In this document: positions 1 through 64,000 of the stretch, one piece after another
Position numbering within the stretch: position 1 is the first letter of the stretch
Layout: each line of letters begins with the position of its first letter
The notes under the pieces: generated by a model
Seen by the model: only the letters and a program-made list of their open reading frames with translations
Database searches by the model: none
Told to the model about the DNA's origin: nothing
Source of the DNA: Buxus sempervirens
Taxonomy: Eukaryota; Streptophyta; Magnoliopsida; Buxales; Buxaceae
NCBI GenBank assembly: GCA_947561395.2
Contig: OX387186.1
Coordinates: 39,017,220-39,081,219, forward strand
DNA: 64,000 bases
Direction of reading: 5' to 3'
Program-made: the position numbers and the translations under genes

Positions 1-1275
1 TATTTTGAAGTAGTCCTCACTTGGGCATTTCCATTGCACCTCAATTAAAGTTTCACCTGGTGCATATGAGTTTTGGACATTTTTAAGCATAATCGAATCA
101 TGCTGCAACTTCCTGAAGTGCCTCACAACTTCAAAGATATCAGGAGCCTTATCATCAAATATTTTCTTGTTCCTATGTAACCACAAGGCCCAACCAAAGT
201 TCGCAACTATTGTGATGAATTCTATAATATCAGAAGAGTGCTTAGGTAGCTTAAGAGAAGCGATATTACAGAACCATTTAAGGAAAGAATCCTGTGGTTC
301 GAATGACTGAGTGGAACCTCCAATTGCAAGTAACCAGGCTGCCCTTGAAAAAGGACAATGTAACCAAAGGTGCTCCACTGTTTCTACATAAATGACATTC
401 ATTTGAGGACAGATTTAATCATGGACTGAGCAGTCCAGATGTGGGAAGAGCTCCATTTAAACTTTTCCAGAGAAATAGTTTAATTTGAGCTGGGTATCGA
501 AGATGCCAGATCTTCAACCAAATTCTGTTAGGATTTCCCCTAGCATCAACTACAAGAAGACGATATGCAGATGCCACCGAAAAATTACCTTTAGCAGTTA
601 AGAGCTAGATCAATTTATCCTGTGCGACAGTGGAAGAGAAAGGAGTAGAAATGATCTTGCATACAGTATTAGAATCCCAAAGTCTAGAAAGAAGATTAAA
701 ATCCCAATGACCAGAAGATGAGTTAAGGAGTTGACTTACCCGTTCAATTTGAAAGTTAGTAACATGAGGATGGAATTGTGGAAATTGTTATCCTATATGA
801 AGCCAAAAGTCTTTGAAAACATTAATTTTTGTCCCAGTAGCCAGAATCCATCCCCACCCTTTTTTAACAACAAACTTCAACTGCTGTAGTTGTTTCCATC
901 CGTAAGAATGAGAAGGTTTAGCCATAGCATCCATGAAAGAACAGTCTGGGTAGTATGTACTTTTCATCAAATCTATCCAAGGGCTTCTCTATTTTGAGAT
1001 TAATTGCTACACTAACTTCATCAATAAGGCTCTATTCATGAGATCAGGCCTTTTAATGTTTAATCCTCCATTATGCCAAGGACAAGTTATACGATCCCAA
1101 CAAAGAGTAGCAACTCCCCGGTTACTTTCATCTTTTCTCAAAAAAAAAAAAAAAAGCCTCTTGAAATTTGTTCCAACAAAGAGTAGCAACTCCCCGGTGA
1201 CTTTCATCTTGTTTGTGGAAGCATGAAACATGATATAAAATGATTAGATTAGGCATTTAAAACAAACTGTATAAG
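1..1275 (-). pseudogene. LINE ORF2, C-terminal part of reverse transcriptase and zf-RVT region (decayed)
   Basis: Minus-strand fragments read as the C-terminal third of a plant L1-type ORF2. Near 1040-1090 is the post-RT motif with CPWHNGGLNI and LMNRALLMK. At 788-970 comes a stretch with YYPDCSFMDA and KGWGWILATGTKINVFKDFW. Around 310-420 lies the zinc-binding RT tail, with ETVEHLWLHCPFSRAAW. The frame is broken by stops and shifts. The 3' end and poly-A tail lie left of the window. The same ORF continues upstream (higher coordinates) at 5103-5269 and 10424-10641; the gaps are later insertions with clean target duplications. The family assignment is secure; the subfamily was not determined. 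Confidence 0.85.
1097..1210. repeat. 38-bp direct duplication around an A-rich filler inside the LINE
   Basis: Positions 1097-1134 and 1173-1210 are 38-bp copies differing at one base. They flank 38 bp that contain a run of about 17 A. Both copies encode the same LINE segment (KDES.RGVATLCW), so one is a local duplication. It looks like a repair or microinsertion event and does not belong to the LINE. Confidence 0.85.
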
Positions 1276-2097
1276 AGTGATGTGAAACCCCGTTCCAATA
1301 TCCCTAGCATACCCTAATTACTAAGCTTGATGTATAGGTGAAGTTGGAGCAGCACAAGCCTAAAGCCAGCCAAAGTGGCTAAGCCCCGGGCTGTCGGCAG
1401 GCTAGGTAGGTGAGCAATTTCAAATTGATGAATAAAGTGGAATATCAAAGCGAGGAAATATGCTAAGTGTTGGTCATGTGCAATATAGGATGAAGGAGTG
1501 GCAAACTGGTAAATTCCGGTGTCTTGTTGGAAGGCCACTTAAGTGGAGAAAAATAGCCAAGGAATGCCCCATATGACTAACACCCATTCCTAACCCTTTC
1601 TTTCTCTCTCCCATACTTGTCTTCTTCATCTCCTTCTCTTCCTTCTTCCCTATTTTCATCCCCCATTCATTTCAAACCCATTAGAAGTGTTTGCTTGCAA
1701 GGAAACAAAGGAAGAAACCAAGAGAAGTGATTTTTATGTGGGTGCTTTGGTGGAGGTTTTGTGAGAAATCAACCAAGAAGCAAGCAAGGAGCTGTTCGTG
1801 GGTTGATTTGGAGGCTAGGAAACTTACTTGAGAGTTTGCAAGAGGTAAGCAACACCACCCTTCCCCTTGTTTTCAATTTTCGACCAAAATCACATGTTAG
1901 ATGAATGTTAGGGTTGAGATGTGAGAACGAGTCCTAGGCCAAATAGGAAGGATTTCTTTGAGAGATTTTTTTGGTAGTAGTTTTCTACACATGCTAGAAG
2001 TGATTTCGAGCCCAAAAACACCCAGAACAAGTCAGATTTGAGAAAAATCGAAATCCCCAAAAGTTCGGATTTCACGAACTGTCAAAAACCCATGCCG

Positions 2098-2270
2098 CCC
2101 GAGCAGTCGCTCGAGCGCGGCATCAGGTGGTGGTTTTAGGTAGTTTAGATAGAGTTTTAAGGCATAGCTGCTCGAGTGACTGTTCTAGCAAGTGTTTTAA
2201 TAGAAGAACCCGAGAGCTAAATCCTGGTCGCTCGAAGCAGGCTTGAGCGACCCATCGAGCACCTTTACTA
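2098..2270. repeat. Palindrome cluster (CTCGAGCGAC type) in LTR A
   Basis: It contains CGCTCGAGCG, a perfect 10-bp palindrome, at 2108-2117. A longer inverted pair, GGTCGCTCGA against TTGAGCGACC (9 of 10 matches), lies near 2230, with related CTGCTCGAG words between. This is the first of two hypervariable blocks in this LTR. Confidence 0.6.
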
Positions 2271-2752
2271 GAATTTCCAAAATTTACACTTTTAGCCTAG
2301 ATTGAACTGCCCTTTGTTTTTATTAAAATCCAACCTATGTGTAAGTGAGGGTTAAGTGTCTAGGAGGTGTTCCAACTGGAAGTATCTCAAAATTCCAAAG
2401 AACAAAGATTTTGGGTACGTTTTGCCCAAGAAGGTCTTAGACAGAGATTCTGTCCCAGATTACTGTAGAAATAGGATAACTTGATTCTACCACCTCAAAC
2501 ACTTTCTAAATAACCCTTAGAAGTAGAAGTCAAGAACCAAAACCAAGTTGTTCAAGTATCCAAAGAGTTGAGGCATAGGTTGCCCAAAAGAGTCATGAAA
2601 TGTAGGATTTCTGGAAAAAACCAAACCTTTATCATTGACTATCAATGTGAGTACACCATACCTGAAATTATGGGCTTCGGCTTGGTATTATACACATAGT
2701 ATAAAGGGCATTGGACCCGTATTTGTAAGTGTGAAAACTCACACTCCTATTA

Positions 2753-3759
2753 TGGCAAATGTTTGACAAATTATGTCTTCTAATGAAGCTTCAAGATGTG
2801 CAGATTAAACAATGAAAATTCAGTGAATTTAGTAAAGAAGAAGAAGTTGATGCCACCACACAGCTACCACGCTGCTGCCACCCCGCTGGCAGCGCATAAG
2901 TGAATTAGTGTTTTGAAAGAAAGGTCCGTGCACATGCCGCTTACTCTCCCGCTAGCAGCTCGCTAGCAGCGCGCTTTTAACTGATTCAACTTACTCTGAG
3001 CGGGACTTGAGTTCGCTTCCAGCCGTCTACATCGATCGCTTCACGACGCCACCAGCGCTCGACGCGATCTGAGTTTTATTCTTTAAATAGACGTGTTGTA
3101 ATTTTTAATTGTGACTTTTGTCTTTGGATCATTTTGATTTCGAATCTTGAGGTGTTTGAGATTCGATCAAATCTTCTTTAGAGAGTCGGCGATCGAGTGA
3201 GGGGGAGATCTGAGATAGATCACCTGGAATTGAAGTTAGAGGATTCTTCTTCAATTCGGAACTTCATCTGATCGTGTGATCGCCTGGACTGGTGATCGGC
3301 CTTGATTGATGCGTAGGTGGATTCCTACTGCATTGGATCGTCTCAGTGGATTCTGAGGGGATTGCTGCGATCTGGATTGATCGTGTTCTGCAGCTTGTGG
3401 ATTCAAGTTGTGTTGCAGTTCGTGGATTCAAACTGTGGATCACTGGTGAGTGATTGTTTGCGATCTGGACTGATCGTGTTCTGCAGCTTGTGGATTCAAG
3501 CTGTGTTGCAGTTCGTGGATTCGAACTGTGGATTGCTGTTGAGTGAGTCAAATTGTAAAGGTTAAGTATGTACTCCTTTGTAATTGTCTTTTCATTCAAT
3601 AGTGGATTTCGAAGGGTTAGTCGCCTCATATAGACTCGAGGTTTTTCCTGGATCTGGATCCAGGTTTCCTCGTATAATTCTCTGTGTATTGTTTCCGTAT
3701 TGTTCAATTCTGAATTGTTATAGATCGTGGACCTATAGAGTAGTCCTCTACTCTTTCAG
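2753..3759 (+). mobile_element. Probable copia-type solo LTR nested in LTR A
   Basis: A segment of about 1.0 kb with different composition interrupts the GGGC-N4-GCCC array of LTR A. TATTA flanks it (2748-2752 and 3760-3764). Removing it brings the array unit at 2706 to 74 bp from the unit at 3792, about two normal periods, which supports the boundaries. The left end is TGGCAAATGTTTGAC. The right end reads CTCTTTCAG, so the usual CA terminus is off by one base. It has no coding capacity. The ends are less certain than those of the other LTRs. Confidence 0.55.
3366..3551. repeat. 93-bp tandem repeat, two copies
   Basis: Copies at 3366-3458 and 3459-3551 are nearly identical; each begins TGCGATCTGG and contains TGTTCTGCAGCTTGTGGATT. 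The short plus-strand ORF here is just the translation of this repeat. Confidence 0.85.
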
Positions 3760-3791
3760 TATTACACTTAATATGAGTTGCACGATAATGA

Positions 3792-4043
3792 GGGCATTGG
3801 CCCGTATTTCATTTGCACCACCTCAAGGGCTTTGGCTCGTCGCTTGTAACATGAGATGAAAGGGCAATGGCCCATGATCATTAATCATAAATGAAAGGGC
3901 AGTGGCCCGTTATATTGATATTGAAAAGAGGGTAGTGGCCCCAAATCCATGAGTAATGAATGAGGGCAGTGGCCCCAATGACATTGAGATGTATTGAGCA
4001 GAGACAGTGGCCCAAGATTGACTCGAGTAAGGCCATGGGCTAC
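3792..4043 (+). repeat. GGGC-N4-GCCC mini-hairpin array of LTR A
   Basis: Units start at about 3792, 3826, 3862, 3897, 3930, 3964, 4003 and 4031, spaced about 34 bp apart. Most read GGGC-(ATTG, AATG or AGTG)-GCCC. One earlier unit lies at 2706, beyond the nested insertion. Unlike the arrays of LTRs B, D and E, the arms here hardly vary. Confidence 0.75.
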
Positions 4044-4724
4044 CCTTGAGTATTTTCCGTGCAAGAAGGCATGAGGTATTGATCATGAGTAATTGACCAG
4101 TGAGTTTTGGTTGGTTATTGAGCGGTTCATCTCAGTTGGGGTAGTGGACCCTTGTTCCTCCCAACTTGGAGATAGAGAACTAGCGTCCTCCACTCAAGCT
4201 TGGATATTGATGTGTTATTATTTTGCACTTGGTTGCCATAATTGTGGTGAACTTGATAATGAACACACCTGCATAATGAACCTTAAGGTTTGGATCCGTA
4301 GTCTTAAATGGGAACGTTTGTATATATATGACATGGCTAGTTGTTCTTGTACTGTGACTGCTCTATTGTGATATCATCCTGGCACCAGCATCATCAGTGG
4401 CCGATGCCCACTTGCTACGGGGAATCAGTAGTGGATGCTTGTATGTCAAGGGGAATCGGCGTAGATGCCTAGCCACCATGTGGAATCGGTGAAGCTAGAT
4501 GGGGCCATGTGTAGTATATATAAACATCCTAGATAACAAGTGAAAAGTTGAATACATGATTGCTATTAAATGGATTATCTATACACTGAGGCACATGCAT
4601 GCACTACTGTATGACACATGAGATGCCGTGGATTTTGTAGTATTAGAACTACCCGCACGTCATGGTTTATCGAGAGATATTTGTATCAACTGTGTTTTCA
4701 CCAATTCATGCATGTGTTGCTTAT

Positions 4725-4740
4725 TGAGACATTCGTCTCA
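4725..4740 (+). other. Conserved 3' hairpin of LTR A
   Basis: TGAGAC-ATTC-GTCTCA, a 6-bp perfect stem 362 bp before the LTR end. CATGCATG lies just upstream. A pyrimidine tract ending in TTTTTTAG follows, then CCGGT-N7-ACCGG (4779-4795). Compared with the other LTRs the stem has a compensated T-A to C-G change. Confidence 0.75.
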
Positions 4741-5102
4741 CAGTTGCCTTTTATCTTATTTTTTAGATCCATCGACGTCCGGTGTGAATGACCGGGCTGG
4801 GGATAGAGGCAAGGAGAAAGCTATAGGGTATAGAGAGGAAGACTACTATAGGCCTTAGGATTTTCTTTTGTTAATACATGTATAGTTTTGAATGGTAAAA
4901 CCTTCACACTTAAGAGGAGTGACTAGTCACCCAATATATATATATGAACACTTTTGATATGCGCAAGTATGAATTGCCTGTACTTGCACTTGTACAGAAA
5001 AGTTTTAAAATCCTTCGTGTTTTGTTGAGTATAAAGGCCCACTTGCCACGGTCTGGGACGGGTCTTGCCTTGGAGGGGTAGGCTTGGTTCCGGGTCGTGA
5101 CA

Positions 5103-5269
5103 AGTGATGCCTCCCATTTGCGAGAGAAGTAAAGATTTCCAACTGACTGGTTGAACATTAACGTTATCAATTAGTTCATTACACTCTTTGACCGATGGTT
5201 TCCGAAAGAAAATAGGAATGCCCATGTATCTATCATGCTTGTTACTAGCCTTCACATTAAATAGATGAC
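5103..5269 (-). pseudogene. LINE ORF2, mid-RT fragment between LTR A and element I
   Basis: The minus-strand translation includes KHDRYMGIPIFFRKPS and VSWKSLLLSQMGG. This matches the conserved post-catalytic RT block of plant L1 elements (Y.GIP and W..KLLS..G). The frame continues into 1-1275 on one side and 10424-10641 on the other once the two insertions are set aside. Confidence 0.85.
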
Positions 5270-6012
5270 TATTGGGAAAATTACTTTCCCTTTGTCACAA
5301 TTGGATGACAAAGTAATCTTGGTACTAATGATTTTTGTTAAGTATTTGTGTAGCAAGCAAGTGATGAAAAAATCCACGAATGGAAATAGAGCAATCTGAG
5401 TTTGTTGTTTTCTTATGTATTGTACAGTCAGGTTTAGTTGTAACCTACTATACCTGCATGTGTAACAAAAATTCTGGGTATAAAAAACACTGTTTCATAA
5501 TAGATTGTGGGTTGGTTAGATTTTCTATTTAGAAGATTGTGTTCTAGAGAATTCTTGGAGACAAGTAGAGAATTGTGGTTCTTCAAAGAAAAGGAGATTG
5601 ATTCATCTTGAAAGAATTGAAGGCTTGTTGATGCATCTGGAATGGATTGAAGCTTTGAAAGAAAGGAAATTCAGATCTGGAGTTGAAATGAAAATACACT
5701 TTGAAGCATTTCAAAGTGTGGTGGTGGGTTCTTGAAGAATTCAAGAAGTTGGAGAAATCAAGATTGATGAAATTGATGCATCATGGAATTGACATGGAGT
5801 AAGGTTTAGATTAGAAGTGAATTCTTGTTAGATCTAAACTCTTGTAAACATCTTTTTCATAGTAATTTTATTTCTCAAGCTTTGGTCTCCCTAAAAAGAC
5901 CCGAGGTTTTACCTAGATGGAGGTCTAGGGTTTCCTTGAATAAATCTTGTGTTGATTATTGCTTGTGTTGTTCAAATTGCGTAGAGAAGGGACGTAGGAA
6001 ACAGAATTTTCA
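5270..6012 (+). repeat. 5' LTR of element I
   Basis: Begins TATTGGGAAAATT (the usual TG mutated to TA) and ends AATTTTCA directly before the PBS. A TATAAAAA box lies at 5479-5486. Confidence 0.88.
5479..5486 (+). promoter_or_regulatory. TATA box of the 5' LTR of element I
   Basis: TATAAAAA, conserved at 9883-9890 in the 3' LTR. The position within the LTR suits a U3 promoter. Confidence 0.55.
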
Positions 6013-6028
6013 ATTGGTATCGGAGCCT
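6013..6028 (+). other. Primer binding site of element I
   Basis: ATTGGTATCGGAGCCT begins at the LTR boundary. It resembles TGGTATCAGAGC, the complement of the plant initiator methionine tRNA 3' end used by most copia elements, with one substitution. Confidence 0.8.
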
Positions 6029-6051
6029 CTCCACTCTAATCTATTTAAAGA

Positions 6052-6206
6052 GTGAGATCTTGTTTTTGGCCAAGAACTTTGGATCTGAAAAAGAGCACAA
6101 ACTAGTGAGAGGTGTGCATTGTTACAAGTGCCAAGGTTATGGTCACTCTGCTACAAATTGTCCTACTAAAGTACCTATGAAGAGTCACGTATCGAAAGTA
6201 ACATAG
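6052..6206 (+). pseudogene. gag zinc-knuckle fragment of element I
   Basis: An open frame up to a stop at 6204-6206 contains CYKCQGYGHSATNC, a canonical C-X2-C-X4-H-X4-C nucleocapsid knuckle. No start codon is visible in this fragment, and the upstream gag body is missing. The LTR-proximal position shows that most of the N-terminal gag has been deleted. Confidence 0.75.
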
Positions 6207-6415
6207 AATGACTCATCCGATTCTAAAAATGACAAAGCTCAAGAAAACTACATACCAATTTCTGTCTTTCAAACTTTTCCTCCCCTAGATATTCAGATTT
6301 TGATTCCTTAAGTGATGAAATTGAAGAAGAAGAATCTGAGGATGAAGGTGATCTTCAAGAAGCCTATGATCTCTTGTAGAAAGAATATCGGAAACTTAAG
6401 AAGAAAAATAAGAAA

Positions 6416-7108
6416 GTGTGTGCACAACTGAAAAATTGTGAAAAAGAAAAGGAGAAAGCCTTGAAGCAAAAAGAAGAATTAGAGATGGGAGGTGTTCAAT
6501 TTGAAGTTAGAGAAGCCTACCGGATCTCTAAATTTCATGAAGTTAAACTCAAGTGCAAGGAAGAATATACTGAGATAGCTAACTTGAAAGGTAAAATATC
6601 CTTCCTAGAACATGAACTCCAATGTTATAAAATGTCTTTCTCTAAATTTTGTGTAGGTTCTCGTACATTGGATGATATACTTGAGTGCCAAAGAATGAGC
6701 AAAGATAGCACTAGGCTAGGCTATGTTACTGGTACCTCCAAGCAAGCACCAAGAAAAGGTTCCATCAAATTTGTATCTTCAGCTGCCAAAGAAAAAGAAA
6801 AGATTCTAACGATTGGAACAAGCTCTTCACAAAGTCTAACTAAGAGTAAAGCTTCAATTGGTAATGGTCTTACTTCAGCCTTTAAATCAAATGTTCCAAT
6901 TTCTGAATATAGATTTGATACTAGAAAGAAACATGAGCTTAACCCTTCCTCCTTTATCCCTAAATGTCACTATTGTGAGAGAAAAGGACACATAAGCCTA
7001 AATGTCACATCCTGCATGGGTTTCCCAAGGAGTATGTCGACAAGAAAAAACTTCAGACTTAACCAAAGTCAAATTTCCTCTTGTTTAATAGGTTTCAAGC
7101 TCTTATGA
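6416..7108 (+). pseudogene. gag-like ORF of element I (coiled coil plus knuckle)
   Basis: A 230-residue ORF. Residues 1-85 are rich in Lys and Glu with heptad-like leucines (KNCEKEKEKALKQKEELE), a likely coiled coil. A Ser/Lys-rich linker follows. Near residue 184 is CHYCERKGHISLNVTSC, a C-X2-C-X4-H-type knuckle with an altered spacing before the last Cys. Downstream at 7123-7323 a second frame has KVRKFWVRKSDP, resembling the gag-to-protease linker of SIRE-like copia elements. No protease D-S/T-G follows. It lacks a convincing start codon and is probably a decayed gag. Confidence 0.7.
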
Positions 7109-7323
7109 AAGAAACTTAACTCTTGGGACGTGAAATTCAGAATTTAAATAAGCCCAAACACCCTTCATTTTTTACATCTAAATCTCAAGGGAGTACACCT
7201 AAACCTAAGAATTCTGTAGGTAACACATGTCTTAAAGTGTTGGTACCTAAAGTAAGAAAGTTTTGGGTAAGAAAATCTGATCCTATGCATCATGTTGATG
7301 ATGATATTTTCACAAAACCTTAG

Positions 7324-9661
7324 ATCAACAAAAATTTGAAACACTCAAGAAATCACTAGGAATAAGCTCTATAGGTAATTAGGTATATAAAAATTTTTCA
7401 TACTAATTCTTTTTAACAATCAATGAACCATATATAAAGTCATAAGATTTGTTCTGTTATGCACATACTAAGTCATTCCCTAAAGTCTATTGATAAATGA
7501 GAAATCACATAGAATTTGGAATGTTTATAATATCATATCCTAGAGTCCAAGTTTTTCTACTATTATTTTTGAAGAATAGATGTAAAAAATAAATTTTATT
7601 GGGAGAATTTGTGAATTTCTGAAAAGGCTATCTCAAAAGTTAGAGTGAAAGTCACCTGAGCCACATATAAAAAAATTAAGTGAGAACATGGGATGAGCTG
7701 TGAACCCCAAACATCCTAAGTTCAATATTGAGAAAGAATTCTGAGATGAGCCATAAACCCCAAACATCCCGAATTCATTGAAAAGAAAGAGGCAAAATGA
7801 GAAGGCTGCCTATCTTTAATGAGTTTAAGCCTTGAAAAATACCATAGCTCCTTTGATACAAAAGTTAGAAAAATAAAAACAAGCATTCTTTATTTCTGTC
7901 TCTCATTAATAATAGCTAATTTTGAAAAAGACTCACATGGATATTACTTATGTCATTAACACTAAACCATTTCTATGAAATAGAAGTTCATATATTATGA
8001 ATGGTATGTGTTTTGATCAAGTGAGTTTGAAGGAACAATCTTGTATATCACTCATTAGTAATTGATTGTTAAAGTGAATCAGTGGATGATTTCTTATATA
8101 CTTAGTCAATTTTATAAGAGCAATTATGTCAATGATTCCGTGATTTGTTTTAATTTTATATCATCTAAATGTGTTGTGGTGATATTACTTTTAAAATGTT
8201 TGGATTTGAAATCATTTTATGAGTGTACTAATGTCAAAATGTGGCCAAAATCTGGGTTTCTTTATGTTTGCAAAAAAATTTCACTTTCTATGTGTCATGC
8301 AACCTATATCAGGTTATAGTGTCTTTTCTAGGTATCTTCGTATCAAGCACACCCTATTTTTTGTAGAAATAATGTCTCAGGTTCACTTTGTTTGAGTAGC
8401 ATGTAATCTGCATCAGGTTACAACTAAGTTTTTGGGTAACATCTTGCACCTACATGTGTGAAGAGTATATAAGGGCATTAGAGTTCTTCCTTTCTCATTT
8501 CGATTAAGCTTCTTTTAAAAACAAAAGAGGGGAGAAGAACAACATTTGAATGTTGCCTTGAGGGTATGTGCTTAACATTTGAACATTTTTCAAAACTACT
8601 TGATTGCTTGTCTCAATTACTTTCAATTTGAACTACAACTGAAGTTTAGAAGCTAGTTTCAAGTGCAATTGAAGGTAAGTTCTCTATTTCTTTGTTTTGA
8701 TGTAGGATTTTTTATTAAATTTTTGTCTTTGGGTTTGAAATAGTTCTATCATGTTCATCATTCTGATTTGTTCTTTTAGTCTCATATTGGTTTTGTCTTT
8801 CGATTTCATCATGCTCTTGATTTTTGTGTTTCAATTAGTCTAGGTTTCCTTGATCTCTTTTATTAGGTTTCGTTAAACCTAGGATTACCTTGATTTCTTT
8901 TATAAGGTTTCATTGCTAGTGTTTGGTTCGTTAATTCTTGGTTTTCAACATCAGATATTTTTTTTACTTTCATTTATTCTTTTAAATTCATCTCATGATT
9001 TCATCATTTTACTTGTTAATCTCATAGTTCTTCATCAAGTTAGAAATATTGTTTCGTCACTTTCAGGTTAGAAATGTTGTTAATCTCAATTTTATATGGT
9101 TGATTGATGCTCTCAATTGTATCTGATTTGATTCAAGGCGTTGCCAAAAGGGTGTATGGGGGTCTTGACAAATTGCATGTCAAAAAGGGGGAGATATCGT
9201 ATTAAGGGGGAGCAGGGGGAGTTGATGTGGAACTGAGGAGGAGACTCAATGGGATGGTGTGGCTGAACTTGCTGAGATCAAGGAGATGATTTGTTATGTT
9301 TGTTGGTGATCTATTATATTTGTTGGTGATAATTTTTCTGAACTGTTGGTGTTCTTTCTAGACTTAATTTTCTTGTTCTAAACTTACTTTCTTGGCATTT
9401 CCTAATTGATACTTTACTATGTGAATGTTTAAACTTTGGATAGAACTATTGTAAATGCATCAAAGTGGACTGGTGTGATGCTTGGTTACTATTTGTGATT
9501 TTGTGATGATTTTTGAAATGATATTTGACCTTGTCATAGTATGTTTATCATCATACTCTAGTGTTGATTTTTTGTTTCATGTATTCAATGTGTTTGACAG
9601 TACCTGTGTGCTTATGCTAAGCTTTATGGTTCATGAACATTTGGTTTGTCATGCAATTGTC
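7324..9661 (+). other. Internal non-coding region of element I
   Basis: An AT-rich stretch where pol would be expected. Only short ORFs without recognisable domains occur. Around 9140-9225 a decayed coding-like piece carries several G-rich PPT-like runs. No other gene is seen. Confidence 0.6.
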
Positions 9662-9672
9662 AAGGGGGAGAT
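9662..9672 (+). other. Polypurine tract of element I
   Basis: AAGGGGGAGAT lies immediately before the 3' LTR start TGTTGGG. Confidence 0.8.
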
Positions 9673-10418
9673 TGTTGGGAAAATTAATTTCCCTTTGTGA
9701 CAATTGGATGACAAAGTAATCTTGGTACTGATGATTTTTTGTTAAGTATTTGTGTAACAAGCAAGTGATGAAAAAATCCATGATCAGAAATAGAGCAATC
9801 TGAGTTTGCTGTTTTCTTATGTATTGTACTAGTAGGTTTAGTTGTAACCAACTGTACCTGCATGTGTAATAGAAAATCTGGGTATAAAAAACCTTGTTTC
9901 GTAACAGATTGTGGCTTGGTTAGATTTTTTGTTTAGAAGATTGTGTTCTGGAGAATTCTTGGAGACAAGAAGAAGGGAACTGTGGTTCTTCAAAGAAAAG
10001 GAGATTAATTCATCTTGAAGGAATTGAAGGCTTGTTGATGCATTTGGAATGGATTGAAGCTTTGAAAGAAAGGAAATTCAGATCTGGAGTTGATCTGAAA
10101 ATACACTTTGAAGCATTTCAAAGCGTGGTCGTGGGTTCTTGAAGAATTCATGAAGTTGGAGAAATCAAGATTGATAAAATTAATGCGTCATGGAATCAAC
10201 ATGGAGTAAGGTTTAGATTAGAAGTGAATTCTTGTTAGATCTAAACTCTTGTAACCAATTTTTTCATAGTGATATGATTTTTCAAGCTTGGTCTCCCTAA
10301 AAAGGCCCGGTGTTTTACCTAAATGTAAGTTTAGGGTTTCATCGTATAAATCTTGTGTTGATTGTTGCTTTTGTTGTTCAAATTGAATAGAGAAGGGACC
10401 TAGGAAATAGAATTTTCA
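9673..10418 (+). repeat. 3' LTR of element I
   Basis: Begins TGTTGGGAAAATTAA and ends AATTTTCA, followed by the ATGAC target duplication. It is colinear with the 5' LTR. Confidence 0.88.
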
Positions 10419-10423
10419 ATGAC

Positions 10424-10641
10424 TGATAGAAATCCTTTGACTTCTAGATATATCACTACTAAAAACAATAGAGGATTTTTTAAAATTTATTTCCTGGCAT
10501 GATTTAGCATAGTACTTAAGAAGTAATCTAACCAAATAGTAATCTCTCCCTTAGTTTATTTAGGTAGCCCATCCATTAAGAATTTCTTTTGCGATTGTAC
10601 ACTTTGTAGTCACACATTCAATAAATTTATGTTTCCTACCT
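10424..10641 (-). pseudogene. LINE ORF2, central RT fragment with missing catalytic core
   Basis: The minus-strand translation gives FIECVTT followed by ILNGWAT, then YYAKSCQEINFKKSSIVFSS. In plant L1 RTs these blocks are separated by the RGLRQGDPLSPYLF region and the F/Y-A-D-D catalytic box. Here they nearly abut, so about 100 residues including the catalytic aspartates are deleted. The fragment joins 5103-5269 once element I is removed. Its 5' edge meets a plus-strand LINE near 10641-10650. Confidence 0.75.
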
Positions 10642-10656
10642 AAAAAAAACAGGTAG
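10636..10656. other. LINE inversion junction
   Basis: Minus-strand LINE sequence stops and plus-strand LINE sequence starts here. CTACCT (10636-10641) and AGGTAG (10651-10656) form a short inverted repeat around a run of A. Confidence 0.55.
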
Positions 10657-11833
10657 ACACAAATTCAATAGACATAAAGACGTGTTAATTAAAGTTGCAT
10701 CATGGAATATCAGGGGTCTCAACGACCCAGCAAAACAAAGTGAAGTAAGGAGTTTGATTTAGGATCATAAGGTAAGTGTTATAAGTATTGTTGAAACAAA
10801 GGTGAGAGAGGTAATGCCCTGTATATCAAGAACCTAATTTGCCTATCTTGGGCCATGATAGCAAACTATAATATGGCTCTAAAAGGCCGTATATGGATAC
10901 TTTATGACTGGGTAGAAGTTATTGTTAGAAAGTTGGGTGCAACTGATTAGGTTATCTACTGCCACCTGGAGATGGTTGGAAATCATAAATCATGTTTCAT
11001 GTCTTGTGTATATGGTGACAATGATAGTATAAGGAGAAGAGAGCTTTGGAGTGATCTCAAAGCCTTCATGACTGATCAGCCATGGCTAATCATTGGTGAC
11101 TTTAATTGTGTTAGAAGATCATCAGAAAAAATTGGTGGAAAAGACATAAAGCGAGGATGCACAAAAGAGTTCAATGAATGTATCGAAGCATGTGGTTGTT
11201 TTGACTTGAAGTTTAAAGGAATGCTTCAATCCTGGAGTAATAAAAGTGCTTGAAGCAAAAGAATTGGATGTAAACTTGACCAAGCACTAGTCAACCTCAG
11301 ATGGCTCACCAAATTTAATTCCTCTAAAGCTAAGTTCTTAAATGCATGCATCTCTGATCACTGTCCTATTATCGTCACTCTCTTCCCTCCTCATGGTGGT
11401 TCGAGAGGGTCATTCAAATTCTTCAACTTCTGGGTCTATCATGAAGAATTTATCCCAATAGTGGCCGATGCATGGGCGACAGATATCAAGGGTTCTTTAA
11501 TGTTCAAGGTCATAAAGAAGCTGAGAATTACTAATGTTGACAAGATTAAGCCTCTTTTTGTTAACCACTTCAAGAGTGTTCTATCTGAAGGCAACTTTAC
11601 AGTTGATATTTCTTTACCCCACTTTAGAAGAAAGCTGAACCCTGAACAGTGGGAGTTCCTTGATAAGGAAGTATTTGCCCAGGAAATCAAAGACTTCATG
11701 TTCTCTCTCAAGGATGACAAAGCACCTGGGCTAGATGGGTTCACACCTCTATTCTTCAAAAAGGCTTGGCATATCATTGGAGAAGAGTGTACTGCTGCTA
11801 TTCAAAGTTTCTTTCTCTCTACTAGATTGCTCA
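10650..11833 (+). pseudogene. LINE ORF2 N-terminal part: endonuclease and RT start
   Basis: Near 10687 the plus strand reads KVASWNIRGLNDPAKQSEVR, the start of an apurinic/apyrimidinic-type LINE endonuclease. At 10972-11253 follows WLIIGDFNCVRR (the GDFN active-site block), and at about 11350 SDHCPIIV (the SDH block). At 11461-11877 the RT entry motif DDKAPGLDGFTPLFFKKAW is clear. The linker between endonuclease and RT is shortened, and stops (for example just after VRSLI) and frameshifts break the ORF. It ends abruptly at about 11833 against the GST array. It supplies the part of ORF2 that the minus-strand fragments lack. Confidence 0.85.
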
Positions 11834-12020
11834 TATATTTAAGGAAGAAACTTGCCTTGAAAGCTCACTATTCATGAAATCGAAACAAAGAAACCTGACG
11901 TGAAAGCTCCCTTTGCTTCCCTGCCGACAGTCTACAACTAACGCTATTTCTTTTTGTGCACACACAAGACTTGTACACGTCAGAAGTACAATTCCGGTGT
12001 GCTTCCTAGAAGGTCCACTT

Positions 12021-12085
12021 AGCCTGAATATGATCAGCAACCGACATCAAAAGAAGCAACCTTATCTTTCTCTAAACGTAAGCAT

Positions 12086-12135
<50 letters not shown>

Positions 12136-12839
12136 TCGAACATTAACGCTAAACTTGATTTTCCTAATCACTTGATGCTTTTTCCATTACTACTATAGCC
12201 ATTTGGTGAGGTTCTAGCTTTGGAAGACTCTGATCTGAAGCATTTTGGTGAGAATCCGAGTTATATATATCGATTTCCGCAAGCTAAAGCTGATCTAAGT
12301 TTTGAGTTATTAACATGTTCTGTCCCACAGAATTGAAAGCGATCACTAGATACCTAGCTCACGAGTACGGTGGGAGAGGAGCCGAGCCAATTTTTCCGGA
12401 TTAACTGAAGATAGCCGAAAATGAACCCGAGCTGGTTTTTCCAGAATCAAAGAAGATGGCGACATTGGACGTGTGGATGGAAGTGGAATTGCGCCAATAA
12501 GATTCTGTAGCTGCGAAACTGAGTTGGGAGCTGGTAGTGAAGCTGGCGTTTGGCATGATTATCGACACGGGAGTTATCAAAGAATACAAGTAGCAGTTAT
12601 CAAATATTCTAGACATGTACAAGGTTTAGCACGCAAAGTCAAAATACATATGTAGAGACTGCTTCAGTTTAGCCGATCTGCACCACCTCCCGATGATGCA
12701 ATATTACATGGGCACGTGAGCTAAGAAGATATTCAGGTCTCGCCCAAACGTATGCACATGATGTGCAGATATCTTTGCTCGACCAACCTGGTTAAGGACC
12801 ATGGAAATGCAAAAGAAAGCCTGTTTCAGTGGATCATAA
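12021..12839 (+). pseudogene. Phi-class glutathione S-transferase pseudogene, copy 1
   Basis: GST phi enzymes conjugate glutathione to electrophiles in the cytosol. The end of exon 1 reads YLSLN and stops at 12077 before GTAAG. Exon 2 is 12199-12247, 49 bp, PFGEVLALEDSDLKHF, with AG and GT borders. Exon 3 is 12331-12839, starting ELKAITRYLAHEYGG and including SLADLHHLP. Exon order and the 49-bp middle exon match phi GSTs as I know them. The N-terminal catalytic Ser motif is not recognisable. In-frame stops include TAA at 12402-12404, which copies 2 and 3 share. Confidence 0.8.
12091..12134. repeat. (TA)n microsatellite, 44 bp
   Basis: Twenty-two TA units in intron 1 of GST copy 1. The other copies have much shorter TA runs at the same place. 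Confidence 0.95.
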
Positions 12840-13389
12840 ACCTGCTTTCTTATACATGGAGAATTACTACCATCTTAGACGAAGAGAAAAAACACTCAAC
12901 TCCCAATTTGAATAGTTTTCTTTTAACACTCAGCTCCAAGTTCGAAAAGTTTTCTTTTTGGCATGCGTATTAAGAAGTGAATTTTGTGGCCGATTTTGTA
13001 GCCAATTTTGTCCTGGATCATTTCCCATGTTTGTCGATTGGGAAACCACTCAATAGAAGTTGTTTTTGTTCATAATATTGCTATTATCGTTTTATATATA
13101 TCCATTCACGAGCACCGTCACATTGGATTTCATGAACAGTTTCATTACATTCTTCTGTTACATTGATAAATTTGGGATCGCTAAATTTCAATTAATTAAC
13201 AATGATATTTAAGGGAGAAACCTGTCGTGAAAGCTCACTTTCATAAAATCGAAACTAAGAAACTTGACATGAAAGCTCACTTCGCTTCCCTACAGACAGT
13301 CTACAACAAACACCATTTCTTTTTGTGCACACACAAGACTTGTACGCGTCAAAAGTACAATTGATATGTGGTTCTTACAAGGTCCCCTT

Positions 13390-14170
13390 GGCCTGAATAT
13401 GATCAGCTACTAACCCCAGAAGAAGCAACCTTATCTTTCTCTGAACGTAAGTATATATATATATACTCGGACATTAACGCTAAACTTGCTTTTCCTAATC
13501 ACTTGATGCTTTTTTCGTTACTACTGTAGCCATTTCGTGAGGTTCCAGCTTTGGAAGACTCTGATCTGAAGCTTTTTGGTAACAATCCGAGTTATATATA
13601 TCAATTTGCGCAAGCTAAAGTTGATCTAAGTTTTGAGTTATTAACTTGTTTTGTCCCACAGAATTGAGAGCGATCACTAGATACCTAGCTCAAGAGTATG
13701 GCGGCAGAGGAGCGAAGCTAATTTTTCTGGATTAATTGAAGATAGCCGGCAATGAACCCGAGCTGGTTTTTCTGGAACCAAAGAAGATGGAGACATTGGA
13801 CATGTTGATGGAAGTGGAAGCGCACCAATACGATCTTGTAGCTGCAAAACTGAGTTGGGAGCTAGATTTGAAGCCGGTGTTTCGCATGATTATCGACAAA
13901 GGAGTTGTCCAAGAATACAAGGAGCAGCTATCAAATATTCTAGATGAGTACAAGGTTTGGCTCGCAAAGTCGAAATACATTTGCGGTGACAACGTCAGTT
14001 TAGCCGACCTGCACCACCTCCCGACGATGCAGTATTTGATGGGCACGTAGGCTAAGAAGATATTCGGGACTCGCCCACATGTATGCGCGTGATGCGCAAA
14101 TATCTTGGCTTGACCGGCCAGGTTAAAGACCATGGAAATGCAAAAGAAAGCCAGTTTCAATGGATCATAA
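13390..14170 (+). pseudogene. Phi-class GST pseudogene, copy 2
   Basis: Exon 2 is 13530-13578 (PFREVPALEDSDLKLF). Exon 3 is 13662-14170 and carries the C-terminal domain (SLADLHHLPTMQYLMGT). TAA at 13733-13735 sits at the position of the stop in copies 1 and 3, and a further stop follows YLMGT. A long open stretch (13736-14050) starts right after the shared stop and is not an independent gene. The splice borders look intact. The C-terminal domain resembles the GSTF8-type branch of phi enzymes, from memory. Confidence 0.82.
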
Positions 14171-14724
14171 ACCTGCTTTCTTATCCATGGAGAATTACTG
14201 CCATCTTAGAGGAGGAAATAAACACTCAGCTCCCAATTTGAATAGTTTTCATTTAACACTCAGCTCCTAGTTTGAACAGTTTTCTTTTCCGCATGCGTAT
14301 TGAGTAGCGAATTTTGTGGCAGATTTTCTAGCCAATTTTGTCCTGGATCAATTCCCATGTTTGTGGATTGGGAAACCATTCAATACAAGTTGTTTTGGTT
14401 CATAATATTGCTATAATCGTTTTATATATTTCCATTCACAAGCTCCATCACATTGGATTTCATGAGCGTACAGTTTCATTACATTCTCCTGTTACATTGA
14501 TAAATTTGGGATCGCTAAATTTCAATTAATTAACAATGATATTTAAGGGAGAAACCTGCCGTGAAAGTTCACTTTTCATAAAATCAAAACTAAGAAACTT
14601 GACGTGAAAGCTCACTTCGCTTCCCTACAGACAGTCTTCAACAAACACCATTTCTTTTTGTGCACACACAAGACTTGTACATGTCATAAGTACAATTGAT
14701 GTGTGGTTCTTACAACGTCCCCTT

Positions 14725-15506
14725 GGCCTGAATATGATCAGCTACTGACCCCAGAAGAATCGACCTTATCTTTCTCTGAACGTAAGTATATATATATATA
14801 TACTCGGCATTAACGCTAAACTTGCTTTTCCTAATCACTTGATGTTTTTTCCGTTACTACTGTAGCCATTTCGTGAGGTTCCAGCTTTGGAAGACTCTGA
14901 TCTGAAGCTTTTTGGTAACTATCTGAGTTATATATATCGTTTTACGCAAGCTAAAGCTGATCTAAGTTTTGAGTTATTAACTTGTTTTGTCCCACAGAAT
15001 TGAAAGCGATCACAAGATACTTTGCTCACGAGTACGGTGGCGGAGGAGCCAAGCTAATTTTTCCAGATTAAGTGAAGATAGTCGGCAATGAACCCGAGCT
15101 GGTTTTTCTGGAACCAAAGAAGATGGCAACATTGGACGTGTGGATGGAAGTGGAAGAGCATCAATACGATCCTGTAGCTGCGAAACTGAGTTGGGAGCTG
15201 GCTATGAAGCCGGCGTTTGGCATGATTATTGACACAGGAGTTGTCGAAGAATACGAGGAGCAGCTATCAAATATTCTAGACGAGTACAAGGTTCGGCTCG
15301 CAAAGGTAAAATACATATGCAGAGACAACTTCAATTTAGCTGATCTGCACCACCTCCTGACGATGCAATATTTGATGGGCAATCAGGTTAAGAAAATATT
15401 CGGGTCTCGCCAACACGTATGCGCATGTTGCGCTGATATCTTGGCTCGACCGGCGTGGTTAAAGACCATGGAAATGCAAAAGAAAGCCTGTTTCTATGGA
15501 TCATAA
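14725..15506 (+). pseudogene. Phi-class GST pseudogene, copy 3 (best preserved)
   Basis: Exon 2 is 14866-14914. Exon 3 is 14998-15506, ending at a normal stop TAA. Apart from the shared stop at 15069-15071 exon 3 is open: WMEVEEHQYDPVAAKLSWEL, then a helical domain with NLADLHHLL and MQYLMG. The exon-1 remnant has its own stop. The 3' flank of this copy is interrupted by LTR B at 15615. A spliced product would lack the glutathione-binding N-terminal strand, so function is unlikely. Confidence 0.82.
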
Positions 15507-18500
15507 ACCTGTTTTCTTATCCATGGAGAATTACTATCTTCTTAGAGGAGGAAAAAAACACTCAGCTCCCAGTTTGAATAGTTTTCTTTTTGGCATGCGT
15601 ATTGGGAAGTGAATTGTAAAACCCAGATTTTAGAATTTTAATTGGAGGAAAATATTTAGAAATTTTAATAATTTTTTTTGGTGGAATTTCAGGTGGATGT
15701 TTCGCAAGGGCATTTGGGGAATTTTAGAAAATTTTGAAATGGGATAAGCTAGGGTAAGTGGAGTTACATTTTAAATTCAATGGTCAAGAAATATTAATTT
15801 GGGAACCCTATTAAATATAATTGCATAGTGGAGGTTGTATTTGTTTAATGGCTAATTAGGGAGCTAAAGGTTAATGTGTCATAGTGTAGGAAGTTGGGTG
15901 GAGGAGCACTACAGCAGATCATTAAGTGGGAGCTGAAAGGTTGGGCACATGCAAGGGGTTCACGATGAGAGGCTGGAGGTGGCTCTTTAGCTTCCAAGGG
16001 TTGCTAGAGAAAGGACACTTGGAGTTCTTGTGGCTGGAGAAAAGAGAAGCAGCAGAAGGAAGGGCCTTCTAGAGCTTCCTTGTTGCTGGAGAAAAAGAAA
16101 AAGGGAGAGAGCAGCAGAAGGTGGAGAACCAAGGATTCTTTTGGAGTTCTGGGAAAAAGTTTTCTGCAGCAAGTTCAAGTGGTAGAGTGTTCCAGACGTC
16201 CAGATCAGGTAAGAACTATTTTCTGGTTAGGTTATAACAAGTCTCATGAGGAATTATGAACTGGACGAGCAGATCTCAGATCTGAAATTTCTCTGCAGTC
16301 ATTTCCAGATTTTGAAGTGGTTATGGACGTGGGGAACATCTGAGTTTCATTGCTGGTTATTTGATGTTTGCATGCCAGCAAAAATAAGGCAAGCAGCACC
16401 TTCTTTAATCATGGTTTTTGTATGAATGGTGATCATTTACAGAGTTAGACAAAATGCTGTTTTTTTTCTGTACCTGAAATGGGCGACTGAAACATGTTTT
16501 AGTTTTAGTCTAATTGAATTAATTTCGAAATGATTAAATTGTGTTATCATGATGTTTCTTATCATGTTAGAAGTGTTTAGTTAGAGAGATTTAATTCAAT
16601 CCTAAAGTTTTTGTATCTGCAGCAACTTATAAGTAAGTTTGTTGAATGGGACATTGTATCTGCAGCAAGTATAAGTTTTGTTGAATGGGAAAAATGTATT
16701 GGCTGTTTGATCTATTCAGTTGGAGTAATATTAATTCAGTCCTATTGCAAGGCTACAAGTAGTATCTCAGATTTTTTTTATTGATTGAATTAAATTGAAG
16801 AGGTTAGAATGTTTGTCACAAATGAACTTGTTGGAAAATTCTGTTGGAATGGTAATGGACGGCTAATGGGTTGGTGGAAGGTTTCTTGCTTCAAATAAAT
16901 ACTAACATGGGTAAATAGACTGTTTAGATGATTATTAAAATGCTGGGAATGGAATGGAAGATATACATTAGGTCAGTCCATGAAAAGTGCAAAACTGAAT
17001 TAGATTTCATAGGTCTTGATGTCTATTAAAGTATTTGGAATTTCTGTTTTTTCTGTTTCTGATTTTGGCGTTAGTTCCATGTGTCTTATAAATCTTGGAG
17101 AGATTAAATTATAGAAAGTTCAGAAGTATCAATTGAATGAATTGAAGGGTGCTAGATGTGCTTTAGAAGAAAGACATTGGTTAGGAGGTGGATTAAATTC
17201 AGATGCATAGATGTGCAGCAAATGGCCAGGTTAGCATCTTCTTTGTTTCCTACCAGATGCGGCAGATTTGTTCTATGAGTATAAAAGGAGCCTTGGGTGT
17301 TCTAATCCTATTTAAACAAGATAATTTAGGGTCATTCAAATTTCCAATATTATTAGAAACTTATTGTGGATAAATTGATAAAGTTGGATTGAGAGACTTA
17401 CTCAGAAACATGGTAGCAAATGGACCTGATTTTCTACAGCAGAATTCGTGTTTATATGAGTTCAGAATTATATAAGTTTAGATTTATATAAGTTCAAATT
17501 TTATGAGTTCAGGTTATATGAGTTTAGACTTTATGAGTTCATTTTATAAGAGTTCAGATTCGAGCCATAACTTAAATTCGAATGAGTTCAGATTTATATT
17601 AAATCTGCATTCATATCTGGGCATAGGTGATGTGCTACTTGAACTACTAAATCAGATATGAGTTGGATTATATTCAAATGTGTTTGTATTAAATTTCTAT
17701 TCCAACTTATTTGATCTCTAATATATATTAAATCTATTAGATTAAATTCGATAGTGTTTATATGGGTTATTTAGATCCTAAGTGAAGTGCTGGAAGTGTA
17801 TTGACTGAATTGGTAGCTGGTTATTTATGTTTAAGAGAATGAAGCTTGGTTCAGATGTGGGGAAGAGATGATAAAGAGCAAAGTGTAGCTGTTTGGGTTT
17901 TTTTTTTTTTAAACAGTTATATCTCCAGCTCCTAACACCTATTCAAATAGTTTTATCTAAATCTTAATTAGCATCCTTGTTCAGTAGAATATTAGGAAAT
18001 CCAACTTAGTGCTATGGTTAGGAGAATCATTGGGAGATATAATACTAGAGTCATGTCCTAAATTTTCTGCAGCATAGTGCGAAGCCTCTTTAAAGCTTAT
18101 TTTTGTGTCAAGCTTATCTAATTACTTCACATGAGTTATTTAAAATTTAAGTGGGAGTTTTAGAACTGTTAGTAACTTATGGAAATTCCTTTGACAATAA
18201 GGATGAGAGATTAATTGGTCTTGGACTCAACTAGAAAGTAATTAGCAAATCTGAACTTTTAAAACTAAGAGGATTAGTCCTTTGGGAAACACTCTTGTTC
18301 TGATTTTAAAACTCATTGAATTAACTAATATTATGGCATGACCTGAGTATCATTCTGAATATGATTTCTTGGTAAGTCTTTGATTAAAGTCTTATTAATA
18401 TTAGAACTAACTAGAAAAGGGAGTAACAAATCTGAAATTTTGTTGAAGCTAATAAAGAGTTGAGTATCAGAAATTTCTGGGACAGATTTTAATACCAACG

Positions 18501-18846
18501 AATTTAGTTGGTTTCTATTATGACCTGAATAGAAATTGGAGGTGTTTTTCTTCGAATATTCATTGGTTATCATTTTGGTTTAAGTGAAAAATATTTTCAC
18601 TGTATGTACCATTTGCTGTAAACTTTTATTGTTGGATGGCTTTAGTGTTTCTTTGGAACTAAATTTGGTATTAACATATGTAAATGACTTGGATTTCATC
18701 GAGCATGACTTTATGCTAAATTTGTAAATCATTTGATAAGTTTGCCAAAGTAATAAGGGTGAGACTTAGTGTGGATCCACAGTCGAGTTGTCAGTGAATT
18801 TTGTACATTTTGTTTGGATTAAGTTTAGAGTTCCTTAGTGCATTTC

Positions 18847-18942
18847 CTCCATGATGGAGAGGCCTTCCATGAGGGAAGTGCTGCAACAATTCCCTTTCCA
18901 CCATGAGGGTGAGGTCACACGAGTATTTCCGCCATGAGGGCG
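18847..18942 (+). repeat. Covarying mini-hairpin array of LTR B
   Basis: Four units share an ATGAG/ATGAT loop but have different complementary arms: CTCC/GGAG (18847-18859), CTTCC/GGAAG (18864-18878), CACC/GGTG (18899-18911) and CGCC/GGCG (18930-18942). Confidence 0.8.
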
Positions 18943-19192
18943 ATGAATTGGAATGTTTGAGCTGTTGCAGTATTTCGACTAGATTGTTTGGAATACTAGT
19001 GCTTAGCCACACAAAATAGACAAACTTCACGAGTCCCAATATATGTATATTTTATCTCGAATTTGACTTTGTTATCGAGTATGGTTGTTGAGTTTTGTCG
19101 GATTAATCGAGGCTAACCGTAAACTTAATTGATTACAACTTATGCATGGTTTAAATTGTATAACTGTATTTTGTGCATGCATTGCTGCTTGC

Positions 19193-19210
19193 TGAGATAT
19201 TCGTATCTCA
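19193..19210 (+). other. Conserved 3' hairpin of LTR B
   Basis: TGAGATATTCGTATCTCA: a 7-bp perfect stem with TTCG loop, 334 bp before the LTR end. GCATGCAT lies upstream. TTTGTTTTGTTTTCAG follows, then CCTCGGT-N9-ACCGAGG. Confidence 0.85.
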
Positions 19211-19943
19211 CTGTTTGTTTTGTTTTCAGACCTCGGTGAGGACGATACCGAGGGTGTTGATATACCGGTGGACTATCTGGAGTATCGTGAGGAGGACTAT
19301 TTTGCTGAGTAGAGACTTGTAGTTTTCTGGTTTTTTTTTTTTTGGGATATTGTGAGTCACTTATGATTATTGTACTTCATGGTTGGATGGTGTTTGGGAA
19401 CTTTTAGCGGACCTTCATATCTGAAACTGAATTTTTGTTCATTTATGTCATGTTTCTTATACTCTGCTAGGATCCTGTGAAATTTAGTTAACATTCGGAT
19501 ACGAGTTACGGTCATTTCACGTAACCCGGATCCGGGGCATTACATGAATTTTGTGGCTGATTTTCTAGAGATCGTTTCCCGTGTTTGTGGATTAGGAACC
19601 ACTCAATACAAGTTGTTTTGGTTCATAATATTGCTATTATCGTTTTATATGTATGCATTCACGAGCACCATCACTTTGAATTTCATGAATAGTTTCATTA
19701 CATTCTCCTGTTACTTTGATAAATTTGAGATTGCTAAATTTGAATTAATTAAGAATGATATTTAAGGGAGAAACCTCCCGTGAAAGCTCACTATTCATGA
19801 AATTGAAACAAAGAAACCTGATGTGAAAGCTCACTTAGCTTCCCCGCCGACAGTCTGCAACTAACGCCATTTCTTTTTGTGTGCACACAAGACTTGTACG
19901 CCTCAGAAGTACAATTCTTGTGTGCTTCTTTGAAGGTCCCCTT

Positions 19944-20136
19944 AGCCTGAATATGATCAACAGCTGACCTCAGAAGAAGCAACCTTATCTTTTGCTGAAC
20001 GTAAGTATATATATATATATATACTCGGACATTAATGCTAAACTTGCCTTTCCTAATCACTTGATGCTTTTTCCGTTACTACTGTAGCCATTTGGTGAGG
20101 TTCCAACTTTGGAAGACTTTGATCTGAAGCTTTTTG
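19944..20136 (+). pseudogene. Phi-class GST pseudogene, copy 4 (truncated)
   Basis: An exon-1 remnant, intron 1 with a short TA run, and exon 2 at 20088-20136 (49 bp, PFGEVPTLEDFDLKLF). Similarity to the other units ends at about 20177 inside intron 2, and exon 3 is absent. Confidence 0.78.
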
Positions 20137-20177
20137 GTAAGAATCCGAGTTATATATATTGATCTACGCAAGATAAA

Positions 20178-21378
20178 ACGCCCAATGTTTCTTTCTCGGT
20201 TTCTCTTTCTCATGATTGTGTCACACAATCACATCTCAGTTTTTTTGCTTCCGTGATTGTTAATTCACTGTTCTCTAATCAATATTAATAGACCCATCTT
20301 TCTATATCAGTCGCCCAAATCTTATCTATCATTGGCAGGACAATCATGTCATCTCAATGTAATTACTATGGCCTAATCGCCCATGCCTGATTTCACAAAG
20401 AATAAAGAAAATGGTTCCAGATTAAGATAAAGGAATCTATATACAATTCCCATAAATCAATCCACAATTGCTTCTCTATCAATGCTCCTCAATCAGTAAA
20501 ACCTATTCAACACATTTATGTACAGATTATGTAGCGAGACCAAAATACAAAATCTATCTAATAGAAGAAGAACAGGTTTTCATTGTCTATGATACATAAA
20601 CAACTAACAGTGACAATCTAATCAATGAATTTATTATACATTAGCCATCTTGTGAATATTTTATTCTATAATAAAATTTCAATCAACCAAATCTCATGAT
20701 CTAGGTTTCCACACAAAAGTAAACATGTGAACAAAATCATGTTGTGTATATTTTATTCGATAACCTGAAATTTTAATTGGGAAAGGACTATAGATCCACC
20801 AACCTGAATCGTTACGAATCCTTCTTCTCAAATTTCCATGGCCTTCTCCTTTATCTTTCCATATCCAAACACTCTCTCTTAGCTGTCCAAGCCTTCTCCT
20901 CTTTTTTCTAGGTTTGCCATCCTTCTAATTTCATAAACATAGATCCTATTTATATTTAGTTACTAGGAAACTATCTAATGCATTACACAGACACAGTCAC
21001 CAAACAATGCAAACAATCCAAATTATAACCCTAATCTACCCTTCCTCCTACTCTTCCTAGTTACAATAATCATTTCACTCTCTCTAATGTTACTTTAGTC
21101 CAAGGCACAATTTTGCTCCAATAACATTTTTGTCACATCTCCCTTAATTAATTATTGAAAACTAGGGATATAATAGTCACCAAACTATCCCGATAGATAC
21201 TAACTTTCCTACATCGAAACAATTGACCATCTGAGTACACATTAATATAATACAGCGGAACATAGGAACAAATTGTGCACCGAAGACAAAGTAACATTCA
21301 CTATCATTCTTACAATATTTACAATACATGAAATTTAAAAGTCTATTCATACATTAATTGACAAGTCATTTCTCTTGT

Positions 21379-21444
<66 letters not shown>

Positions 21445-21779
21445 TCTATTGGTGAGGTTTTCAACAAATCTTTAACTTGAAATATTAAAGGGATCATGAG
21501 CTCACAGCCCAGTAAGGAAACCCCACTAACCACAGTCAAACAAACAGTTCAATCGTGTATCATAAGAAAATCCTATTATCATGCTTTTCCAAGTCATAGT
21601 AATTAACATTAATTTTATAACAAGATACAAATATCAATCAAACATGTAATGCATGTATGCCATGCTACTCACACATTGTCTATGCTGACATGATGGAAAC
21701 ATGGGGTCTTCCCTCTACCCCTTGTGTACAGTTCATGTTCCTTTTGACTAGGCAATGGTGTAAAACCTCATAGAGAAAC
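20178..21779 (-). other. Unassigned AT-rich DNA, possibly a degenerate minus-oriented LTR
   Basis: No ORF or domain. Around 20900-21190 the text (TCCTATTTATATTTAG, then short ACCC-rich phrases) resembles the promoter-proximal parts of the minus-oriented LTRs elsewhere in the window. TGCATGTATGCCATGCTACT near 21650 resembles their conserved 3' block. Ends could not be fixed. Confidence 0.3.
21380..21441. repeat. (CT)n microsatellite
   Basis: About 60 bp of CT dinucleotides with one interruption. Confidence 0.95.
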
Positions 21780-22081
21780 CGTAAAATCCTGAATTTTAAT
21801 AAAATTAAAATTCAGATTTTATGGTAGATGAATTTATTTAATTGATAGAAAAATGTCAGAATTTGAGAAAAAGGAGTCAAGCCAGGGATTTTTTGTCGAA
21901 CCGAATGGGTTGCTTGTATTTAAATAGGTTTGAGATATTGCTAAGCTTTAATTTGGTTGTTTTAGAGTGGTTCGTTGGTGTGGCATGCCGGATATCTTAG
22001 CTAGTTAAGTGTGCTGGTGCAGGGAGTTTGGTGAAGTGTAGTAGCATAGGATCATGATTTAAGTTGGTTCCTGGCGGCAGC

Positions 22082-22089
22082 TATATAAA
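22082..22089 (+). promoter_or_regulatory. Candidate TATA box of LTR C
   Basis: TATATAAA about 300 bp into the LTR. The position fits a U3 promoter; there is no other evidence. Confidence 0.4.
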
Positions 22090-24699
22090 CAAGTGGTTTA
22101 GTTCGTTTGTTCATTTGGCACTCGAGCGACTGAAATGAATCTCAGAGAGAAGGAGAAGAAGGAGCTAGGGTTTCTGGACCAGAATTGGAGAATTCAAGAG
22201 ATCAAAGAGAAGTTGTTGTGGCCGTTCAGTTACAGTTCACAAGGAAGGAATTCTCTTGCGGCAGTAGTTGCAGATTTCGTTAGGAGCTGTGTTGTTCATC
22301 AAATTCGATCTAAACTCCAGATGAAGTCAATTAGAATGGAGTTACTCTCACCTGCAGCAACATTCTAGGATTTGTCAAGAGCAGATCTGAGATCTAATTT
22401 CTTCTTATCTGGAGTGAAGCAAGTTCAGAGGAAGGTTGACGGCTGGGTTGCTGTTGGGCTGTTGAGGTGTTGTTGGTTGAATTGAGAGGTTTAGGGCTGT
22501 GATTAATCTACAAACAAGTAAGTAGCATCATTTATTTTAGTTTTGAATGATCTATTTGAGGCTTTGAGTTGTTATAATGGAATGTGAAATCTGAACCCTG
22601 TTTTAACATGAAATTGGCGTTTGATATAGTAGAGAATGTTTCCATGTGTTAATTCAATTCGAATACAGGTTAAAGTTAAGTTTAAAGGTTGAGGATAATG
22701 TTGGAATTGGTTTGGAGGAGATTGGTTAGATAAGTCAAGGTGTTTTGATCTAGTCGAAATCGAGCTGGAGAAAAAAAAAAGACTTGGCACTAAGCAAAAC
22801 TGGTTGGTGCCAACCTCTTCAGAGGTCAGCGCCAGCTATATGTTTCCTAACCAGTTTCGGCATGTTGTGGTAAAAACAGTATTTTATGCTTTTAATTCAA
22901 AGTTGTTAGTTTAGGTAATTTAATTAAATTTTATTGATAGTATAAGAAGGTTATTGGTTGACTAATTGCATAAGTTCGTAGAAAGATAGTTTAATGGAGA
23001 AATGGACTGTAAAACCCCGAATTTTCAGTAAAAAATAAATAAATAAAATTTAATACAAATATTTGGAGTGTTAATGAATTTGTCAAAATAAATTGGGGAT
23101 TTAATATAAAGGAATGATTTGGGGTACTTATAATTCGTTAGGGGATGTATAAGGGACTAATAATGACAAAGAGAATAAATTTGGAAATTTTGGAAGAAAT
23201 TGAATGCGTAGATGTGAAAATATCAAGAGAAGGGTATTTTGGTCAATTCACATTAATTATTGGTAGATAATTAAACACGTTAATTAAATTAATATTATTA
23301 GACTTGAGAAATAATGATAGAATTAAGTTGGAGCTAGATTGCCTATTAACGATGACATTTAAAGTTTAATAAGTAGAATAAGGGCATAATTGTAATTATG
23401 TTTGATTTGAAGCCATAAGTTGAGGATTTAGGAATTTTATTGAGGGATTTTTAATTAAAATTATAGATGATCACACTAATAGAGGAGATCTGAAGTTTGA
23501 CGCAGATCTGACCATTGGATCGCGAGATATCGAGTTAAGTATGGATTAACGGTCCTTATTAAGTCTAATGGGTGGATAAGTATGGAACATGATCCTAGGG
23601 AGATGCATGGGATCAGATGAGAATAAAATAGGGTTTTTATTTGGGGTTGATCGTATGCCTTGTTTTGGGTTTTTGACGGCTGAAGGGAAGAATAACGAAA
23701 GAGAGAGAGAGAGAGAGATCGAGAGGAGAAGAAGAAGGAGGAAGAGAGCGTATCTCTGGTTTCTCATCATTCCCGGAGTGTTTCTTGCCTGCGAAGAGGA
23801 GAGGAAGTCGTTGGTTGGAAGAAGAAAGGATCTTGAGCGAACAGAGGGAGGTAGCACTTCTTTTTAACGCTTGTTTTGTGTTTATGGGATTATTCAATTC
23901 GAGTTGCATGATCTTTTATGTTGTAAATATACGTATATTGTCTGATATTAATTTTATATGAATGTTAAAAGCGATTAGAACACAAAAAAATGATTTTTAG
24001 AAACTCGGTTCGTCGTTTTGGTTAGAGCGCCGAGCGTGCCTGTACTCAGCGCTCCTCGGCGATGTTCAACGTTCGTTGAAAGATTTCGAGTCCCCGAGAC
24101 TGCCGACTGACAGTCGATCGGAGCTTGTTTTATTTAAACCAACTAACGTGTTTTCGTAACGCTGAAGAGCGCCGACCTGCTCAGCGATCGTAGGCGATCA
24201 ATGTTTTACATGAATTTAACGCTTGTAATCATTACAAGCCTATTTTCTAATAACTTTTATTAAATTTTAGTGAACAACACCAAATTGCAATAACTTCTAT
24301 TTTAACTTTATTGAATAATACTAAAATGTAATAATTCTTATTAAACTTTATTGAACAATACCAAACCTTAATAACTTTTGAAATCTTAAACCAAACCTCA
24401 ATTAAAACCTATTACTTTAAAAACCACCTACGTACCATATTAAACAAATAAATTTCTTTTATAATAATACATTACTAGACCCGCATTCTAGCGTACGTGT
24501 TATGAGTTCAATTCCCGGTGTAATTAAATATCCGTCTAACACTAAATCAGGATGTCACGCTAAACTTATTTAAATGTATTGAACAAAATATTAAGTTTAA
24601 TAAATTGAGGAACTATTTTAGAACCAAACTTGAATTATCAATTTAACATGAACCTAATATGTTATAAATAATATTGGAATTGAGAATTATTTGTGTATT

Positions 24700-25331
24700 G
24701 GCCTGGTGGCCAGTTTTATTGATTACCTGCTTGGTGGCAGAGATTATTACCCACTTGGTGGTGGAGACCCAACCTGCTTGGTAGCAGAGATAACCCGTTT
24801 GATGACGGAGACCTTAACCCGTTTGGTGACGGAGAGCCTAACCCGTTTGGTGACGGAGACCCAACCTGCTTGGTGGCAGAGATTACCCGCTTGGTGGCGG
24901 AGACCCTAACTAGTTTGGTGACGGAGACCCAACTTGCTTGGTGACAGAGATAACCTGTTTGGTGACAAAGACCCAACCTGCTTGGTGGCAGAGATAAACC
25001 GCTTGGTGGCGGAGACATTACCTCTTGCGGGAGAGACATATTTCCTCCTATGGGGCAGATGTATTTCCGATGGATTGCATTCTACAGGAGAAGTACCTCA
25101 TGTGAGGGAGATGTAATTATGCGTGATTGCATTCCACACGGGGGATGGGTGTATGAGTTACTACTGAATGGTGAGGAAGCTATCTCCTGCGGCAGAGGTA
25201 GATGCTATGTGTTCACATCCTGCGGTAGAGTTATGCTGTCTCTTGCAAGGGATACCTGTAGTCATAGAGATGTGCATTCTCCTACGGAGTTAGTGTGGGT
25301 ACTATGTGCTTACGTCTTGCGGCGGAGGTAG
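24700..25331 (+). repeat. Covarying mini-hairpin array of LTR D
   Basis: Thirteen units with loop TTGGTG (or a one-base variant) start at 24731, 24755, 24778, 24799, 24823, 24847, 24870, 24891, 24915, 24938, 24959, 24982 and 25003, spaced 21-24 bp. Flanking 4-base arms are perfectly complementary in ten units and use four pairs: CTGC/GCAG, CCAC/GTGG, CCGT/ACGG and CCGC/GCGG. A GGCC-TGGT-GGCC unit precedes them. From 25021 a looser set follows (CTCC-TAC-GGAG and similar). Confidence 0.85.
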
Positions 25332-25762
25332 GCTACTACCTGAAGGTGGATTTTTACTATTGATTATATGATTGATCGGTTTAGACATATCTAACGAGAT
25401 TGTTTATTTAAATGAAATGCTTAAATGACATAATTGTACAGAATTGCTAAGACTTAGTTTAAATTGTTAAAAATTGAATATTATGGAATTATAAAATAAG
25501 GGTTAAATTGTTCTTAAGGAAATACAAAATAAAATAAATTGAAATCAGGTACTTATGACTTATAATACATTGTTCTAATAATTGAAACGAAATTTACATA
25601 ATAAACTTTATTTATTTAGAGCACTGTTTTGAGAATGATTTTATATTGTGATTAATCGTTTACCTTAGCGACTGTGATTACTCAATTATTTTACCGAGCA
25701 TGAAACTACTGTTATTTTCCCTATCTATATAAATTGTTTTCTACATGCATAGTGTTACCTAT

Positions 25763-25780
25763 TGAGATATTCGTATCTCA
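25763..25780 (+). other. Conserved 3' hairpin of LTR D
   Basis: TGAGATATTCGTATCTCA, identical to LTR B, 371 bp before the LTR end. ACATGCAT lies upstream and a pyrimidine tract ending in ACAG downstream. Confidence 0.85.
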
Positions 25781-27151
25781 TCCCTACTTTATATTCTAAT
25801 TTACAGGTCATCTTGGAAAGGACACCATGGGTTAGACTGATAGTGGGTTGAAGTCTAGAAAATCCTGAAGACAAGTGGAGGACATTTTATATAGTTGTAT
25901 TTATCTTTTTGGATTAATAGTAGGTGATCTAGAATGATTTATGAGTTAGTTAAATTTGTAGTTGCCTTTCATTTGATTAATTAATGTAATAGGATGATTC
26001 AGTTTCTAATAAATGACTTAAGCTTCCTAGCACTCTGATAAATCTTAGTTCTTTATATCCTTATATTTGAATTGATTGTAATGTACCACAAGTTAATGCC
26101 TTGATTCGAGTCAAAATGAGAAAAAAAATGACCCGGATTCGGGACGTTACATGGACGATGCGCTGAGTGCTGCTTATCTCCACAGAGGTTGGCACCCAGC
26201 ACATTTCCAACACTCTTGTATGGGTTTTAAGTTCCATTTGTGGGGGAATAATTAGGGAGTTAACTAGGATTTATTAAGAGACTGTTGGGAAATAAGAGAT
26301 GCTAGATTTGAGAATAGATTTCAGGTATTATGGTTTGAAAAATCAGAAAACTATTCAGGTTAATAAGTGAAGTGGTCTTATGAGTTCTGGAATCTGTCCA
26401 ACACCTGTAATTTTAATTTGTAAAACTTATTTGGGGAAATTACTTAAAGGATAAATTAGAGATGGTGAAAGGGGATTGGAGTGTAATAATAGATGTTGAA
26501 TGAGTGTATAAAAGAGGGGTATTAGTCCAATAAGCATGGTGAATGTTTCAGTTTTTGATATAGTTGAGCCATGTGCATTAAAGTCAAAGTAAAGATCATT
26601 GTGAAGCTTTCTTTTAAGTTCAAACCACATCTAAGGTTGCTTGGAATCATATTAGAGACTAATTAAAAAAATGAAATTTAACTAAATGATGTGAAGCTGT
26701 GGAATACATATAATGGAATTAGAAGGTTAATAGAAATATTTAAGAGTTTATTTTAAGATAAGTGAACTAAGGATAATTCTTGTGGGAAAAGAACCTATAT
26801 TTTAAGTTTTAAAAGAGTAGAACATGTCTAGATTAATAATAAGATTAAATTTTGAGATTTTGCACTTGAAGATGCCGGTTTAGCTGTGATTGACAGTCTT
26901 TCTAAATTTGAACTACAAAAGGGACTTTTATGCAAAATTATAGAAAATAGGTTGTTGACAAATTATTTTGGTTTAATAAGGTTATTCAGTTTAAAGTTCT
27001 GATTTTGTGAATACGGTTGAACCTTTATTATTAGTACTGGATCCAAACTCAGATTAGACAGGATTGTTATGATTATGAAATCTTATCGTCGAACTGGTTT
27101 TATACAGATTTTTACGAAAGAGGATTTTTAAATTGATTATGAATGATTGGT

Positions 27152-27272
27152 TTTCCTCCATGTACTTGGAAAGACGGTTTGTGATGCCCATGTACTCGGG
27201 GATGCCCCATGTACTTGGGATGTTGATACCTCTGTGTACTCAGAGATGTCCCGTATACTCAGGATGATATGA
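27152..27272 (+). repeat. TGTACT-loop mini-hairpin array of LTR C
   Basis: Units share a core near ATGTACT with changing arms: TTTCC/GGAAA (27152-27172), CCC/GGG (27187-27200 and again at about 27206-27219) and CTCTG/CAGAG (27230-27245). A further unit CACTG-TGTATT-CAGTG lies at 27427-27442, and weaker TGTACT units run to about 27570. Confidence 0.65.
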
Positions 27273-27862
27273 TTGAGATTGAGATGAGTTATGCTTGCTG
27301 GATTTCACGGTTGGTTTTGGTTTTAGAGTCTAGTGGGCATAGCTCGATATGGATCCATGTTTGGAGCTAGTTAGTAGAAAGGATTGCTCTTTGCTAGTTG
27401 TAATACTTTGTTCACGCACGCGTTTCCACTGTGTATTCAGTGAGGCCTGATCGTGTACTCGACTGGCTACGGCTATCCCTCATTTTATCGTGTACTCGGA
27501 CTGTGACTGGATTAGTACATGCCAACCATCACTGTACTGGGTGGGTTCTCTCGCAATAAGACGATGATCGTGTACTCAGCATTCGTACCTAAGCCGGGAG
27601 GTGGCATAGTGGACATTGGCATTACACTAGTTAAAGTCAATCTTATTTCATGAGTCCTGCTGTGACTTATCAACTACTGATTTGATGATACAGATTGGTT
27701 GGTTATGCTGGATTATTCCTATTATCTTGTACTGATCGATGGTTACTGATGGATTACTCGGATTATTCAGAACTGATGTGTTATCACTACTGTTGCATGA
27801 TTTACAATTGTATCATATTTTAGAACGGTTAAATCGTATTTGAGCATGCATGTGCTACTTAC

Positions 27863-27880
27863 TGGGATATTCGTATCTCA
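27863..27880 (+). other. Conserved 3' hairpin of LTR C
   Basis: TGGGATATTCGTATCTCA: the same hairpin with one G-T (G-U) wobble, 249 bp before the LTR end. GCATGCATGTGCTACTTAC lies upstream and TTTGTTTTGTTTTCAG downstream. Confidence 0.85.
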
Positions 27881-28134
27881 TTCCATTCTGTTTTGTTTTG
27901 TTTTCAGATTCTGGTAAAGACGACACCAGTGGGTATATGCTTGGTTAATGTGAGTTAGCTTTGGTTATAGTATTTTTATTGTTGAGCTTGGGGTTATAGT
28001 TCACTCTGATTATCCAGTTATTGATTTATTCATGTTTTCCTTCACTCTGATATTGCAATCTTGGGTTATATATTAACCTTCGGAGATAAGTTACGGTTTC
28101 TCTACGTAACTTGGATTCGAGGCGTTACAGAAAC

Positions 28135-28359
28135 CACCCTTATCCTTCATCAACGGTGGTCTAAAACAAATTATACAACCAGACTGACTATGGCTAGCTA
28201 AAGGTGTGGGAGCACTCATCAACCACTTCCTATGTGGCCACTCACATGGTTTAGGGTTCTATCAACTCCATGTGTATTTTTTTATCTTTCCCAACTATTT
28301 TCAGAGCAACATAGGAAACTACCCGTTGGGAATTATATCCTGACATCCCTAGACATTGT
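28135..28359. other. Flank between LTR C and LTR K
   Basis: Continuation of the unassigned DNA left of LTR C. No gene seen. Confidence 0.4.
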
Positions 28360-28740
28360 TGTGCGCATGGGATTTCACACGGGCGAGGCGCACGGGAAGG
28401 TGTGTGCCTCGGGAAATTCGGAGTTGCCACTGCCTGATGGGGTGCAGGCAGACAACAGGGTGCCTACATGGGTCTATCTCAATGGTCTGCGGCTTTTTAG
28501 AGATTCCGGATAAGTCCTTGGTTACGATCCAGGGAAGTTCGAAGACACCCCGGTCCGCCCTGTTGGTTTGACGGGTCCCTCGGGTCTCCCTAGTTCAAGT
28601 CAACTTAATCACACCCTTTTTCCTAGGCCAAACATGCACAGTTTATTTAAGTCTGAGTGGGGACCACCAAAGGTGTGGATCCCTTTCTTTTTATTTAAAA
28701 CCTTTCTTTTTATTTAATTTTATCTTTTTATTCTTCAGTG

Positions 28741-29130
28741 AAATGGGTCTGATATGGGCCCCGTTGGAAGCCCTATTGGAAACCATGTTGGGCTCAAGTG
28801 GAGCCCAAGGCCCGTCTAGGGTTACGTTGGATAACCCTAATTATTGGTTTGATTATTTGATTTAAAGGTTAATTAAACATATATATTTAATGGCTTACAA
28901 CTTTTGAGGCCCATTGGGCTTGGAGGTGGCCCGAGGCATTAACCAAATGGCCTTGGGGCCCATCTTTGAAACGGGCCCTGGTTTGGGGCAAGTTGGGATG
29001 TAGGCCCCGTTGGAAGGCCCACAAAGCCTCATTGGGCCCAAGTGGGCCTAAGTCACAAAATGAGGGTTTGGGTTGACCCTGAGACCCTAGGGGATCTTAT
29101 TAATCGGATTGGGTGGGCCTAGGCCCAAAG
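28741..29130. repeat. GGCCCA/TGGGCC-rich block in LTR K
   Basis: More than a dozen GGCCC or GGGCC words in 390 bp. Two CCCCGTTGGAAG copies lie at about 28759 and 29002. TGGGCC resembles the plant site II (TCP-type) promoter element. Confidence 0.6.
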
Positions 29131-29158
29131 AAAATAAATTTTGAGGTATAATGGGTCT

Positions 29159-29235
29159 GTCCGCATACCCTGTGCGGACCAGACCTGTCCACACATACAG
29201 TGTGAGCAGGCCTGATCTGCACTGTGTATGCGGAC
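29159..29235. repeat. 28-bp-period palindrome array 1 of LTR K
   Basis: Three 21-bp imperfect palindromes start at 29159, 29187 and 29215, exactly 28 bp apart. The first is GTCCGCA-N7-TGCGGAC. Confidence 0.85.
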
Positions 29236-30534
29236 TCGACCTGGAAACCCAAAAACGCCAAAACGGCTGGGGGTTCCGTTCACCTCCTTCCCTGGTACCT
29301 TTGCGAACTTCTGTGGATTTCTGAGCAGACCCATAGTGGTTTTAATGCCTTCTTTTTGCTTAAAACAAACCTCTTTCATGGTGCTTTTAGAATGGGGATG
29401 ATCCTTGATTTTAAACAACTACTTGAAGCTTGAAACAGGGACTCTAGGGGGTCCCTGCTTGGTGCCAAAAATGATCTCCCTCCATTCCCCCATTAGGGAA
29501 TGAGATAGAAGGCCCTAAAGGCCTAGATCACACCATTCGATCAATCCCTCAAACACCCATTCCAACCATCCATGAATCAGCACATGAAACTATTAATAGT
29601 GACACATATGCATGAAGGTGGCTTGGAAAGTATGCGAAAACAGTGGGTGGGTGAGGTGATCATGCACACCAATCAATAGTAAAGACATGATAAGAGAAAT
29701 GATGCCTACTACTATTCCTATAAGATATAGAAAGGTAATTGAAAGAGAACCAAATCTTACCTTAAAAATGCTACTCATGTGTGTGTATAGTGCTTATTTT
29801 GATACTCATAAGAAAAAGATAGCATGCTAAACAGTGCATGGAAATGCATGATTAGGTGATTGTAAGATGCTCTTGTGTATGGCCATAGATGTAAATGAGA
29901 CATATGCAAAACCAGCAAACACATGAAATAATAAACAACTTATTCTAGTTGAAAGGAAGGAGGGGGAGAAAATTAGGGGTACAATGGATAGACAAAGGAG
30001 GACAGGGCCTCCTAAAGAAATTACAGCAAAGACATAACATGCTAGTTTGCTTAGATGATACGTTTCTTTACCCTATAAAGATAACCCTCCTCCCATCTTC
30101 GTATGGAGTTTCCCCCTTACCATGGGGACTCCAACATCATGCAACAGAAGGAATAATGGTGAGAAATAATATTATAAAAAAATGAGTTGAAAGCAACCAA
30201 AGGAAACATGCTTATAAAATCTTTATCTCAACATATATTGAATGAAAAGTGACAAAGATTCTCACCTTGGGCTTGTTTTACTAATTGGATGTGTGATAAC
30301 CTCTAGGTAGATGTGGACAGCACCCTGGGACCTCCCTTGGTTCACAAATATGGCCTCTTTCTTGTCTTCAAAGGAGTAGAAAAGAAAAAGGAGATGAAAA
30401 GGGTGATTAAAGGGGTAAAATAGGAATTTGGTAGAAGTATAAGGGTTAGAAAGGGTATAGATGCTCACCGGTTACAGGGGAGTTGGTGGGGACGAAAGGG
30501 ATGGCCAAGCCTTGGAAATGGGGGTTGTGGGCCC

Positions 30535-30542
30535 TATTTATA
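30535..30542 (-). promoter_or_regulatory. TATA box of LTR K
   Basis: TATAAATA on the minus strand, immediately downstream (in LTR sense) of palindrome array 2. Confidence 0.55.
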
Positions 30543-30558
30543 GAGATAAACAAGTCGG

Positions 30559-30744
30559 ATCCACAGATAGTATGCGGATTGGCCTGATCTGCACTTAGTA
30601 TGCGGATTGGCCCTGTCCGCATACCAAGTGCGGACGAATTATCCTCATGCACAATTGCGGCAAAATCTACCACGTAGCATTGTGGATAAGGATGGATCCG
30701 CATAGTATGTGCAGATGAGGCACGTCCGCACATACTATGCGGAC
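30559..30744. repeat. 28-bp-period palindrome array 2 of LTR K
   Basis: Seven related 21-bp units start at about 30559, 30587, 30615, 30641, 30667, 30696 and 30724, giving steps of 28, 28, 26, 26, 29 and 28 bp. The best are GTCCGCATA-N3-AGTGCGGAC and GTCCGCA-N7-TGCGGAC. The middle two are degraded. Confidence 0.82.
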
Positions 30745-31471
30745 CCGCACGTTTTTATTGCGCGGAACTCAAATTTCTTCCCATTTTGACGAACTTTTTC
30801 AGATTTTATCTGATTTTTTATTTATATAAAAATGTAAAAATCGAGATATTTTTATAAAAATAAATATTTTATTCCCGATTTTTATTTGTTTTGTCATTTT
30901 CTACTTCTATGCCACATGGGCAGCTTTGAAACTTTCACCCGTCATAACTCTTTCATCCGATGTCCGATTTTAGCAAACTCAATCGCGTTGGAATCAAGTC
31001 GAGATTCTCTATCCACTAAGCTAGAGTTTGGTAGCAAATTCAGCTTTTTATCATAAGTGCAAAACTGCATCCCGGAATCCGGTTTTGTTCATATCTTCTT
31101 CCTCGGGACTCCGATTCTGTAACGCCCTGGATCCGTGTTGTTCAATAAAGATATAACACGTCTCACGGAGTGTTAGGTAAGGATCTTAATCATTTGTGAT
31201 CACTGGATAATCACCTAACTAAAACATATCAGAGTGCACAAAACATACTTTGTCTAAGAATTCAATATTCAAAACTTAACTAGGATTCAAATGGTACAAC
31301 CTCAATAGACTTTATTACACCTTAATCATTCAATTTATTCAAAGTTCAATTCAAAATAACCTACAAGTCTAAGGAATGTAATAGTAGTCTTCCTCCCTAT
31401 AAGTCTCAGACAGTCTACCCCAATAGTCGCCTCACCTCGAGTATCTGAAAAACAAAACAAAAACAACAGAG

Positions 31472-31489
31472 TGAGATACGAATATCTCA
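31472..31489 (-). other. Conserved 3' hairpin of LTR E
   Basis: Minus-strand TGAGATATTCGTATCTCA, identical to LTRs B and D, 354 bp before the LTR 3' end. TGCATGCATATGCTACT lies upstream in LTR sense and TTTGTTTTGTTTTTCAG downstream. Confidence 0.85.
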
Positions 31490-31724
31490 GCGAGTAGCAT
31501 ATGCATGCAGAAATAGTTAACCGCAGTTCAAATTATGCATCGATAAACATCCCGTACGATTAAGCATCTAATACAATTTCCAAGTTTAAAACCAAAACCA
31601 ATTAATCATTTCTAATCACATTTCAATTCAATACGGCAACACATCGATTGGTCAATGTCATGACTATTGTTAAGTTGATAAATTAAACATGCCAAGTAGA
31701 CACTCCACACCTCCATGTACACAG

Positions 31725-31845
31725 TTCCGACCTACTCAGGGTTTTGGAAACTCTGAAATGACGGTTTACTCAGGGTTTCGTCATCCAATGCCAGCCTACT
31801 CCCCGGGTTTCGGCATTGACAACCAGGCCTACTCAGGGTTTCTGG
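31725..31845. repeat. Covarying mini-hairpin array of LTR E
   Basis: Four units share the core TACTCAGGGTTT (the third has CC inserted) at 31733, 31767, 31797 and 31830. Each is bracketed by a different complementary pair: TTCC/GGAA, ATGACG/CGTCAT, CAATGCC/GGCATTG and CCAG/CTGG. Confidence 0.85.
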
Positions 31846-32467
31846 CTGCTCTACACTGGTCGTGGCAACACACAAGGCCATGCAATTTCAATAACCAATA
31901 ATAACATTACATTACTAAGCTTAAGCATGGATCCAGGACAAGCTAAACCAAAACAGTAAACCAACGTAAAACACAACTCTGACTTCAAAGCAAAACAACA
32001 CATTTAACATCATGTATAACTCAACCAGTTCACCACACGTCCCTCTGGACCAAAACAATACCTCATGTATCTCCAGCAGTTACTCACAATTCACAACACA
32101 TATTCATTTGTAATAAAACCCTTTAATCACACCAAAAGAATTCTTTACAATACATTTCAGAAACTTGCAATCAAATAAAAATTAGATGAAATAAATTCGC
32201 ATTCAAGTACAGTATATAATAACCGGAATCTAACTCAAGGACTCCTAGGGTTAGGTACAATGAGATCATCTATCATTAGCCCTTTCGAAATAATCTTGGG
32301 TGCTTCTAAAGATTTACAGAATTTCCACTTATTATTCTCAAAGAAAATTTAATAGGGAATAATGTCTCTAAGGTCCTAAACAAAACATTAGTCAAGTGCC
32401 TGAACCCTCAGAATCATCAAAACCAGCTTATTTGGGTCAGAACTCTACTTCGGCAAATTTTTGGAAC

Positions 32468-32720
32468 ATGCGCTGACCTCCATCGCAAGGCGCAAGGTCG
32501 GTGGACAGGTCGTGGGTTAAAAAAATGGGATGCGCTTACTTAAAAATGAGTGGGCGCGAGATAAGCGTGAGGTAGGCGCGAACTTCGCGCACGCTTCGCG
32601 CAAAAAGAGCGGGTATAAGTTAAGTCCACGCGAGCTAGGCGCGAACTAAGCGCGAGCTCGACGGATAGAGATCAATTCCTTGCGCTCACTACTTGCAGTT
32701 GGTGCCAGTTAGCGCCAACT
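32468..32720. repeat. GCGC-rich palindromic block of LTR E
   Basis: Dense GGCGCGA, AGCGCGAG, TTCGCGC and GGCGC words, many self-complementary, in an otherwise AT-rich LTR. Confidence 0.6.
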
Positions 32721-34524
32721 TGGCGGATACTAACATGTATTTCCGACTCTCTGTTATTTCTAGATCTACACCACTAGCCGAACTTTTTCTCTCTGTAACA
32801 ATTTCTTTAGTCTCCTAATATCCCCAGAAGATATTTAAAACACTTTCAAAATTATTCTAACCACATTTTTATTTATCTCATTCAATCTTATAGAGAAAAC
32901 TCACACTCGGACTGTCTTCTTCCCGAAAACACAGAAAACATATGCATTCAGACTAATCTCACGATTCAATACGAAAACCCAGTTTTAAAACGATGCTACT
33001 CACCTCTTGCACGCTTATATCCCAGCAACAATAATTCTCGAACCACGGCCGATCACCAACAGTTGTCCGCGTGTTTGCTAACGCCGCCCAGATGATCCTC
33101 TTGTCGCAAGAGGAAAAACCCTCTGAATCCTTGATCACGAACTGTGAGACATGGGAAAAAATCAATTCAATGGCTTCCTAAATCATCACACGGGATTGGT
33201 TAAAAACAAAGAGTCGCCACCATTCTGTTTAGGTGTGAATGGACACCAAAATATCAAATAAGCACAAAAAGGTAAATTTAGGGTAAAAATAACCCTCTAA
33301 AAAAAAAGCCAGAGATAGGTAAGGGGATTAGGTTATGAACAGGGGAAGGTGTTAGGCACCCCTATTCATCCACACAAGGTGGTTGCCAGGTATTGTTCAT
33401 GTTAAAATAAAGGAAAAAGGGTTGCTATAAAAATCATGAAAAATCACAAAAAAGACAAAAGTATATGGTTTTTTCATACAAATAGCCTGATTGATCCAGA
33501 ACTTTCAAATATGATCATAGCATTCCTAGGGTTTCATGATCAAAATAAAATTGAGATAAAACCAATTTAAAGTGAAAACTTCAAAAATCTGGCTTCAAGT
33601 TAAATTCTAGAAATCTAGAAAAAATATGATTTTTATAAAATATTTCATAATTGAACTTGAATAGTCCAGGATGCAGATATAGCCCAAATTTCACATTAAA
33701 TCAAGAAATCAAAACCAACAATACTCAAGTTGATGAAGAACACCAAAAGGGGAGATCTTAGACCGTAGAGTCTTATCTCAATAATGAAAAAGGACTCAAA
33801 AACCACATCATGAAACCCTAGAAGTTACTTTCAGGCTTTTGAATCCAGATCTATCATATTGATCATGATAGATCCAGGATCTTAGCCTAAAATCACAAAA
33901 ATCACGAAAACAGTGCTGTAGGTGCAAAAGTGGTGAAAATCCAAATTTTCGAAAAAAGTGGGGATCTCATGCTATAAACATCATAGATTTATAAGATTAA
34001 TCCAGATTCAACATAAAAACCATTAAAACATGATCAGGATATTCAAATCAGCCATATCTCACAGATTAGAGCACACGGGGATCTACCCTACGGATCCACC
34101 TGTTCTCTTTTCCCCTAGCTCTCTCTTCACGTTTTACGGCTAGAGAGGATTCTTGAGGTACTTGGAGATAGGTTTGGTTATACAAACACAATCAGAGGCT
34201 TTATTCTAAGAAAAATGAGAAAAACAAATATGAGGTTCTATTCTAGGGATCCACCTGTTCCCCTTTCCCCTAGCTCTCTCTTCACGTTTTACGGCTAGAG
34301 AGACTCTTGAGGTACTTAGAGACAAGTTTAGGAATACAAGATAAAAGATGGCCTTATTCTACAGCAATAGAGATGATCCTATTACTTCTAGAATTGAAGA
34401 CAGAAAATAAAAAGGAAAAGGGACTTACCTGGATTGAGCAAGCAGAGCAGCAAGGATTCCTCTCTTCTCTTGGAGCTCCTTAAACTTCAAATTTTCGTGG
34501 CCTTTTGCTTGAGGAAAGACCCTC

Positions 34525-34532
34525 TATTTATA
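34525..34532 (-). promoter_or_regulatory. TATA box in the 3' LTR of element J
   Basis: TATAAATA on the minus strand, about 200 bp downstream (in LTR sense) of the palindrome array. The same box is at 39202-39209 in the other LTR. Confidence 0.55.
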
Positions 34533-34732
34533 GGCAAACACAGGGGCATGGTTGGTCCAAGGTTTGGCAAGATAGAGTTTTAAATTGAGTTAAACACAAG
34601 GATAATGCCCATCCATGGCCAACAAGGATATTTCGAACGAATAAAAGAGATAATTCGCTCATTTAAAGATATATTGGATTAAAGATAAAGCTCAGAAATC
34701 GAGAAAGGATAAAATTCGCACAAATCTAATGT

Positions 34733-34837
34733 GCCCGTAAATGATTTACGGTCCAATGGTGTCCGTATATGTATTACGGGTGCTGAGTGCCCGTATATAA
34801 AATCCGAGCGCGGTCAGCCCGTAAATACAATGCGGGC
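34733..34837. repeat. 28-bp-period palindrome array, left LTR of J
   Basis: CCGT of four units falls at 34735, 34763, 34791 and 34819, exactly 28 bp apart. The first is CCGTAAAT-G-ATTTACGG. The fourth is GCCCG-N11-CGGGC. Confidence 0.88.
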
Positions 34838-34928
34838 CATGCTTAATTATTGAATTTCATGCATTTTTGACCTGTTTCCAATCCCAATTAATATTTTCTC
34901 TTTTTTAGTGCAATTTGGGGTGTCTACA

Positions 34929-34942
34929 GCTGCCCCCTCTTT
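34929..34942 (-). other. Polypurine tract of element J
   Basis: AAAGAGGGGGCAGC (minus strand) abuts the 3' LTR. Confidence 0.8.
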
Positions 34943-37798
34943 GCCGGTAATTGGATCCAATTACGAGCAGAGAGCAAAAAGACCCACCAATTGCACTTTT
35001 TTAGATTTTGTCTAACTAATTGCATTTTGCAAGGATTAAATGGATGATTTTGAAAAAAGAATTTGTGTGGAAGATTTGCTGAAAAGTCCCTAACCTTAAG
35101 GGGCAGATCCTCCTCTCTAGTCTCACTGAGCACTCGTGGCTATGAAGTGAGATTTGAGACAAAATTTTTAAACAAAAGTGGGTAAGGTGGCAATCCTTGC
35201 AACTTACAACTAATATAAGCATTAATCTCCTGAAAAGTGTGGAGAAAATGATGAAAAAGACAATTTTTCTGGGTAGCCTACAGTTGTAGCACAATGAACA
35301 GCAAAGAACAGACACAACTCAAAATTGCACATTTGAAAGACATCTCATTAATTGAACTTGCTTTGGTCAAACAAAGAAATTATAGAAACATGGTTTCGAA
35401 GATAGCCAATGAAACCCCTGCTTGAAGTCTGATGGGGTGGCGTCTCTTCCTTATATCAGATTTCTTAGAGCTCTCGTGGCTATGAAAAGAAATCTGAGAC
35501 AAGCAAATTTTGAAAAGAATGTGGATTTAAAATTGACCACTGCAAACTCAATTGATTTTGATGTTTTTCACTTTTTGAATTTTCCTGATTGATTTTCTTA
35601 TTTGATATACCTGGGTGCCATTTGATGCCCAAACCTGTGCTTGAATATTTTGCAACTTGCTTTTGCTTCTTTATCTTCTTGCTCTCTCAATAACGATGTA
35701 TGTGCCCTTACTGCCCATAACCTGTCTTCATGCTTTTTAATTGCCCAAGTGAATGCTCTCATCTTGATTGATGGATCATGATCTGTTGATCTAACCTCAT
35801 GCCTTTACAACCCATGATCTGTCTTTCATGCCTTCTTGCTGCCCCAATAAAATCCTTCTTCATGATTGAAGAATTGGGAACCCTTGTTTAACGAAGAAAA
35901 CATGCCATTGCTTTGAAGCCTTTTTTTTCTTTCAAATTCGAAGACTAAAGCTTGATTGCTTCTTCCAGATGTTGGAATTCATTCCAATGAAAACCCAAAA
36001 GGAAAGACACTGAGCATGCCCCGGTTTTGATTGTTTGAAGAAGTATTTGCCCCTCAGTAGAGATGATCCTCTTTTTTCCTTTTTCTGTTTTTTTTAACCT
36101 TTGCCAAAAAGAAACCCTAATAGAAGAATGCAAATGCAAACATAAGAAAATATGTTTTAAACTAGTGGACTCAGAATTCTCTAATGCTTGCAAAGCCAAT
36201 GTTTTATGAAAAGATATAGATTCTCATCATAGGACAAAAATATATATTTTTTGCTTTTTTGTGTTTTTATATTTTTTTGAAAAAATGATCCAATCACATA
36301 TTAGCATATAGTCCAAAAGAATTAAAATCAAGTTGAATAATGAGAAGATTATTTCAGAAAATGAAGAAAGACCAAAATAAGCCTTAAGAACCTTTAAAAT
36401 CATTCCCATGACCATCGGTTTGTCAATTGATGCTCCAAATATGACGACTCTTTCAATCTGACTATTTTGCCCTAGTCTAGAAAGACATTTTCCTTCATCC
36501 AATTGAAGAGCAATTGTTTCTCCATTGTATCCATGATATGAGAATTTATGACTTCAACTTCAGCAATAATTTTCTAATGGCAATTTTGATGGCCATCAAC
36601 TTGTTTACAGATGATTCATATCATAGTTCTGCTTATGTTGCTTCAGTCTTAAAAAGAGAATTTTCCTCAATCACTTGAAGAGTGACTGTATCTCAAAATA
36701 ACCACCAACATGAGGACTTCACCTGGATCTATGCCAATTCTGGACTTTCCTCTCTGACGATTTCCTTCTTGTAGATAGCTGATTATTTGCCATGTAGCGC
36801 CCTTCCGAGTTTTCACTACATTTTCTCCATTTTTTCCTTTTTCTTTTTTTTTTCTTCTTTTTTCTTTTTTTTTTCTTTTTTCTTCTTTTTTCTTTTTTTT
36901 TCTTTTTTCTTTTTTTTATCCTTCATCACCAGCAACCATGTAGTCAAAACTGCCTTAATTCAAAATTTCTTAATCAAAGAGGACTTATGAATATGATGAA
37001 ACGAAGGCTTGGTGTTAGTTTAGAAAGAAAAGGAATAAAAGGCTCAAATACCCTATGATCAAATGGGTTAACTGAAATTGTAATTTTTAAGGCATTTCTT
37101 CCCTTGGAATGAATACAAAATTGCTCCCAGTAATGAAGTTCTTCCCTCAATTTGATTTCTTCATTTGAAACTTATTCTCCAGTATTGAACTTCTTTTTTC
37201 CATTCTTTTCTTGACAATTTTGAAGACATTCTCCAAATAGCATTTGATTATCTTTTTTTTTTCTTCCTTTTTTTCTTTCTTTTTCTTTTTTTTTTCATTT
37301 CTTTGCCCCATTTTGCGAAAACATATTCAAAATCCCTTTTGAACTTCAATAATTGTTCCTTCATTCCTTTTTTTTATGCCTTAATAAATTTGCCCCAGTG
37401 TGGGGTTACAATTCTCAGTTTAGGTTACTTGGAAAAATGTATCAAGCTCAAAGGGTCTAATTAGGGATTTCAAAATTTTTGGGGATATAAGAAAGAAAGG
37501 CCTCTTATCATTTTAAGAAAAATTTGAATTTTAGACTTGGTAGAGTTCCACTACATGACTGGCTCAGGATTTTTTCTTCTTTTTTTTTTCTTCTTAATCA
37601 CCTTCTGTCAACATGAAAGCCTCTTTAAATAGAACTTCTGTTATGAACAAGTTTTTCACCTTTTGATCAATCTTATGAATTTGGATGATGCCCAATTCTA
37701 TTTCCAACGAAAAGGTCAGATTCTCCCATATTTTCAAGTGCAAAGCCCCAAAATTTCTTCAAACAATATTATCAACTTCCCTTTGAACGAATCAGCAA
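34943..37798 (-). other. Internal region of element J, no gag or pol
   Basis: No RT, integrase or knuckle motif in any frame. CTCGTGGCTATGAA followed by AATCTGAGACAA or a close variant recurs at about 35133 and 35474. Long T-rich and TC-rich tracts occupy 36826-36920, 37253-37300 and 37577-37595; the 67-residue Phe-rich ORF at 36787 is an artefact of the first. The ORFs at 35016-35315 and 36227-36502 show no recognisable domain. Confidence 0.7.
36826..36920. repeat. T-rich tract (TTTTTTC-like)
   Basis: About 95 bp of T runs interrupted by C in the interior of element J. Confidence 0.9.
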
Positions 37799-37817
37799 GT
37801 CCCCAGCAGAGTCGCCA
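37799..37817 (-). other. Primer binding site of element J
   Basis: Minus strand TGGCGACTCTGCTGGGGAC, two bases from the 5' LTR end. Confidence 0.8.
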
Positions 37818-37819
37818 GT

Positions 37820-39615
37820 TGTGAGACATAGGAAAAAATCAATCCAATGACTTCATAAATCATCACACAGGATTGGTTAAAAACAAAGAGTCGCCACCAT
37901 TCTGTTTAGGTGTGAATGGACACCAAAATATCAAATAAGCACAAAAAGGTAAATTTAGGGTAAAAATAACCCTCTAAAAAAAACAGCCAGAGATAGGTAA
38001 GGGGATTAGGTTATGAACAGGGGAAGGTGTTAGGCACCCCTATTCATCCACACAAGGTGGTTGCCAGGTATTGTTCATGTTAAAATAAAGGAAAAAGGCT
38101 TGCTATAAAAATCATGAAAAATCACAAGAAAGACAAAAGTGTATGGTTTTTTCATACGAATAGTCTGATTGATCCAGAACTTTCAAATATGATCATACCA
38201 TTCCTAGGGTTTCATGATCAAAATAAAATTGAGATAAAACCAATTTAAAGTGAAACTTCAAAAATCTGGCTTCAAGTTAAATTCTAGAAATCTAGAAAAA
38301 ATATGATTTTTATAAAATATTTCATAATTGAACTTGAATAGTCCAGGATGCAGATATAGCCCAAATTTCACATTAAATCAAGAAATCAAAACCAACAATA
38401 CTCACGTTGATGAAGAACACCAAAAGGGGAGAACTTAGACCGTAGGGTTTTATCTCAATAATGAGAAAGGACTCAAAAACCACATCATGAAACCCTAGAA
38501 GTTACTCTCAGGCTTCTGAATCCAGATCTATCATATTGATCATGATAGATCCAGGATCTTAGCCTAAAATCACAAAAATCACGAAAACAGTGCTGTAGGT
38601 GCAAAAGTGGTGAAAATCCAAATTTTAGAAAAAAGTGGGGATCTCATGCTATAAACATCATAGATTCATAAGATTAATCCAGATTCAACATAAAAACCAT
38701 TAAAACATGATCAGGATATTCAAATCAGCCACATCTCACAGATTAGTGCACACGGGGATCTACCCTATGGATCCACCTGTTCTCTTTTCCCCTAGCTCTC
38801 TCTTCACGTTTTACGGCTAGAGAGTATTCTTGAGGTACTTGGAGATAGGTTTGGTTCTACAAACACAATCAGAGGCTTTATTCTAAAAAAAAGGAGAAAA
38901 ACAGATATGAGGTTCTATTATAGGGATCCACATGTTCCCCTTTCCCCTAGCTCTCTCTTCACGTTTTACGGCTAGAGAGACTCTTGAGGTACTTAGAGAC
39001 AAGTTTAGGAATACAAGATAAAAGATGGCCTTATTCTACAGCAATAGAGATGATCCTATTACTTCTAGAATTGAAGACAGAAAATAAAAGGGAAAAGGAA
39101 CTTACCTGGATTGAGCAAGCAGAGCAGCAGGGATTCCTCTCTTCTCTTGGAGCTCCTTAGACTTCAAATTTTCGTAGCCTTTTGCTTGAGGAAAGGCCCT
39201 CTATTTATAGGCAAACACAGGGGCATGGTTGGTCCAAGGTTTGGCAAAATAGAGTTTCAGATTGAGTTAAACACAAGGATAATGCCCATCCATGGCCAAC
39301 AAGGATATTTCGAACGAATAAAAGAAATAATTCGCTCATTTAAAGATATATTGGACTAAAGATAAAGCTTAGAAATCAAGAAAGGATAAAATTCGCACAA
39401 ATCTAATGTGCCCGTAAATGATTTACGGTCCAATGGTGTCCGTATATGTATTACGGGCACTGAGTGCCCGTATATAAAATCCGGGCGCGGTCAGCCCGTA
39501 AATACAATGCGGGCCATGCTTAATTATTGAATTTCATGCATTTTTGACCTGTTTCCAATCCCAATTAATATTTTCAATTATTTTCTCTTTTTTAGTGCAA
39601 TTTGGGGTGTTTATA
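37820..39615 (-). repeat. 5' LTR of element J
   Basis: Colinear with the left LTR. Its outer end is GGGGTGTTTATA (TCTACA mutated). It carries the same TATA box and palindrome array. Confidence 0.92.
39410..39513. repeat. 28-bp-period palindrome array, right LTR of J
   Basis: CCGT at 39412, 39440, 39468 and 39496. The exact 28-bp spacing is kept. The third unit is better preserved here (CCCG...CGGG) than in the left LTR. Confidence 0.88.
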
Positions 39616-40273
39616 CGAACACAACAACCTAGTCGGATCTCTCACAGTTCCCTTCTCTTCCCAATGAAAACCTAGATTGCCAACTGGTAGCCGCAATCGC
39701 CAATCACCTTCAGTTACGAGAACGAGAGTATACGAGTATTCCAAAAAAACTAAAACCTAATTTCCCTTAAGTATTTATACCTTCCATATGTAGATTGCCG
39801 CTCGACAACCTTTGAAATTCCCTGATTCCGTGTGTGCTCGCCCACCAAAATCCCTACATATACCCACAGCTAATTAAGTTAATATGTACACGTAATTAAT
39901 TTTAATAATAAAAAAAATTCTTAGCAAAAATCGGGGTTTTATAGATTTTGACAAACTCAGTTGCTTCAGAATCGTGTCGGGATCCTTTGTCTTTTGGGAT
40001 TAAATTGGGCGGCTAAACTAGGCTTGAGCAAAAAGGTGATTTCTGCTCCTCTCAAGTTTGACCAGCTCATAACTTCTTCATCCGGACTCTGATTTGAGCA
40101 AACTCAATTGTGTTAGAATTATGTCGGAATCTCCTATTCGAAGGGAAGAAGCATGGGGGCTGATTTGCATCAGATTAAAAGGTCAACTTTTGACCCCCTT
40201 AGAATTTGACTTTTCCTGTTAGGATTTTCATTCTTTCATTTCTAAGGGTGCAAAAATGAGGTGCTGACAGCTG

Positions 40274-40314
40274 CCATGCACTCTATTAGGTCACCTAGAA
40301 GTGTCATCATGTCA
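40274..40314. other. Short flank between LTR K and LTR G
   Basis: Begins GCTGCC, PPT-like for K. It continues beyond LTR G at 45875. Confidence 0.4.
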
Positions 40315-40661
40315 TGTAATGCCCCAAACCCGGGTCAGTGAAAAACTGGCACCCAACTCGAACCCGATTCGCCACTGTAACAACTCGAATCCAGTTCAAC
40401 AACCAAACCCGAGGTGTTACCACAATATTGGGGTCAGAATGAACTAACGTTAACAAGGAATTTTAAATCTAATTAACGACATCAGAGTTATGGTGGAAAA
40501 TAAAGAAATTCTTTATTCAAGTTAATTCAAATAAATTTACAATGAAGAATCTATATATTCATGATGTAATCTACAATAGCAATTTCAATTCTACCCATAA
40601 ATTTTCTACCCCATCTTCACAACCTCTCCAAGCAAAACTTGAAAAATAGGTGAAAACAGAG

Positions 40662-40677
40662 TGAGATTCACATCTCA
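40662..40677 (-). other. Conserved 3' hairpin of LTR G
   Basis: Minus strand TGAGAT-GTGA-ATCTCA: the same stem with a different tetraloop (GTGA, of GNRA form), 347 bp before the LTR end. TTGCATGCACCTGCTACTTGC lies upstream. Confidence 0.8.
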
Positions 40678-41313
40678 GCAAGTAGCAGGTGCATGCAAAT
40701 AAAAACAATCTAATTTTAAAGAAACGGTCATGAGGTATTCGATTAATCCACGCTAAGCGATAATTCCAAGTCAGCCAAAGATAATTCCAAATAAAGCGAT
40801 AAGATATGCAAACATGCGTAAAATACCAATAATAAAATGTTATTGATAGAATAAAGTTGGCAAAAGCAATAAAACACTTGTGTCACTGCATGACTCACAA
40901 AGATGATAAGTTTTTGAGAAGACACTCGACCAAATGCTATACCACCGTGCGACTTAAGGGTGAAGCTACTACGACACTCAAATTCGAGACATCTCCTTAG
41001 ATAAGAGCCGTAGTCGTCGACTTATTGTGCACGAACTCAACAGAGTTGGCATGTACCATCAGCATGCAGCACCGAAATCAATACATGGAGATGGCCACTT
41101 ATCCACATGTACAGGAAATCACCAGCGACGCATCGGGGTGTCCCTATAAACACAGGACCTTCCAAAGCAAACTAACTTGCAAAGGAAGCGCACTCGTTCT
41201 AGGGAGTAACTCAACCCAAAAGAAATACCCCTTAGCTGTCTAGCATATCCTATGGATCCATACTCAGCTATGTCCACTAGACAAAACCAGGAGAAATCAA
41301 CACACGGGAGGAC

Positions 41314-41430
41314 ACCCTTCTACTGTAGGAGGCATACACACCTTTACCGTAAAGTATTACACATCTTTACATAGAGGATTGCACATCTCTACAACAGAGG
41401 ATTACCCATCTCTGTCGTAAAAGCTAGTAT
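41314..41430. repeat. Mini-hairpin array of LTR G
   Basis: Units include CTAC-T-GTAG near 41320, CTTTAC-C-GTAAAG (41342-41354, perfect), a wobble-rich unit near 41364, and CTCT-N5-AGAG near 41387. Arms differ between units. It is less regular than in B, D or E. Confidence 0.55.
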
Positions 41431-42089
41431 CAACTCAATCACAGGAAGCAGTATCACTCAACCGTAAAAGAAAAGCAAATAAACATCGTACCACAATCCA
41501 ATCCATAAACCATATCCAAAATTCATGATAGTAACCAAAATATCCAATTCCCATGTGAAATTCCAAGACTCAATCTCCATAACCAGGATAAAACCTTTTG
41601 CGAGATAACACATGAAATTTCTCAATTATATTCAAAATAAAGCTCCTAAACATAAATTCAATGGAAATCAGAATAAATACAATTCTAGAAAATCAGTATT
41701 CACATCTAGAGCACATGCACTAGTAATTCAAGACTTGCCTAAAGTTACCTTATTAATCCCCTTTGTTAAATTCCAATTTTCTATAATTAAGACCTAAGAT
41801 AGCAACTATTCCAATTTCTGTATTTTTAGTTCCAGCACATTCCATAGACCTAAAACATATCTTAGAAGGTGATTTTAACACATGAATACAAGTTGATATT
41901 ATTCCTAATCACTATTCCCCATAATTTGGCCCTTTTATGCAATCACCTATCTTTATGATCCCAAATTAATTAGTTTATTACCAAATTGTAGACACCCCAA
42001 ATTGCACAGAAAAAATGAAGAATAATTGGTAAAAATCATTATCTCCTTTGAAACTAGCACAAAATTTGATAAAATAAGCATGTTTCCTT

Positions 42090-42231
42090 GTATCCGACAA
42101 CTCAGGTCGGATACAAGCATACCCCTTTGTATCCGACATAAGTTGTCGGATATAAGCAAACCTTAATGTATCCGACATCATATGTTGGATACATATAGAT
42201 GCTTGTGTATCCGACCTGATATGTCGGATAC
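42090..42231 (+). repeat. 39-bp-period palindrome array of LTR F
   Basis: Four units at 42090, 42129, 42168 and 42207, each GTATCCGAC-N7-GTCGGATAC with at most one arm change. Period is exactly 39 bp and spacer length is exactly 7 in all four, while spacer sequence varies. Confidence 0.95.
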
Positions 42232-42397
42232 ATGATTTTTGCTCCAAATTAGGGTTTTCCGAGAGTTTTCACTTTTTACCATCATATCCTTCATTAAAGG
42301 AGTGGAAATCTCGGAAATAGCCTTAGGGTTAAGGTTGTTGGGCTCTAGACATTATGTTGTGTCTACCATCCCATCAACCATAACCCTAGCCTTTGCA

Positions 42398-42405
42398 TAT
42401 AAATA
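42398..42405 (+). promoter_or_regulatory. TATA box of LTR F
   Basis: TATAAATA, 167 bp after the palindrome array. Confidence 0.6.
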
Positions 42406-45400
42406 GGAGGCTCCTCTTAAGCAAATGGCCATTAATTCTTGCCAAGAACTTTTGCCAAGAAGTTGGAGATCAAAGAGCTCTGAGTGAAGAGGGGAACCGC
42501 TGCAATCTTGCTTCCAGAAGCCCAGGTAAGCCTCAAATCTCTCTTTATTTTTTTGTTTTTATATTCTAGATCTAGATCTCTTCTTCCACCTTTCTGTAGA
42601 ATAAGGCCTCTTCTATGTGTATGAAAACCCTTCTCCTACTCAAAGTACCTCGAGACTCCCCCTAGCCGTAAAACGTGAAGGCGGGATCTAGGGGAAACGA
42701 GACTGGGGATTGATCCTAGTATTAGAACCTATTTGAATAAGCCTTTTGAATCTATGAAAACTGTTTCATATTCAAAGTACGCCAAGATTATCTTGAAGAA
42801 CTGTGTTTAATGGGGAGAGAGAACTAAGGGAAACGATAATGGAATAGAACCCTAGGTTGTTCTAGAACCCCTTGATTGATATGAATGCATGTCATATGTT
42901 GTTATTGAATGGATTTTTATACACATACACACATAGCACTTGTTTTGTCGGATTTGGCTTGTATTTTGGATCTATTGTCGTCATTGTGGTAGATCTGGAA
43001 TAAATAGCCTCAAACAATTCTGGGATATTTCCTATTGATTTTCAAATTGATTTCAAGCAAGTTTTATTGAGTATTGAAGGCCTCTAGATCCAACCATCTC
43101 GATTTTTGGGCCCTTTTGCTCAATATTAGGTCTTTTTGGCATATTCTCTCCAATCGGAGAGAATGGTGAGCCAAGCTTGTACCCTATTATTTCTAGAGGT
43201 TCTTCAACACTTTTTCAAGTGATTTTGATTCATCTTACACGGATTCCACACACTGGATCACTGTTTTAAATTGATTTTACTCGAAAAGGGCTTAACTTGA
43301 CAGCAACTGTACCCCAACTTCGGACACTCGTAATTTCATCGTCCGGATGAATTTTGGAGTGATTCTAGAGCCATGGGAAAGGTGAGGCTGTCTAGTTTAT
43401 ACCTGTAAAATTTCATTAATTTCTATTATGCGGATTTTTGACACCTCTCTATCGAAGTTGATAGGTCAGTTCAGGTCTGGATACAGAACCTGTCACTTCG
43501 ACTGAGCGCCATGTGTTTGTTTTAAGTCTGATTCGAATGAGTCTTGTTTCTGAGTTTTCCTTTGGAAGTCTAGTTTCAAATCCAATTGGTTTCATAATTT
43601 TTTGACTCCATTTGTGTTGTTGGTAACAGATTTACTCAGAGCTATTCAACAACACTTTTCTGGGTAAATGTGTGATCTTCGGGGCCTGTTCGGGAAACCA
43701 CCCAAGGCACATCCGAATGAATTTTTGTATGAGGCTAGTTTCATGTGAAAGATGGCTATACATACTTCATTCCCACCAAATTTCATGAATTGATATGGAG
43801 CCGATTTTTCTAGATAATTTTCCAAAGTTGCCCACTTGCCACTTTTTACTACCTCCAACAGCACTTTTAAAAGAAGCATAACTCCTAGGATTTCAACCGG
43901 ATTTAATTGGAATTTTGCATGAGTCACTTATTTACCATAATCTTTCAAATGGATTTGGTTTGGCTCCATTTAAATTGGATTTAAATGATTTCAAGACAAA
44001 TGGCGTTATCTTTTACCGAATCTTCTGGATTTGACTCAACTTGGTTTTGTGCAACTTTTGCTTTGATTTCCATCTATTGGTGATATTCCAGAAGTGGTAT
44101 TGACATAAAAGAGGATCTGAAATTCATTTGGATTTTCATGTAAAGATGTCATACATTTGTTTTATCCTTTTTCAAGGTTTTTGATGAGTTTAGCAAGCTC
44201 TCATTTTTTAGCATGAACAACATTTGGCAACCACCTTATGTGGGTGAATGGGGGTGCCTAACACCTTTCCCCGTTCATAATCTAATCCCCTTACCCATCT
44301 TTAGATTTGATTTTCAGTAGAGTTATTTTTACTCTAGAATTTGCCTTTTAGCTCTTTTTGATTATTTTTGAATCTTTTGGTGTCCATTCACACCCAAAAA
44401 TCTGAATGGTGGCGACTCTCCCATATTTTACGTTTAGCCCGTGTGTTGATGGAGGGGAATCATCTCGGTGATTTTTCCATGTCTCACACAAATTAAATTT
44501 AGTAAATTTCTACGCCTCAATTTAGCCCTTATAAAGATGTTAGAATAATTCTATTACTAAAAAAATTATCAAACATCTTTTCCTACTTGAAAATCCTAAT
44601 TTTCTAAATTTCTGTGTATGGGCGCCTACCTTTGCTTACCTAGGTGCCCCTAAGCGCCCGTACAATTCCGGCTAAGTTTGTCAAATTTATCAAGTTCTGA
44701 TCTTGGGACTTTTTCTTTGAGTTTTACCTATTCTTAATGATTTCCTTAATATTATAAATCATACCTACATCACTCTAGATTAATTTGTGCCAATTAATTA
44801 CCATCCTATGATTATTTACATGATCAAAGCTATGTCTATTCAATACTTTTGCAAATTTCTTCAAGAACACAAAACTCTATGAAACAAACCATTCGATTCC
44901 ATGGAAATTCCTTCTCGACTAATTAAATCAAACCATATTAAATCACAGAAACCATAACCATGCAATTCCTCCAGTTTTCAAGGGTTGCTACTTGCCTCAT
45001 ATGCTAAATCCATCTTCTTTTTAGAATTCCTGAATCTGGGCCGAAATTCTGCTCCTAATCGCACCAACTTAGAGTTCTCCAATTCCAATCTCTACCGTTC
45101 AGATTGTAGTTCTAGCAATTGTGAACCAAACCTCCAAATTTGAGGTTGCTCCAACGGCTGGATTTTTCCCGGTCGTCATTTGAAGGTGGCTGGTCTGATA
45201 TCTTTGCAGCAGTTCCTTCTTCTATTCTTACCTCTCTTTTCTCTCATTATTTTCCACACGAAGATTTTCTAATTTCCCCTCTTGCTCTCCTATTTATACT
45301 AGGCTAGAAAAGTCCTAAACTAACCCTAATAAGCTCTTTTAAATTGGGCTAACCCTATAGTGGTCTAATTAAAGTGAAACACTTTCTAATTAATTCCTAC

Positions 45401-45874
45401 TTTTTCTCCACCTTCTAATTCTACTAGTACTATACTAATTAGATTTCTCACTATCTTAACTCCCCCTTTTAACTTATTTTCGTGTATAACACTTACTTAA
45501 TTCCTAAATATCACCCAACACCCAATTAAGTTGCTTTTTCTCCCAATTAAGGCCCGTAATTACCTAATTACCCTTTTTCCTCTTTTATGCTTTAATTATT
45601 ACTATTTTATTTCTAATTTGCCTTAATAAATTATTTCCTTATATTCTAATTATTATTATATGATTTATTTCATATAGTATCCTTTTCTACAAATTACCGA
45701 AATACCCTTTTATCCTTTAAGGTTAATTCTCTTAAAAATTCTCCTTTATTTACTAATTATTATTTATTTGAATTACTAATCCTCTAGATTTTACTTTTTT
45801 ATTTTATTTATAATTTAAACTCATAATTTTCTTTTATTTATTTATTTTGTGAAAATTTGGGGTCTTACACGTCA

Positions 45875-47077
45875 AGTGTTGCAATATATGCATGACCACT
45901 AGTAGAAATCTTCTAAACAACTCATATCATTCATTTCATTTCAATATGATCAATTCAATGAGCAATATAAAAATATATCACTAGATACATGAATTAAATC
46001 ATTCATTCATGTACAAGAAACAGTGAAGTAATAATATAATCATGTTCAAATGATTCCATGACATTTGTACACCATATCAAGGTCTAACGATTAATTGCTT
46101 AGCTTCCGCGATTAATCGCGAGTTCACAATTAGGTTCGAGGATTAATCACTAATCTCGATAAACCATCCAGGCATGTTGCTTACTGCTCAGGATTAATCA
46201 CCCACACTTGCGATTAATCGCCATTTCACGATCTAGTGTCAAGATTAATCACTCATTCTATGATAAACAATACAAAACTCTACTTTATACTAAAGATTAA
46301 TCGTGAAGCCCCTCGATTAATCGACCTAGGATTCTAGGATTAATCGAGCACTCGGTGATTAATCGCCGAGTCGCGAACTGGGTTTTCTAAGTTCATTTTC
46401 CATTCCGAATTCCTCTCAAACCTATTTGAAACCATTCCAAACTCATTCTAGTGGCTTACAAAGGCATTCTGACTCGTTATAAAGCATCACAAGTCACTTT
46501 AATGTCGACACTTAGTTTACTAAAAAGCATAAACAATAAACAATTACAGACTTACAATTATCACCATCAACTAATCATCCCAAGCAATTTTTCCACAAAG
46601 AACATATCAAATGGATACAGTACGTTCCTTAGCACCTTACATGCATTCAATATTAAACTTTTCAAAGTTCACACTGTGAAACAGAATAAAACCATAACAG
46701 AATTCAACCTACATCAAACAAAAGTCAGCAAAGGTCCCTTAGCTCCTAGTTTGCTTCTTTCTTCTTCCTTCTTCCTTTTCCTTTCTTTTTCTCTCTCTTC
46801 TACTGGAGCTATGCTCCTCTTTCTCTTCACTCTTAACTTAATCGAACAGCTGCTGCTTACTTCTTTAAATAAAAGCTTTCATGATTCAGTGTAGCATCGC
46901 ACCACCAAATCCTTCATGCACCACTAATCCAATTCTCCATATAAACATACTAATTCAACTAAATTTAATTAAAGCAACACAATAGGCCAATTAAAATACA
47001 CACATTTAAATATAACAAGACCAAAATACCCTTATCTTTTTTGCTTCATTACATGGTCAAAATTACAGGATATTACA
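45875..47077 (-). mobile_element. Partial minus-oriented LTR L
   Basis: The right end GGATATTACA reads TGTAATATCC on the minus strand, like the 5' ends of LTRs D, E and G, and is followed by an AAGGGTATTTTGGTC phrase shared with LTR D. A GATTAATC array lies at 46089-46365. No conserved 3' hairpin or left end was found, so it appears truncated. The 147-residue ORF at 46451 crosses non-conserved LTR text and is not supported. Confidence 0.5.
46089..46365. repeat. GATTAATC palindrome array
   Basis: The 8-bp palindrome GATTAATC (or GATTAATT) starts at 46089, 46110, 46141, 46192, 46212, 46243, 46295, 46315, 46338 and 46357. Decayed copies (GATAAAC, GATCTAG) lie between. Many steps are near 20 bp. 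Confidence 0.85.
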
Positions 47078-48042
47078 ATCATTAATCATTATATTTTAGA
47101 GTTTATACTTAGACGAACAATTCCTCATTTTTTTTAAAAATAAATAAACTAAAATCATCCGTTCTAGGGCTTTGCAACATGAAAGGAAAATTACTTTTAT
47201 TCATTAAATTAAAGGTGTTTATCCTTTAGAGTGAAAGCCTAAAGAAAAATTTCCTTTCGTCAAACCCTAATTGCACTATTAGATAGTTTAAAAAGATAAG
47301 TATTTTCCTTTTTTATATATATAATTAAATAGTTTAAATAAGAAAAAGTATTCAATTTAAGTAGTTTTTTTAATTAAAATATATCTAACGTTATAGGGTT
47401 TAAACTATAAATTTCCTATTTATAGTTTTATTTTCGTTCCAAGGTTCAATAAAACTAAAGCAAAATTATTTTTATTCATTAAATTAAAGATGTTTTTCCT
47501 TTAGAGTTATGTCATAATAATAATCCACATGATCAATCCCAAATCCTTATCTAATAAAACCAAACTAATCAAATCCCAAAAAAAAAAACAAAAAATAAAA
47601 AAAGGAAAATCCCACTAAATTAGAAATCTTTTTTAACTAATAAGAGATGATTTCGACTATTACTTAATAATGTATGAGCATACTTTTTTTGTTCTTACCT
47701 TAAATTTTATCAATATTAATAGCCTATTATCCTTTTCTGAAATTCTATTTTATTTTATTTTACATTATTTTTATTAAAAATAGTTTATCTCTTTTAGAAT
47801 GCTATATTATTGATCCTTAAAGAAAGAAAAAAAAAAGAGTTACCAAATCTAGAATTATATATAATTTTTTGTTTTATATTAAAATAATCCTTATCCTTTA
47901 GAGTGAAAGGAAAAAACAAATAAGATTATTTGTTCTCATCTTATATTTTTCTATTAATAATAAAATTTCATTTCATTGCTAGAATTTTGTGTAAATATTT
48001 ATTTTATTTAATTAAATAAATAAATAAATAATTAGATGTATA
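47078..48042. other. AT-rich DNA upstream of the copia element
   Basis: No gene. A phrase with TTTTATTCATTAAATTAAAG then TCCTTTAGAGT occurs at about 47197 and 47469, and TCCTTTAGAGTGAAAG again near 47892, so some internal duplication exists. The 5' LTR of the copia element is not found here. Confidence 0.6.
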
Positions 48043-50774
48043 TTGATGCCCATTTCCAATATGGAATTCACAACATATCTTCTTGCTGGTCTTGGATCTG
48101 AGTATGATACCATTGTTTCCTCTCTAACAACTCGGGTTGATCCTTTGCCTCCCGAACAGATCTTGAGCTATCTCCTCACTCATGAAGCTCGTATTGCTCA
48201 TCACTCCACCCAAACAACAGATCCAACGGATATATCTGTTAATATCATTGGGCATTTCTCTTCTTCTCGTGGTCGCAGTCGTGGACTTGGCTACTATCGA
48301 GCATCTCGTAGTCGTGGTCGAGGTCACAGCATCTCAACTCCTCTTGGTGCTGTCTTCACTTCCAATCGTCCACTTTGTCAAGTTTGCTTGAAGCCTGGCC
48401 ACACAGCACTTGCATGCTACAATTGTTTTAACCAAGCCTTTCAGCCCTCTCCACCTCCTAGTTTTTCTGCTAATTGCACTTCTCTTCTATTAGCTGAAGA
48501 TCACAGCTCATGGTATCCTAATACAGCAGCCACCCATTACTTCACAAATAACTTTGCTAACCTCTCCATCAACTTAGCACCTTATGAAGGCACAGATCAA
48601 GTTCGGGTTGGTGATGGCTCCCCGCTCCAGATTCAATCTACTGGTTCTGCTTTGCTACCCACTCCTTCTGGAAATTTTCTCCTCTCAAATCTTTTGCATG
48701 TTCCTCTTCTTACTAAAAATTTAATATCTGTTCGTAAATTTTGTGAAGATTATCATGTGTTCTTTGAATTTCATGCTTCTTGTTTTAATGTGAAGGACAC
48801 CAAATCAGGTCGTCTACTCCTTCAAGGACACACTAAGAATGGCCTCTACATATTCCCACAGTCTTCTCAGCCCTCTCCATTTGCTCATGTTGGTGAACGT
48901 GTCCCACTTCAACAATGGCATCAACGACTTGGCCATCCTTCTCTCCGTTTGGTTCATCAGATTCTTTACCAGTTTCATCTTCCAACTGTTTCCACAAAAG
49001 CCTCACATGGTCTTTGTCGAGCCTGCTGTGAAGCAAAAAGTCATGCTCTCCCATATCAATTATCTCCATTTACTTCCAATTCCCCTTTAGAATTAGTCTT
49101 TACAGATGTATGGGGCCCTGCTCCTTTGATCTCTCCTTCTGGTTTTCGATACTATGTAACCTTTCTAGATGATTACAGTAAATACACATGGTTATTTCCA
49201 TTAAAGCTTAAATCAGATGTGTACTCTGTCTTCTTAACTTTCCAGAAATTGGTTGAAAATCTCTTCAATTCTCGCATCAAAACAGTGCAATCGGACTAGG
49301 GTGGAGAGTATCGTTCACTTCACAAACATTTCCTCTCTGTCGGCATTTCTCATTGCATCACTTGTCCTCATTCTCACCAACAAAATGGTGCTATTGAAAG
49401 AAAGCACCGACACATTGTTGACACTGGCTTGGCCCTTCTCTCCCAGTCCTTTGTTCCCACTCAATTTTGGCCTGAAGCTTTCCAAACTGCAGTTTATTTA
49501 ATTAATTGCTTACCCACTCCACTTCTTTCTCATCAATCTCCTTATCAGGTGCTCTTTCACAAACCTCCAGACTACTCATTTCTTCGCACCTTTGGTTGTG
49601 CCTGTTGGCCTTGTCTTCGACCTTATACTCATAGCAAACTTCATTTTCGATCATCCCAATGTGTCTTCCTGGGCTATGCACCAAATCATAAGGGCTATCT
49701 CTGTTTTCATAAACCCACTTCTCGCATGTATATATCCCGGAATGTTCTGTTTGATGAAACCAACTTTCCTTTTGCTGAACCAAGTTCCTCTATTTCTTCC
49801 CCCTCTCCCAATCTCACTTCCCTACCTTTTCCTTTAACCATGTCTTGTCCTGCAAACTCATCAAACCCTTCTACCGTTCTCACAAGGCCCATTCCTGTTG
49901 CAAGCCCATCCAACATTTCATTACAACCCACCACTTCATCTGAACACAGTCCAAGCCTACTGCACACGCCTTCATCTAATTCTCCATTATCCACTTCTTC
50001 TTCATCCCCACAACACACCTCAACTCTCACTGCACCTCCACCACTCTTACCTACACCCTCATTTCCCCCATGATCTCCTATTATCACCAGATCACGGCAC
50101 AATATTCTTCGTCCCAAACTCACCTCAGATGGGACCATACGGTGGCCACCACCTCATGCACATCTTACCAATTTTTCAGATGTCCCTGAGGAGCCTACCA
50201 GTGTTACTGAAGCTGCTAAGTATCCAGAATGGCATGCTGCCATGAATGCTGAATTTCAAGCCTTACTTTCCAATGGAACCTGGGAGTTAGTGCCCGCTTC
50301 TCCTCAACAAAACGTGATTGACTGCAAATGGATTTTTAGGACCAAGCGTCTTGCTAATGGCACCATCGAACTGCGCAAAGCTCGTTTAGTTGTGAAAGGG
50401 TTTCACCAAGAGGCCGGAGTTGATTTTACTGACACATTCAGTCCAGTAGTGAAGACAACAACCATTCGTCTCCTCTTCTCTCTGGCTGTCACAGCTCAAT
50501 GGGTAATTCGACAACTTGATGTCCAAAATGCCTTCCTCCACGGCTCACTGTCAGATGAAGTCTACATGGCCCAACCACCTGGGTTTCAACATCCGCAGTT
50601 TCCCGACCCTGTCTGTCGATTGAAGAAAGCTATATATGGATTAAAGCAGGCTGCACGAGCCTGGTACTCCCGTCTCAGCAACAGGCTTTCTGATCTTGGC
50701 TTTACTCCATCCAGATCTGACTCATCCCTTTTCATCTACAACAATTCAGGTTTATCCATTTATGTTCTTGTGTA
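48043..50774 (+). pseudogene. Copia gag-pol, first part (gag, knuckle, protease, integrase, RT start)
   Basis: One frame throughout. It begins within gag (5' truncated) and has knuckle CQVCLKPGHTALAC. The protease region has WYPNTAAT where D-S/T-G-A is expected, so the catalytic Asp is Asn. Integrase has WHQRLGHPS and CRAC zinc ligands, TDVWG, and later HQQNGAIERKHRH. RT follows, with DCKWIFRTK, KARLVVKGF, FSPVVK and RQLDVQNAFLHG. In-frame stops lie at 49297-49299 (TAG, beside the integrase Asp) and 50071-50073 (TGA, in the Ser/Pro-rich linker). The lineage looks Ale/Retrofit-like, tentatively. Solo LTR H then interrupts RT. Confidence 0.9.
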
Positions 50775-51160
50775 TGTAACATCCCAATTTTCCAAATTTG
50801 ATGTTTACGATTAAGCATGATGTAGATATCAATTTTGGTGATTATTTTTTTTTTTGGATTTATTGAAATTATATTAATTGGTTAGCATTCTATATTGCTA
50901 TCTTCTTCTAGGGGTGCATTACCTTTGCATTATATTGCCATTAAGTATGTTAGTGTATCTTAGTATTGGTGCCATCAAATAATTGGTTATGAGTTGGTGT
51001 TGTTGATTAGGTTCCATGCTTATGAACAACACTATTTTAGAGCTTAAAAAGGGGTTTAGTTGTCTTATTTCCATTGGTTTCTTGTAGAATAGGTATACTA
51101 TTTTGTAGATTAGCAGCATGGGATACATGCTCATCAATTGAGATTTTTTTTTTATAATCA

Positions 51161-51217
51161 GACACAGCAACTGCCGCCACCTCATGTCAAGGTGGCAGTT
51201 TGTTTAGTTGCTGTGTC
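51161..51217 (+). other. Long hairpin in LTR H
   Basis: Outer arms GACACAGCAACT and AGTTGCTGTGTC (12 bp, perfect) enclose inner arms GCCACCT and AGGTGGC around a 7-base loop. Confidence 0.9.
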
Positions 51218-53552
51218 ATTGTTTGAGACAAAAATGGTTTTCGGATTAGCTCATGGTTTGGGTCAAGGGAAGTTTTGAGGTTAGCTTCTGTAATTCTAGC
51301 TAAAAATTGTTTTGAATCTCTCTATGTTGTAATCTCAGATTTCTGCAGAAGAGGGTTATGAGCCTCTTTCTTCTTCTTCTAGTTTTACATGTCTCTACAA
51401 CCTTGGTGGAGGTCCTCTATTGTTATTTCTGCTGAATTGTATAGAGTCTTGAAAGCCTAATGGAGCATTGAGGAGCTAGCCTAAACCTCTGCTGTAGAGT
51501 TTTTAGTTGAGGCAATTCCTGTAAGTTATCATGTTAATTATAGGGTTTCAGTTATTATAATTGTTAGATAAATCAGTATTTTTGGGTTGTTAACTTCTGC
51601 ATCTGGATCAAGTAAGTCATCAGTTAGTTTGTTTTGAAGTAAGTAATTTGGTTGTTGAATGTCTAATTATTATACTCATTTGGTTTTTAGCTGATTTATT
51701 AGAAGCTTTGTTGAAGTTTTGGAATCATATGGATGCTCTGTTCTGGGTTTTCCATAACAGTTGCAGATAGTTTTATTTTTTTGGGGGAGGTATTTAGATG
51801 TCTTTAAATTTATGCCTTTGTATTATAAATCTCATATTGGTAGCTCCAAAATTAATTTGCCAGATCTAGAATACGTAGGAACTGATTTCAGGTTAATTGG
51901 GTTCCTGGTTTGATGTATAAAAATCCTCAAAGTCGGCCATTTAATCATAGAAAATGTATAACAGTCAGTTGCAGATGGTTTTGGGAGATATTTAGATGTC
52001 TTTAAATTTATGCATAAGTATTGTAAATCTCAGCTTAATAGCTTCAAAATTTGTTTGCCAGGTATAGAACACATAGGAACAAATTTTAGGTTCAGAGGCT
52101 TCCTGGATTGACCTACAAAAATCCTCAAAGTAACACATTTAATCACAGAATAAAGAAAAGAAATGAAGCAATAGTGTCTGTTGTCGAATTTAAAAAGTGT
52201 TTAAGTTTCAATACAATATGGATATAGTAATCTGAAAACAGTTATAGATGAAAACGTTATTGGTAAATTAGTACGCAGAACCTCACTAATTAAGTTTTAG
52301 TTCAGATATTAGTTAAATTCAATAAATAAGTTCAAAACCCAATAAATAATTACCTTTTAGTCATATTTTGAGAGAAAAATCAAAATTTAAGGAAAAAGTG
52401 TTTAAAAGTGATTTTTTTGGATTTATGAATTTATTTAAAAATAGGATAAGGTCAATTTAATAAAAGTAAAGAGAAAATTTGTAATTTAGGTGAAATTTAA
52501 CGTATTACTTGAAAGAGAATTTTGGTTATTTTAATTAAAGAGTAAGGGACTTGTACATGAATGGTTTTGTGAATGCATGTTTTATTTATTTGCATCAGAG
52601 AATCTTAAATCGGATTTTATCGATTATATGAGTATAATAAATTTCAAACAATGATGTTTATCCTTGATATTAAATATTTCATATAAATTCCACTAGCATG
52701 ATTCCTAAATTGCATTTATATTATAATAATATTATTTTGAGAAAAATATGCATATTTGAATAGGATGACACACACATGAGTATTCATAGTTTTGATTTGT
52801 GTATATTGCACCCTAATTAAATTTGTTTTACCTTGCGATAAGTTTAACTTATCAATAGCAGGTTAGCACTTTACCAGTATGTAAGGTAGAAAAATGAATT
52901 TTCCTATTTTATCTCAAGAGAGATCCTTATTATGTTTTGGATATTGAGTAGTTTGTGTGGATGCTTAAAAAGATAATTAAAACTTGAGTGTGTGAGGGCT
53001 CATCAGTATGGGAGTAGAGGGAGTCGTACTGATTGGAGCGACGAAGCTGGTTGAGTTGAGGATTCCTCCCGGCATGTTTTTGTTTATTTTGTGATTTGAG
53101 TCAGTCAAGATGTGTTTCCTCCTAACAGAGCCAGTCGAGACATTTGATTCCTCCTGGCAGTGTGAGCGATGGGATTGGTACTTCCCGGTAGAAGGGGATT
53201 TACTCGAAATGTGTTGTGTGTGGTGATCTTGTGATCCAAGGATTGTGCATCCCAGTCTGAATACTATAGTTGTAGTCTTGGCCGATGTCTATAGTTCCGG
53301 CTGGATATTACTTTAATTAGTCTTGTGAATAATATGATATGGTTTATCGGATTAATCGAATTGGTCTGGTTCTAAGTAATAAATTGATTTATATATTCCA
53401 GTTGATGATTATTGTAATTCTTCTGAACCTTGTTGTGAATTCATATTATTTAGTGGGATACGGGGTTGTCTCACTTGTACTTGATTACTTGTAATGTATT
53501 ATGATTTGAGGTATATCCGCATGTGTATTTAATTTATCATATGATGACTTAC

Positions 53553-53569
53553 TGGGATCTCCAATCTCA
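53553..53569 (+). other. Conserved 3' hairpin of LTR H
   Basis: TGGGAT-CTCCA-ATCTCA: a 6-bp stem with one G-T wobble and a 5-base loop, 394 bp before the LTR end. GCATGTG lies upstream and TTGTGCAG downstream. Confidence 0.7.
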
Positions 53570-53968
53570 TTTAGTTTATTATATATAGATTGTGCAGATT
53601 CCAGAGTGTTAGCAGTTGGTTTCGGGTAGATCCAGATTTAGAGGTATAGCAGTTATCCTCCTTTATTGTATTTATTTGTATTTCATTTCAGTGATTTTAC
53701 ATTCGAAGATTATGATTTCGAGTTAGATATTCTATGAAGTCTTCCGCTTTATCATCATTTGATTTACTACACTCTGATATATTTGATAAGCATGGATTAT
53801 CTGTTGGTATTAGATGATTGGTAGTATTTATAGATGAGTGAATTCAGACTTATTGTCTTAAATTTTAATTAAGACCCGAATTTACTTGTCGCCCGACATA
53901 CCAATTCTAGTAATTTTGTAGTTTAATCCATAAGATACTAGAATTGAACTGGTGTATGTCACAGTGTA

Positions 53969-54925
53969 TGTAGATGATATCTTGGTTATTGGTTCCAATA
54001 GTTCTGTTGTACATCATTTGATTTCTCTCTTACACTCTTCCTTTCCTATCAAAGATCTTGGACCATTACGCTACTTTCTTGGTATTGAAGTCCAGCATAC
54101 ATCCTCAGGTCTTTTTCTCTCTCAAAAATCCTACATCAATGCCCTTCTCACCAAGTCAAACATGGCTGCTGCCAAGCCCATGGCCACACCCATGTCCACT
54201 TCTACTAAGTTCTCAACCATAGATAGCCCCTCATTTTCAGATCCTTCTTTGTATCGCAGTATTGTTGGAAGCTTGCAATATTTATCTTTCACCAGACCTA
54301 ATCTTGCCTTTGCTGTTAACAAAGTGTGTCAATACATGCACAACCCACGTATGGAACATTGGACAGCAGTCAAAAGAATTTTGAGATACTTAAAGCATAC
54401 TATCAACTTTGGTCTTCTTCAACCTTCCACCAATTTTCACCTCTCTGCTTACTCGGATGTTGACTGGGCCGGGTGCTTAGATGATTGTCGTTCCACAAAT
54501 ACTTATTGTATTTACCTTGGATCCAATCTTATATCATGGTCGTCCAAAAAGCAAGCAACCATTGCAAGATCCAGCACTGAAGCTGAGTACAAAGCATTGG
54601 CCCATGCTACTTGTGAACTAATATGGATACAGCAACTTCTTGCTGAGTTAGGCATCTTCCTGCCACTCTCTCCAACACTGTGGTGTGACAATTTGGGAGC
54701 AACATATCTCTCGGTGAATCCCATTCTTCACTCCCACATGAAGCATGTTGATCTTGACTATCACTTTGTACGAGACCGCGTTGCCAATGGCTCTCTCACA
54801 ATCTCTTTTATCTCAAGCAAGGATCAGATTGTTGATGCCCTTACTAAACCATTACCAGCTGCTCGTTTTAATCAACTTCCAACAAGCCTTCGAGTACTTT
54901 CAGAACCTCTTGGCTCGAGGGGGCC
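53969..54925 (+). pseudogene. Copia pol, second part (RT C-terminus and RNase H)
   Basis: It resumes at the second half of the YVDD box and continues through KDLGPLRYFLGIE, PMATPM, YRSIVGSLQYL and TRPNLAFAVN. RNase H follows with DVDWAGC, SWSSKKQATIARSSTEAEYKA and HVDLDYHFVRD. The frame is open to the end, with DALTKPLP as the usual C-terminal signature. The ORF formally runs on to 55004, but from 54926 it reads into the 3' LTR. PPT-like CTCGAGGGGGCC precedes that LTR. Confidence 0.9.
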
Positions 54926-55163
54926 TGTTAGCATACCCAATATCATCTCACCTGGCTCCACCATGCCACCTCAATCAACAAATCAGCCCAACACTACAAA
55001 GTGAATATTCTAGAATTGTATTCAGTTATAGATCAATGATCAAGATGAAATCAGTTATAAATCAATGGTTGAGATGAAATTAGTTTGTTGTGTCTAACAC
55101 TGTATATGTAACCCACTTTGTAAAGCATCTAGATAACTTGAATAAATATTGCTTTCTCTGTCA
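54926..55163 (+). repeat. 3' LTR of the copia element
   Basis: TGTTAGCATACCC to TTTCTCTGTCA, about 238 bp, directly after the polypurine run. CAGTTATA(G/A)ATCAATG occurs twice inside. No matching 5' LTR is found upstream of 48043, so the right boundary could shift by two bases (GTCACA). Confidence 0.7.
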
Positions 55164-55168
55164 CAAAT

Positions 55169-56030
55169 AAATGGCAGGAGCCGCAGTAACCAGCTGGAAA
55201 TCGGCGGTTGGTTCTGACAAAGGGTCCGCATTAGAGCGGATTAAACTTAGAACTCCCATCAGAACGGAGGAAACCATTGCCAAAGGCGAGGTGAGAAAAG
55301 TTGGGCGAGTACTCGGCAAGCCGGATCTCAGCCACGCGAAGAGACATAGATTAGAGGGACTGACCATGGCCGTCCAGTTCCCAGAGACAGCAAAAAGAAA
55401 CAGATATAAAGCCCGACCATCACGACCAAAAACAACAAACGAAAACCACAACACAACATCCGGCAGGAGCACAAACAGGAGAAACAAAAACACATATGAA
55501 CCCTAGCCAAAAAGGAGAAACTAAACCAAAAAACATGATACCGGCTTTCCCACCGGAGAAAACCGGTGGTAGCCCCCCATCGTCCCCAGACTCGCAGAGT
55601 CAAATTCACCCGCTTCCATCAGTGGGCTTCAACTCCTTCCCAGTGAAATCACGAGCTGATGTCTTCAAGGAGATGTCTTCAAGCAGCGAAAGAAGATGTC
55701 TTCAAGGAAAAAACGAGACTGGAGAGATGGATAGATTCGCCGGAGGTGAGCAGATTAATGGAAGAAACGCAGGGAGTGACCCAAATCACAGTCGGGGAAT
55801 TAAGCCTTCTCCACACGAATCGCTTGCCTTGAGCCCCTCATTCGCCTCGCGCCCCCAAAAGCCGAAACGATCCCATTGCATCGTTTTAACGTGGCAGTTG
55901 TCACATGGGATTATTTATTGTAGTCAAACGGTCAAAGGGGTCAAGTATTCTCCAGAAACCCTGACCCTACGCCAGAATATCGTCTGATATGTTGGCTTCA
56001 CCCAATGGGGATGTACCAGGGTAACGTACG
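55169..56030. other. GC-richer unassigned segment
   Basis: It differs from its surroundings in GC and CpG content. ORFs exist in several frames (for example 111 residues at 55171 plus, 163 at 55496 plus, 110 at 55161 minus), none with a motif I recognise. CACCGGAGAAAACCGGTGG (55550-55568) is a small inverted repeat. It could be a 5' leader or ORF1 region of an unseen LINE, or another element. I assign no function. Confidence 0.4.
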
Positions 56031-56039
56031 TTTAGAATG

Positions 56040-56262
56040 GATTCACATCACCTGCTAGGTGCCTAGCACCGTTGGGTATCCAACAGCCAATGGGACAAGG
56101 CCACATCACTGGCAGTCTTGACACAAGCCACATTGCCGGTGATGTGGTCCTGTCTTTATGGATTCCCATTGGTTACTGGATGCCCAGCAGTATTGCCGGT
56201 GATGTCGTCCTGTCTTTATAGATTCCCCTTGGTTGCTAGGTGCCCAGCAAATGATGTGAATC
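56040..56262. mobile_element. Foldback/MITE-like element, 223 bp
   Basis: Terminal inverted repeats GATTCACATCA (left) and TGATGTGAATC (right) extend inward imperfectly over about 35 bp (TGCTAGGTGCC against GGTGCCCAGCA). Inside is a 60-bp direct repeat (56132-56191 and 56192-56251) starting ATTGCCGGTGATGT. No coding sequence and no clear target duplication. Confidence 0.65.
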
Positions 56263-57177
56263 GAGGAAATTAGTTTTTGGTGATAATTTATGAAAACAAT
56301 CTAGATTTAGTCAACAAATTCTCGAAAATTAGAAATCAATGATAATTTTTGAAATAATTGAAAATGAATGCCGTTTTACTATTTGCAAAAATCTTCTTCC
56401 AAATATACCATTAGATAACTTAAACAAATCCCATGGTTAAAATCAATCTCCAATGCGTGTGAATATAATGCCATTAAAATTAACAAAAATAAAAAACCTT
56501 TTCCATCATCAAAGGCCACATAACCTCTACAACGTACAAGTGTATGTGATTGGATCATTATATTTTAAAAAGAATTTTTAAAAAAATAAATTAATATAAT
56601 TTTTTGTCTTTTGAACTACCAATCAGAAAGTAACATACCAGCAAACCATTTCAATTCATCGGTGGAAGCGAGTGAGTAGCCAAAATCAATAACAATCACT
56701 ACTTTTTGAATCTAAACACATAGGTTGATCTCAAAAACCCCGCAATCACTGCTTATTATTAGAGAGTCAGAGACTACTTATTTGGTAACTTTTTTAAAAA
56801 CAATTTTGGGTTTTTTGAAAAGAGAACCTATAACCTTAAAAACGTATTTTGTAAGCATAAGCATCTATGCAAAATCAGTTTTCCAACTATCTACCAACAC
56901 ACAGTTTTATAGATTTTTAAATAATCTTGACCTAATTAATTGTTGCCCGAGACGGTTTTCTTCAACACTTTTCAAAAATGTAAAATCAAGTTAAAAATTT
57001 TTATATTCTCAATTTTTTTTTTCTCCCGAGAATGTTACCAAATGGATTATTATCTTTTAAGCTTAATGCAAACTAATAGTTTTAGATTTAATCATTAAGA
57101 TAGGAAGAAGATAGAATCTAATATACCTTTTTTTTTTTTTGGTAAAATAGAATCTAATATACCTAATCTAATATATA
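56263..57177. other. AT-rich intergenic DNA
   Basis: No gene or known repeat recognised. Contains a T run at 57129-57140. Confidence 0.6.
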
Positions 57178-57975
57178 TCTACTATATATTAAGGCAAATG
57201 GGTCTCTAGAGGGTAATATGTTAAGCTAAGCAATTTTGTAAATTCTTTTTATACGTCACTCCATCTTCCCCATTTTATAATTCTCTCTCTTCTTAAATTG
57301 GGAACATTGTAGCAAAGAGCTGAAGGACATCTTGGTGAAGTGATCGAGCAGACACTTCTCTCTCTACATTTGAGCAAGGAGTGTGGGACCTCTGGGTTCT
57401 ACATTTGAGCAAGGAGTGTGGGACCTCTGGGTTAAACAATCGAGGGGACACCACTCTCTCTTTTCCATATTGCTATTCCACTTTTGAACCTTTTCATTAA
57501 TGGAAAATTATTGATAAAAGGTGAAAAAGAAACATTAGACTATATTACGGATACATTGAAAGAATAGAATCCTTTACATTATGTATTAATTTACTTAGTA
57601 CAATTACTAAAGGTATTAATTAACAATATATTATTTTTCCTTTTTAAAGGGTTTCAACTATTCAATTCTATGAAGAAAAGAAATAACTGAAATTTTAAAT
57701 ATATAAAGCAGCATTCATTTTTTTCTTCTCTCATAAATTATTTCTTATTTTATTAAATATATTCCATATTCTATCAAATAATAATATTACAGGTATTTAA
57801 TAATAATATCTCTCATAAGGATAATGTTCCATTGTTAGATATAATTTAGGAATAGTAAGATGAAAAAATATATTGATAAGACTCAGAAAGATTGAATTAT
57901 GAATCTTAACCTTTATTAAAGTTAAGTGTGGAATTCTAGATTTGATGCCCGTGCATCACACGGGCTATTCGCTAG
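57178..57975 (+). mobile_element. Non-autonomous Helitron, 798 bp
   Basis: The 5' end is TCTACTATATATTAAGG after an A. The 3' end is CTAG (57972-57975) before a T, preceded six bases earlier by the hairpin GCCCGTG-CATCA-CACGGGC (57947-57965). These are the hallmarks of Helitron termini and of insertion between A and T. No RepHel coding. A 35-bp tandem duplication lies inside (57363-57432). Confidence 0.9.
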
Positions 57976-58640
57976 TACTATTAGTAAAGATAACAGGGGT
58001 GAATATTCTCCCGATTCAATCACGATCAAGAGGTCCAAAAAATCAGGTCTTCTTTGCTCTAATTATATAGGTACCGATTTTTTTGCAAGTTATGACTTGA
58101 AATTTGAGGGTGAAACTTCTGGCTATAAAAAAATATTCCAATTGACTGAAATGGCTTTGGTGCATGCAAATGTTTGGACAGTGAGGAAAAGAAAAACGTA
58201 AGCAGGATGGATTCAAACATCAACAAAGAAGGATAAAGTCAAAGAACACTGTTTTACTTCTACTAAAAAGACAACTGATTAAACTGGCATTCACCCTTAA
58301 AGTTGCTTGATCAAAGCGCAAAGAGGATGATCAAGTCAAAGCCAGCAGAAGTCCAAGAACCCAGGATTCCTACTAATGACATAACCAGCAATTTTGAATT
58401 TTTCTTCAAGATCCCAAAGGCAGATATAAGTACAAATAATCCAGTCAAAGAGTACGGGTGCTCAAGATTAAGGCATTCCAACTATAATAGAAGCTGGACC
58501 GAATTCGTCTGCTAATATGAAAAGGAAGAAGAATCATGATATTATCTGCTCCCACAGCAATCAGTCAGCTCATTCTAGGAGAATGGACAAGTTAGTTAAG
58601 CCTGTCATATGTGGAACCCAAGAATCCTGACATTAATAAC
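57976..58640. other. Intergenic DNA right of the Helitron
   Basis: Short ORFs (such as 58303-58515) without recognisable domains. The ORF at 57926 begins inside the Helitron and is not a gene. Confidence 0.5.
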
Positions 58641-61600
58641 TGAAGACACTACCAGCTTCTTCTACTGCGACTCCTTGAATAATGCTTGATCTTCAGGTAT
58701 TAATCAAAGAGAAATGTATTTGATGAAGTATGCGGAATATGCAATGTACAAACAGAACCAAATCAAAGCTGAAATTAATTAGCTCATCACTCTTTCATTT
58801 ATATGCACTAGTGGTGGCACGTGCATACTGGATGTCCTCACCCTTAATTGTAGCATATAATTAGGGGTTTAAATTCGAATGTGGAACGAGTGAGTAGTGG
58901 AGTGATTGTTTTAGTTGGGAAAGGCAATAGTTGGAAAAAAAAAAAAGGGAGGCTAGAATCTGAGAGGAATATTCCCTCCTCTTCCCTTTAATAATAGTAT
59001 AAATAAATATGGATACTGTGGTAGATTATGATTAACGTAAAACCTTGCAACTATTATATTGTAAAGCAAGTCAAAATGTGTAGCTTACCCAAATAGAAAA
59101 GGAAGGATGAAGCTGGTTCTACAAAGGCAAATAATTTTGCATTTCTGCTTGTTATAAACAGTAAACCCTCTGTAGAGATAAAGTGGTTAGATTATGTCAC
59201 TAACCACCTCACAAAAGGAACAAATTTATATGATATTTACCTCATTATTTGGACTCAAAACGTTCAAATCCTGGATTCTATGAGCATGCCTCTCAAGTTG
59301 ACTATACTTGTTTTTTGGAGGATTGGATGAAAGTCGCTACCTCTGCATTATAATCCAACATGGGTGTCGGACGTCAATATGAATAATAGTAGCTAACTGA
59401 GATGCAAGCAGGTTTTAAGGTAATTAGCATGAACGAAACTATAATAAACTATAACTACGTAGATTCCACTAAATACGATATATCAGAGAGTTTAAAAAAA
59501 CAAAAAAAGATATGACATAGATTGAAAACAGGAGGGTGGTTAATTTCAGTACCTGAAGCTCACCAAATATAATAAGTCCCAATGTGACCTTAGCCTCCTC
59601 ATTTCTTCAGTTTTAATCTTCCTTCACCACCATACATACGTACTACCGGCTCAAATATCATACAAGGAAAGTTTTATAGATGCTGAAAAATTGTAAATGG
59701 GAGTTATGCTTTAAAGTACCTAAAAAATTTTTACAACATCCTAGACTACTAAAGTTTTGTTCTACTGGTGTTAAAATACAATGATTGCAATAAAACAAAT
59801 GCATAACATAGAATTAGATTTAACAACCATGCTGGAGAGTAGATGAATCAAGAGTTCAAGATCGAGTTGCTGTTCAAGGTATTAGTGTTGTGAAGACAGC
59901 TGAGATGTAAACCTTTGTAAAGTGCAGAATAAAAGCATTTGATGACAACAATTAATTTAGGATACAACAGAGAATAAGTTCTTTCAAGTGAAAACTTTAT
60001 CTTGGATATTGATCAAGCTCATAATCACTTTTCATCATCCACGCATTATGGAGTCATGTTTGGTGTACAAATAAAATTAAAAGAAACAAGTTAGAATGAA
60101 ACTAAACTGGTATATACTGCAGAAAATATTACTTTTTACATCTTTTTCTATTCTTTCAATGGACCCTCAATAAAAAGATCAAGAAAGAATGAAAGATTAC
60201 CATATAATCCATCTGTTTACTTGATCATTGTACACATACGCATGAAATCCTATACTTCTGTGACTGTAAATGCTCAGAATATGTGACATTCTCAGATTTG
60301 GGATATCACTGTACCTAATCCATGACCCAGGCCTACAAATATCAGTGGGATTGTGAAATTAACTTTGATTTTCCATTTTAATGCCCGTCTTAGTATAGTG
60401 ATACATCTTAGTATTGTTTCTTAACATTCAGTCATTTGTCCAAAGTGGACTACACAAATTTTTACCTGTCACTTCTAATCTCTACACCAGTTGGAAAGAC
60501 ATGTTGATGAAAATCATGGCACCCTTTTCTTCCATTTGGCAATTCTTGTCTCATCCTGTTGCTGATGGGTGCTAATTTCCAACATCTCTGTACTTTATAG
60601 CAGAAATAAAGGTCCTTATGGTTTCTTGCTGATGCAGGCGTGGGCCTGAAATGGGTGATCCTCTCTCCTCTAAGTGACAGCTTAATGCAGTGTAAAGGTG
60701 AGTTAACAAGTAGACGTCAATGTGGAATAACATGGTTGAACAGATTAAATGTGAGAAATAACACTGGAACAATAAGTCTTCTTAAAATTGTAAAAAACAA
60801 TAATTTCATAAAAATCCAATTTTCAAGCCCACATTTAAATGGGTCTCCTTGAACAATGCCTTAGAGTGATTTGCAAGTCTGGAATAAAGAACTAATAGTT
60901 TTTTGATGAAGCATGTTTATAGGATTAACATAATCCTAGCAAAATTCATTTTACCTAGCTCATAATTTTTTTGTTAACAGGAAAATTAGGACACTTTGGC
61001 AGATCAGGCAGATCAGGTATAATTTACATTCTAGAGATGAGAGGATCAAGCTGGTTCTACAAAGACCAGTAATTCTGAGCTTTATGTTTGGCATGGTGTT
61101 TCGGAGGGCTATCTGAAGATTCTGAACAATGTAAAGATCTCACCAAAGATCTTTAAAAAGGTCCTGGGTGACAGCAAACTGATAAGTTTTGAAAATCCTA
61201 TTGAGTCCTTAGCCTTGTTATTGCTTCAGTTTTTTAGTCCATCGCAATCAAAGAGGGAACTGCCGGCTCAAATATAAATAAAGAAGGCCCTAAGCGTCCC
61301 AGAAAAAGAAAATTGTAAATAGCAATTGAGAGTAGTCCATAGATGATTTTTACAGCATCCTAAACTACAAAGTTACATTTCAATGGTGCAAGGTGCAAGA
61401 ACTGCAGCAAAATAAACATATAATACAGAATCAGACAACAACCATGCCACAAAGTTATGAATACAAAGAGAGAAGTCTAGGACTGCTGTTAATCTTAGAA
61501 GAAAACTACGGCAGAAATCTTGCAAAGAGTGCAGTAAGGCATAAAATAGAGTAAAAATTTTGTTTTAGATCAAGCATGTAGTGATGGATAAAGATTACTC

Positions 61601-62480
61601 AAACTTGGAGGCAGCAGGAAAGCACAATGACGATCTTACCAGTTTAGTACAACTCCCTATGTAAAGCACAAGGAGGCAATGTAGTTCTTATTGTGTGATG
61701 AACTAATCAACAACTTGGTGAAAAAACTCATTCTCCTTTATCTTCCTATATTACAAGATTGGTACGTTAAACAAACTGTTGGATTGTTATGAAAATTAGA
61801 AAGTGTTGAAACACCTTCAAGGTACTCCTCGTTCACTGAAAACAATTAATAGTCATGTAGGCAGGTCTCCTGAAAGCCAATGCTAATATTGAAAAACACC
61901 TAAATTAGGCCCTGAAATCTGCGTGCTACATACCTTTTAATTTACTTGATTGGATTGAGTCAAATAGTACCAAAACCATTGATAGAAATTTATTACATAG
62001 CAGAGCAAAGTCAATTAAATAATAAGGGTGCTAACAGCTCAGGTCCGGGAAGATTTAATAACCAAACATTGAATCATTGGTCTAGAGCTACTAACCAAAT
62101 ATTCAAGCTCCCACCTCTTGGTTCCATACCAAATTTGGAGCGACATGTCAATGCAAAGCTCGTCACTCTTTTATTCTATCTCAACATCAACACAAGCTGT
62201 GTTTGGCAACTCTCTGTCTCCTGGAATGGCCAACGGGAAAAAAGAGGAAAAAATAAAAAACAGAGACTAAATGTGGACGTTGGGCAGTAGGCCAAATCCT
62301 TTCAAGTGAAAAAAATGATACTTTCAGAACAATCTTAATTTCAAGGCCACGTTTGAAACCTGAATGATCTTGTGATGGCTCAAAACACTAGCAGAATCTT
62401 CTACTGGGATTCCTTGAAAATGCTTACGTTGATCTGCAAGTATTGAACAAATAAATAAACATATTTTCTGAGGCATGTTT
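58640..62480. repeat. Diverged segmental duplication (two to three copies)
   Basis: Matching phrases recur in order. AAGCTGGTTCTACAAAG is at 59109 and 61048. A CCTTAGCC...CTTCAGTTTT then CCGGCTCAAATAT series is at about 59588-59660 and 61208-61278. ACAGCATCCTAAACTA or a variant, then GTGTTAAAAT- and AACAACCATGC-like text, is at 59730-59830 and 61350-61450. A block with CTTCTACTG(C/G)GA(C/T)TCCTTGAA is at 58656 and 62398, with a weaker third copy near 60846. On the minus strand this block resembles a decayed exon preceded by an acceptor-like AG. The source gene is not recognised. Confidence 0.55.
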
Positions 62481-62524
62481 AGTGGAATATATAAATAGAA
62501 GCACATCAAAATTGAAGAAACTTA

Positions 62525-62756
62525 GCAGTAAGGTCTTGGCTTGTCGTAGCCTAGACCAAGGTTCTACTCCCACCTTCAGCAAAAAATAAAGAGAGTTTCT
62601 CGGGAGCATACATCCAGCTGACACAGACGGTCATCAGAGTTGCCGCACTATACGGCTCACGCAGGTCAAAGAACATCGCGCTCCCCCTCAGAGGTAAGTG
62701 CTCGGGGGTGTGTGTTACCCTTCCCTCAAGTACCCCTAGCCCAAAAAAAAGAAAGG
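62525..62756 (+). mobile_element. SINE (tRNA-derived), about 232 bp
   Basis: B box GGTTCTACTCC (62560-62570) and an A-box-like TAGCAGTAAGG overlapping the left end. The tail is AAAAAAAAGAAAGG. It is flanked by 17-bp target duplications (62508-62524 and 62757-62773, AAAATTGAAGA-ACTTA type, one mismatch). The body after the tRNA-like head is GC-rich. The 5' end may be slightly truncated. Confidence 0.88.
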
Positions 62757-62773
62757 AAAATTGAAGATACTTA

Positions 62774-64000
62774 ACTCGTCCATTTTTAATATAGATAGGA
62801 ATCTAGATAGTATGGCAGATCAAGTATGGTATACAATTATATAATACCCTGAACAGAAATTTGGAAGGTAGATCTCACAATTATGTTCAAAATCTACGTT
62901 GACTTATTCACTCGTGATTACTCTCTTTATCAGAACAATTTGGATGATCACCCAAGTTCAAAAAGAAAATCATTAGATTGATAATCTATTCCATCCAACT
63001 TGATATTGTGACAGGATCTAACACATTTAAAAAGTAGGACCGGGATAAACAAATCTCACCATTTTGTTCAAAATCTAGGTTTGAGTTATTCACTGCACAT
63101 TCCCTTCTTCAAAATAATGAGCTCACACCTGAAACCAATCACATCAATTACATAAATATGCAAATAAAGCTAAGGATACCCATTATATGTTAACTTCTGC
63201 ATAAATAAAAATGGAACTATGGATGGTTTAGAAATAATTCATACCTAAACTTAATCTCTTTGGCTTTGTGGGCTTAATTGGTTGACCTCTTCATTGTTTG
63301 ACATTTATCTAGTGAAGTTTCTGAAGAGTGCACAAGAAATTAGCACCAAATGCAACGATTTAAAGAAGACATAAACTCAGGTTTAAAATCACCTCACATA
63401 TCACAAAAATTTGAATAAAACCTCAGCTCTGATTCAGATTTCAATTTTCATAACCAAAACACACCAAATAAAGAGTCTCTTTTTGCTGATAAACTGGCTG
63501 TTCTTGTGATATATTTCTGTTGCCAGAGTTTCAATGATGTATTGTTATTTTCCTTGTCTTTCCAGATCATCTTGCAATTGCAATATGGTATTCAATTATT
63601 TCATAGTATCATATTATCATAATGTAAGGAAATTTGCTGATAGATTGAAATACAACTATTTCTAATCAAGATTTATAAGGAGATTGGAAGTTAAAAGTTA
63701 TTAAAAATATAACTCTGCTTAGCAGTTAGAACATCAATAAGCATAACAGGTGAATATATACCAAAAAATGAACAAAATAACAACAGCACATTACTGCTTT
63801 GAAATCTCAAATTAGACTAAGGATCAATTTGTTACTAACAGCTAAATGTCCACAGGTATTTTTGGTTCTACGAGATAGAAATATCTTTTTGGTAATTTTT
63901 ATGAAAGATAAAATAGAACCATTTTTCTATAATAGATATTCTTAAAAAAAGTTTCTACTTGTAATCTAATAACAAATAGAAATAGACAATTATGTAGCAC
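62774..64000. other. AT-rich intergenic DNA to the window end
   Basis: No gene recognised. A diverged direct repeat of about 185-bp offset links 62875-62945 and 63052-63125 (TGTTCAAAATCTA(C/G)GTT and TTATTCACT phrases). Confidence 0.55.

Follow-up and report, generated by a model that had tools for sequence, protein, structure and literature searches.

How can a row of short hairpins keep the same loop from unit to unit while both arms of the stem change and still pair? The question is raised by a tandem array in one long terminal repeat (LTR), called LTR D here, of the 64,000-nucleotide stretch of Buxus sempervirens DNA that we analysed and refer to as the window (C8:39017220-39081219). A sequence-only reading of the window had found four complementary arm pairs in this array and, holding that ordinary minisatellite drift would break pairing, took the paired changes to suggest selection on a hairpin or its templated copying. 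We followed the array through the window and through the genome (676.5 Mb, in 247 contigs).

Mini-hairpin units of the D array

24722-25016, forward strand: D array, 13 mini-hairpin units with a TTGGTG loop and 4-base arms
24727-24740, 24751-24764, 24774-24787, 24795-24808, 24819-24832, 24843-24856 and 24866-24879, forward strand: D hairpins 1-7
24887-24900, 24911-24924, 24934-24947, 24955-24968, 24978-24991 and 24999-25012, forward strand: D hairpins 8-13
24699-24712, forward strand: hairpin TGGCC-TGGT-GGCCA upstream of the array, a possible unit 0
25016-25345, forward strand: second array of LTR D, degenerate, with a TGCG-type loop, clearer in a relative of it (L033)

The 13 units do recur every 21-24 bp, but the TTGGTG loop attributed to all of them is exact in 11, the other two having TTGGTA and TTGATG. 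The span first assigned to the array, 24700-25331, holds TTGGTG units up to about 25016, and its remainder belongs to the second, TGCG-type array, which is decayed; in L033 that array has TGCG or TGTG loops on CATC, CACC and CTCC stems. Both arms are perfectly complementary in 10 of the 13 units, as had been reported, and all four pairs are present (CTGC/GCAG, CCAC/GTGG, CCGT/ACGG and CCGC/GCGG), with Watson-Crick partners at 47 of 52 arm positions. Reshuffling the 3' arms among the 13 units matched the observed pairing in 1 of 100,000 shuffles, and the same reshuffle on the seven distinct arm pairs only matched the observed number of pairs in 697 of 100,000. Some units had been flagged as possible plain duplicates. 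Three unit types recur in similar order, and for this reason we reject counting the units as fully independent.

The covariation score of the 12 distinct rows (0.606) exceeded that of all 500 shuffles, and both sides had changed in three of the four pairs, as they also had in 93 of the 500 shuffles. With the register slid by -3, 89.6% of cells are still paired (score 0.458), so an alternative pairing around a TTG loop exists. A scan for words enclosed by complementary arms (plus strand, words of 3-12 nt, at least three different arms required) placed TTGGTG first after AT-only words, with 8 of its 44 occurrences paired (p 7e-11); the best p among 20 shuffled windows was 2.6e-6. The global fold of 24690-25030 was not more stable than those of shuffles (z 0.13 sense, -0.71 antisense). 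Local-only folding gave z -1.9 on the sense strand of the array and -1.3 in the D copy L022. Rfam returned 0 matches at gathering score in the whole window.

The LTR and its retrotransposon family

23008-26151, forward strand: solo LTR D, 3144 bp, TGTAAAACCCC...CGTTACA, with target site duplication TGGAC at 23003-23007 and 26152-26156

The array lies 1.7 kb into LTR D, which is flanked by a perfect 5-bp duplication and is itself inserted in LTR C (21780-28129, duplication GAAAC). An internal region is available from the D-family copy L061 on contig C12, whose LTR is about 80% identical to LTR D and whose arrays are 4981 bp apart. Two bases past the LTR of L061 is TGGTATCAGAGC, which presumably matches initiator tRNA-Met as the primer binding site, and the purine-rich GGTGGGTAGGA precedes the next LTR. 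The sole open reading frame of at least 250 aa in its 1896-bp internal region encodes 399 aa matching Retrotrans_gag (5e-20) and Ty3_capsid (9e-8); a CCHC-like motif can be seen by eye in the translation, where Pfam reported no zinc knuckle. With its target site duplication, primer site, polypurine tract and Ty3-type Gag, the D family is a Ty3/gypsy LTR retrotransposon, and since L061 carries a Ty3-type gag, the sense strand of LTR D is the plus strand. TR-GAG elements are defined by two LTRs and a gag, with pol absent. L061, the one copy examined, has this composition and is a gag-only Ty3 element. GC-rich inverted repeats (AGCGCC..GGCGCT-like) were seen by eye about 1 kb into several LTRs, at 24025-24190, 22790-22850 and 32540-32720.

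Copies of the D family and CpG decay

Thirty of 51 matches for D were taken (83-100% identity, the window's own locus included). From 28 of these loci 250 units passed the unit filter, about eleven of which are probably not true units; two loci gave none. Aligned on their loops and treated without a tree, as a check suggested with the original claim, the arms are mostly paired: 166 of the 250 units are perfect, or 156 of 237 with the window's own locus left out. The covariation claimed was nevertheless over-counted. Three pairs dominate (CTGC/GCAG in 72 units, CCGC/GCGG in 69 and CCGT/ACGG in 23), any other occurring in at most 8, and the fourth reported pair, CCAC/GTGG, is found in 2 of 250, one of them the window's own. 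It looks like a chance double CpG decay, whose unpaired outcomes CTGC/GTGG and CCAC/GCAG were seen once each; the singly decayed CCGC/GCAG and CTGC/GCGG number 8 and 7. The four pairs thus reduce to three old stem types, CTGC/GCAG, CCGC/GCGG and CCGT/ACGG, and the family's record to two old paired changes, one of which (CTGC/GCAG) is reachable by CpG decay.

The premise that drift would break pairing need not apply to arms of this kind. Because the CpGs of self-complementary arms stand at paired positions, two of the four outcomes of double decay stay paired by chance, and therefore the D array alone is weak evidence of selection. Mismatches gave no clear strand bias of decay in the D units (44 G·U against 39 A·C, with 33 others, among 1000 pairs). 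An ordinary minisatellite, in which an old self-complementary repeat was amplified and CpG decay mimics covariation, fits most of this array: the doubly decayed forms, paired and unpaired, have the counts just given, and repeat copies are spaced at 92, 68 and 44 bp. CCGT/ACGG is a paired change that such decay leaves unexplained. Taken over all the arrays described below we think this account quite unlikely, and as a full account of the other arrays it is ruled out by their unrelated stems; for D alone it is possible.

The same design in other LTRs of the window

3278-3528, forward strand: A' array, 10 hairpins with loop TGGAYT (one TGGTGA) and 7 distinct stems
2724-3758, forward strand: A' solo LTR, 1035 bp, of a young Ty1/copia family, target site duplication GTATT, nested in LTR A
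18847-18942, forward strand: B array, loop ATGAG or ATGAT; stems CTCC, TTCC, CACC and CGCC with their complements
27157-27442, forward strand: C array with loop TGTACT and as many as 7 stems among the family copies
31725-31845, reverse strand: E array, 15-nt loop AAACCCTGAGTAGGC; stems CCAG, AATGCC, ATGACG and TTCC with their complements
41349-41415, reverse strand: H array, 10-nt loop ATGKGYAATM; stems ACAGAG, TAGAG and TAAAG with their complements in the window copy

A near-constant loop on changing complementary stems is found in five further arrays. The stems of A' are GATCGCC, GTAGG, CTCAG, CGATC, CAGCTTG, CAGTTCG and ATCAC, each with its complement, and the four stems of E are mutually unrelated. 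Complementary stems as dissimilar as those of A', C, E and H are what amplification and CpG decay of a single repeat do not account for. Six A' copies were drawn from the 40 best matches (99-100% identity). Four of them, L062-L065, have fewer imperfections than the window copy, and L066 and L067 show different single decays, with one unit missing in L066. In eight B copies, drawn from 40 matches and mostly from the less similar ones, two to four of the CTCC, TTCC, CACC and CGCC units pass the filter per copy, some being decayed. C copies were 12 of 56 matches. The original interpretation is thus partly supported: the other arrays of the window, and the genomic copies available for most of these, bear out that stems change pairwise while the loop is held.

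A copy of the A' element codes for gag_pre-integrs, Pol_BBD, integrase, zinc knuckle and a Transposase_32 protein. In Sireviruses such a protein is the env-like open reading frame, and this Ty1/copia element may be Sirevirus-like. Remains of Ty1/copia pol (Pol_BBD, integrase, RVT_2) also lie at 48043-50814 and 53952-55001. LTR A carries, by eye, GGGC-A.TG-GCCC repeats with a constant stem at 2665-2700 and 3780-4030, between which the A' LTR is nested; a further small group, whose loops are GGGGAATC-like, lies around 4380-4500. Inserted in LTR E is an LTR pair (33143-34926 and 37820-39613, 96.7% identical) of the TGTGAGACATGG family, a solo relative of which lies in LTR H at about 42000-44490 on the reverse strand, with duplication ATTTG.

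Controls for repeat structure and folding

To count the pattern by rule, hairpins close to each other were paired where their loops were alike and their arms differed at two or more of four positions, with an AT microsatellite left out. Watson-Crick complementarity gave 67 such pairs in the window, of which 27 fell in the D bin and 25 in the A' bin; a mirror rule gave 7, and mock complements 7 and 15. Tandem duplication alone does not yield the excess, since the repeat structure of the sequence is unchanged under the mock rules. Permuting the 3' arms of hand-listed distinct units, cut to 4-5 bp, reached the observed pairing in 1 of 5040 permutations for A', 2 of 720 for C, 34 of 5040 for D and 1 of 24 for both B and E, the minimum for four units.

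The scan of loop words raised TGGATT and GTGGATTC, both from A', above shuffles, but not TGTACT (1.6e-4) or ATGAG (7e-3). When perfect stems of 5 bp or more were counted in sliding windows, the result pointed to A' at 3201-3600 and not to D, whose stems have 4 bp. Local folding on the sense strand gave z -7.8 for A', -7.6 for L033, -2.4 for C, -2.1 for H, -1.9 for both E and D and -1.0 for B. Six of the 8 arrays tested had an antisense z equal to or stronger than the sense value, so that folding gives no preference for the sense strand.

A predicted leader intron and its landmark hairpin

23851-25806, forward strand: predicted leader intron of LTR D, GAG/GTAGCAC ... TTTACAG/GTC, with a weak donor picked by eye
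25764-25780, forward strand: GAGATA-TTCG-TATCTC, a conserved landmark hairpin a short way before the predicted 3' splice site of LTR D
19194, 27860, 4726 and, on the reverse strand, 31488: other window sites of the landmark hairpin, near a predicted 3' splice site

Six LTRs of the window share a block that starts with CATGCA and contains the landmark hairpin, in most as GAGATATTCGTATCTCA. In all six a pyrimidine tract follows the landmark, and then YAG in five. The stem of the landmark itself differs between families (GAGATA/TATCTC, GAGAC/GTCTC, GAGAT/ATCTC). The 17-mer GAGATATTCGTATCTCA has 4607 exact copies in the genome, and its reversed control 0. Seventy landmark loci, the first 30 listed plus 40 picked by hand, were drawn from 100 of these 4607 places, all on contig C1; a pyrimidine tract with NAG follows the landmark in 58 of the 70 (54 CAG, 3 TAG, 1 AAG), compared with 14 of 140 control stretches. 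Upstream, at comparable places in the six LTRs of the window, sequences resembling a splice donor were picked by eye; those of A, B, C and E are canonical GTRAG, and those of D and H are weaker. These signals predict a leader intron in the Ty3-type LTRs, and the arrays of B, C, D, E and H are enclosed by the predicted donor and the predicted 3' splice site.

The landmark loci also bear on the arrays. E-type units, 163 in number, occur in 50 of 71 loci (the 70 genomic loci and the window), and the E array was inspected by hand in 10 of the first 30. By the pair count described above, the 30 loci hold 49 like-loop, different-stem pairs in 20 loci, against 1 pair in 1 locus, 8 in 4 and 2 in 2 under the mock rules, counts that are not of independent events since many of these loci carry related E-type arrays.

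Paired change at orthologous units

Both partners of a pair have changed at some orthologous units. Pair 6 of E unit 2 is A-T in 9 of 21 copies, G-T in 8, G-C in 3 and otherwise in 1; pair 3 is C-G in 14, T-G in 4, T-A in 2 and otherwise in 1. No A·C was found at either pair among the 21 copies. The covariation score of the unit, 0.218, was reached in 5 of 500 shuffles (mean 0.168), with slid controls at or below 0.089, its percentage of paired cells in 9 of 500 and its number of doubly changed pairs in 244 of 500, all of these being tree-free statistics on few independent events. Between TTCC and GAGGCC stands a C unit that reads CACTG/CAGTG in the window, as it does in 11 of the 12 C copies. 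Its variants are CACTA/CAATG in L117, CATCG/TGATG in L034 and CATCG/CGATG in L055, L057 and L085. These changes and those of E unit 2 are not of the CpG type and are unexplained by the minisatellite account. The fourth B unit, CGCC/GGCG, is CACC/GGTG in L034; this change is of the CpG type, in keeping with that account, and could be CpG decay.

A template switch inside a hairpin, during reverse transcription or DNA replication, could instead copy one arm onto the other and leave the loop uncopied, with no selected function. Retroelement reverse transcriptases switch templates often, and the process would explain how wholly different perfect stems come to stand side by side in A' and E. Template switching has been proposed to create and maintain hairpins, and the compensated stem changes described in the accessible text are like those seen here, but they concern RNA-gene hairpins and not arrays with one common loop (PMC8794818). 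The G·U states of E unit 2, common to several copies, bridge A-T to G-C and C-G to T-A, and speak somewhat against such copying. Thirty hand-picked units likewise contain six helix-internal wobbles that are G·U on the sense strand and none that is A·C, a count that leans to RNA, although it is post hoc and small and two of the six are in variants of one unit. Decayed units showed no sense-strand bias among the 652 inner pairs of the 163 E units, four per unit (28 G·U against 20 A·C). Nor does template switching alone account for a loop that stays the same across the units of a family, and we consider it rather unlikely to be the explanation.

Discussion

The reading that we favour, and hold to be about evenly balanced between right and wrong, is that these arrays act as RNA stem-loops in which the near-constant loop is a multivalent protein site and the stem is free to drift. 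In the 5' leader of the retrotransposon's transcript, a D-type array would then fold on the sense strand into a row of short stem-loops. The part recognised would be the loop, of about 5-15 nt and near-constant within a family, and the stem would need only to pair, so that it could drift, both arms changing together, as tandem duplication adds units. Many such loops would make a multivalent docking platform for an RNA-binding protein.

Because the array of the Ty3-type LTRs lies between a predicted 5' and a strongly conserved predicted 3' splice site, splicing of the leader intron would leave it only in unspliced genomic RNA. Retroviral packaging signals have the same position relative to the splice donor. 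This position, together with the coding content of L061, which is little more than a Gag with a CCHC-like motif, makes Gag or its nucleocapsid part in our view the likeliest ligand, and selective capture of the unspliced RNA would be the likeliest job. The packaging role itself, as our analysis stands, is possible but rather improbable. From one family to another the loop sequences are entirely different, and a single ligand common to all would have to possess several specificities.

We put forward more tentatively, as possible though on balance improbable, that Ty3 and Ty1 LTR elements of plants repeatedly evolved leader arrays in which a family-specific constant loop on deliberately different stems serves as a multivalent RNA address label. 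Such a label could diversify quickly through stem drift and loop change, and in Ty3-type families its place in an LTR intron would keep it in the genomic RNA. Different stems would prevent mispairing between neighbours and lower the risk of the array being deleted through repeat-driven template jumps. Little is known about how packaging distinguishes among plant retrotransposon RNAs and which cis signal it uses. The arrays can be found by an objective rule and have a comparable place in the LTRs of several families, and the RNA reading makes a sharp prediction, that the loop is read and not the sequence of the stem. A caution for other old repeats is that self-complementary arms bearing CpGs can fake covariation through methylation decay.

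Among the listed titles and opening lines of abstracts in the open-licence literature, we found no report of arrays with constant loops and variable stems in LTRs. The nearest known kinds are the boxes of Sireviruses, reportedly studied by Bousios and colleagues in 2010, and the arrays of Retand elements, and the accessible text on neither describes constant loops on varied stems. Sirevirus RM boxes (PMC2829016) share with the arrays here the repetition of short dyad-symmetric units in plant LTRs. As far as that text goes, they contain one palindrome per element with a CGG-CCG core (except in Tnd-1), thus a constant stem, and lie upstream of the TATA box, whereas here stems vary around a near-constant loop and the D array lies about 1.7 kb inside its LTR, with the TATA judged by eye.

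Sirevirus LTR palindromes have been proposed as enhancers, and the arrays here could similarly be DNA-level elements, either dyad-symmetric binding sites or cruciforms. The palindromic boxes number 8 to 18 per element in five table rows of the Sirevirus study (PMC2829016), and constant-stem arrays of the same window (42087-42240, 39408-39514 and 3780-4030) would fit such elements. A dimeric DNA-binding protein, however, should fix the arms and free the spacer, and the arrays considered here show the reverse, a fixed loop between varying arms; the Ty3-type arrays are, moreover, downstream of TATA-like sites (by eye) and inside the predicted intron. We judge a DNA-level role very unlikely.

The Retand family of Ty3/gypsy elements (PMC11963269) likewise has family-specific short tandem arrays in non-coding parts, but these lie between pol and the 3' LTR. 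The main text of that paper contains neither hairpin nor secondary structure, and palindrom appears only in its references. Closest to the RNA reading are the RGAG stem-loops of HBV, many stem-loops with a common loop motif in which the loop is the protein contact (PMC7612645, from its accessible text). Those packaging signals are dispersed over the genome, in contrast to a compact tandem leader array, and a protein contact of the loops here is something that we infer. The enod40 repeats (PMC10578108), judged from the accessible text, are a different kind of repeat and were set aside.

The window also contains the opposite pattern, in which stems are constant (for example TGTATCCGAC..GTCGGATACA) and loops change, at 42087-42240 on the reverse strand and at 39408-39514, 29150-29240 and 30560-30760. 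These constant-stem arrays sit in other LTRs or repeats.
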